Origin: Loxodes magnus
Taxonomy: Eukaryota; Ciliophora; Karyorelictea; Loxodida; Loxodidae
Length of the DNA stretch: 64,000 nt
Direction: 5' to 3'
NCBI GenBank assembly: GCA_946699065.1
Contig: CAMPDV010000433.1
Location: forward strand, 186,001-250,000
Numbering within the stretch: position 1 is the first letter of the stretch; the number at the start of each line of letters is the position of its first letter. Shown one piece after another: positions 1-64,000 of this stretch. The notes beneath the pieces are model-generated. The model saw nothing but the letters and a program-made list of their open reading frames with translations, was not told the origin of the DNA and searched no databases. Made by a program: the position numbers and the translations under genes.

Positions 1-2103
1 CAAATCCAAAATTCATTTTCTTAAATTTTTTGCTTTCCTCGAATAGAAATATGTACTGATAGAAGAACTATCTTTAATTTATCCCTAACTGCTTAATTTC
101 GCTTCTTTTTAATATTTTATGTCTATGGTATTCCGCCAAAGTTTATACGTTTTCTCTCAATAGATTTTATTACTCTTTTAATTTCAATAATTTCCAGTAT
201 TTTTGATAAAGTCTATAAGTATAAATATTTTATTTAAGGCTGAGTAGCTTTTATGTTTAGATTTTGTCATTATCGCTCTGATTTGTTAACTCTGATTTTT
301 TATCTCTTTAATATTTTAGGCTTAACCATTAGTTCTAGGTTGAGAGAAGTTAAGCCCATTTCTCCGTTAGCTTATGAAGAACTAAGAGTAAATAAGAGAT
401 TAAAGCTGTTCTCTAATTTTTCAATTTTTTAAATTGTATCTTTTGTTTTTTAATTTATAGTGAAATAAGTAAGCTTGACTAATTATAATTAAAGCATATG
501 TTTAATTAGTAATTACTATAGCATTATCTAAACATTACTAGTAAATTAAAAGTTTTAATTAAATAGGCTTCTACTATTTATTACTATGCTTTAGTTATAA
601 TTTTTATTAGATTTCTTTAATTAATCTTTAGCCTCATTATTTATGTTTCTTAAATACATTTAACTATTATAATTTTAAAGTGAGAAGCTAATTCTTTGCA
701 TCTTAATTTAAATATTATATTGTTGTTAGCTACTAAAAGATAGATATATAAACATATTATATCTTTTTGAGTAAATTAAAAGATTATAATATAAAGCTTA
801 TTATAAGAGTTTAAAGGAATAGATTTACTAATTTAACTAAACTGATAGCCAACACTGTTTCTTTTATCTCTTTACAACCTTTTTATTTTACTATCTCTAT
901 TCAAAATTATTTTAGGTTTGAAAGATCTGAGTTTTGGCTTTTGAAAGTTTCTGGTATTTAATTTTTTATTTCCAGTTATTACCCCAAACAATTTCAATGT
1001 TTTCAGAAATTCCTATCAAATTACTTGTAACTTTATTATGATTTTCTCTAATTAATTTGTGGATGCTAAACAATTTCAATATCAAAGGAGCTAACTTGAG
1101 CCTGGCATTTATACATTCCTGTTTCTTATAAGTGCAAAAGTTAAAATTTAAAGGGATTCTTTAGTTTCTTTCCAGATAATCTTTTATACTTTCACTCTTA
1201 ACATTTAGCTACTAGAGTCTTTTTCTATTAGTGAGATACTTTAGCTTCTAGTTATAAAGAATAATGGATTTAACTAGGTAGTATTATTCTCTTAGATAAT
1301 GATAGCTTAAATATCTCTTTGAATATTAATTAACCTAAAAATAAATAATTATAGCTAATCTATATTTATAGACTTTAAACTCTTATATTGCTATTCATTT
1401 TTAACTAAATCAAACTAAGATATTTAATAAAGTAGATAATAGAACAGCAAAATACTTAAAAGAAGGATATTTTATTTACAGTAATACTTTACTAAAGAAG
1501 AGTATTTTAGGAGATAGAATACTCTAGAAAGAAATATAGGAATAATAAAAGAATAAATAGGATAGTTAGTTTATGCTAAGCAATAGATAGCTAAGCTTAT
1601 GGAAATTAAAATTTTCATAAATACTTTCCAAGCAAAAAGGAAAGATAGCTCGTTATTTATAAATTATGTTGCGTAAATATCTAAGAAATTATGTTTATTA
1701 GTAAGTTTTTATTTTTTTACTATTTCGTAAATAAAATACAAGCTTTGCATTTATGTATTTTATTCACTTTTTAAAAAATTGACAAGAAGAGCATACTAAA
1801 TATACTTAAAAGATTTTCTGAACTCTTTTAAAAAATAAAAAAAGTAAATCTATCTAGCCTTTTTAAGTTTTTCTCATTATATTAATATCATCAAGTATTA
1901 ATGATATTTGTTCTAAAAATAAAACATTTTGGTAATTATATGAACTATAAAGCTAATAGTAAGAGAAAGCATTTTTATTATTTTTAAATTTAAAAAATAA
2001 TTAGTTGTGTATAGTCAAAAGCTTTCTAAAACAGCAGCTATAGAAGTCACAAATAAGAACCAACTAAAGTGAACAATTTATTTTGAATAGAAAAGTGATA
2101 AAT
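1..2103. other. Outer flank of the left arm, mostly undefined
   Basis: No gene can be fixed here. A short plus-strand reading starts at the ATG at 253. The stretch ~900..1240 reads on the minus strand as a basic coding-like segment containing 'NKKLNTRNFQKPKLRSFKPK'. Its counterpart at about 54990..55330 in the right arm keeps the same reading with few changes. Because all three stop codons seem to be sense, an open frame alone is weak evidence. The rest (380..880 and 1250..2100) is A/T-rich with no recognisable signal. Confidence 0.3.
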
Positions 2104-5100
2104 ATGATATTTCAACTATTTAATAATCAAATCAAGTAGAAGAAAAAGAATACTGAAAGACAAGAAATATCCATTACGCTTTTTATAATTGTAATTAATA
2201 ATTTCAAAAGAGATACTTCAGGTCATCAACCTTAGCAGGTATTTTTATAAAGTAAAAATGGATAAAATCTATTTAGCCTTGTGACATACAAAAAGAATCT
2301 CGCATAAACAAAAAATTTTAGGAAAAAATAAAAGTATCTACAATTTAGCAGTTCAACGTTAAACAAAATTATCTAAAAGATAGATCATTTTTCCAATTAC
2401 TAGCAATTACATTAATTACAGAAAAAATTAACTTTCTAGGAAGCAAAATAAAATGCAACAGTTACATCAATAGTTAAGATTTAGCTAGTTTTATTATAGC
2501 AGAATCTATAATTTACAGCAAGCAACTAGCGTTAAATGCTTTCAAAGAAAGAATAGTTGAATAATGTTAATTGACATTTAAAGAACTAACTAGAAGCATT
2601 ATAATAAAACTTTGAGATAAAATGAAGGGAATAATAATCTGCACATCAAAGATGAAAATTTCTAAAATTATACCATCAGAGAAAAACGTTATTGGAAAAA
2701 TGTAACTTACTGTCTGAATGCTTAACAGGTAGAAATTTAAGAAATAAATATAAAACAGTAAATTGATGAATTAACTAGAGATAGAAAAAAAAGGAAAATA
2801 ATCTTAGAACTTATACAATGAGACTATAAAAATGTATCAAATTTCATTGCAAACAAATTTTGAATTAGCTATAGTAAGGAGATTAAAGATGAACTTAGTT
2901 TAGAAAGACAAAAAATTAAAATAAATAGAAATTAGAAAACACTAATAATATCGGGATCGCAAAGAATGGAGTAAAAGAAATGAATATGATAAAAAATCGT
3001 TTGATAAGATAAAATAAGAAATAGCCAAAGAATATTTTGATAAAATGGAAATTACGAAGTATCAGACTTCTCCAAGTACTTAGAAATGCAAACAGTCACA
3101 TCTATCTAATGTTTTTCAGCATAAGAATTTTAAAAAAATGTAAATTATATAAAAGAAGGATCAAGGTATGAAGTCGACAAGTTAAGCATATTTACTTGGG
3201 ATAAATCCATAAAAAACTTGAGCAAAAGTGATTAAATACGAACTTCAAAAGAGATTTTTTACAATATGTTAAACAAAGGAACAGCCACTAAGACTTAAAA
3301 TTACATATAAAAAGAAATCATGATTTTGTTTAAGCAAGCTAAACTTAAGAAATGGATTAACGGAGATCTTTAAAAAATCGCTTCAAAGTTATAAAATAGC
3401 GGACTTTTTCTCAGCTAAAATCAGTTCAGCTAATTAGATAGCTAGTTAGCATTTTTCCCCTAACATTATCGAACAGGAATCTGATTCTATTCTAGATGAA
3501 GCAAGCTTAATCTTTGAAAATGAAGTAAAGCTAATGCTAAAGAATAAGTTATAGCAAAAACTAAAGGAAACCTAGAGAAGAAGTATTCAAGAAGAGGAAG
3601 AAGAAAGTGACAGAATTTACTCGACAGCAAAGAAGAATCAATCCCTTAAATTTGGAATAATCGTTTTATTCTAGTTAGTGATTGAATAACAGAACTAGAA
3701 TCTGTTTTTGATAGTTAAATTAAAGTTCTATTAAAAGATTTCCTTAAGAAAAAATTAAAAAGAAACTGAAAAAAATAATCAATAGAAATGTAAAGGTAAC
3801 AAAGTTAAAAGGCAATAAGAAAAGTAACTACTCTTAATCTTCAATCCGTAAAGATTGGAGCTAGTATAATATATCAGCAGTTAAATGAGATGAAAGAGAA
3901 TGAACATAAAGAGAAGCTTTTTGCTGAGAATTATTATGATGGAGATATGAACTTTATTATTAAACTTTAATTGAAAGATTAATAGTACTTCAAATATAAT
4001 GACTTTGAATAATTCACTCAGTAGCTTGTAAATTTGGGAGTTTCTGAGCAAAGGATAAAAAACTTTATAACAAATAAATAATTTTAGGATGAAATATTGA
4101 AGAGCTTAGTAAAAAATAAGAAATAGTCCTGATTGAAGGAACAGCAGAATGCTAAATTAAACCAAATTTTAGATTTCTAACTTGATTAATGGGCAAATGA
4201 TTAAGAAACGATCATAAAGAACTTGCTTAAAATATTATAAAAGTTCTTATTCACAATGAATAACTCTAAAATTCCCTTACATGAAAATACTAGTAGAAGA
4301 ACAGTTCAAAGGAACTCCAAAAGGAGATTAACTATACCTACTCCAATGGATTTTATTCTAAACGTATTTCTAAAAATTAGCAATTTTTAGAAAGTAATGT
4401 GTCTCTTAATCTAGTCTTCGCTCTAGTTTTATTGAATAAAATAAGAATAAACAATAATAAATATGAAAATGCTTAAGAGAAGCTTTAAGATATATAAGCA
4501 GCTGTTTAATGCTTTTCCAATTATTTAGTTATGTCTAATAAAAATATTGTTATGAACCCTGAAGACTTCAACTCTTAATTAGCCTTTAGTCTACTTTCTC
4601 TTGCTACTGGAACTCAAATTCCTATGAATAACAGCTTTTTAAAGACCCGTTTTAGTGATTACTGTGACAAAAGTCTAAAGCAAGAAGTAAAGATCTAAAT
4701 ATTTTAGAATAGCAGAGAAATAATTAATAGATACATGCTTTTAAATCCTTAAACCTGCTATGAAGACTAAATTTCTTGTATGCAGGAATAGGCTGAATCT
4801 GAGTAAGATCATATGAGACTTTCAATAGTGTTTTTAGATTAGATGCATAGAGATATACAAACAAAAAGGAAGGAAGGAATAGAATAGAATAGATTACTAA
4901 TATTCTATATTTGCCAAGGATAAAAGTCAATACGATATAGAGGAATTTGTGAATCATGTCAGAATTCCGTCTAATAACAAATATCTCAAATTCCTGAAGT
5001 CTTTGTGTTAAAATAAAGTAGATGCCTTGACTGATAAATTTAGCAAGTAGATACAATATAAACTGAATTTTAACGAGCAACAGATGACTAGCTATCAGTC

Positions 5101-7649
5101 CTTATGAGGAATTTTAAACTCCCATGATCTTATCAAATCAGAATCAGCTTAAATTATGAGATAATGTTTGTAAAACTTAGCGATGGGATGAAATGTGAAT
5201 ATCTACGCAATAGAATCAGTACTAGCTGTGATTCACTAAAACTATAGTAGCTTGGTGGTAAACGAATTTGCTGAAGATATAACTGCAATCAAAGCCTTCT
5301 TAAAACCTTCTTCTTTTCAATAGAAAACGAATTTGCTAAATAAGACTACACAAGTTTTAAAATATCAGTTTGGCCGTTAGTATGCAAAATGACAGTGAAA
5401 GCTATTAATAGAAGATCTATCATCGCAAAGCTGTTTTTTGCCTTAGTGAATATTTACAGAAAAAAATATGAAGGATGGAAGCTTTTTATAAAGATATTCT
5501 ATACTCATCCAGATAGCAATTAATAAGAAAACTAATAATAACTTTAAATTGCCAAAAGATTCTTTACTTTACTTCGCTTCTTCAACTGACCTATCATCGA
5601 GATCAAGGATTTCCATAAAACTTTTCAGTGAAACTAGTTCATTGCAAACCCTAAGATTGTTTCATTTTCCATGTAATAATTCTTATAAAATGTTATCCAG
5701 GATTCTGACTTAAAAACGTTGGCAACGGAAAAGAATTAAGAAGACTAGATAACAGTAATTGCTTATTGTTTGCAATTAATATTAAACTGCGTTAAGGATG
5801 TTTATTTAAGTAAGATAGGGAAGATGCTTAGCATCTAAAGCTTGGATTTATTTATCTCATTCTATCACTTGCTAACCATTTTTAGGAAGAAAAGAAAGTA
5901 ACTTGAGCTCAATCAAACCCAAAAGCAGCTAATTACCTTCATCCAAAAGCTTAAACCTAATAAATCTCATTATGAAATTACCTCTTTTGTCAAAGCCTTC
6001 CTTATAGCTTGCAACGGTGATATTTAATAGTATCACTTCTTGGAGAGTTGATTTAAGCTTAACTTGTAAGGATATATTACTTTAACTTCTTTAATGAAGT
6101 TCTAAAGCTTAAAGAATTTGAAAGTGTAAGAAATAGCAGAAATGTAAGATGAAAGGAAAGCCGAAAAATTCGATTACATCTAAAAAGCTTGCGAACTTAT
6201 ATTCTACTTACAACTTGATAGTGTCTTGTAAAAGCTTTAGTAATATTAGCTACAAAAGTTCAAAAACAAAAAGCTGAATCCTAGCTAATAAACGTGACTG
6301 TAAGAACTTATAACTGATATTAAGCAGCAAGACAGGAAAATAGATTTTTTGGCAAAAGCGATATCATTTGTGGATCATAAAATACTATTTGAAATAGTAA
6401 AAGAGCATGATAAGCAATTCGATAAAATATAGCAAAAAAGTGAGAAAGCTCATGAACAGATTTACGAACTAATTTTAAATAAAAATGAATTAGATCTCCT
6501 TAGTATTAACAATCTCATTTATCATGTTCTATTCTCAATGATGATAGGAGATATATCTTACAGCTTTAAAGTATGGGAAAAAACAATCAAACTGATGAAT
6601 AATCATTTATTTTAGATGAAGTAATAGTAAATCTACGTAGATGAAGACTACTTCCAATTTCTTTCTGAACTATTTAGAGTAGAGCAAGTGTATTAATAGA
6701 TCCTATAAACTAAGAACAAGAATCTAGCAATAGATTTTATACAGAACATAAAATTGCTTAATTATATTTCTAAGGTAGAATAGATTAAGTTAGAAAAGAA
6801 GCAGGAGGAGACTTTTAAGAACACTTGCTTGATACTGTTCAGCTTTAAAATGAAGCAATATGAAGGAAAGGAAATATTCTAGTGTATATAGAATATAGCT
6901 CTGAATGTAGAAGAAGATATTTTCTAGCAAAAGGTATTCAACTACTTCATGCAGATATTATACTCTAATATACTTATATAAAGCAAATCTATTAAACAAT
7001 AATAAAATGTAATTATCAATGTTTAGCAGGATCAAAAATTGACTGAGGAATAAAAACTATGGCTTACAAGGAATTAAAGTATGTTCAATCAGCAATTTCC
7101 AATAAAGGAGGAAAGCATAATGTAGTTGCTGTAGCTATAAGAACTCATTTAAAATTAAAATACCTAGATAAAGCTTAAGAATAACTAGCATATTATTTTT
7201 AATATATTAGAAACATATTCAAAGTACCTCAAATTACGATTCTAGGAATTATTCATCTAGCTAATGGTTATTATAGTTAGCTGCAGGAGTCTTTTAACTC
7301 TATATGTAACTTCGACTTGGATCTTATTCAAAAAACCCACCTAGCTTTATATAGAATCTAGCAAATTTATGATGAGCAATTTGAAGAGAATTAAGATGAT
7401 GTTTGATTCTTTTAAGCAATTTAGTAAGAGTAATGAAATGATCTTATCAAGAAGTTTAAAGAAGGAATCTGTAATGTTAGAGAGTTATTTGTACTAGTTT
7501 ATTTGGAAGGTAATAGATCAGGAACAGTAGATAAAGACTAATTCAAATGTTTAGTTAAAAGATTAAATTATAATCTTAGCGATCATAGAGTAAATGGAAT
7601 TTTCACCAATGTTAAGCAAAATAATATTCCAGGAAAAGTACTTTGATAA
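2104..7649 (+). pseudogene. Large RyR/IP3R-like or EF-hand coding tract, frame not continuous
   Basis: A long coding-like tract starts at the ATG at 2104 and ends at TAA 7647..7649 after 'NNIPGKVL'. It can be read only by changing frame several times. Recognisable stretches include a helical segment near 4200..4300 with 'NDHKELAQNIIKVLIHNEQL' and another near 5980..6060 with 'FVKAFLIACNGDIQQYHFLE', both loosely like helical repeats of ryanodine/IP3 receptors. Near 7500 there is an EF-hand-like loop, 'GNRSGTVDKDQFKCLVKRL'. Some frame switches are shared with the right arm and some are private; for example an A8 run here near 2783 is A7 there. The tract may be a decayed gene, a gene with unrecognised very short introns, or one affected by homopolymer errors. 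The family assignment is a guess from motif feel. Confidence 0.4.
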
Positions 7650-8431
7650 TTTATTTTATAAAAAACGTCTAAAACATCAAATAGTTTTCTTGATGTGTAT
7701 AATATAAGATTTCGTCTATTTAAGTTCAAATTTAGTTGCATATACATTTTTAAATTCCAAAAAAATCGTTATGTTTTGCATTTTACGTTGTACTCTTTTA
7801 AAATTTTTTTCTTATTAATTCTAGATTTGTTGATAAAAACTGATTATCCCTAAATTTTAGTTTTTGCTAAATTTATGGCTATTAACTTCTAAATTATAAA
7901 AAGCTCAATAATATTAGTCAATTTTTAAAACTCATTAATGATTGTTAATTTTTAAGTGGGATTGTTTCTTGTAAAGAGTATTTTGATACTTTATTCTCTA
8001 ATATATTTTGGATTTAATGTAACTTTCCTTGACTAAATTAGATAAAAAAGATAAATTTCTTATTTTGTTGTTCCTCTATGAAGGTAAAAATGTACTAAAG
8101 TTCTTTTTATTTATATCATTAAAATAATAAAATAGAAGCTGTTTATTTGATTAAAAAACTAAATATATGAATCCATAAAGAAGTTTCCTTTTATTAATTA
8201 AATAAAAATTAGGTTAATTTACACTATCTATTGAATAATCTACTTCCAAAAAGCATACTAAAATAATTAAAATAAAGAAAATTTCCCGCTTTTGAAATAT
8301 TTATAGTTTATTATTAAAATATTATATTTAACTTAAGAGAACTACCTTTATTTAATAGCCTCATTAGCTTAGCTATTATTATTAACCACATTAGTTTGTT
8401 CTAAGCTTTTAAACGTTAGTATATATAATAG
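7650..8431. other. A/T-rich spacer between two plus-strand tracts
   Basis: About 780 bases with no coding-like stretch. It holds a TTTCCCGC motif near 8283 (the E2F-type core), also present in the right arm near 47885. The second half and the start of the next tract are almost identical between the two arms, unlike most flanking DNA. Confidence 0.4.
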
Positions 8432-9880
8432 ATGCTAAAGTCTATTCTCTACCTTACTTTGTTTTGTACAGTATTAGGTAAAGATGAATATAGATTAAAA
8501 ATGTAAATCTTATTTGATTAGAATTTTGGTTATAATTAAGCTATATTAAGTGTATTAGGGTATAAATTAAATAAAATTAGTTCTACTTGATATCTTTCTT
8601 AAGTATAGATTAGATATAACTTAGGATGTTCTTAGCTTATTATTATTTGTATCTCTTCAACTTTAATTTAATAAATTATAAGTAAAATTAGAAACATACT
8701 ATCTTTTAATGGAAACACTTATAAACATATCTTATAAGCAAAAGAATCAAAGAGAGATTATCAAATAAGCAACTGAAAATATGACTGATAAATGTAATAC
8801 TTATATAGCTTAAACAATTCAAATATATTCAATAAACATTTTAACTTCCTCTAGTCATTTAAAATTTACTAACATCTAACAATAGTACCTGAAACTAAGA
8901 AATCAAATCTATCTACAAAAGATACTTAAAATTACAACAGAATTAGCGATTCAAAGCACCTCTACGAAGTACTGAGGATCAAAGCTAGAATATTGAAATA
9001 GAAATTCTAACAAGAGAAGGAGTTTAACTTTGCTTTTATTATATAGCTTTAAAGGTTAAACTCAGCACGAAATTTACAAAAATTTAAATTGCTATGACTG
9101 TAGGAAGTAAAGTTATTTCTGAGGGAAAATATTTTAGTAAAAGTTCGAATGAAATATATTTAAAAAAAGGTTAAAGAATATCAGATAGGAAAATTATTTT
9201 TAGGATAAAATTTCGACGAATATTGAGCTAAATGAGTATTAAACTATTTAAAAGAATTTGGCAGTTCATTAATAGAGAAGACAAAAAGAAAAAGAAAATT
9301 ATAAATATAGCAAAAATAATAAGAGCAAGCTCTTAAAATAAAAAAGTTGAGATCAATGCCAATATATAAAGGCAATTAAAATTTATCTAAAAGCAAAGAG
9401 ATTATAATTTATTAAGCTCCTTTAAGAAAATATTCCTTTTAAAATTTAAAAAGATAAAAACGGAAAGTAAAAGATAAGAAAAGAGTTTACTTAAAATAAA
9501 ATAAATTAAGTTTTCGTAATAATAATGGAATTCGAAGAAAAAATCGATTTTTTTCACAATCAACTTAAATGAAGAGGAAATAACGATTATTATCCAAGTA
9601 AAAAATAAGGTTTAAATTAGAGGAAACTTAGTCAGATAGAAATTAACAAAAACATTATTGCTAAAGCATAAATATATTCAAAATCCTGGATAAAATGATA
9701 AATAATGAAAATTATAATATTCTTAATAAAGTTTGCTACAATAGTAAAGGAATAAAATGCAGATTATCTGAGAGTAAAGAAAGAACGCTAGATGAAGGAT
9801 ATAAAAGTAATGAGAGAAAAGAAAAATAAAACTTGGTACTTAATTTATTTTATATTCTGAGAGGCACATATAATTTATAG
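8432..9880 (+). CDS. Putative secreted or membrane protein, basic, unknown function
   Basis: The ATG at 8432 opens a reading that begins 'MLKSILYLTLFCTVLGKDEY', a good signal peptide with a hydrophobic core and small residues near the cut. The frame continues 'IRYNLGCSQLIIICISSTL' and, further on, 'IVPETKKSNLSTKDTQNYN' and 'DEYWAKWVLNYLKEFGSS' (both Trp from TGA). It ends with a Lys/Glu-rich part, '...CRLSESKERTLDEGYKS'. TAG at 9878..9880 is one possible end, giving 482 residues, but the same frame remains plausible beyond it, with hydrophobic segments at about 10300..10700. The right-arm copy has an extra two bases inside (near 46993) and a longer AAAAG run at the end. No family recognised. 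The frame was chosen by composition and a rival frame cannot be excluded. Confidence 0.4.
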
Positions 9881-10914
9881 ATAAAAGAAAAGAGATTGTA
9901 GCTATGTTTTAAGTAAAACAAACATCTTTACTTTATCTTCAATTTATTCTTTATTTTTTTTCAAAATTATACTAACTTACATAGAAAGCATAAAAGCTCT
10001 GAATCTTTAGACTAAAGAAAATTATTTTTAAATATAAAACAATTTAGAAAAATAAAACTTATTTATTATTAAAATTACTTACTAAAAGACTTTTAAAAAT
10101 AACTTTTAAGTTCTATATCTAGATGCTATATATTTCATTAATTATTATTAATAAGTTCAGCAAACTTTAATTATTTGCTGATAATCTTAAAATTATATTC
10201 TTCAATTTCCCACATTTATTAGCTATTAATAAATTCAAAAGTTTGTTCTTTATATTTCTTTCAATCTATTAAATATCAAGATTAAGTGTATACCTATAAT
10301 TAAACTTAGAGTTTTGGTTAGTGGTATTTGAAATTTAACTAAAATATATTATAATATGCTTGTATGATTTTAACTTATTCAGTTATCTTTATTCATTTCT
10401 TAAAACTTTGAATTTTAGTTATTTAGGTTTTTAGTTTTTTAAAGTATTTTTGAAATATTATAAAATATACTATTGCTTATAGAATTATCTTATATTACAT
10501 ATAAAATCAATCAACTAAAAACTCTTAATAGTTTATTTCTTTTTGTTTTAATTTAATTTAATATGGTTATCTCTCCTTAATTTTTTAAGATTTCTCACTT
10601 TTATTTAATTATTTGTTGTATTTAACTATTTATTTCTTGCTAATGTAGATATGTATAACCTTATTTGATTTTTTAAAGCTATTTAATAAAGTTCAAATTA
10701 TTTATAGCATACCTAAAAAATGGAAAATATTACAATACCCTATCACTCTATTAAAATCTTATTGACTCTTCTTTATATAACAATAAATAAAATACAATAA
10801 CTAAAAAAATCTATTTAGGTGCTCTAAAGTCTTAAAATAACAGATCTGGGATCGCTATAATTCAAATAAATTTATTAGAACTTATGTACTAAATAATTAG
10901 ACCTTATGTACTAA

Positions 10915-12078
10915 ATGAGACCTATCTGAGAACTAATTAACTAACGTAATTTTCCATAGCTTTAAAAGTCTGATATAGAAGAGATTTAAAAGAAATGCAT
11001 TGATGCTTACAAGTACAGAGCTAGTTTTCTAAGACCTTCAAAAATTAACTAAATCTGTTCTTCCAACATTTCTTAAACCAGCAATCCTAAGGTAATCTCA
11101 CCTTAGATAGTAAATATATATAAATTAAACGATACTATCGATACTACCAAATTAAGTGAGCAACCTTATGAATGATAATCTGATTTTATTGATTTGTAGA
11201 TAAAAAATATCTACACTTTAGATTCAATTACTTTAATTTTTTAAAATTATGGTCAATTTGTCGGATACTAAAGAGATAATTTCTTCAGATATATGTATCT
11301 TCAGGGTACTTAAATTACTCTAAGATACTAAGAAGGGAATCTATTTCCAAAGCCCACTTTAGTAAAATTTTTCCAACTAATGAAAGCATCACTTTTAAAC
11401 TATAAAATAAAGAAAATATAATAGCAATGAGAGTACAAGGAGACGCCAAATCCATACAAAAAATTATAATAGAAGCAGACTAACAAAGAGCTTATTCAAA
11501 TTCTTTGTGATGTAGAATTAAATCTATCAAAGTGACTTGTTAATTTAAAATATTAGTATCGTAAGCAAAGATAAGCATTAACTTCTTTTCATACTTATCT
11601 TCTTTACTTCTCGTGCAAATGCATTCATTCTTACTTTTTCAAACTTCTTCAATTAATTCAAAGGTGTTAACACTATAAAACAGATACTTTCACTTCTTAC
11701 TTTTCTGCTTCTTTTGCTTTTTTTCATCTTCTGCATTTAGAGTGATTTCTATATTTAAATTTTTAAGTTTTTATCAATTTCTTTATTCTTCTTTTAGCAA
11801 GTTCCATTTAAGATTGTAATTAATCATTATAAGGTATTTCAGTCAGAATTTATAATGCTAATATTAACCATCCTGAATGAAGGCTTATCTTTGCCGATCT
11901 TTATCACCGTTGTTCTTGGTATCAATTTTTGTGCGATTAATTGAATTTTTTTATACACTACATTAATTATCTTATCGATTTCGTGAACTCTTATGACATA
12001 AATTTATTTAATTTCTCTAAATATATGTATTTATATGTGTTAATGAAGTTCTGAGTTTAAATTTTTGATAAATACTAA
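10915..12078 (+). CDS. Putative unknown protein, convergent with the surface gene
   Basis: One plausible frame runs from ATG 10915 to the tandem TAA TAA at 12076..12081, 387 codons before the stop. It includes 'EQPYEWQSDFIDLQIKNIY', 'GYQRDNFFRYMYLQGTQITL' and, near the end, 'YVLMKFWVQIFDKY', with several Trp from TGA. The end lies 60 bases from the convergent end of the surface-protein gene, a spacing that fits a compact genome. A second plus-strand frame, continuous with the tract from 8432, also looks coding here ('FIMLILTILNEGLSLPIF'), so the true gene may be a longer one. The right-arm copy has several indels not divisible by three. No family recognised. Confidence 0.3.
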
Positions 12079-12141
12079 TAATATTTATATTTCATTTATA
12101 TTTAATTTATGAATTTATAAATTAAAATATTTGTAGTTTTA

Positions 12142-15100
12142 TTAATATTTTTATAATTAAGAATCTTTTTAGACTTCAATTTGTAATTGTTCATTTCTCT
12201 CATCTTGCCTCTCACTTTCTATAAATATGTTATCACTTTTTTATTCCTAGATTTAAGTTTGATTTTTCTCTCTCCAAACTGATTCATCTATAATCTTAAA
12301 ATCTTGTCCTGCGTTTTGAATTCCAGAAGTAGTAGTATTATGGATATCTCTCGATGTTGTATTTTGTTCGATTTATACTTACAAACTCTAAACTCTTACT
12401 TACTCAGCTTTTTATTTTCTTTCTTAATAAATGCTATAAATAAATAAAGCCAAAGCGATAATATAATTAGATATTAGTATAACCATAGTTACTACTACAA
12501 TTAAAAAGGCTAAATATTCTAGTTTGTTGCTAATTGGATGAATGTAAAATGAAAACTGTATAAGTAGAATAAAAATCCAAATTTCGTTGATAATAGTTAT
12601 TATAAATATAATTTTGCTATTCAAAGGTTTATATTTTATCAAATATCAAATCCACATCAGCTATAAAAATGAAGCTAATGAAATTTAAAGTTCTGGCTGA
12701 TTTTAACCCATGATCATGATGAAAACAACTACTATTCTTCTTACAAGAAAAATAGCATAGAAGTATATAACTTAAGGTCTATTAGTTTCTTTAAGCTCAT
12801 CAAATAGATTTTTAAATCTTTATTCTTATTACTTCTTTGCCATTATTAGCTCCATTGTTGCTTCTTAAGCATTAAATATTGCAAGATTTTATAAATAGTA
12901 TTTCTTTATCTAAATGAATACTGTACAACAGAAAATGATCATTAGAATCTGTATATTAAAGCTTACTAAAAAGAAATATGAGATAAAAGTATTCATAGTA
13001 ACGTAAAAATCTTCTAGACTTTAAAATCTAATCTATAATAAAATAGAAATCATCAAACCTAAAGCAACATTCATGCCTGTTCTTATAAAAGCTGAATATC
13101 TATAATTCTCATACGTTTTTTCCATATATTTTCCTATCTTATTATTCTTATCTTTTAATTATCAAATTATATAAAAAACTAAATAGCATATACTAATACT
13201 AAACAATTCACAAGCTGCATTTGAAATAAAAGTAGATGTATTAATACCTTAGATTTATAGGTTATATCATATTTTTTATTAAGAATCAATTTTAGAATCT
13301 AAATTTAAGCATAAAAAGTCTATAATTATTTAACTGATTTCTTTATTTATTGTATATAGAGATTATAAAACATTAGGCATCATTACAGATATGAAGCCTG
13401 TTATTTTCATCATTTCATCTAAAAACTAAGCAAATCAAAACGATTAACAACAATTGGAGGAACCATAACTCACAACTAATTTAGAATATCCAAATGCAGC
13501 AGTCATAGAAGCCAAAATTAATTTTATATTTCAAGATATTTTTAAAAATTTTTCTGAAAAATTTGTTAAGTTTAAGTCCTTTATAATATTTTAATCTATA
13601 TCCTTTTAATTAGAATCAAATATATCTAAGCATTTATTTTAAGTCAATTTCTTAGGATTTGAGCATTAAACACAGCCATCGTTTGTACATGCTGCACAGA
13701 AGGGATCGAAATCAGAACAAGAATGACATAAGTTATCTGCTCCAATATAGTATCTTAAATTACAGCTGGTGCATTGAGATCCTGCTTGATTACATTATAC
13801 GCAATGAGACAAAACAACGTCGCAATTCTGACATATTCCGTTTGTATCGCTATCTTATTATGTTACATCGCAAGTATCTAAGCATTTATTTTAAGTCAAT
13901 TTCTTAGGATTTGAGCATTAAACACAGCCATCGTTTGTACATGAGGCACAGAAAGGATCGAAATCAATGCAAGAATGGCATAAGTTATCTGCTCCAATAT
14001 AGTATCCTAAATTGCAACTGGTGCATTAAGATCCTGCTTGATTACAGTATACGCAATGAGATAAAACAACGTCGCAATTCTGACATATTCCGTTTGTATC
14101 GCTATCTTATTATGTTACATCGCAAGTATCTAAACATTTATTTTAAGTCAATTTCTTAGGATTTGAGCATTAAACACAGCCATCGTTTGTACATGCTGCA
14201 CAGAAGGGATCGAAATCAGAACAAGAATGACATAAGTTATCTGCTCCAATATAGTATCTTAAATTACAGCTGGTGCATTGAGATCCTGCTTGATTACATT
14301 ATACGCAATGAGATAAAACAACGTCGCAATTCTGACATATTCCGTTTGTATCGCTATCTTATTATGTTACATCGCAAGTATCTAAACATTTATTTTAAGT
14401 CAATTTCTTAGGATTTGAGCATTAAACACAGCCATCGTTTGTACATGAGGCACAGAAAGGATCGAAATCAATGCAAGAATGGCATAAGTTATCTGCTCCA
14501 ATATAGTATCCTAAATTGCAACTGGTGCATTAAGATCCTGCTTGATTACAGTATACGCAATGAGATAAAACAACGTCGCAATTCTGACATATTCCGTTTG
14601 TATCGCTATCTTATTATGCTACATCGCAAGTATCTAAACATTTATTTTAAGTCAATTTCTTAGGATTGATGCATTAAATACAGCCATCGTTTGTGCATGA
14701 GGCACAGAAAGGATCGAAATCAATGCAAGAATGGCATAAGTTATCTGCTCCAATATAGTATCCTAAATTGCAACTGGTGCATTAAGATCCTGCTTGATTA
14801 CATTATACGCAATGAGATAAAACAACGTCGCAATTCTGACATATTCCGTTTGTATCGCTATCTTATTATGCTACATCGCAAGTATCTAAGCATTTATTTT
14901 AAGTCAATTTCTTAGGATTGATGCATTAAATACAGCCATCGTTTGTGCATGAGGCACAGAAGGGATCGAAATCAATGCAAGAATGGCATAAGTTATCTGC
15001 TCCAATATAGTATCCTAAATTGCAACTGGTGCATTAAGATCCTGCTTGATTACATTATACGCAATGAGATAAAACAACGTCGCAATTCTGACATATTCCG

Positions 15101-18100
15101 TTTGTATCGCTATCTTATTATGCTACATCGCAAGTATCTAAGCATTTATTTTAAGTCAATTTCTTAGGATTGATGCATTAAATACAGTTAATACCGTCTT
15201 CTGTGCAGTTTTTGCAAAACTAAATTATCTAACTGCATGGTTGACATACAAAATCTAAGTCATTATCTTATTCAGATTAAATGCAATTAATCAAACATTA
15301 TTAATTAGTTAGCTTGAAAGGATAATAGCAATTAAGACAAATTGTTCCATCACTCGAACAATTAGAGCAATTTTTGATTGAATTATTGCAGAAACTACAC
15401 TCAGATGGAGGAATTTAATAAGTATCTTCAGGACAATCCTAGTAACATTATCCTAAAAATAATTTCTTTAGTTTTTAGCATTTTAAACAATTTAGACCAT
15501 CATCAGAACAAAGTTCACAAAATTAAATTTAATCAGAGCAAAGCTAACATTACTTTTCATTATTAATTCAGAATCCACTTTAACAAACTAAGCATTCAAC
15601 TTACAAGGAATTACATTCTAAACAATTTAGAAGTATTTAATCGCATGGCTCGCAAATAGAATTTCCGTCATAATCCTACTCGTCTGAAGTGCAGTTATCA
15701 AGACATCTATTTTAAGATAATTTCTTAGGGAAATAGCACGAATTGCATATGGAATTATTTTATGAACATGACGAACAAAACTCTAGCGACTAAGAGCAAA
15801 GAGAACATAAAGTTTCATAACTCTCTTCATTAATAGTCTAAATAAATGAATTTTTATTTCTATCATACAATCAAAAATTGTTACTAACTTGTTTTTCAAA
15901 ATTTAAATAAAAATTGCTATTTTCGAATTTTGTAAAATACTAACTTTATAAATAGGAGGAACCATTGATTTCTTACCTAGGAGCGAGATAATTTGTTAAG
16001 TTATTTGAATCTAAATTTAAAACGAATATTAATAGTACATCTCCAAATTGATGATAATTTTAATAAAAGGCACATCCTTAAACTATAGAAATATTATTAT
16101 TTAAAAAATCTGAAGAACCAAAAAATCAAATTAAATTATTTTCGGCACTTAATTAATCGATAATAAAGAAATTTTATTATTAAAATAACAGTATTCCTTA
16201 ATTTTTAAAAGTCTGGTCTTAATAAAAAGAAACATTATAAATCTCTAAAATAAAAGATATTTTCAAAAAGGCAAATCATCCACCACTCCTAGTAATACCA
16301 GCGAAAATCTAAGATTAAAAAACCTGGTTTATTATAGAGTAATCTGTTAAATAAAAAACGCCTCCATATTATTGAGCTGAGTTTTGTTGAAATGAGCAAT
16401 TATCGATTCTGCTTATATAAGAGTTCTGTAATTAGGCAAATCCTCCTCTACTAGCGTTATTTGCGATCATTTTAGATTGGACTATCAAATCTATTCTTGA
16501 ATAGTTTGTTAAATAAAAAATGCCTCCATATTATTGAGCTGAGTTTTGTTGAAATGTGCAATTATCGATTTTACTTATATAAGAGTTTTGTAATTAGGCG
16601 AATCCTCCTTTACTGGCGTTATTTGCAATCATTTGAGATTGAACTATCAAATCTATTCTTGAGAAGTCTTCTAAATAAAAAATTGCTCCGGATGATTGAG
16701 CTGAGTTTTGTTGAAATGAGCAATTTTCAATACTACTTATATTAGAGTTTTGTAATAAGGCGAATCCTCCGATTCTAGCGTTATTGGCAAATATTTAAGA
16801 TTGAACTATCAAATCTATTCTTGAATAGTTTGTTAAACAAAAAACGCCTCCATATTATTGAGCTAAGTTTTGTTGAAATGAGCAATTATCGATTCTATTT
16901 ATATAAGAGTTCTGTAATTAGGCGAAACCTCCTCTACTAGCGTTATTTGCGATTATCTGAGATTGAAGTATCAAATCTATTCTTGAATAGTTTGTTAAAT
17001 AAAAAATTGCTCCTGTTTATTGTGCTGAGTTTTGTTGAAATGAGCAATTTTCAATACTACTTATATTAGAGTTTTATAGAGAGGCGAATCCTCCGATTCT
17101 AGCGTTATTGGCAAATATTTAAGATTGTATTATCATATCTATTCTTGAATAATCTGCTAAGTTAAAAACGGCTCCGTAAGATTGTGCTGAGTTTTGTTGA
17201 AATGAGCAATTTTCGATTCTACTTATATAAGAGTTTTGTAAATAGGTGAATCCTCCAATAAAAGCGTTATTGGCAAATATTTGAGATTGAACTATCAAAT
17301 CTATTCTTGAATAGTTTGTTAAATAAAAAACGCCTCCTATTTATTGTGCTGAGTTTTATTAAAATGTGCAATTATCGATTCTAATTATATAAGAGTTTTG
17401 TAATTAGGCGAATCCTCCTTTACCGGCGTTATTTGCAATCATTTGAGATTGAACTATCAAATCTATTCTTGAGAAGTCTTCTAAATAAAAAATTGCTCCT
17501 GTTTATTGTGCTGAGTTTTGTTGAAATGAGCAATTTTCAATACTACTTATATTAGAGTTTTATAGAGAGGCGAATCCTCCGATTCTAGCGTTATTGGCAA
17601 ATATTTAAGATTGTATTATCATATCTATTCTTGAATAATCTGCTAAGTTAAAAACGGCTCCGTAAGATTGTGCTGAGTTTTGTTGAAATGAGCAATTTTC
17701 GATTCTACTTATATAAGAGTTTTGTAAATAGGTGAATCCTCCAATAAAAGCGTTATTGGCAAATATTTGAGATTGAACTATCAAATCTATTCTTGAATAG
17801 TTTGTTAAATAAAAAACGCCTCCTATTTATTGTGCTGAGTTTTATTAAAATGTGCAATTATCGATTCTAATTATATAAGAGTTTTGTAATTAGGCGAATC
17901 CTCCTTTACCGGCGTTATTTGCAATCATTTGAGATTGAACTATCAAATCTATTCTTGAGAAGTCTTCTAAATAAAAAATTGCTCCTGTTTATTGTGCTGA
18001 GTTTTGTTGAAATGAGCAATTTTCAATACTACTTATATTAGAGTTTTATAGAGAGGCGAATCCTCCGATTCTAGCGTTATTGGCAAATATTTAAGATTGT

Positions 18101-19755
18101 ATTATCATATCTATTCTTGAATAATCTGCTAAGTTAAAAACGGCTCCGTAAGATTGTGCTGAGTTTTGTTGAAATGAGCAATTTTCGATTCTACTTATAT
18201 AAGAGTTTTGTAAATAGGTGAATCCTCCAATAAAAGCGTTATTGGCAAATATTTGAGATTGAACTATCAAATCTATTCTTGAATAGTTTGTTAAATAAAA
18301 AACGCCTCCTATTTATTGTGCTGAGTTTTATTAAAATGTGCAATTATCGATTCTAATTATATAAGAGTTTTGTAATTAGGCGAATCCTCCTTTACCGGCG
18401 TTATTTGCAATCATTTGAGATTGAACTATCAAATCTATTCTTGAGTAGTCAGTTAAATAAAAAACACCTCCTGATTATTGAGCTGAGTTTTGTTGAAATG
18501 AGCAATTTTCAATACTACTTATATTAGACTTTTATAGAGAGGCGAATCCTCCTCTACTAGCGTTATTTGCGATCATTTGAGATTGAACTATCAAATCTAT
18601 TCTTGAATAGTTTGTTAAATAAAAAACGGCTCCGTAAGATTGTGCTGAGTTTTATTAAAATGTGCAATTATCGATTCTACTTATATAAGAGTTTTGTAAA
18701 TAGGCGAAACCTCCTTTACTTGCATTATTTGCAATTATTTGAGATTGAACTATCAAATCTATTCTTGAGTAGTCAGTTAAATAAAAAACGCCTCCATATT
18801 ATTGAGCTTAGTTTTGTTGAAATGAGCAATTATCGATTCTACTTATATAAGAGTTCTGTAATTAGGCGAATCCTCCTTTACTGGCGTTATTTGCAATCAT
18901 TTGAGATTGAACTATCAAATCTATTCTTGAGTAGTTTGTTAAATAAAAAACGCCTCCATAAGATTGTGCTGAGTTTTGTTGAAATGAGGAATTATCGATT
19001 CTACTTATATAAGAGTTTTGTAAATAGGCGAATGCTCCAAATCTAGCGTTATTTGCTATCATTTGAGATTGAACTATCAAATCTATTCTTGAATAGCTTG
19101 TTAAATAAAAAACGGCAGCGTAAGATTGAGCTGAGTTTTATAAAAACGAGCAATTGCTAATTTTAGTTATGATTGTATTTATAAGATAAGCAAAACTGTA
19201 TTTCATTTCAGTAACTTAAATATCTTCCAAACTTATTTAAGAGTTATTTGCCTTTATGAGATATTTTTCTTATTATTACCATCCTATTATTTTTATATTT
19301 TATATTACTAAATATTCTTTTTATATAAAAATTTAAATTGTGCTCTTAATAATTTATATTACTGCTATTTTGGAATTATTTAAACACATTTCTTATTAGT
19401 ATTCCTATTAAGAACAATTTTCATATGTCTTTATAGTGATATTTTTTTCTCTTTATCCTTAGAATCCTCCTCTTACTATTTCACAACTATCCATGCATTA
19501 TGTACAGTCCAAACAATCCATTAAATGCTTATGTGGAGACATTAAGACCGTGTGAAGTTTACCTTCTTCTAGATTGTATAATGCTTAAGATATTGAAATT
19601 AGCGGGAATTCTTTTGTTCCTATTGATTAGTTCAGATTAAGAGCTTGAAACACTTCAGGTGTTGTAACATATACTTCATTTGACAGGGCAACTATGCTGT
19701 AATTTTGGAAAATAAATAAGGTAGATAGAAAAATCATTCTAATCTTCACTTCCAT
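12142..19755 (-). CDS. Giant cysteine-rich beta-helix surface membrane protein
   Basis: The ATG at 19755 starts 'MEVKIRMIFLSTLFIFQNYS', a signal peptide. The span to the tandem TAA TAA (12144..12139) is exactly 2538 codons. Order: N-terminal Cys-bearing domain (to residue ~190); 54-residue repeats with 'NNASKGGFAYL' and 'SYGGVFYL', typical of parallel beta-helices (~190-1140); linker; CxxC-rich furin/growth-factor-receptor-like region (~1315-2040) whose last part is six 84-residue repeats; about seven membrane spans (~2040-2440); Gln-rich cytoplasmic tail. This build is common in large ciliate surface proteins; ligand and role are unknown. Nine in-frame TGA codons (on the plus strand at 16276, 16126, 15871, 15568, 13531, 13435, 13267, 13162, 12646) sit at Trp-like positions, so the gene is intact only under TGA=Trp. 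Domain calls rest on repeat and Cys patterns seen by eye. Confidence 0.85.
13640..15170 (-). repeat. 252-bp coding tandem array, six Cys-rich units, left arm
   Basis: Six units of 252 bases (84 residues) run tail to head. Each encodes a furin-like block with paired cysteines, for example 'CNQAGSQCTSC' and 'CAACTNDGCVQC'. Units 1 and 3 are nearly identical, units 2 and 4 are nearly identical, and units 5 and 6 are nearly identical. The history is therefore duplication of a 504-bp dimer plus duplication of a third type. The right arm has a single unit at this place (about 42287..42538). Confidence 0.93.
16330..19180 (-). repeat. 162-bp coding tandem array, about 17 units, left arm
   Basis: A landmark (gcgttatt or a close variant) recurs at 16454, 16616, 16778, 16940, 17102, 17264, 17426, 17588, 17750, 17912, 18074, 18236, 18398, 18560, 18722, 18884 and 19046, every interval exactly 162 bases. 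Each unit encodes 54 residues, including 'SRIDNCSFQQNSAQ' and a Gly-Gly turn. No indel breaks the period, which points to selection on the reading frame. The middle nine units form a higher-order repeat (see the next entry). Confidence 0.95.
17000..18460 (-). repeat. 486-bp higher-order repeat inside the 162-bp array
   Basis: Three unit types follow each other in the same order three times. Landmarks 17102/17588/18074 share one variant, 17264/17750/18236 a second, and 17426/17912/18398 a third. The 486-bp triplets are nearly identical to each other, much closer than neighbouring units are, so they arose by recent tandem duplication of a three-unit block. The right arm lacks this structure. 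Confidence 0.9.
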
Positions 19756-19960
19756 TATTATTAACTTATAAAAATTCGTTAAAATACTTGCTTTTTGATA
19801 ATTTTTATTTAAAAAATGTCGAAATTTTAATTTAATAAATAATATAAAGATTGATTTCTTTGCAAGACTAAATGAGAGTTCCACATAATTCTCTTTTTAT
19901 TGCTGTTTATGATTTTCTTTTTATTTTCAAGTCTTTTGCTTCATTATTTATGTAAAGTAT
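19756..19960. promoter_or_regulatory. Probable 5' flank of the surface-protein gene
   Basis: About 200 A/T-rich bases lie between the start of the surface gene and the end of the next minus-strand tract. The partner region in the right arm is about 38115..38315. No specific promoter motif was recognised; the call rests on position only. Confidence 0.3.
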
Positions 19961-20745
19961 TAAGATGCCTATCAGTTCTAGTCAGATCACCGTTTTAAAT
20001 AAGCTGCTTCATTTGCAACTGTTCTCCTTCATCTTTTATTTATCTATTCTCTAGGATTAATTCAGTTTCTTCATTTTATTTTTTGCTTTACTTTAATCTC
20101 AATGATGCTTCGCTTCACTTTCTTCTGTAAATGTCTTCTTTCTAATCGCAGCTAAATCTTTTGAATTGCTCTTATTCTTTAGTCAATAATTTTTCTTGAA
20201 TTTTTATAATATAAGCATCTCTTTTATAAATGTCACTAGTTCTCACAGTAATGTCATCACTTCTTTATATATTTGATTGATCATTGCACAATTGAATCTG
20301 CTTATTTTATCTTCATCTTTTCTGCTTAATTTTCTATATTTTTGAAAACTCATCACTTTTTTTTATACTACATCTCCAAGTTTTGATATTTCTTACCTCT
20401 TTTCAATCTAAAAATTTTAATATGCTCGAAGCTCTCCTAGTTGATTCTTCTCATTTTTAAATTGTTTTATTAATGCTATAATAAATCTCTTATTTTTTGG
20501 CTTTCCTTTTAAATACTATGATTTCTTTCTAGTGATTAGAAGCTTTAAGCGCCAGTCGTTGAATGGCAATTTCCTTTTTAAAAAATTTTGATTTAAGTTC
20601 TTTTTGTGTTAATATATTAGAATCTTTTCTTTAACCAAGAGGTATTTATTACTGAGGAGAATAAAAGTTTTGGTATTTTTGCTTCATCTACTATTTGTCT
20701 AAGGCTTTTTTTTTCTGCTTTACCCAATAGAAAGCTAGGAACAAG
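19960..20745 (-). pseudogene. Lysine/glutamine-rich coiled-coil-like tract, left copy
   Basis: On the minus strand this reads from about 'GKAEKKSLRQIVDEAKIPKL' (near 20720) into a basic, helical, low-complexity sequence ending near 19960. The right-arm and R3 copies (from about 37350 and 63780) begin the same way and then diverge. There are many substitutions and several indels between copies, so at least one copy is probably not functional. It lies upstream of, and in the same orientation as, the surface gene. No family recognised. Confidence 0.3.
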
Positions 20746-23700
20746 ATTTGAAATATTGGTTTATTATTTTTTTAATTGTATAATTTATTAAAAGAAAACA
20801 TTTCTAAGGTAATTTTTATCTTTTAGATTGTTTATTTATTTTATAACTAAACTAGCACTTATTTATGCTTATTTTAATGTTTCTGCCAGCTTACTGTAGA
20901 AAAAGAGAAAAGTTTTAGATATTCACTAAATGCTCATAAATTTTATTTAAAAGCTAAAGCAATTATATTTATTTAAGTATCAGGCTCTAACTTTTTACTA
21001 TACTTAATTCTTTATTTCATTAAGATTTAGTTAGTCTATTAAGCTGAAAGGCGAACATTATTTAATTTAATTTAAGATTTAGTTAGTTGAAGTTTAGAGC
21101 AAACATAAGGATTCAATTATTTAAAGGAATGATTAGTACAGAACTTAAGGATTTTAATTCTTAAAGTTTTGTTTAGGAGAATTAGATTCGAAATTGTATA
21201 TTTTTAAGAAATTAAGTTTAACAGGTAAACTTTATTTCACTCTGTTGAGTGGTTATATTAATGGTTTCATAATTGAGAAATATCAAGCTCCTTTTATGTA
21301 GTAATTTGGGTAATAACAAGAAAAATATTAGGTAAGAAACAGAAACAAGCTTATGAAACAATCTCGATAATCCTTTTATGCAAAGTGTTTTTTCGAAATA
21401 CTGACTATAAATTGACAATCGTGCCTTTTCATATGATAGTCGCTTGAAAGATATCTTTTTATTCTGATTTATTAGTAAGTGTCTGCAGGCACATCGAAGA
21501 TTAGATATTCCTAATTTTACTAATTTTACTAATTTTAAATATAATTATAGTAAGAAGTTCAGTTAACTCTTTATCATGCTTCTAGTATCTGTTCATATCA
21601 TATTTTGCATTTAATTTTGCAACTCTAACAGGATCTTTCTGGCTCTAATGTTTGTTGCTTAATTTATTTAAATTATTATAATATCATCTTTTAAATTTAA
21701 ATTTTGTCTCTTCAATATTTGCATCTTTTAAATATTATTATTTTAGATTTTCCCGCCCAAATTACTCCTTTTATTTTTATTATTAATGTTAAGTTGTTCT
21801 TATATATCTTTTTGATTGAGTAGAATAATTTTGCTATATTTCCTTTATAAGCAAATACAAAATTTCGTCAATAATTTGTCTGGGTTTTGTTAACACATTT
21901 AAATAGCGATGATCTTTTCATCTGTTTCTTTTAAATGAATCTTCAGTACTAATTTAGTTCATCTAGAATTTCAATTAGTAGTTTATTCTTTAAATTTTCT
22001 TTTTATTTGCTTAAGCAATAGTCAAAATGCCTCTTGCAATTAAGAAGACTTACTTACATTTTGCAATTAAAGTTAGGTACTCTTTGTACTTTCTATGGTT
22101 TTTAAGATTCTGAGTATATAGTTTTATTATAAGATAACTTAGTTTTATAAGTTTTACTCTTCTTTTTTATCTTTTAAGCCTTCAAGCTAGGTGTTGTTTC
22201 AATTTCGTCTATATTTGAATAGGCATTTTTTTGCTTTCTTTTTAAATATATAAGTTTCTTCTGCTTTCTTTAAGGATGAGGATTCCTAATTCTGGACTTG
22301 GATATTCTATAAGATTCCAACTCTTTCAAATTTATAGGATTTTCAAGTATGACTAAAATTAGATAGGGAGATAAAAAGTGATAATTTAAACTGATTCTTG
22401 TTGGTTTGATATATCTAATTGTTTATGCAAAGTATTGATTGCTTATTACTAAGATTTAATAACTAAAGATATCTTTTTATGCTTAATGATTAAATGAGCA
22501 AATTAGTTTTTTCTAGATTTCTTAATTTTAACTCTATTTATTTGAGATTATTCCTTAAATACTTTTCCTTTTATTGCTATTATTATTTATAAACTATTAT
22601 TAATGAGATGCCTCTCATTTATGTCGAAAAGCGTTAGTAAATTAGTATTTTTATAAATAATAATTTAATAATACTTTAAAAAGAGATAAGCTTAGATATA
22701 CTTCTAAATAATTGCTAATAATGCTTCAAATGTTTATTATTATTATTTATCCTTTGATACATCTATCTTTTAACCCTTACTTGAAGCTAATATAATTTTA
22801 AGAGTTTTTTTAATTGTTTTCTTAGTTTTCGTAAATAAAGAGCTCTGATGCTAGTATTTTAGGTAATTTCAACTCTCTTTCAAATATTTTGTTCCAAGGA
22901 ACCGATTTACTATTCTCTTTTATATTTATAATAATTTTAGTTGGCCTAATTCTTTCTAGATTATCATTCTTAATAAGCTTTGATTGCTATATAATTTATT
23001 ACCTTTTATTGAATATTTTAACTTTTAGCTCTTTGAGAATGCATGTGAATCACCAAATTGTTATTCTGAATAAACATCAATATTGTCAACAGAATATAGG
23101 AGTATGGGCCATAGGGTAATTTTATGCTAAATTATAAATAGCAAATATTGAACTAACTATGTAATAATTATCATTTTTTCCTCTTTTCATATTCAACCTT
23201 TGCTATTAATACCTTACTCTTTCTTATTAATATACTATCTTATCAATGCTTCTTTTTCTCTTTGCAAGATAAAATATCAACTCATCTAATAAGTCTTGAT
23301 CTAACTAATTTTTGCAATTTATTTAATGATTTCTTTAAAAGAGAGGTAATAGTATCTACCTTTATAATTAATTAAGCTTATTAATAATTAATTTAACCTT
23401 TGAATAATAATCGAAATAATATGGATTTATGAATTAAGACTTATTATTCTTAATTAAATGTTTTAATTTGTTTTCTTTTATCAAGAATTCTTTATTTTAT
23501 CATACCAATAAATTTTCCTTCAAAATCCTTTCTTGTATAAGTATTTCACATTTAAAAGATATATTAGCTTTCATCAATTTCTTTTTGACTTCATTTTTTA
23601 AGAACATACTTCAAATCTTTTGCTGCAATAATCTTCATTCTCTTCTTTTAAGTTCCTCTAACATTTAGTAAATTTTATTATATTTTGTAATCAAGGTTAA

Positions 23701-26036
23701 ATACTATTAATCTATCTTCAAGTGTAAAAACATTTTTCCCTTCTAACAATAATCTTGTTTTGCTTTTACGTTTTGTATGCTAGCATAGTTATAAAGTTTT
23801 GAAATTTTGTATTTATTTTTTCTCTTTTTATTATGTAAAATTGCTCTGACTTTTTATGCTTTCTCACTATGCTTCTCACTTTTTATGAGGACTTACCTAT
23901 TCTTCCTTAGATAATTCAAGCATAAATAGTAAATAAACGATTACAAATTTTGTTTATCGAATTTATATTCTACTTATTTTAATAATTCCTTTTCTTCTCT
24001 TAATTACTATTCTTAAATCTTACTTTCTTTATTATCATTATTTTATCCTTTAGTTATTTAAAAAGATCCTCTATTAATATGTTTTGCCTTTTTGCTATAA
24101 TTTCCTACATTTTTTCACCTTAAGTTTCGAATCTCTCCCTTTTTACGAGATTAGCACTCATACCTTTTAACCATCATATTTTTCGCAAATGTATCATACA
24201 GATATTCTAATTTATGAATAGTTTTACTACTAAACTCTATGATTCAGTGCTTTATCAATTTTTCTAATTTATGAATAGCGTTTATTTAGTGATCTCTGCA
24301 TTGTTTATCTTTTATCTCTAATTTAATCTATTTTGGAATAAACTCTTATTAAATAACGCATTCTCTTATCCTTTATCTTCAAGATATTTATATTTTTCTT
24401 TTATTTTTTTATCTTTTTTTCATGAATCTCTCCTGATGCTCTCTTTAACTATCCGAATTTTGTAAGAGAAAAGTATTACAGGCTAAAATCTTAAAAGATG
24501 AGTTGGATTTGACTGTTTAAATTTTAAATTGAAATAGAACTTGATAAGTTTCTAAATGATTTTAGCATTAATTATTTTTAACTTAGCCGTTAAATATTCT
24601 AGGTATTATGATTTAAATTAGCTTTTATGAAATTCTATCTTTATTTAAGTTTACTATCTTTTCACTTAAATCAATGTAAAAACTTTTTAAAATCTAAATT
24701 TATATCTTAAGAGCTAAAATTATTATTTTAGCTTTCCCGCCTTAAATATTTATATATTTAATTTGTTGGTTGAGTATAATAATTTTTCAATTCACTTACA
24801 TAATCACAATACTTAATCATTTGTTAAATAAATTTAAATCACTATATTTAAAAAGTTTACTATATTTTGAGTTTTCCCCTTTTAATGATTAGAGCTCTTA
24901 TCCCTTTTTCGAATAAACATTTTATGTATTCATAGCTCTTTAATCCTTAAATATAACTCATATGTTTTTAATATTTTTCTCTTTTTTTACTATAATTTCT
25001 CAAGTCACTCTTTATATGCTTTCTTCTCTTCATCCATGGGAATATCGAAGAATATTTTAAACTTATTTTACTCATTTTCTCAATTTACCAATCTCGGATA
25101 TCTTTTAAACGTTAGATCGTTTTTGTCAAATAAAATATTCGTCAGATTTCATTTGCATTAAAACTCTTATTTAATCTTTTTGAAGCATATTTTACTGATT
25201 CTATAGCCCTTATGTTTGGTGATGCTTTCTTGTAGATAGCAAGGTTATCTTTTCATGTGTCATTCCTAATTTAGTAAATGAAATAAGTTTAGATATAATA
25301 AATTAAATGATTTATGAGTTTTGATTTAGTAGATTTTATAAATTAAGTAGTTAAGTGAATGTTTAAGTTAGCCTGGCTTTATATTATTTAAAATACTTTA
25401 ATATTATTATTTTAGCTTTTATCCCGTCTAAATTATTAGCTTTAATACTTTCATTTGAATAGACTTGAGTAATTTTAGGAATTGATAGATAAAGTTCTAT
25501 TTAATCTTTGATTAAAATGCTTTATTGATATTAAGTTTATCACACTTAGATTTTAAGATTTGCTTAGTTTCTTTTAATCTTAGTTATATTTTTATGCTTA
25601 AAGTTAATTTAATATTTGAATGTTGTCAATTATTTGATGAACGTGCAATAGTTTAAAATGTATCTTAGTGTCTTATATTTCATAATATTTTTGTATTATT
25701 TCATACTAATTAAATTACTAGTGTTTTTAATTTTCTTTGTCTGTTCAAGACTTTTAGAAGATATTTTCATATCTATTATTCTTTTAGGTTCTCTAGATTA
25801 AAGGGTAAGCAATAATATTAATTTTTAATATTGTGTAGATTTTATAGTCTATAATTATACAGAGCTAGATTTCTTCTGCTTTATCATTTTACTTGGTATA
25901 TTTCTTTATGCTTAAATATCTTCTAAAAGATGTATGATATGAATTATTACTTAGATACCTAAAAAGTAAATAAATTAGTTAATTGTAAATTTTATAAAAG
26001 GATAATTTCTTGTTTATAACTAAGAGTGTATAACTA
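20746..26036. other. Inner part of the left arm: A/T-rich, motif blocks, no firm gene
   Basis: About 5.3 kb shared by all three unit copies (31905..37330 and 58325..63760). Standard-code open stretches occur on both strands (for example at 22889..23119), but they are short, differ between copies and look like chance. The region holds TTTCCCGCC blocks at 21749 and 24733 and a degenerate one near 25409. Compared with the other two copies it lacks a ~110-bp segment near 23490 that contains another such block. Confidence 0.5.
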
Positions 26037-28890
26037 TATTCTTTTATTTGATATGTATTTAATCAAAGATTATTACTTATTTTTATCTTTAAGTGTCTTT
26101 TATGCTTTTACATTTTTCATTTATTTTTAAAGATTTTATCAAAAGGAGAACATTCAAAATACCTACATAAAGACAAAAAATTTTATTAATTGAATAGAAA
26201 AGTATCTAATACATTAAGTATTATATTATTGGTTTTAACTATTTAATAATACAATTAGATTTACTACTGTTTTAACATGCTTATTTTATATTAACTTGCT
26301 ACGTTGCTAATAAAAAGGGCTAATAACTAAGAGATATATAAAGTTATTTCAGTTCTATTTAAAAATTTCCACAAACCATTAAAAAGGAAACATCATTTTT
26401 AGCACTGTGCAAAGTTACATGTTATAGTTAGAAAAACAGATCTATCCATGTTACAATAAAAATATCCTTAGAATCTTTTGAAAATGAAGCATGTTAGAAA
26501 AGGTAAGAAAATATAAGATACTTTAATAAAACATTTATAAGTTAAATTAGAATTAATACTATAAATAGCTAAATAAGCACTTTAACATATTTATTTATTA
26601 GATTTCCATAAATCTTTAAATAAATGTATTTATGATTATATTTAACTAAATTGCTTTTAATCTTATAAATGACTAAATCATTTCTATTTTATCTAGAGCT
26701 TTTTATTTATTAATTAATTAAAGCTCATAAAAAGACTAAAGGAAACCTAGATTTATGAATTATAAACTTTATGACAAAAAACTTAAAATGAAATATAAAA
26801 CCTCACATATAATCATAACTTTCTTAATTATAAATTAATTAAACCATTGCAGAACATAGTTAAGATACTTAAACTGAATAATTATGAAATAATCTTACTA
26901 TAATTTCAAAATAATATAGATAAACTTATGTCTTTTATATTCTTAAGGATTTTGTTTATAAATTGTAATTGCTCTCAAGCGGGGAATCGATATTAGTCTA
27001 AATTAAGCTTAATTAAAAATAATCTTTAATCCATACATCTAAATAATTGAACAACTAATTTTTAGTCTTAAGTTTAAATTTAAATCAATAATAAAATTAA
27101 AAGAATCTTGGGGTGATTATGCTTGCAAGGCTGGTAAGATGAAATGATTTTTCTGGCAAAGTTAAAAAAATTATTTAGGATTTATTTAAAGAAAAAGTAG
27201 AGTTTTTAATTGGATACAACTTAAATAGATTTTTTAATTTGAAGTTAGCTAATTATATAAGAAAAGTAATAATAACTAGTTAATTTAAAATTAAAGTTTA
27301 ATCATTAATTAATATCCCAAAAGCAATAAGTCATATAATTGGAGTGCTTTGTATTAGAAAATTAACTTAAAAATAGCCTAAAAAATCTGAATACATATAT
27401 CTAGATGCTGTGAAAAAATATGATTTTTAATTTCTTTATTATAAATGTGATTCCATTGCACTTCAAGAATTTAGTAAGATTATTTATACTCCAAAAAATT
27501 GAAAGCAGTAGTGAGCTAGTGTTATGAAGTATTTAAAATGGAATTAAAGGAATATGGGACAAAATAGATGCAAGCAAGAGGCTTATAACAAGAAAATCTT
27601 TTTAGACAGATAATAATATTTCAAAAAAATTATCCTATTTAGCCTTAAATTAAATAATTTTCAAACCCATAACATTTTAAGAATTTTACAGTTATTTTAT
27701 GAAATTAGGAAAGTTAATATAGATAATCCTGAGCCTACTATAGGAAAGCATTTCAATAATAATTAAAAAATAAGGATTTTAATACTTTAATGATGTGAAA
27801 AGCTTTTCTTATAAATACAAAAAGATTAGAATTATCCTTATTATAGATAAAACATAAAAATAGATATTAATTATGTTAATTATTAAATTTAAACAATTTC
27901 TGTAGAACTACAATTTAAAGCTTCAATGAAGCCTACTGCAAGATTTATATTGGTTAATTCAAAACTTACTCAATTTACTGAAATTATTTATATTAAATTT
28001 AATAAATAATTCAGAAAAAATTATCAGTTGATAAAGATCGGATCTAAGCTTTTAACTTTTGTAAAAAGCAGCAAAATAGATATTACTTGATTAACAATCT
28101 CCTTTCCTTCTTTGAAGAGCTTTACTTATATAATTACATATTTACATGTGACCTTAATTAAGACATAAGGAATTATCTAGATTAAAAGATAGATAATTCT
28201 AAGAAATAAAAACTTACATGAGTGATTTAATATATATAAGGTAATTTCCAACAATTAATGTAGAATTTATAGATTTAAAAATGCATAAAATCTGAAATCA
28301 AATTACTAAATAAAAACTTGAATATTGTTCTTTGCATCTAAAACTCTTTGAATAATGCACTTAAAAATAAAATCCTTTTTATTTGAATACTTAGTTTATG
28401 TTTTAATTGCTTTGGATTAAACATCTTGAAATAGAAATTTTGATTATTATCTTTCAAAGCAAATATTAAAAATACTTGCATAACTAGAAATTCAAAATAA
28501 AAGTCGAAAGAGTATGAAGCTTTAGTGTTAGAAATATTTTATTTGCTTTACATTTGCACTTAAGGGATTTAATTTTCTCTATATTCTTATTTAACATCTA
28601 CAAAGTCAGTTATCAATTATCACTTAATTTAAATAATCTTTAATTATAATCAAATAAATAGAAGAAACTTTAAATCTCTCTTTTATATGCTTATTAAAAT
28701 GATAAGAATTAGCTTTAAAAATAAATAAAAAGTTGGCTTTATACATCTATTAATGGTTTTTTAATTCCTTTAATATTTTTCTCATGCTTTATGAACTTAG
28801 ATTTGATAGGATTATATACATTACTTCAAAGAATTTAATTTTGCATCATTATGATACTAAAGCATGATGGAAATTTATAATTTTTTTTGC
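26037..28890. other. Central spacer, first part: unique A/T-rich DNA with coding-like pieces
   Basis: Not repeated elsewhere in the window. A plus-strand stretch at about 27142..27501 reads 'VKKIIQDLFKEKVEFLIGY' and later 'YIYLDAVKKYDFQFLYYKC' before a TGA. Downstream pieces (27580..27740) also look coding in other frames. This resembles a decayed gene of unknown family. The rest of the stretch shows nothing I can name. Confidence 0.3.
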
Positions 28891-28919
28891 TGTGAAACTT
28901 AAGTGTTAATATAAATGTT

Positions 28920-29830
28920 AAATAGGATTTAAGATAGCTTAATTCTGAAGTTTTTTTGTTCTAAATCTTCTACTTCAATTTGTTCTATTTTTTTGGCATT
29001 CTTTGAACTTTTAAAAATTCTTCCTTGGTTTTTTTAATATAATTTCTTTTACTAGACTCCTTCTTACCATTTTTTTCTTAGCTAGCTCTTTTAAATTACT
29101 TTTAGTTTTCTGGCTTGTAAAGGATTTCATCTAAATTTAATTTTCCAATACAATCTTTAAGCTATTAAATATTTATTGATTTTAATGATAAAAACTAAAA
29201 TAATTTCATAATTTTGCTCTAATTCTTCATCTTATTTTCTCTTTTGAAAATTTTGGAGATTTCTTTTGACTATATTAAATATCTAATTAATGATTAGAGA
29301 TCAACATTATTATATGAAATCTTCATTAAGTTATTCCACTATTTAACTAAAAAGTTTCCATATATTTCTTTCTTATGCTAGATTTAAGTCAAAAATTGTA
29401 AGTGGGTCATTTTTAAACTTTTTTCTATAATTAATTAAGAATTTTAGAATAGGTAAAATCATATTTTTATGCAAAGGAATCTTTTCATTTAATAAAATAT
29501 ATAATATTTAAGGATTTAATTTCACCATAAATTAGATTCTTGTAAATAACTTGAAGTTCTTCAACTTTCTACACAAGAAAATTTAACTTCTAACTAAATT
29601 TCCTTTTGATTTCATGGAAAATATTTAAAGCAGCATTTGATTAATATTAGTTTCTTAAATTTCTATTTATTAATAATTAGACATAAGGCAAAAGCATATC
29701 TCATTTAATCTTTATTATCAGATGCAACAATAATAAGACTCAGAATTTTATCATAACTGCAACTAGTTATTATTTCTTGCATTTCCTATAGTTTATTGCA
29801 TTGAAGTTAGTGAGGATTAATTGTTTTAAA
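28920..29830 (-). pseudogene. Possible MULE-type DNA transposase remnant
   Basis: Reading the minus strand from about 29820 gives 'CSYDKILSLIIVASDNKDQM' followed by 'RYAFALCLIINKQKF', loosely matching the core of MULE transposases, where a Tyr/Leu-rich strand precedes '...AFAL...'. Further on the coding signal moves to other frames: 'VEELQVIYKNLIYGEIKSLN', then 'NEKIPLHKNMILPILKFLIN' and 'FDLNLAQERNIWKLFSQIVE'. At least two frame changes separate the pieces, so the gene is broken. No terminal inverted repeats were found. The family call is tentative and could be wrong. Confidence 0.25.
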
Positions 29831-30479
29831 TATTTGAAAACATATTTATTCTTTACTTGGCTAATACAATTTCTGAATTAATTTTTATATTAGATTTTTC
29901 CTTGGATTATATTTAAAGCAACGTATAAATAGACTAATCTATTATTTTCATTAAAGATTAAAACTTAAAAACTTTGTTTTACTTTCGATTATAAACATAT
30001 TTATGTCTTCACTTAAAATCTCAAATTAGAGTAAAAAAGGTTTTCATTAAAATTTAAATTATAGGACATGAAGAAATAAAATATAGCATTTCTAATCTAT
30101 TTTACTCTTTTAGAAAGATAGCTAATAACTTAAACTTTTTAAAATAGTAATGTTTAATCACTAGGATAATCTTTAATGGTTACTATCTTTAGTAATTCTA
30201 TATAAGCAATATCTTTGTTATAATTAATATAAAAACAAAATCTATATTACTCTAAACTTCTGAATCTATTATTACCCCAATTATTATTTTATTCTACTAT
30301 CATTGGCAGCTAGATTACCCTGAATTTATTATAGAAATTACCTTTTATAAATATTTGTCTTAACTCTCTTTTTATTTAGTATTTTAGCTCATAATCAGTT
30401 CCACTCATATTTATTATTATAATTAGGCTTTTCATTTTTACCCATCTACATTAAATTTCTTAAAGGTAGAGGTAGAGTG
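29831..30479. other. Central spacer, last part
   Basis: About 650 A/T-rich bases between the transposase-like remnant and the start of direct repeat R2. No gene, RNA or repeat was recognised. Confidence 0.4.
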
Positions 30480-30849
30480 GTTGTATTTAATTCTTCTTAA
30501 TGCCTTTTAATTATCTATTGTTATATTTAGTAAATAGTAAATATTATAAATTTAATATTTTATTCTCTATTTTTAATTAAGATAAACCTTTATTTTCATG
30601 AAATTTATTTAAGTAGATAATTTTTTGCCTCTTGCTTTTCTGGTTTTATTCAATCATTTTTCCTTTAAGGTAATTAAGATCTAATTTTGATTGTTAATTG
30701 GTCAAACTATCTTGTAAATTCTTAATATCAAGTTTTTAGGTGAATCATAATAAAAAAGTTAATATATGAAGGTTGATTAGCAATTAGTCTTTATTTATAT
30801 CATCTGAAAACTAGCAATGCTTTAGTTCAATAACCTAATCATTTATTAA

Positions 30850-31237
30850 TTTTTCCCCTTTGGAATCTATCCCAACGATAGTCTGACTTTTAAGTTGTAT
30901 CTCGGAAGAAGCTAATCCCGATCAAGAAGTGATGCTTCTGCTGTGAATCCTACCTATATCAGAACAGTCCGAAACTAAAATTAAAAAAACGGGATTTCTG
31001 ATAAGCAAAGCGGTTAAAAAAATCCAACTAAGCAAGATTTTCTTAACAAAAATGGAAGCATTCACAAGAGGAAGAAGATGAAGCAATAATCAAGAATTAA
31101 CAGGGATTAAGGACTAAAAATCTACTAAAACTCACAGATGAGAACTCGTTATCTTCCTTTTGCACAAGAAAATTTAAATAGAGCATGAAACTTGAAGCGC
31201 TGAACTCCAGAAAGGGTGAAATTCCCTAATGATGGAG
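30850..31237. ncRNA. Candidate structured RNA (or conserved G/C-richer element), R2 copy
   Basis: A stretch visibly richer in G and C than its surroundings. It can form several helices: AATCCCG (30914..30920) with CGGGATT (30990..30996); a small hairpin AGAAG/CTTCT (30925..30939); and a 3' stem CTCCA/TGGAG (31205..31237) enclosing AGGG/TCCCT. The R3 copy shows mostly substitutions over this span, and one of them changes C to T in the outer stem, giving a tolerated U-G pair. No known RNA family (tRNA, 5S, SRP, snRNA, RNase P) was recognised and the transcribed strand is unknown. Confidence 0.3.
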
Positions 31238-31239
31238 AA

Positions 31240-34200
31240 ATATTTAATATATAGCATAGTGTAATAATTCTTCTCCTTTTTCTGGATACTGAAAGCTTTA
31301 CCTAAAGTATTGCATTATATACAAACTACCACCTTAATTTTTAAAGCTTGCTTAATGGTTACATAAAGCAAAAAAATTAATAATTATCTTCTTTTTAATG
31401 AATGTAATAAAATATTTTAACAAGTTAAATCTAAGTGGGCTAAATTTAGGTGCACAAGTATCATATATTAAAAGTTAAGATAATTTTTATCTTGTTGAAT
31501 GTCTTCATAATTAACTTCACTTATTTTTTAACTATTTAATCATGTAATTTTTTTATTATTATGAAGATTTCTTTGATAATTTTAAAATAAGAGTTAGTTT
31601 TATATTACTCAAAAATAAATTTTATTAATTAATAAGAAGTTGCTTAAAAGGAGTTTTAAAATAAAGGAATTAAGAAATAAAAAATATACAAGATGTAGGT
31701 TTCTGTGTAGGTTGATATCTCTAAATATCTGAGTAAAAAATCTTTAGAATATAAGTTGCGTAAGAATATTAATAAGTAACAAAAATAAAAATTATATTTA
31801 AATACCACAAGCAAATCTAAATATTTTTATACTTTTAACTCAACAATTAAATAAATAATTTCTTTAATTAATAAAATAATTAAAATCTTTTATGGAAATA
31901 TATAGTTATACACTCTTAGTTATAAACAAGAAATAATCCTTTTATAAAATTTACAATTAATTATTGATTTCCTTTTTAGGTATCTAAGTAATAATTCATA
32001 TCATACGTCTTTTAGAAGATATTTAAGCATAAAGAAATATACCAAGTAAAATGATAAAGCAGAAGAAATCTAGCTCTGTATAATTATAGACTATAAAATC
32101 TTCATAATATTAAAATTAATATTATTGCTTACCCTTTAATCTAGAGAACCTAAAAGAATAATAGATATGAAAATATCTTTAAAAAGTCTTGAACAGACAA
32201 AGAAAATTAAAAGCACTAGTAATTTAATTAGTATGAAATAATACAAAAATATTATGAAATATAAGACACTAAGATACATTTTAAACTATTGTACTTTCAT
32301 CAAATAATTGACAACATTCAAATATTAAATTAACTTTAAGCATAAAAATATAACTAAGATTCAAAGAAACTAAGCAAATCTTAAAATTTAAGGTTGATAA
32401 ACTTAATATCAATAAAGCATTTAAATCAAAGATTAAATAGAATTAAATCTACCAATTCCTAAAATTACGTAAATCTATTCAAATGAGAGCATTAAAGCTA
32501 ATAATTTAGGCAGGAAAAAAATTAAAATAATAATATTAAAGTATTGTAAATAAATTAGATATTAGATCTATATTTTAAATAAGATATTCTAATAATATAA
32601 AGCCAGGTTAACTTAAACATTCACTTAACTACTTCATTTATAAAAATTACTAAATCAAAACTCATAAATCATTTAATTTATTATATCTAAACTTATTTCA
32701 TTTACTAAATAAGGAATGACACATGAAAAGATAACCTTGCTAACTACAAGAAAGCATCACCAATCATAAGGGCTATAGAATCAGTAAAATATGCTACAAA
32801 AAGGTTAAATAAGAGTTTGAATGCGAATGAAATCTGACGAGTATTTTATTTGACAAAAACGATCTAACGTTTAAAAGATATCCAAGATTGGTAAATTGAG
32901 AAAATGACTAAAATAAGTTTAAAATATTTCTTCGATATTCCCATGGATGAAGAATAGAAAGCATCTAAAGAGTGAAATTGATAAATTATAGTAAAAAAGA
33001 GAAAAATATTAAAATATATGAGTTATATTTAAGGATTAAAGAGCTATGAATACATAAAATGTTTATTCGAAAAAGGGATAAGAGCTCTAATCATTAAAAG
33101 AGGAAAACTCAAAATATAGTAAAATTTTTAAATATAGTGATTTAAATTTATTTAACAAATGATTAAGTATTGTGACTATATAAATTTAAGTGAATTGAAA
33201 AATTATTATACTCAACCAACAATTTAAATATATAAATATTTAAGGCGGGAAAGTTAAAATAATAATTTTAGCTCTTAAGATATAAATTTAGATTTTATAT
33301 TGATTTAGGTGAAAAGATAGTAAACTTAAACATCTAATAAAGATAGAATTTCATAAAAGCTAATTTAAATCATAAGACCTAGAATGTTTAATGGCTAAGT
33401 TAAAAATAATTAATGCTAAAATCATTTAGAAACTATTCAAGTTCTATTTCAATTTAAAATTTAAACAGTCAAATACAACTCATCTTTTAAGATTTTTAGT
33501 TTAGAATACTTTTCTCTTAAAAAATTTGGATAGTTAAAGAGAGTAGCTTCAGTAGAGATTCATGAAAAGAAGATAAAAAATAAAAGAAAATATAAATATC
33601 TTGAAGATAAAGGATAAGAGAATGCATTATTGAAGTAGAGTTAATTACAAAATAGATTAAATTAGAGATAAAAGATAAAAATACTGAGATCACTAAGTAA
33701 ACACTATTTATAAATAAGAAAAATTGATAAAAGCACTGAATCATAGAGTTTAGTAGTAAAAATATTCATAAATTAGAATATCTGTATGATACATTTGCGA
33801 AAAATATGATGGTTAAAAGGTATCAGTGCCAATCTCGTAAAAAGTAAGAGATTCGAAACTTAAGGTGAAAAAACACAGGAATTTATAGTAAAAAGGTGAA
33901 AAATATTAATAGAGGGATCTTCATAAGTAACTAAAGGATAAAATAATGATAATAATGAAAATAAGATTTAGCAATAGTAATTAAGAGAAGAAAAGGAATT
34001 ATTAAAATAAGTAGAATATAAATTCGAACAAATTTGTAATCGTTTATTTACTATTTATGCTTGAATTATCTAAGGAAGAACATCAAGTCATCATGAAAAG
34101 CGAAAGCATAATGAGTTAGCATAAAAAATCAGAGCAATTTCACATAATAAAAAGAGAAAAAAGCAATACAAAATTTCAAAAATTTTATAACTAGATTAGC

Positions 34201-37200
34201 ATACAAAATGTAAAAGCAAAAACAAGATTATTGTTAGATTTGAAAAATGTTTTTACACCCGAAAATAGATTATTATTATTCAACCTTGATTACAAAATAT
34301 AATAAAATTCACTAAATGTTAGAGGAGCTTAAAAGAAGAGAATGAAGATTATTGAAGCAAAAGATTTGAAGTATGTTCTTAAAAATAAAGTCAAAAAGAA
34401 ATTGATGAACTAATATATCTTTTAAATGTGATATACTTATACATGAAGGGCTTTAAAGGAAAGTTTATTGGTATGATAAAATAAAGAATTCTTGAAGCTT
34501 ATTTAATAAAAATAAATAAATAATAAAGGCGGGAAAGGCTAAAATAAAATTATTCGAAGAAAGCATTAATAAAGAAGATAAAATAATAATAAAAGAAAAC
34601 AAATTAAAACATTTAATTAAGAATAATAAGTCTTAATTCATAAATCCATATTATTTCGATTATTTTTCAAAGGTTAAATTAATTATTAATAAGCTTAATT
34701 AATTATAAAAGGTAGATTATATTATCTCTCTTTTAAAGAAATAATTAAATAAATTGCAAAAATTAGTTAGATCAAGACTTATTAGACGAATTGATATTTT
34801 ATCTTGCAAAGAGAAAAAGAAGCATTGATAAGATAGTATATTAATAAGAAAGAGTAAGGTATTAATAGCAAAGGTTGAATATGAAAAGAGGAAAAAATGA
34901 TAATTATTACATAGTTAGTTCAATATTTGCTATTTATAATTTAGCATAAAAAGACCCTATGGCCCATACTCCTATATTCAGTTGACAATATTGATGCTTA
35001 TTCAGAAGAACAATTTGGTGATTCACATTCTCAAAGAGCTAAAAGTTAAAATATTCAATAAAAGGTAATAAATTATATAGCAATAAAAGCTTATTAAGAA
35101 TGATAATCTAGAAAGAATTAGGCCAACTAAAATTATTATAAATATAAAAGTGAATAGTAAATCATTTCCTTGGAACAAAATATTTGAAAGAAAGTTGAAA
35201 TTACCTAAAATACTAGCATCAGAGCTCTTTATTTACGAAAACTAAGAAAATAATTAAAAAAACTCTTAAAATTATATTAGTTTAAAGTAAGGGTTAAAAG
35301 ATAGATGTATCAAAGGATAAATAATAATAATAAACATTTGAAGCATTATTAGCAATTATTTAGAAGTATATCTAAGCTTATCTCTTTTTAAAGTATTATT
35401 AAATTATTATTTATAAAAATACTAATTTACTAACGCTTTTCGACATAAATGAGAGGCATCTCATTAATAATAATTTATAAATAATAATAGCAATAAAAGG
35501 AAAAGCATTTAAGGAATAATCTCAAATAAATAGAATTAAAATTAAGAAATCTAGAAAAAACTAATTTGCTCATTTAATCATTAAGCATAAAAAGATATCT
35601 TTAGTTATTAAATCTTAGTAATAAGCAATCAATACTTTGCATAAGCAATAAGATACATCAAACCAACAAGAATTAGTTTAAATTAACTCTTTTTATCTCC
35701 CTATCTGAATTTTAGTCATACTTGCAAATCCTATAAACTTGAAAGAGCAGAATCTTATAGAATACCCAAGTCCAGATTAGGAATCCTCATCCTAAAAGAA
35801 AGCAGAAGAAACTTATATTTAAAAAAGAAAGCAGCAAAAAATGCCTATTCAAATATAGACGAAATTGAAACAACACCTAGCTTATAAGTCTTAAAAGATA
35901 AAAAAGAAGAGTAAAACTTATAAAACTAAGTTATCTTATAATAAAACTATATACTCAGAATCTTAAAAACCATAGAAAGTACAAAGAGTACCTAACTTTA
36001 ATTGCAAAATTTAAGTAAGTCTTCTTAATTGCAAGAGGTATTTTGACTATTGCTTAAGCAAATAAAAAGAAAATTTAAAGAATAAACTACTAAATAATAT
36101 TGATACTCTAGATGAACTAAATTAGTACTGAAGATTCATTTAAAAGAAACAGATGAAAAGATCATCACTATTTTAAATGTGTTAAACAAAACCCAGACAA
36201 ATTATTGACGAAATTTTATATTTGGTTATAAAGGAAATATAGTAAAATTATTCTAATAAAACAAAAAGTTATATAAGATCAATTTAACATTAATAATAAA
36301 TATAAAAGGAGTAACTTAGGCGGGAAAATTCAAAGTAATAATATTTAAAAGATGCTAGTATTGAAGAGACAAAATTTAAATTTTAAAGTTGATATTATAA
36401 TAATTTAAATAAATTAAGCAACAAACATTAGAGCCAGAAAGATCATGTTAGATTTGCAAAATTAAATGTAAAATATGATATGAAAAGATACTAGAAACAT
36501 GATAAAGAGCTAACTGTATTTCATTTTATTATTTATTTTAAATTAGTAAAATTAAGAGTATTTAATCTTAAAAACTGTATTATTAATTAAGATAAAATTA
36601 ATTTAAATGAAATTTAGTATAATTTATTGTATATATCCATACATAAGAGCAAAGACATCTTATAAAAGATATTTTAATTTCTCAAAATTACTTTTTTGAC
36701 TAAATTAACTTGAAAATCTTGCAATAATCTACTTATAGTTAGTATTTCGAAAAAAGCATTTTATATAAAAGGACTATCGAGATTGTTTCATAATCTTGTT
36801 TCTATCTATTTTTTTTCTTTCTATTGCCCAAATTACTCCATAAAAGAAACTTGATCTTCCTCAATTATGAAGCCATCTATATAAACGATAAACAGAGTAA
36901 AATAGTGTTTACCTGCTAAGCTTAATTTCTTAAAAATATACAACTTCAAATCTTATTTTCAGGAGCAAAACACTACGAATTAAAATCCTTAAGTTCTGTA
37001 TCAATCATATCTTTAAATAACTGATTCCTTATTTTGCTCTAAACTTCAACTAACTAAATCTTAATGAAGAAAATAATTAAGCATAGTAAAGAGTTAGAGC
37101 CTGATACTTATATAAGTACCATTGCTTTAGTTTTTAAATTAACTTAAGCATTCGAGTGAATATGTAAAGCTTTTCTCTTCTTCTGCAGTAAGCAGGTAGA

Positions 37201-37330
37201 AACATTAAAGTTAGAATAAATTAGTGCTAGTTTAGTAATAAAATCAAATAAATAAGCAGTCTACAAGATAAAAATTAACTTGAAATATTTTCTTTTATTT
37301 ATTCATTTACAAATAATAAAACAATATTTC
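31240..37330. other. Inner part of the right arm: A/T-rich, motif blocks, no firm gene
   Basis: Counterpart of 20746..26036 and of 57664..63760. It holds GGCGGGAAA blocks at 33244, 34528 and 36319 and a degenerate one near 32512. A 75-residue standard-code open stretch at 33517..33744 (minus) is identical in R3, but it overlaps an equally open plus-strand reading (from about 33520) and is probably not a gene. Confidence 0.5.
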
Positions 37331-37339
37331 AAATCTTGT

Positions 37340-38115
37340 TCCTATCTTTCTTGGGTAAAGCAGAGAAAAAATCCCTAGACAAATAATAAATGAAGCAAAA
37401 ATAATAAGAGTCGCCTTACCCCAATAATAAACACCTCCTGAGATAACAAGAAAAGATTCTAATATACTAATACGAAAAGAACTTACATCAAAATTTTTTA
37501 AAAAGGAAACTACCATTCAACAGCTTGCAATTTAAGTTTCTAATCTCAAGGAATAGATCATAGTACTTAAAAAAGGAAGTTGAAAACTAAGAAATTTATT
37601 ATTGAAAGAATAAAACAATTTAAAATTGGAATTATCAACTAGGAGAGCTTCAAGCATATTAAAATTTTTAGACTGAAGATTGGTAAGAAACTTAAAAACT
37701 TGAAGACGTAGTAAAAAACAGGAAATTAATCTTAAAAAAATGTAGAAAATTAAGCAAAAAAGATGAAGCTAGAGTAAAAAAAGGCTATTGCTCAATAATC
37801 AAGAAGATATATAAGAAAGAGATGACGTTATAGTGAGAGTTAGTGAAGTTTATACAAGAGATACTTATAATTTCAGAAATTAAAGAAGAAAAATTGACAA
37901 AAGAATAAGAAAAATCCTAAAGATTTTAATGCGATTAGAAAGGAGATGCTTACAGAAGAAAATGAAGCGAAGAAGCATTGAGATTAAATCAATACTAAAA
38001 ATAATATGAAGAAACTGAGTTAATCATAAATTCAAGATGAAGGAGAAGAGTTGCAAATGAAGCAGCTTATTTAAAGCGATGATCTGACTGACACTGCTAA
38101 ACATCTTAATTACGT
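37340..38115 (+). CDS. Lysine/glutamine-rich coiled-coil-like tract, right copy
   Basis: The plus-strand reading starts near 'GKAEKKSLDKQQMKQKQQ' (37354), passes through 'LHQNFLKRKLPFNSLQFKF' and 'KLEDVVKNRKLILKKCRKLS', and ends before 38115. It is rich in Lys, Gln and Glu with long helical runs and no cysteine pattern. It precedes the surface gene by about 200 bases in the same orientation. The start codon is not clear. The left-arm copy has diverged strongly. Function unknown. Confidence 0.3.
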
Positions 38116-38899
38116 TACATAAATAATGAAGCAAAAGACTTGAAAATAAAAATAATAAAATAAAAAGAAATAAAAAGAGAATGATGAGGAGCTTTCATTG
38201 AGAGCTGCAACGCAAATAGCTTTAAAATTATTTATTAATTTAAAATTTTAACTATTTTTTAAATAAAAAATTATCAAAAGCAAGTATTTTAACGAAATTT
38301 TATAAGCTAATAATAATGGAAATGAAGATAAGAATAATTTTTCTATCTACCTTATTTCTTTTCCAAAATTACAGTATAGTTGCCCTGTCAAATGAAGTAT
38401 ATGTTACAACACCTGAAGTGTTTCAAGCTCTTAATCTGAACTAATCAATAGGAACAAAAGAATTCCCGCTAATTTCAATTTCATAAGCATTATACAATCA
38501 ATAAGAAGGTCAATCTCACGTGGTCTTTATGTCTCCACATAAACATTTAATGAATTGTTTGAATTGTACATATTGCATGGATAGTTGTGAAATATTGAGA
38601 GGAGGAGCATTAGGATAAAAAGAAAAAAATATCACTATAAAGACATATGAAAATTGTTCTTAATAGGAATACTAAATAGAAATGTGCTTAAATAATTCCA
38701 AAGTAGCAGTAATATAAATTATTAAAAGCACAATTTAAATTTTTATATAAAACGAATATTTAGTTATATAAAATATAAAAATAATAGGATGGTAATAATA
38801 AGAAAAATATCTCATAAGAGCAAACAACTCTTAAATAAGTTTGGAAGATATATAAGTTACTGAAATGAAATACAGTTTTGCTTATCTTATAAATACAAT

Positions 38900-40920
38900 C
38901 ATAATTAAAATAAAAAATTGCTCATTTCAAGAAAACTAAGCTTTATAATAAGGAGGAGTTTTTTATTTAACAAAAGACTCAAGAATAGATTTGTTAGTCC
39001 AATCTACAATAATCGCAAATAACGCCAACAACGGAGGATTCGCCTACTTATAAAAGTCAAATATAAGTAGAATTGAAAATTGCTCATTTTAATAAAACTA
39101 AGCTAAATAATAAGGAGGAGTTTTTTATTTAGAAACCGACTCAAGAATAGATTTGTTAGTCCAATCTACAATAATCGCAAATAACGCCAGCAAAGGAGGA
39201 TTCGCCTTATTAGAAACCTCTTATATAAGTAGAATAGAAAATTGCTTATTTCAAGAAAACTAAGCTCAATCATTTGGAGGTTTTTTATTTAAATACAGAC
39301 TCAAGAATAGATTTTTTAGTCCAATCAACAATAATCGCAAATAACGCCAGCAAAGGAGGATTCGCCTTATTAGAAACCTCTTATATAAGTAGAATAGAAA
39401 ATTGCTCATTTTAATAAAACTAAGCTAAATAATGAGGAGGAGTTTTTTTTTTAAATATCGACTCAAGAATAGATTTGTTAGTTCAATCTACAATAATCGC
39501 AAATAATGCCAGCAACGGAGGATTCGCCTTATTAGAAACCTCTTATATAAGTAGAATAGAAAATTGCTCATTTAAAGAAAACTAAGCTTTATAATAAGGA
39601 GGAGTTTTTTATTTAACAAAAGACTCAAGAATAGATTTGTTAGTCCAATCTACAATAATCGCAAATAACGCCAGCAACGGAGGATTCGCCTTATTAGGAA
39701 TCTCTTATATATGTAGAATAGAAAATTGCTCATTTAAAGAAAACTAAGCTTTATAATAAGGAGGAGTTTTTTATTTAACAAAAGACTCAAGAATAGATTT
39801 GTTAGTTCAATCTACAATAATCGCAAATAACGCCAACAACGGAGGATTCACCTACTTATGAAAGTCAAATATAAGTAGAATAGAAAATTGCTCATTTAAA
39901 GAAAACTAAGCTTTATAATAAGGAGGAGTTTTTTATTTAACAAAAGACTCAAGAATAGATTTGTTAGTTCAATCTACAATAATCGCAAATAACGCCAGCA
40001 AAGGAGGATTCGCCTTATTAGAAACCTCTTATATAAGTAGTATTGAAAGTTGCTCATTTCAAGAAAACTAAGCTCAATCATTTGGAGGTGCTTTTTATTT
40101 AACAAAAGACTCAAGAATAGATTTTTTAGTCCAATCAACAATAATCGCAAATAACGCCAGCAACGGAGGATTCACCTTATTAGAAACCTCTTATATAAGT
40201 AGAATTGAAAATTGCTCATTTTAATAAAACTAAGCTAAATAATGAGGAGGAGTTTTTTTTTTAAATATCGACTCAAGAATAGATTTGTTAGTTCAATCTA
40301 CAATAATCGCAAATAATGCCAGCAACGGAGGATTCGCCTTATTAGAAACCTCTTATATAAGTAGAATAGAAAATTGTTCATTTAAAGAAAACTAAGCTTT
40401 ATAATAAGGAGGAGTTTTTTATTTAACAAAAGACTCAAGAATAGATTTGTTAGTCCAATCAACAATAATCGCAAATAACGCCAACAACGGAGGATTCACC
40501 TTATTAGAAACCTCTTATATAAGTAGAATAGAAAATTGCTCATTTTAATAAAACTAAGCTTTGAAATAAGGAGGAGTTTTTTTTTATTTAACAAAAGACT
40601 CAAGAATAGATTTGTTAGTTCAATCTACAATAATCGCAAATAACGCCAGTAACGGAGGATTCACCTACTTATGAAAGTCAAATATAAGTAGAATTGAAAA
40701 TTGCTCATTTCAAGAAAACTAAGCTTTATAATAAGGAGGAGTTTTTTATTTAACAAAAGACTCAAGAATAGATTTTTTAGTCCAATCAAAAATAATCGCA
40801 AATAAAGCCAGCAACGGAGGATTCACCTTATTAGAAACCTCTTATATAAGTAGAACTGAAAATTGCTTATTTCAAGGAAACTAAGCTTTATAATAAGGAG
40901 GAGTTTTTTATTTAACAGAT
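38900..40920 (+). repeat. 162-bp coding tandem array, about 12 units, right arm
   Basis: The landmark gcaaata recurs at 39015, 39177, 39337, 39499, 39661, 39823, 39985, 40147, 40309, 40471, 40636 and 40798. Intervals are 162 except one of 160 and one of 165. Unit sequences are more alike within this array than to the left array ('NNASNGGFALLETSYISRI' type), showing separate homogenisation since the duplication. Two units carry TGA where left-type units have a Tyr or Phe codon (at 39428 and 40241), and two carry it where sister units have TAA (39857, 40668). Confidence 0.9.
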
Positions 40921-42286
40921 TTCTCTATTATAAATTTGTTTTTTTAATCTCAGATTTTTGCTGGTATTACTATAAATGGTGGATGATTCGCTTTTTTAAA
41001 AGTTTCTTTTATTTTTGAGATTTATAATGTTTCTTTTTATTAATACCAGACTTTTCAAAATTAAGGAATACTGTTTTTTTAATAATAAAATTTCTTTATT
41101 ATTGATTAATTAAGTACCGAAAATAATTTTATTTGATTTTTTGGTTCTTCAGATTTTTTAAATAATAATATTTCTATAGTTTAAGGATGTGCCTTTTATT
41201 AAAATTATCATCAATTTGGAGATGTACTACTATTATTCGTTTTAAATTTAGATTCAAATAACTTAACAAATTATCTCGCTCCTAGGTAAGAAATCAATGG
41301 TTCCTCCTATTTATAAAGTTAGAATTTTACAAAATTCGAAAATAGCAATTTTTATTTAAATTTTGAAAAGCAAGTTAGTAACAATTTTTGATAGTATGAT
41401 AAAAATAAAAATTCATTTATTTAGACTATTAATGAAGAGAGTTATGAAACTTTATGTTCTCTTTGCTCTTAGTCGCTAGAGTTTTGTTCTTCTTGTTCGT
41501 AAAATAATTCTATATGCAATTCGTGTTTTTCCCCTAAGAAATTATCTTAAAATAGATGTCTTGATAACTGCACTTCAAACGAGTAGGATTATGACGGAAA
41601 TTCGATTTGCGAGCCATGCAATTAAATTCTTTCAAATTGTTTAGAATGTAATTCCTTGTAAGTTGAATGCTTAGTTTGTTAAAGTGGATTTTGAATTAAT
41701 AATAAAAAGTAATGTTAGCTTTGCTCTGATTAAATTTAATTTTGTGAGCTTTGTTCTATTGATGGTCTAAATTGTTTAAAATGCTAAAACCAAAAGAAAT
41801 TGTTTTTAGGATAATGCTACTAGAATTGTCCTGAAGATACTTATTAAATTTCTCCATCTTAGTGTAGTTTCTGCAATAATTCAATCAAAAATTGCTAAAA
41901 TTGTTCGAGTGATGGAACAATTTGTCTTAATTGCTATTATCCTTTCAAGCTAACAAATTAATAATGCTTAACTAATTGCATTTAATCTGAACAGGATTAA
42001 GACTAAGATTTTATATGCCAACCATGCAGTTAGATTATTTAGTTTTGCGACATCTGCACAGAAGACGGTTTAAACTGCAGATAGTGCTCACTTTCAAAAA
42101 AATTGACTTAAAATTAATGTTTAGATAACTGCGATTCTAGTTAATAGGATATAGATTAAAATAATATATGTGAGAATTGCTAGCTAGTTATTCCATTTTG
42201 CTAGTTCTGCGCTCAAGAAATAAGAAATGATTCATAAGTTGTAATTTGCAATGTATGCTAGAGCCCAAAGGTTTTGACCTTGAATG

Positions 42287-42538
42287 AATGTTTAGATATT
42301 TGCGATGTAACATAATAAGATAGCGATACAAACAGAATATGTCAGAATTGCGAAGTTGCTTTGTCTCATTGCGTATAATGTAATCAAGCAGGATCTCAAT
42401 GCACCAGTTGCAATTTAGGATACTATATTGGAGCAGATAACTTATGCCATTCTTGCATTGATTTCGATCCTTTCTGTGCCGCATGCACAAACGATGGCTG
42501 TATTTAATGCTTAAATCCTAAGAAATTGACTTAAAATA
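42287..42538 (+). repeat. Single 252-bp Cys-rich unit, right arm
   Basis: One complete copy of the 84-residue furin-like unit that is present six times in the left arm. A diverged relative lies just before it (42035..42286), encoding 'CENCQLVIPFCQFC'. The contrast of one copy with six shows expansion in the left arm or loss here. Confidence 0.9.
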
Positions 42539-44096
42539 AATGTTTAGATAACTATGATTCTAGTTAATAGGATATAGATTAAAATAATATAAGTAACTTA
42601 AACTTAACAAAATAATAAGAAAGCTATGTAAAATCATCATAAAATATAAAATTAATTGCAACTTCTATAACTGCTGCATTAGGATATTCCACATTAGTTG
42701 TGAGTTATGGCTCCTCCAATAGTTGTTAATAGTTTTGGGTTGCTTAGTATTTAGATGAAATGATAAAAATAACAGGCTTCATATCAGTAATGATGCCTAA
42801 TGTTTTATAAGCTCTATATACATTAAACAAAGATATTAAATAGATAATTATAGACTTTTTATGCTTTAACTTAGATTCTAAAATTGATTCTTAATAAAAA
42901 ATATGATATAACCTATAAATCTAAGGTACTAATACATCTACTTTTATTTCAAATGCAGCTTGTGAATTACTTAGCATTAGTATATGCTGTTTAGTTTTTT
43001 ATATAATTTGATAATTAAGAGATTTGAATAATAAAATAGGAAAATATATGGAAAAAACGTATGAGAATTATAGATATTCAGCCTTTATAAGAACAGGCAT
43101 GAATGTATCTTTAGGTTTGATGATTTCTATTTTATTATAGATTAGATTTTAAAGCCTAGAAGCTTTATACGTTACTATGAATACTTTTATCTCATATTTC
43201 TTTTTAGTAAGCTTTAATATACAGATTCTAATGATCATTTTCTGTTGTACAGTATTCATTTAGATAAAGAAATACTATTTATAAAATCTTGCAATATTTA
43301 ATGCTTAAGAAGCAACAATGGAGCTAATAATGGCAAAGAAGCAATAAGAATAAAGATTTAAAAATCTATTTGATGAGCTTAAAGAAACTAATAGACCTTA
43401 AGTTATATACTTCTATGCTATTTTTCTTGTAAGAAGAATAGTAGTTGTTTTCATCATGATCATAGGTTAAAATCAACCAGAACTTCAAATTTCATTAGCT
43501 TCATTTTTATAACTGATATGGATATGATATTTGATAAAATATAAACCTTTGAATAGCAAAATTATATTTATAATAACTATTATCAACGAAATTTGGATTT
43601 TTATTCTACTTATACAGTTTTCATTTTACGTTCATCCAATTAGCAACAAACTAGAATATTTAGCCTTTTCAATTGTAGTAGTAACTATGGTTATACTAAT
43701 ATCTAATTATATTATCGCTTTGGTTTTAATTGTTTATAGCATTTATTAAGAAAGAAAATAAAAAGCTGAGTAAGTAAGAGTTTAGAGTTTGTAAGTATAA
43801 ATCGAACAAAATACAACATCAAGAGATATTCATAATACTACTACTTCCAGAATTCAAAACGCAGGATAAGATTTTAAGCGTATAGATGAATCAATTTGAA
43901 GAGAGTAGCATAATCAAACTTAAATCTAAGAATAAAAAAGTGATAATATATTGTCAAAAAGTAAGAGGAGAATAAGGAGAAATAAAAAATTACAAATTGA
44001 AATCTAAAAAAATTCTTAATTATAAAAATATTAATAAAATACAAATATTTTAATTTATAAATTCATAAATTAAATATAAATGAAATATAAATATTA

Positions 44097-45248
44097 TTAG
44101 TATTTATCAAAAGTTTAAACTCAGAACTTCATTAGCACATATGAATACACATATTTAGAGAAATTAAATAAATTTATGTCATAAGATTTCATGAAATCGA
44201 TAAGATAATTAATGTAGTGTATAAAAAAATTCAATTAATCGCACAAAAATTGATACCAAGAACAACGGTGATAAAGATTGGCAGAGATAAGCCTCCATTC
44301 AGGATGGTTAATATTAGCATTATAAATTCTGACTGAAATGCCTTATAAGGATTAATTACAATCTTAAATGGAACTTGCTAAAAGAAGAATAAAGAAATTG
44401 ATAAAAACTTAAAAATTTAAATCTAGAAATCACTCTATACGGAGAAGATGAAAAAAAGCAAAATAAGCAGAAAAGTAAGAAGTGAAAGTATCTGCTTTTA
44501 TAGTGTTAACAGCTTTGAATTAATTGAAGAAGTTTGAAAAAGGAGTGCATTTGCATGAATAGTAAAGAAGATAAGTATGAAAAGAAGCTAATGCTTATCT
44601 TTGTTTACTTAACTAATATTTTAGATTAACAAGTCACTTTGATAGATTTAATTCTACATCACAAAGAATTTGAATAAGCTCTTTGTTAATCTGCTTCTAT
44701 TATAATTTTTTGTATGGATTTGGCGTCTCCTTGTATTCTCATTGCTATTATATTTTCTTTATTTTATAGTTTAAAAGTGATGCTTTCGTTAGTTGGAAAA
44801 CTTTTACTAAAGGGGGCTTTGGAAGTAGATTCCTTCTTAGTATCTTAGAGTAATTTAAGTACCCTGAAGATACATATATCTGAAGAAATTATCTCTTTAG
44901 CATCAAACAAATTTCCCATAATTAAAAAATTAAAGTAATTGAATCTAAAATGTAGACATTTTTTGACAACAAATCAATAAAATCAGATTATCATTCATAA
45001 GGTTGCTCACTTAATTTGGTAGTATTGATAGTATCGTTTAATTTATATATTTAATATCTAAGGAGAGATTACCTTAGGATTGCTGGTTTAAGAAATGTTG
45101 AAGCACAAATTTAGTCAATTTTTGGAAGTCTTAGAAAGCTAGCTCTGTACTCGTAAGGATCAATGAATTTCTTTTAAATCTCTTCTATATCAGACTTTTA
45201 AAGCTATGGAAAATTACGTTAGTTAATTAGTTCTCAGATAGGTCTCAT
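44097..45248 (-). pseudogene. Right-arm copy of the tract convergent with the surface gene
   Basis: Counterpart of 10915..12078. Relative to the left copy it has several indels that are not multiples of three (two losses of 2 bases near 44940 and 45050, one of about 7 near 44545), so no single frame of the left copy survives here. Either this copy is dead or the left tract is not coding. Confidence 0.35.
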
Positions 45249-46275
45249 TTAGTACATAAGGTCTAATTATTTAGTACATAAGTTCTAATTAATTTATTTG
45301 AATTATAGCGATCCCAGATCTGTTATTTTAAGACTTTAGAGCACCTAAATAGATTTTTTTAGTTATTGTATTTTATTTATTGTTATATAAAGAAGAGTCA
45401 ATAAGATTTTAATAGAGTGATAGGATATTTTATTATTTTCCATTTTTAGATATTCTATAAATAAATTGAACTTTATTAAATAGCTTTAAAAAATCAAATC
45501 AGGTTAAACATATCTAAATTAGCAAGAAATAAATAGTTAAATACAACAAATAATTAAATAAAAGTGAGAAATCTTAAAAAATAAAGGAGGGATAACATAC
45601 TAAATTAAATAAAAAAGAAATAAACTATTAAGAGTTTTTAGTTGATTGCTTTTATTTGTAATATAAGATAATTCTATAAACAATAGTATATTTTATAATA
45701 TTTAGAAAAATACTTTAAAAAACTAAAAACCTAAATAACTAAAATACAAAGTTTTAAGAAATGAATAAAGATAACAGGTAAGTTAAAATCATACAAGCAT
45801 ATTATAATATATTTTAGTTAAATTTCAAATACCACTAACTAAAACTCTAAGTTTAATTATAGATATATACTTAATCTTGATATTTAATAGATTGAAAGAA
45901 ATATAAAGAATAAACTTTTGAATTTATTAATAGTTAGAAATGTGAGTAATTGAAGAATATAATTTTAAGATTATCAGCAAATAATTAAAGTTTGCTGAGC
46001 TTATTAATAATAATTAATGAAACATATAGCATCTAGATATAGAATTTAAAAGTTATTTTTAAAAGTCTTTTAGTAAGTAATTTTAATAATAAATAAGTTT
46101 TATTTTTCTAAATTGTTTTATATTTAAAAATAATTTTCTTTAATCTAAAGATTCTGAGTTTTTATGATTTCTATGTAAGTTAGTATAATTTTGAAAAAAA
46201 AAAGATTGAAGAAAAAGCAAAGTTGTTTGTTTTTTGAAACATAGCTACAATCTCTTTTCTTTTCTTTTCTTTTAT

Positions 46276-47749
46276 CTATAAATTATATGTGCCTCTCAGA
46301 ATATAAAAATAAATTAAGTACCAAGTTTTATTTTTCTTTTCTCTCATTACTTTTATATCCTTCATCTAGCGTTCTTTCTTTACTCTCAGATAATCTGCAT
46401 TTTATTCCTTTACTATTGTAGCAAACTTTATTAAGAATATTATAATTTTCATTATTTATCATTTTATCCAGGATTTTGAATATATTTATGCTTTAACAAT
46501 AATGTTTTTGTTAATTTCTATCTGACTAAGTTTCCTCTAATTGAAACCTTATTTTTTACTTGGATAATAATCGTTATTTCCTCTTCATTTAAGTTGATTG
46601 TGAAAAACGTTGATTTTTTCTTCGAATTCCATTATTATTACGAAAACTTAGTTTATTTTATTTTAAGTAAACTCTTTTCTTATCTCTTACTTTCAGTTTT
46701 TATCTCTTTTTAAATTTTAAAAGGAATATTTTCTTAAAGTAGCTTAATAAATTCCAATCTCTTCGTTTTTGGATAAATTCTAATTGCCTTTATATATTGG
46801 CATTGATCTCAACTTTTTTATTTTAAGAGCATCTGTTCTTATTATTTTTGCTATATTTATAATTTTGTATTTCTTTTTTCGTTCTCTTACCTTTTTGTCT
46901 TCTCTATTAATGAACTACCGAATTCTTTTAAATAGTTTAATACTCACTTAGCTCAATATTCGTCGAAATTTTATCCTAAAAATAATTTCCCTATCTGATA
47001 CTCTTTAGCCTTTTTCTTTAAATATATTTCATTCTAATTTTTACTAAAATGTTTTCCCTCGCAAATAACTTTACTTCCTACAGTCATAGCAATTTAAATT
47101 TTTGTAAATTTCGTGCTGAGTTTAACCTTTAAAGCTATATAATAAAAGCAAAGTTAAACTCCTTCTCTTGTTAGAATTTCTATTTCAATATTCTAGCTTT
47201 GATCCTCAGTACTTCGTAGAGGTGCTTTGAATCGCTAATTCTGTTGTAATTTGAAGTATCTTTTGTAGATAGATTTGATTTCTTAGTTTCAGGTACTATT
47301 GTTAGATGTTAGTAAATTTTAAATGACTAGAGGAAGTTAAAATGTTTATTGAATATATTTGAATTGTTTAAGCTATATAAGTATTACATTTATCAGTCAT
47401 ATTTTCAGTTGCTTATTTGATAATCTCTCTTTGATTCTTTTGCTTATAAGATATGTTTATAAGTGTTTCCATTAAAAGATAGTATGTTTCTAATTTTACT
47501 TATAATTTATTAAATTAAAGTTGAAGAGATACAAATAATAATAAGCTAAGAACATCCTAAGTTATATCTAATCTATACTTAAGAAAGATATCAAGTAGAA
47601 CTAATTTTATTTAATTTATACCCTAATACACTTAATATAGCTTAATTATAACCAAAATTCTAATCAAATAAGATTTACATTTTTAATCTATATTCATCTT
47701 TACCTAATACTGTACAAAACAAAGTAAGGTAGAGAATAGACTTTAGCAT
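46276..47749 (-). pseudogene. Right-arm copy of the secreted/basic protein tract
   Basis: Counterpart of 8432..9880. The first 300 bases, including the signal-peptide-like start at 47749, are almost identical to the left arm. Further on there is a 2-base gain near 46993 and a 10-base gain in an AAAAG run near 46265. The frame that reads through in the left arm is therefore broken here. Confidence 0.35.
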
Positions 47750-48530
47750 CTATTATATATACTAACGTTTAAAAGCTTAGAACAAACTAATGTGGTTAAT
47801 AATAATAGCTAAGCTAATGAGGCTATTAAATAAAGGTAGTTCTCTTAAGTTAAATATAATATTTTAATAATAAACTATAAATATTTCAAAAGCGGGAAAT
47901 TTTCTTTATTTTAATTATTTTAGTATGCTTTTTGGAAGTAGATTATTCAATAGATAGTGTAAATTAACCTAATTTTTATTTAATTAATAAAAGGAAACTT
48001 CTTTATGGATTCATATATTTAGTTTTTTAATCAAATAAACAGCTTCTATTTTATTATTTTAATGATATAAATAAAAAGAACTTTAGTACATTTTTACCTT
48101 CATAGAGGAACAACAAAATAAGAAATTTATCTTTTTTATCTAATTTAGTCAAGGAAAGTTACATTAAATCCAAAATATATTAGAGAATAAAGTATCAAAA
48201 TACTCTTTACAAGAAACAATCCCACTTAAAAATTAACAATCATTAATGAGTTTTAAAAATTGACTAATATTATTGAGCTTTTTAAATGTAGAAGTTAATA
48301 GACATAAATTTAACAAAAATTAAAATTTAGGGAGAATCAGTTTTTATCAACAAATCTAGAATTAATAAGAAAATTTTTTTAAAAGAGTACAACGAAAATG
48401 CTAAAAATCACAAATTTTTGGAATTTAAAAACGTATATGCAACTAAATTTGAACTTAAATAGACGAAATCTTATATTATACAAGAAAATTATTTGATGTT
48501 TTAGGTGTTTTTTATAAAATAAATTAGCAA

Positions 48531-51500
48531 AGTACTATTCCTGGAATATTATTTTGCTTAACATTGGTGAAAATTTCATTTACTCTATAATCACTAAGAT
48601 TATAATAATCTTTTAACTAAACATTTGAATTCGTCTTTATCTACTGTTCCTGATCTATTACCTTCCAAATAAACTAGTACAAGTAACTCTCTAACATTAC
48701 AGCTTCCTTCTTTAAACTTCTTGATAAAATCAGTTCATTACTCTTACTAAATTGTTTAAAAGAATCAAACATCATCTTAATTCTCTTCAAATTGCTCATC
48801 ATAAATTTGCTAGATTCTATATAAAGCTAGGTGGGTTTTTTGAATAAGATCCAAGTCGAAGTTACATATAGAGTTAAAAGACTCCTGCAGCTAACTATAA
48901 TCACCATTAGCTAGATGAATAATTCCTAGAATCGTAATTTGAGGTACTTTGAATATGTTTCTAATATATTAAAAAATAATATGCTAGTTATTCTTAAGCT
49001 TTATCTAGGTATTTTAATTTTAAATGAGTTCTTATAGCTACAGCAACTACATTATGCTTTCCTCCTTTATTGGAAATTGCTGATTGAACATAGCTTTAAT
49101 TCCTTGTAAGCCCAGCCATAGTTTTTATTCCTCAGTCAATTTTTGATCCTGCTAAACATTGATAATTACATTTTATTATTGTTTAATAGATTTGCTTTAT
49201 ATAAGTATATTAGAGTATAATATCTGCATGAAGTAGTTGAATACCTTTTGCTAGAAAATATCTTCTTCTACATTCAGAGCTATATTCTATATACACTAGA
49301 ATATTTCCTTTCCTTCATATTGCTTCATTTTAAAGCTGAACAGTATCAAGCAAGTGTTCTTAAAAGTCTCCTCCTGCTTCTTTTCTAACTTAATCTATTC
49401 TACCTTAGAAATATAATTAAGCAATTTTATGTTCTGTATAAAATCTATTGCTAGATTCTTGTTCTTAGTTTATAGGATCTATTAATACACTTGCTCTACT
49501 CTAAATAGTTCAGAAAGAAATTGGAAGTAGTCTTCATCTACGTAGATTTACTATTACTTCATCTAAAATAAATGATTATTCATCAGTTTGATTGTTTTTT
49601 CCCATACTTTAAAGCTGTAAGATATATCTCCTATCATCATTGAGAATAGAACATGATAAATGGGATTGTTAATACTAAGGAGATCTAATTCATTTTTATT
49701 TAAAATTAGTTCGTAAATCTGTTCATGAGCTTTCTCACTTTTTTGCTATATTTTATCGAATTGCTTATCATGCTCTTTTACTATTTCAAATAGTATTTTA
49801 TGATCCACAAATGATATCGCTTTTGCCAAAAAATCTATTTTCCTGTCTTGCTACTTAATATCAGTTATAAGTTCTTACAGTCACGTTTATTAGCTAGGAT
49901 TCAGCTTTTTGTTTTTGAATTTTTGTAGCTAATATTACTAAAGCTTTTACAAGACACTATCAAGTTGTAAGTAGAATATAAGTTCGCAAGCTTTTTAGAT
50001 GTAATCGAATTTTTCGGCTTTCCTTTCATCTTACATTTCTGCTATTTCTTACACTTTCAAATTCTTTAAGCTTTAGAACTTCATTAAAGAAGTTAAAGTA
50101 ATATATCCTTACAAGTTAAGCTTAAATCAACTCTCCAAGAAGTGATACTATTAAATATCACCGTTGCAAGCTATAAGGAAGGCTTTGACAAAAGAGGTAA
50201 TTTCATAATGAGATTTATTAGGTTTAAGCTTTTGGATGAAGGTAATTAGCTGCTTTTGGGCTTGATTGAGCTCAAGTTATTTTCTTTTCTTCCTAAAAAT
50301 GGTTAGCAAGTGATAGAATGAGATAAATAAATCCAAACTTTAGATGTTAAGCATCTTCCCTATCTTACTTAAATAAACATCCTTAACGCAGTTTAATATT
50401 AATTGCAAACAATAAGCAATTACTGTTATCTAGTCTTCTTAATTCTTTTCCGTTGCCAACATTTTAAAGTCAGAATCCTGGATAACATTTTATAAGAATT
50501 ATTACATGGAAAATGAAACAATCTTAGGGTTTGCAATGAACTAGTTTCACTGAAAAGTTTTATGGAAATCCTTGATCTCGATGATAGGTCAGTTGAAGAA
50601 GCGAAGTAAAGCAAAGAATCTTTTGGCAATTTAAAGTTATTATTAGTTTTCTTATTAATTGCTATCTGGATGAGTATAGAATATCTTTATAAAAAGCTTC
50701 CATCCTTCTTATTTTTTTCTGTAAATATTCACTAAGGCAAAAAACACCTTTACGATGATAGATCTTCTATTAATAGCTTTCACTGTCATTTTGCATACTA
50801 ACGGCCAAACTGATATTTTAAAACTTGTGTAGTCTTATTTAGCAAATTCGTTTTCTATTGAAAAGAAGAAAGTTTTAAGAAGGCTTTGATTGAAGTTATA
50901 TTTTCAGCAAATTTCGTTTTCCATCAAGCTACTATAGTTTTAGTGAACCACAGCTAGTACTGATTCTATTGCGTAGATATTCACATTTCATCCTATCGCT
51001 AAGTTTTACAAATATTATCTCATAATTTAAACTGATTCTGATTTGATAAGATCATGGGAGTTTAAAATTCCTCATAAGGACCGATAGCTAGTCATCTGTT
51101 GCTCGTTAAAATTCAGTTTATATTGTATCTACTTGCTAAATTTATCAGTCAAGGCATCTACTTTATTTTAACACAAAGACTTCAGGAATTTGAGATATTT
51201 GTTATTAGACGGAATTCTGACATGATTCACAAATTCCTCTATATCGTATTGGCTTTTATCCTTGGCAAATATAGAATATTAGTTAATCTATTATATTCCT
51301 TCCTTCCTTTTTGTTTGTATATCTCTATGCATCTAATCTAAAAACACTATTGAAAGTCTTATATGATCTTACTCAGATTCAGTCTATTCCTGCATACAAG
51401 AAATTTAGTCTTCATAGCAGGTTTAAGGATTTAAAAGCATGTATCTATTAATTATTTCTCTGCTATTCTAAAATATTTAGATCTTTACTTCTTGCTTTAG

Positions 51501-54071
51501 ACTTTTGTCACAGTAATCACTAAAACGGGTCTTTAAAAAGCTCTTATTCATAGGAATTTGAGTTCCAGTAGCAAGAGAAAGTAGACTAAAGGCTAATTAA
51601 GAGTTGAAGTCTTCAGGGTTCATAACAATATTTTTATTAGACATAACTAAATAATTGGAAAAGCATTAAACAGCTGCTTATATATCTTAAAGCTTCTCTT
51701 AAGCATTTTCATATTTATTATTGTTTATTCTTATTTTATTCAATAAAACTAGTGCGAAGACTAGATTAAGAGACACATTACTTTCTAAAAATTGCTAATT
51801 TTTAGAAATACGTTTAGAATAAAAAACCATTGGAGTAGGTATAGTTAATCTCCTTTTGGAGTTCCTTTGAACTGTTCTTCTACTAGTATTTCCATGTAAG
51901 GAAATTTCAGAGTTATTCATTGCGAATAAGAACTTTTATAATATTTTAAGCAAGTTCTTTATGATCGTTTCTTAATCATTTGCCCATTAATCAAGTTAGA
52001 AATCTAAAATTTAGTTTAATTTAACATTCTGCTGTTCTTTCAATCAGGACTACTTCTTATTTTTTACTAAGCTCTTCAATATTTCATCCTAAAATTATCC
52101 ATTTGTTATAAAGATTTTTATCCTTTGCTCAGAAACTCCCAAATTTACAAGCTACTGAGTGAATTATTCAAAGTCATTATATTTGAAGTACTATTAATCT
52201 TTCAATTTAAGTTTAATAATAAAGTTCATATCTCCATCATAATAATTCTCAGCAAAAAGCTTCTCTTTATGTTCATTCTCTTTCATCTCATTTAACTGCT
52301 GATATATTATACTAGCTCCAATCTTTACGGATTGAAGATTAAGAGTAGTTACTTTTCTTATTGCCTTTTAACTTTGTTACCTTTACATTTCTATTGATTA
52401 TTTTTTTCAGTTTCTTTTTAATTTTTTCTTAAGGAAATCTTTTAATAGAACTTTGATTTAACTATCAAAAACAGATTGGAGTTCTGTTATTCAATCACTA
52501 ACTAGAATAAAACGCTTATTCCAAATTTAAGGGATTGATTCTTCTTTGCTGTCGAGTAAATTCTGTCACTTTCTTCTTCCTCTTCTTGAATACTTCTTCT
52601 CTAGGTTTCCTTTAGTTTTTGCTATAACTTATTCTTTAGCATTAGCTTTACTTCATTTTCAAAGATTAAGCTTGTTTCATCTAGAATAGAATCAGATTCC
52701 TGTTCGATAATGTTAGGGGAAAAATGCTAACTAGCTATCTAATTAGCTGAACTGATTTTAGCTGAGAAAAAGTCCGCTATTTTATAACTTTGAAGCGATT
52801 TTTTAAAGATCTCCGTTAATCCATTTCTTAAGTTTAGCTTGCTTAAACAAAATCATTATTTCTTTTTATATGTAATTTTAAGTCTTAGTGGCTGTTCCTT
52901 TGTTTAACATATTGTAAAAAATCTCTTTTGAAGTTCGTATTTAATCACTTTTGCTCAAGTTTTTTATGGATTTACCTCGAGGAAATATGCTTAACTTGTC
53001 GACTTCATACCTTGATCCTTCTTTTATATAATTTACATTTTTTAAAAATTTTTTATGCTGAAAAACATTAGATAGATGTGGTTGTTTGCACTTCTAAGTA
53101 CTTGGAGAAGTTTTATACTTCGTAATTTCCATTTTATCAAAATATTCTTTGGCTATTTCTTATTTTATCTTATCAAACGATTTTTTATCATATTCATTTC
53201 TTTTACTCCATTCTTTGCGATCCCGATATTATTAGGTTTTCTAATTTCTATTTATTTTAATTTTTTGTCTTTCTAAGCTAAGTTTATCTTTACTCTCTTT
53301 ACTATAGCTAATTCAAAATTTGTTTGCATCGAAATTTGATACATTTTTATAATCTCATTGTATAAGTTCTAAGATTATTTTCCTTTTTTTCTATCTCTAG
53401 TTAATTCATCAATTTACTGCTTGATATTTATTTCTTAAATTTCTACCTGTTAAGCATTCAGACAGTAAGTTACATTTTTCCAATAACGTTTTTCTCTGAT
53501 GGTATAATTTTAGAAAGTTTCATCTTTGATGTGCAGATTATTATTCCCTTCATTTTATCTCAAAGTTTTATTATAATGCTTCTAGTTAGTTCTTTAAATG
53601 TCAATTAACATTATTCAACTATTCTTTCTTTGAAAGCATTTAACGCTAGTTGCTTGCTGTAAATTATAGATTCTGCTATAATAAAACTAGCTAAATCTTA
53701 ACTATTGATGTAACTGTTGCATTTTATTTTGCTTCCTAGAAAGTTAATTTTTTCTGTAATTAATGTAATTGCTAGTAATTGGAAAATTTATCTATCTTTT
53801 AGATAATCTTGTTTAACGTTGAACTGCTAAATTGTAGATACTTTTACTTTTCCTAAAATTTTTTGTTTATGCAAGATTCTTTTTTTATGTCACAAGGCTA
53901 AATAGATTTTATCTATTTTTACTTTATAAAAATACCTGCTAAGGTTGATGACCTGAAGTATCTCTTTTGAAATTATTATTTACAATTATAAAAAGCGTAA
54001 TGGATATTTCTTGTCTTTCAGTATTCTTTTTCTTCTACTTGATTTGATTATTAAATAATTGAAATATCATA
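48531..54071 (-). pseudogene. Right-arm copy of the RyR/IP3R-like or EF-hand tract
   Basis: Counterpart of 2104..7649, with the same recognisable segments in reverse orientation. It shares some frame changes with the left copy and has its own, such as a shorter A run near 53390 and a lost base near 53235. At its end the left copy has TGA TAA after 'PGKVL' and this copy has TGC TAA after 'PGIVL', which leaves TAA as the common possible stop. Confidence 0.4.
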
Positions 54072-56174
54072 TTCATCACTTTTCTATCCAAAATAAATTG
54101 TTCACTTTAGTTGGTTCTTATTTGCGACTTCTATAGCTGCTGTTTTAGAAAGCTTTTGACTATACACAACTAATTATTTTTTAAATTTAAAAATAATAAA
54201 AATGCTTTCTCTTACTATTAGCTTTATAGTTCATATAATTACCAAAATGTTTTATTTTTAGAACAAATATCATTAATACTTGATGATATAAATATTATGA
54301 GAAAAACCTAAAAAGGTTAGATAGATTTACTTTTTATTTTTAAAAGAGTTCAGAACATTTTTTAAGTATATTTAATATGCTCTTCTTGTCAATTTTTTAA
54401 AAAAGTGAATAAAATACATAAATGCAAAGCTTGTATATTATTTACGAAATAGTAAAAAAATAAAAACTTACTAGCTAACATAATTTCTTAGATATTTACG
54501 CAATATAATTTATAAATAACGAGCTATCTTTCCTTCTTGCTTGGAAAGTATTTATGAAAATTTTAATTTCCATAAGCTTAGCTATCTATTGCTTAGCATA
54601 AACTAACTATCCTATTTATTCTTTTATTATTCCTATATTTCTTTCTAGAGTATTCTATCTCCTAAAATACTCTTCTTGAGTAAAGTATTACTGTAAATAA
54701 AATATCCTTCTTTTAAGTATTTTGCTGTTCTATTATCTACTTTATTAAATATCTTAGTTTGATTTAGTTAAAAATGAATAGCAATATAAGAGTTTAAAGT
54801 CTATAAATATAGATTAGCTATAATTATTTATTTTTAGGTTAATTAATATTCAAAGAGATATTTAAGCTATCATTATCTAAGAGAATAATACTACCTAGTT
54901 AAATCCATTATTCTTTATAACTAGAAGCTAAAGTATCTCACTAATAGAAAAATACTCTAGTAGCTAAATGTTAAGAGTGAAAGTATAAAAGATTATCTGG
55001 AAAGAAACTAAAGAATCCCTTTAAATTTTAACTTTTGCACTTATAAGAAACAGGAATGTATAAATGCCAGGCTCAAGTTAGCTCCTTTGATATTGAAATT
55101 GTTTAGCATCCACAAATTAATTAGAGAAAATCATAACAAAGTTACAAGTAATTTGATAGGAAATTCTGAAAACATTGGAATTGTTTGGGGTAATAACTGG
55201 AAATAAAAAATTAAATACCAGAAACTTTCAAAAGCCAAAACTCAGATCTTTCAAACCTAAAATAATTTTGAATAGAGATAGTAAAATAAAAAGCTTGTAA
55301 AGAGATAAAAGAAACAGTGTTGGCTATCAGTTTAGTTAAATTAGTAAATCTATTCCTTTAAACTCTTATAATAAGCTTTATATTATAATCTTTTAATTTA
55401 CTCAAAAAGATATAATATGCTTCTATATCTATCTTTTAGTAGCTAACAACAATATAATATTTAAATTAAGATGCAAAGAATTAGCTTCTCACTTTAAAAT
55501 TATAATAGTTAAATGTATTTAAGAAACATAAATAATGAGGCTAAAGATTAATTAAAGAAATCTAATAAAAATTATAACTAAAGCATAGTAATAAATAGTA
55601 GAAGGCTATTTAATTAAAACTTTTAATTTACTAGTAATGTTTAGATAATGCTATAGTAATTACTAATTAAACATATGCTTTAATTATAATTAGTCAAGCT
55701 TACTTATTTCACTATAAATTAAAAAATAAAAGATACAATTTAAAAAATTGAAAAATTAGAGAACAGCTTTAATCTCTTATTTACTCTTAGTTCTTCATAA
55801 GCTAACGGAGAAATGGGCTTAACTTCTCTCAACCTAGAACTAATGGCTAAGCCTAAAATATTAAAGAGATAAAAAATCGGATTAGCAAATGAGAGCGATA
55901 ATGACAAAATCTAAAAATAAAAAGCTACTCAGCCTCTAAATAAAAAATATTTATACTTATAGACTTTATCAAAAATACTGGAGATTATTGAAACCAAAAG
56001 AGTAATAAAATTGATTGAGAGAAAACGTATAAACTTTGGCAGAATATCATAGACATAAAATATTAAAAAAAAGCGAAATTAAGCAGTTAGGGATAAATTA
56101 AAGACATTTCTTCTATCAGTACGTATTTCTATTCGAGGAAAGCAAAAAACTTAAGAAAATGAATTTTGGATTTG
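54072..56174. other. Outer flank of the right arm
   Basis: Mirror of 1..2103. A plus-strand coding-like stretch at about 54970..55330 starts 'MLRVKVQKIIWKETKESLQI' and matches the left arm closely. No function can be suggested and the frame is uncertain. The remainder is A/T-rich without recognisable signals. Confidence 0.3.
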
Positions 56175-56919
56175 CTCAATAAAATTTAAAATGCAATAGA
56201 CAATTAAAGGAAAACAAAACATTAATTGCATAACCTTAAAGTAGATTTTCCTTTAACTAGAAAAAATATAAAAAAGCGATTTATGAAAAGAAGCAAGAAA
56301 AATATGGGTAAAATTCTAATAAAGCGCAGATATAAATAAAACTAAATTAGATAATTAATCTAATTTTATCTAAAGCAGGCTTTTATTTTAGATTTTTTAA
56401 TATATCTAAGAAAACACCAAAATTAATTTATCCTTGCCAAAAGAAGATCTTAAAGATACTGGTTTTTGTGTGAAAGTCTTAATAATATTTATCAATAGAA
56501 TTAAAAGGTATAATGAAAGGCAGGTAAATTTGCTCTTATTGAAGTAAATAAAATGTAAATAGATGGTTTAAAAATAAAAAATTCCCAGTTTTATTTATTA
56601 ATTAAAGTTAAAATTAGAGATTTAAATTAACTTAAAGAAAGATTATAAAATTAAATATTATTTTAGCTAATCTCATTATTATAACCACTATTTTATTTAT
56701 AAGCTTAACAATCTTAATTAGTCTAATTATCTTTAATTAGCATTTCAATAAAATATTCCCTTATTATTATTTAGATTCTAGTAATTCATATTGATGGTAT
56801 AATATTCATTAATACCTAATAACAATTTCCTTTGCTAAATTAATAATACTGCTTAATTAAGCAAATAATATTTAATAAGAAAAGCTTTAATCTTAAAATA
56901 AAGTAATTGTATTTATTTC
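56175..56919. other. Junction between the right arm and the next unit copy
   Basis: About 745 A/T-rich bases present only here in the window. The left arm may contain the counterpart beyond base 1. No gene or repeat recognised. Confidence 0.5.
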
Positions 56920-57276
56920 TTCTTAATGCATTTTAATTATCTATTGTTATTTTAGTAAATAGTAAATATTATAAATTTAATATTTTATTCTCTATTTTTA
57001 ATTAAGATAAACCTTTATTTTCAAGAAATTAATTTAAGTAGATAATTTTTTGCCTCTTGCTTTTCTGGCTTTATTCAATCATCTTCCTTTAAGGTAATTA
57101 AAATCTCATTTTGATTGTTAATTGGTTAAACTATCTTGTAAATTCTTAATATCAAGTTTTTAGGTGAATCATAACAAAAAAGATAATATATGAAGGTTGA
57201 TTAGCAATTGGTCTTTATTTATATCATCTGAAAACTAGCAATGCTTTTGCTCAATAAATTAATCATTTATTAATTT

Positions 57277-57663
57277 TTCCCCTTTGGAATCTATCCCAAT
57301 GATATTCTGACTTTTAATTTATACCTCGGATGAAGCTAATCCCGATCAAGAAGTGATGCTTCTGCTGTGAATCCTACCTATATCAGAACAGTCCGAAACT
57401 AAAATTAAAAAAACGGGATTTCTGATAAGCAAAGCGGTAAAAAAAATCCAACTAAGCAAGATTTTCTTAACAAAAATGAAAGCATTCATAAGAGGAAGAA
57501 GATTAAGCAATAATCAAGAACTAACAGGGATTAAGGACTAAAAATCTACTAAAACTCGCAGATGAGAACTCGTTATCTTCCTTTTGCACAAAAAAATTTA
57601 AATAGAGCATGAAACTTGAAGGGCTGAATTCCAGAAAGGGTGAAATTCCCTAATGATGGAGAA
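57277..57663. ncRNA. Candidate structured RNA, R3 copy
   Basis: Second copy of the element at 30850..31237, at the same place relative to the start of its repeat unit. The AATCCCG/CGGGATT pair and the AGAAG/CTTCT hairpin are unchanged. Most differences are single substitutions, while the flanks differ by small insertions and deletions. Confidence 0.3.
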
Positions 57664-60600
57664 ATATTTTATATATAGAATAGTGTAATAATTCTTCTCC
57701 TTTTTCTGTATACTGAAAGCTTTAATTAAAGTATTACATTATATACAAACTACCACCTTAATTTTTAAAGCTTGCTTAATGGTTACATAAAGCAAAAAAA
57801 TTAATAATTCCTCTTCTTTTTAATGAATGCAATACAATATTTTAATAAGTTAAATCTAAGTGGGCTAAATTTAGGTGCATAAGTATCATATATTAAAAGC
57901 TAAGAGAATTTTTATCTTGTTGAATGTTTTCATAATTAGCTTCACTTATTTTTTAACTATTTAATCATGTAATTTTTTTATTGATATGAAGATTTCTTTG
58001 ATAATTTAAAATAAGAGTTAGTTTTATATTACTCGAAAATAAATTTTATTAATTAATAAGAAGTTACTTAAAAATAGTTTTAAAATAAAGGAATTAAGAA
58101 ATAAAAAATATACAAGATGTAGGTTTCTGTGTAGGTTGATATCTCTAAATATCTGAGTAAAAAACTTTAGAATATAAGTTGCGTAAGAATATTAATAAGG
58201 AACAAAAATAAAAATTATATTTAAATACCACAAGCAAATCTAAATATTTTTATACTTTTTAACTAAAAAATTAAATAAATAATTTCTTTAATAAATAAAA
58301 TAATTTAAATCTTTTATGGAAATATATAGTTATACACTCTTAGTTATAAACAAGGAATAATCCTTTTATAAAATTTACAATTAACTATTGATTTCCTTTT
58401 TAGGTGTCTAAGTAATAATTCATATATTACGTCTTTTTGAAGATATTTAAGCATCAAGAAATATACCAAGTGAAATGATAAAGCAGAAGAAATCTAGCTC
58501 TGTATAATTATAGACTATTAAATCTTCATAATATTAAAAATTAATATTATTGCTTACCCTTTAATCTAGACCATCTGGAAGAATAATAGATATGAAAATA
58601 TCTTCTAAAAAGACTTGAACAGACAAAGAAAATTAAAAGCAATAGTAATTTAATTAGTATGAAATAATACAAAAATATTATGAAATATAAGACACTAAGA
58701 TACATTTTAAACTATTGCACTTTTATCAAATAATTGACAATATTCAAATATTAAATTAACTTTAACCATAAAAATATAACTAAGATTCAAAGAAACTAAG
58801 CAAATCTTAAAATTTAAGGTTGATAAACTTAATATCAATAAAGCATTTTAATCAAAGATTAAATAGAATTTTATCTATCAATTCCTAAAATTACTCAAGT
58901 CTATTAAAATGAAAACATTAAAGTTAATTATTTAGTCGATAAAAAGCTAAAATAATAATATTAAAGTATTGTAAATAAATTAGATATTAGATCTATATTT
59001 TAAATAAGATATTCTAATAATATAAAGCCAGGTTAACTTAAACATTCACTTAACTACTTCATTTATAAAAATTACTAAATCAAAACTCATAAATCATTTA
59101 ATTTATTATATCTAAACTTATTTCATTTACTAAATAAGGAATGACACATGAAAAGATAACCTTGCTAACTACAAGAAAGCATCACCAATCATAAGGGCTA
59201 TAGAATCAGTAAAATATGCTACAAAAAGGTTAAATAAGAGTTTGAATGCGAATGAAATCTGACGAGTATTTTATTTGACAAAAACGATCTAACGTTTAAA
59301 AGATATCCAAGATTGGTAAATTGAGAAAATGACTAAAATAAGTTTAAAATATTTCTTCGATATTCCCATGGATGAAGAATAGAAAGCATCTAAAGAGTGA
59401 AATTGAGAAATTATAGTAAAAAAGAGAAAAATATTAAAATATATGAGTTATATTTAAGGATTAAAGAGCTATGAATACATAAAATGTTTATTCGAAAAAG
59501 GGATAAGAGCTCTAATCATTAAAAGAGGAAAACTCAAAATATAGTAAACTTTTTAAATATAGTGATTTAAATTTATTTAACAAATGATTAAGTATTGTGA
59601 CTATGTAAAAGATTTTTTAAATTATTATACTCAACCAACAATTTAAATATATAAATATTTAAGGCGGGAAAGTTAAAATAGTAATTTTAGCTCTTAAGAT
59701 ATAAATTTAGATTTTATATTGATTTAGGTGAAAAGATAGTAAACTTAAGCATCTAATAAAGATAGAATTTCATAAAAGCTAATTTAAATCATAAGACCTA
59801 GAATGTTTAACGGCTAAGTTAAAAATAATTAATGCTTAAATCATTTAGAAACTTATCAAGTTCTATTTCAATTTAAAATTTAAACAGTCAAATACAACTC
59901 ATCTTTTAAGATTTTTAGTTTGGAATACTTTTCTCTTAAAAAATTTGGATAGTTAAAGAGAGTAGCTTCAATAGAGATTCATGAAAAGAAGATAAAAAAT
60001 AAAAGAAAATATAAATATCTTGAAGATAAAGGATAAGAGAATGCATTATTGAAGTAGAGTTAATTACAAAATAGATTAAATTAGAGATAAAAGATAAAAA
60101 TACTGAGATCACTAAGTAAACACTATTTATAAATAAGAAAAATTGATAAAAGCACTGAATCATAGAGTTTAGTAGTAAAAATATTCATAAATTAGAACAT
60201 CTGTATGATACATTTGCGAAAAATATGATGGTTAAAAGGTATCAGTGCCAATCTCGTAAAAAGTAAGAGATTCGAAACTTAAGGTGAAAAAACGTAGGAA
60301 ATTATAGCAAAAAGGCAAAACATATTAATAGAGGGATCTTTTTGAATATCTAAAGGATAAAATAATGATAATAAAGAAAGAAAGATTTAGCAATAGTAAT
60401 TAAGAGAAGAAAAGGAATTATTAAAATAAGTAGAATATAAATTCAATAAACAAAATTTGTAATCGTTTATTTACTATTTATGCTTGAATTATCTAAGAAA
60501 GAATAGGTAAGTCCTCATAAAAGGCCAAAAGCATAATGAGTTAGCATAAAAAATCAGAGCAATTTCACATAATTAAAAGAGAAAAAATCAATAAAAAAAT

Positions 60601-63600
60601 ATCAAAACTTTATAATTAAGGCTAGCATACAAAATGTAAAAGCAAAAACTAGATTATTGTTAGAAAGGAAAAATGTTTTTACACTTGAAGATAGATTAAT
60701 ATTATTCAGCCTTGATTACAAAATATAATAAAATTTACTAAATGTTAGAGGAGCTTAAAAGAAGAGAATGAAGATTATTGAAGCAAAAGATTTGAAGTAT
60801 GTTCTTAAAAATAAAGTCAAAAAGAAATTGATGAAAGCTAATATATCTTTTAAACGTGATATACTTATACATGAAGGGCTTTGAAGGAAAGTTTATTGGT
60901 ATGATAAAATAAAGAATTCTTCAAGCTTATTTAATAAAAATAAATAAATATTAAAGGCGGGAAAGGCTAAAATAAAATTATTCAAAGAAAGCATTGATAA
61001 AGAAGATAAAATAATAATAAAAGAAAACAAATTAAAACATTTAATTAAGAATAATAAGTCTTAATTCATAAATCCATATTATTTCGTTTATTCTATTCAA
61101 GGGTTAAATTAATTATTAATAAGCTTAATTAATTATAAAAGGTAGATTATATTACCTCTCTTTTAAAGAAATCATTAAATAAATTGCTAAAAATTAGTTA
61201 GATCAAGACTTATTAGATGTGTTGATATTTTATCTTGCAAAGAAAAAAAGAAGCATTGATAAGATAGTATATTAGTAAGGTATTAATAGCAAAGGTTGAA
61301 TATGAAAAGAGGAAAAAATGATAATTATTACATAGTTAGTTCAATATTTGCTATTTATAATTTAGCATAAAAAGACCCTATGGCCCATACTCCTATATTC
61401 AGTTGACAATATTGATGCTTATTCAGAAGAACAATTTGGTAATTCGCATGCACTCTCAAAGAGCTAAAAGTTAAAATATTCAATAAAAGGTAATAAATTA
61501 TATAGCAATCAAAGCTTATTAAGAATGATAATCTAGAAAGAATTAGGCCAACTAAAAGGATTATAAATATAAAAGTGAATAGTAAATCATTTCCTTGGAA
61601 CAAAATATTTGAAAGAAAGTTGAAATTACCTAAAATACTAGCATCAGAGCTCTTTATTTACGAAAACTAAGAAAATAATTAAAAAAACTCTTAAAATTAT
61701 ATTAGTTTAAAGTAAGGGTTAAAAGATAGATGTATCAAAGGATAAATAATAATAAAAACATTTGAAGCATTATTAGCAATTATTTAGAAGTATATCTAAG
61801 CTTATCTCTTTTTAAAGTATTATTAAATTATTATTTATAAAAATACTAATTTACTAACGCTTTTTGACATAAATGAGAGGCATCTCATTAATAATAATTT
61901 ATAAATAATAATAGCAATAAAAGGAAAAGTATTTAAGGAATAATCTCAAATAAATAGAATTAAAATTAAGAAATCTAGAAAAAACTAATTTGCTCATTTT
62001 ATCATTAAGCATAAAAAGATATCTTTAGTTATTAAATCTTAGTAATAAACAATCAATACTTTGCATAAACAATAAGATACATCAAACCAACAAGAATCAG
62101 TTTAAATTATCACTTTTTATCTCCCTATCTGAATTTTAGTCATACTTGCAAATCCTATAAATTTGAAAGAGTAGAATCTTATAGAATACCCAAGTTTAGA
62201 TGAGGAATCCTCATCCTATAAGAAAGCAGAAGAAACTAATATTTAAAAAAGAAAGCAGCAAAAAATGCCTATTCAAATATAGACGAAATTGAAACAACAC
62301 CTAGCTTGTAAGTCTTAAAAGATAAAAAAGAAGAGTAAAACTTATAAAACTAAGTTATTTTATAATAAAGCCTATATACTCAGAATCTTAAAAACCATAG
62401 AAAGTACAAAGAGTACCTAACTTAATTGCAAAATTTAAGTAAGTCTTCTTAATTGCAAGAGGCATTTTGACTATTGCTTAAGCAAATAAAAAGAAAATTT
62501 AAAGAATAAACTACTAAATAATATTGATACTCTAGATGAACTAAATTAGTACTGAAGATTCATTTAAAAGAAACAGATGAAAAGATCATCACTATTTTAA
62601 ATGTGTTAAACAAAATCCAGACAAATTATTGACGAAATTTTATATTTGGTTATAAAGGAAATATAGTAAAATTATTCTAATAAAACAAAAAGTTATATAA
62701 GAACAATTTAACATTAATAATAAATATAAAAGGAGTAACTTAGGCGGGAAAATTCAAAGTAATAATATTTAAAAGATGCTAGTATTGAAGAGACAAAATT
62801 TAAATTTTAAAGTTGATATTATAATAATTTAAATAAATTAAGCAACAAACATTAGAGCCAGAAAGATCATGTTAGATTTGCAAAATTAAATGTAAAATAT
62901 GATATGAAAAGATACTAGAAACATGATAAAGAGTTAACTTAACTTCTTACTATAATTATATTTAAAAATAGTAAAATTAAGAGTATTTAATCTTAAAAAC
63001 TGTATTATTAATTAAGATAAAATTAATTTAAATGAAATTTAGTATAATTTATTGTATATATCCATACATAAGAGCAAAGACATCTTATAAAAGATATTTT
63101 AATTTCTCAAAATTACTTTTTTGACTAAATTAACTTGAAAATCTTGCAATAATCTACTTATAGTTAGTATTTCGAAAAAAGCATTTTATATAAAAGGACT
63201 ATCGAGATTGTTTCATAATCTTGCTTCTATCTATTTTTTTTCTTTCTATTGCCCAAATTACTCCATAAAAGAAACTTGATCTTCCTCAATTATGAAGCCA
63301 TCTATATAAACGATAAACAGAGTAAAATAGTGTTTACCTGCTAAGCTTAATTTCTTAAAAATATACAACTTCAAATCTTATTTTCAGGAGCAAAACACTA
63401 CGAATTAAAATCCTTAAGTTCTGTATCAATCATATCTTTAAATAACTGATTCCTTATTTTGCTCTAAACTTCAACTAACTAAATCTTAATGAAGAAAAGA
63501 ATTAAGCATAGTAAAGAGTTAGAGCCTGATACTTATATAAGTACCATTGCTTTAGTTTTTAAATTAACTTAAGCATTTGAGTGAATATGTAAAGCTTTTC

Positions 63601-63760
63601 TCTTCTTCTGCAGTAAGTAGGTAGAAACATTAAAGTTAGAATAAATTAGTGCTAGTTTAGTAATAAAATCAAATAAATAAGCAGTCTACAAGATAAAAAT
63701 TAACTTGAAATATTTTCTTTTATTTATTCATTTACAAATAATAAAACTATATTTCAAATC
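57664..63760. other. R3 copy of the inner arm region, no firm gene
   Basis: Same content as 31240..37330, with GGCGGGAAA blocks at 59663, 60956 and 62743 and a degenerate one near 58937. Short standard-code open stretches (59936..60163, 61355..61603) are copies of those in R2 or the left arm and are not convincing genes. Confidence 0.5.
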
Positions 63761-63779
63761 TTGTTCCTATCTTTCTTGG

Positions 63780-64000
63780 GTAAAGCAGAGAAAAAATCCC
63801 TAGACAAATAATAAATGAAGCAAAAATAATAAGAGTCGCCTTACCCCAATAATAAACACCTCCTGAGATAACAAGAAAAGATTCTAATATACTAATACGA
63901 AAAGAACTTACATCTAAATTTTTTAAAAAGGAAACTACCATTCAACAGCTTGCAATTTAAGTTTCTAATCTCAAGGAATAGATCATAGTACTTAAAAAAG
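63780..64000 (+). CDS. Start of the lysine-rich coiled-coil-like tract, R3 copy, cut by the window
   Basis: Begins like the copy at 37340..38115 and is almost identical to it over the visible part. It is incomplete because the window ends. Confidence 0.3.

Follow-up and report, generated by a model that had tools for sequence, protein, structure and literature searches.

Evidence that TGA, along with TAA and TAG, may be read as sense within a duplicated surface-protein gene

Known codes that reuse stop codons

The nuclear code of Condylostoma magnum is NCBI table 28, and in the Blepharisma-type code TGA is Trp and TAA and TAG are stops. Codes without a dedicated stop codon are known from few lineages. 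UAA and UAG are reported to encode Gln and UGA to encode Trp in C. magnum and Parduczia (PMC4967479), and karyorelicts are described as using UGA both for Trp and as the sole stop, with UGA and UAA, but not UAG, depleted in Loxodes in the approximately 20 codons ahead of UGA stops (PMC11441545). All three codons are also sense in Amoebophrya sp. ex Karlodinium veneficum, where UGA is a stop as well (PMC6394959). The UGA frequencies that we compare span 0.042-0.120% of codons over three species, with 0.042% in C. magnum and 0.120% in Parduczia (PMC4967479), and the part of the literature available to us, to which all of these statements are limited, gives none for Loxodes.

We analysed a window of 64 kb (GC 24.4%, AT 75.6%) that contains two copies of a long surface-protein gene (gene 1) and a second long frame (gene 2). 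The reading that we favor, with a probability of roughly 0.8, is that it belongs to a ciliate-like nuclear genome reading TAA and TAG as Gln and TGA as Trp within genes. The code itself is of a known type, published for karyorelicts and Condylostoma as the original prediction had said (PMC4967479, PMC11441545, in the parts available), and its unusual part is the frequent TGA. The locus resembles table 27 (Loxodes and Parduczia) in having UAA and UAG as Gln, UGA probably as Trp in genes, and a credible gene end at a TGA after a stop-free tail; it resembles C. magnum in having 64 of 64 codons as sense and a credible gene 1 end at a TAA cluster with a drop in GC. TGA accounts for 20 of 3828 codons (0.52%) in the left copy of gene 1 and candidate gene 2 together, and for 9 of 2538 (0.35%) in gene 1 alone and 0.85% in the gene 2 frame, against the frequency cited for Parduczia; in contrast to that cited for C. 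magnum, TGA is here the majority TGR codon.

Other codes fit less well. As in Amoebophrya, all three stop codons are sense, but the parasite fraction in the available part of that study was cut at at least 58% AT (PMC6394959), unlike the AT content of this window. Table 6 likewise has UAA and UAG as Gln, but its TGA stop is contradicted by the frame kept past TGAs shared between the copies. The Blepharisma-type code would have TAA and TAG absent from genes, whereas the gene 1 frame contains 143 TAA and 16 TAG.

Conservation of the frame beyond in-frame TGA codons

An approximately 26.4-kb unit is present three times in the window, as unit A (1-26039, inverted), unit B (30481-56907) and the start of unit C (56907-64000), with B and C in tandem; this triple unit may be a true feature of the genome or a product of the assembly. 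Gene 1 lies in units A and B as the left and right copies (Table 1), and the part of C within the window ends before the gene. The gene 1 product has a hydrophobic N-terminus, followed by beta-helix-like 54-aa repeats, Cys-rich 84-aa repeats and a helix-rich C-terminal domain; a putative signal peptide and membrane topology were judged from sequence. The left-copy protein as a whole matches Chlam_PMP (E 1.3e-10) with no individual stretch significant alone, and the right copy (E 0.0016) falls under the cut-off. The Cys-rich array (13663-15186) matches Pfam DUF4983 (E 1.2e-8, 35.8 bits, cut-off 26.4). AlphaFold gives a helix-rich C-terminal domain at low confidence (mean pLDDT 39.4) and a poor model of the array end (mean pLDDT 33.4). 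Homologues were found neither for the membrane domain in viral contigs, genome contigs or PDB sequences, nor for the N-terminus in viral contigs, nor for the whole protein in phage records.

Within the 64-kb window ARAGORN found no tRNA genes, no Rfam family reached its gathering score, and under table 11 a single stop-to-stop frame of at least 150 codons is open. Nothing reached a Pfam family cut-off in the six frames of 1-12302 and 19800-32702, the scan having left out 32.7-38 kb and 54.4-64 kb (mostly copies), and gene finding by codon usage, with too weak a signal, added no further genes. Divergence between copies is highest (about 80-89% identity) in the ectodomain and the stretch upstream of the start (15000-21400 versus 36700-42200), and surface-protein diversification is one possible reason for that of the ectodomain; positions 1-13899 are 96% identical to the partner copy. 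The core of the C-terminal domain (12540-13160 and 43010-43630) encodes near-identical protein in the two copies, with more variation to both sides. Units A and B differ by one substitution and no indels in 8001-9000, and by 23 and 24 in the 500 bases flanking it on each side.

Table 1. Positions in the window of the genes, arrays, codons and candidate gene ends discussed in the text.
Feature	Position	Strand	Remarks
Gene 1, left copy	12142..19755	-	ATG at 19755, final codon at 12142; frame of 2538 codons
Beta-helix-like array, 162-bp (54-aa) units	16345..19155	-	TRF: 17.4 copies, 0% indels between units
Cys-rich array, 252-bp (84-aa) units	13623..15187	-	TRF: 6.2 copies
First in-frame TGA, common to both copies	16276..16278	-	right-copy partner at 40984
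TGA shared with right copy (41692)	15568..15570	-	by-eye match to Tyr of the 84-aa repeat: CqSGF#INNEKqCqLC / CNLGYYIGADNLCHSC
TGA facing right-copy TAA (42640)	13531..13533	-	copy alignment; poor fit to a conserved Trp
TGA facing right-copy TGG (42736)	13435..13437	-	copy alignment
TGG facing right-copy TGA (43897)	12274..12276	-	copy alignment
Candidate TAA-cluster end, Condylostoma-like (table 28-like)	12139..12171	-	five TAA in eleven codons, GC drop
Candidate TGA end, karyorelict-like (table 27-like)	11839..11841	-	first in-frame TGA past the TAA cluster
Gene 1, right copy	38316..44032	+	inverted relative to left copy; 12 in-frame TGA, 4 TGG
Gene 2 frame, copy A	3690..7650	+	seven indels versus copy B; candidate TGA end at 7644
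Gene 2 frame, copy B	48600..52481	-	candidate coding; 11 TGA and 5 TGG in 1290 codons counted

The left copy of gene 1 contains 159 TAA or TAG codons, 9 TGA and 4 TGG, and a codon count confirmed to the exact length the prediction that it is one uninterrupted frame if TAA, TAG and TGA are all sense. The in-frame TGAs lie at 16276, 16126, 15871, 15568, 13531, 13435, 13267, 13162 and 12646. At seven of these the right copy has TGA as well, which dates them to before the duplication if they were not spread by gene conversion. Table 6 would confine TGA to gene ends, whereas all nine are internal. Near 39280 the array of the right copy contains a 2-nt frameshift, so that frame 2 of this copy is followed until about 39279 and frame 0 beyond; the claimed absence of array indels holds for the left copy. 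Since the nucleotide alignment of the arrays crosses this frameshift, we restricted tests of constraint to non-array codons and compared array codons by repeat unit as well.

Past the first shared TGA, 818 non-array codons (16275-15208 and 13530-12142, excluding the Cys-rich array and 15207-13531) have 54 synonymous changes among 142 differences, where 35.1 are expected, and none of 5000 shuffles gave as many. The result is similar when TGA and TGG codons are removed (52 of 140, expected 34.7, p 0.0002) and for each segment separately (p 0.0005 for 16275-15208 and p 0.027 for 13530-12142); the membrane part alone (13161-12142; 17 of 51, p 0.10) is not significant. The proposed comparison of dN/dS between the arms gives 0.29 and 0.48 for the two segments, compared with 0.44 in the N-terminus, which has no TGA. 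On this strand the shifted frames give 0.68-1.07, and four of the six reverse-frame values (0.45-0.55) are as low as in the gene frame. The sole indel in the non-array part of gene 1 (3238 bases) is one of 3 nt at 12264; none is non-triplet, whereas the rate in the flank predicts 9.6 (P 7e-5), or 11.5 with gene 2 left out, the flank being 1-12141, in which 36 of 40 indels are non-triplet. The gene 1 frame also has less TGA than any of its five alternatives (0.8-3.0%).

Because seven TGAs are shared and the differences downstream of them respect the frame, a sense reading of TGA in gene 1, as in table 27, is well supported. Preservation of the frame past the shared TGAs is similar to that in the N-terminus, where there is no TGA, and this requires that ribosomes pass TGA. 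The same observations weigh on the alternative that TGA is the sole stop (table 6) and that both copies are dead genes whose nonsense codons were gained before the duplication. The right-copy frameshift, non-triplet indels in gene 2, and four right-only array TGAs opposite Ser, Thr or Gln codons would suit dead genes, and a late spread of TGAs by gene conversion could weaken the counter-argument. However, dead genes should not show frame-respecting differences past shared TGAs, a lack of non-triplet indels outside the gene 1 arrays, TGG or TGA in the other copy at five of five TGG sites, or a TGA frequency below that of other frames, and we regard this alternative as distinctly unlikely.

An ordinary ciliate code would also suffice if the TGAs lay within short spliced introns. 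Six of the nine left-copy TGAs fall within a GT-AG stretch whose length is a multiple of three between 15 and 45 nt, but such stretches also cover 45% of the left-copy codons scanned. The TGA at 13267 is uncovered in both copies, those at 15871 and 13531 in the left copy, and that at 12646 in the right, where the scan skipped the partners of 13531 and 13435, which are not TGA. Between 13530 and 12142, moreover, the proteins of the two copies align without a break across the TGA sites. We consider this explanation extremely improbable and rejected splicing as the source of the TGAs, because introns cannot remove every one of them.

Residues at TGA, TAA and TAG

Both TGG/TGA exchanges quoted in the original prediction are real (13435 and 12274, Table 1). 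Outside the arrays the changed TGA pairs are these two and one TGA/TAA pair, and wherever one copy has TGG (five codons), its counterpart has TGG or TGA. At the repeat column that contains the TGA at 40984, 26 of 28 counted units have Phe, the column counts leaving out one left unit at the array end. Two other TGAs that had been placed where an aromatic residue is expected, 15568/41692 and 12646/43525, are TGA in both copies, and the first matches Tyr by eye. In the right array, four TGAs without a left counterpart (39433, 39859, 40243 and 40672) face TCA, TAA, ACA and CAA on direct alignment, none of them aromatic. When compared by repeat unit, two of the four stand in column 11 alongside Tyr, Phe, Gln, Ile, Thr and Ser, and the other two (one via a one-codon shift) in column 45, where Gln and Glu prevail and a few units have Leu or Gly. 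A fifth apparent array TGA pair of this kind (14782) was discarded as a misalignment, being out of the right-copy frame.

The TGAs opposite Ser, Thr or Gln codons thus speak against Trp, as does the TAA facing 13531, and Trp is the most likely residue by virtue of the two TGA/TGG exchanges and the internal repeats, among them the Phe and Tyr columns. A sense TGA read as another residue, for example Cys, Arg or Gln, would account for the TGA/TAA pair, the array TGAs opposite TCA, TAA, ACA and CAA, and the one Gln/Glu repeat column. Outside the arrays, however, no TGA stands opposite a codon for Cys, Arg, Gly or Leu, and two of the three changed TGA pairs are TGG; with Phe in the 40984 column and Tyr by eye at 15568 as well, we find a residue other than Trp very unlikely. 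The TGA share of TGR codons is 9/13 in the left copy of gene 1, 12/16 in the right and 11/16 in the gene 2 frame, similar to the A/(A+G) ratios of 0.60-0.95 in other purine-ending pairs. Gene 2 read out of frame gives 32/43 and 43/49, and the ratio is therefore consistent with Trp but not decisive. Searches of viral, phage, genome-contig and PDB sequences found no outside homologue for alignment.

The proposed reading of TAA and TAG as Gln is supported because of the repeat columns. In the seven left-array columns with TAA or TAG the commonest partner is Gln (208 pair counts), with Ser at 113 and Tyr at 35. Among the 17 TAA/TAG changes outside the arrays, a CAR codon is the partner in 4, making Gln the largest single residue; 3 are interchanges of TAA and TAG and 10 are scattered.

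Gene ends and the second long frame

The gene 1 frame continues beyond 12142 to the TGA at 11839, for 2639 codons including that TGA. None of the 54 codons before it is TAA, TAG or TGA (P 0.006, given the 9.1% density outside the arrays); there is one longer free run, of 73 codons, that ends at another non-array gene 1 codon. The right copy reaches this TGA only via a 1-nt indel. Upstream of it, the three 60-base blocks that span 12180-12001 show a drop in GC, to 0.07-0.17, and the copies differ by a 1-nt indel at 12136, just past the TAA cluster. An end at TAA suits the GC drop, the five TAA and this indel, and on the evidence of the sequence both the TGA at 11839 and the TAA cluster are credible stops for gene 1. 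The prediction that no codon is a dedicated stop accordingly has internal TAA, TAG and TGA as sense in its favor, but follows only if the genes are expressed as read, and it has two credible gene ends to reckon with. It is unlikely, in our view, that TGA is an unambiguous Trp codon used more than TGG, with genes ending at TAA or TAG that are elsewhere Gln. Such an arrangement, with TGA fully out of termination, is that of Blastocrithidia as far as the available account of it goes, and the locus would be a ciliate counterpart if genes here end at TAA or TAG.

Gene 2 is an open frame and a candidate gene. We do not regard it as shown to be coding, because the 52 aligned differences between copies A and B give a dN/dS of 0.81 (no constraint) and none of the seven indels in 3690-7650 has a length divisible by three; two that lie almost side by side, of 5 and 1 nt, together make six. 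The other frames have TGA at 0.9-3.3% of codons, above the frequency in the gene 2 frame. Its candidate TGA end in copy A is preceded by 34 stop-free codons and is TGC in copy B, in a stretch where indels separate the two copies. We found no convincing GT-AG introns where the frame changes upstream of 3.7 kb. Neither gene 2 nor the upstream frames matched a Pfam family at cut-off, and gene 2 has no relative in PDB sequences or viral contigs. Near the end of the frame, 7300-7640 encodes VYLEGNRSGTVDKDQF, which we take to be EF-hand-like; Pfam gave no support for this label.

With TAA and TAG read as Gln and TGA as Trp within genes, a Trp tRNA would read TGA, and termination would depend on how close a codon lies to the end of the transcript, a mechanism described in karyorelicts and Condylostoma. 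The terminating codon may be TGA, as in table 27, or any of TAA, TAG and TGA, as in table 28. Gene finders that treat TGA as a fixed stop would fragment gene 1. If these genes are used, TGA as the majority TGR codon would demand efficient TGA decoding, and a genome with such TGA usage would be a good test case for how ribosomes discriminate stop from sense.
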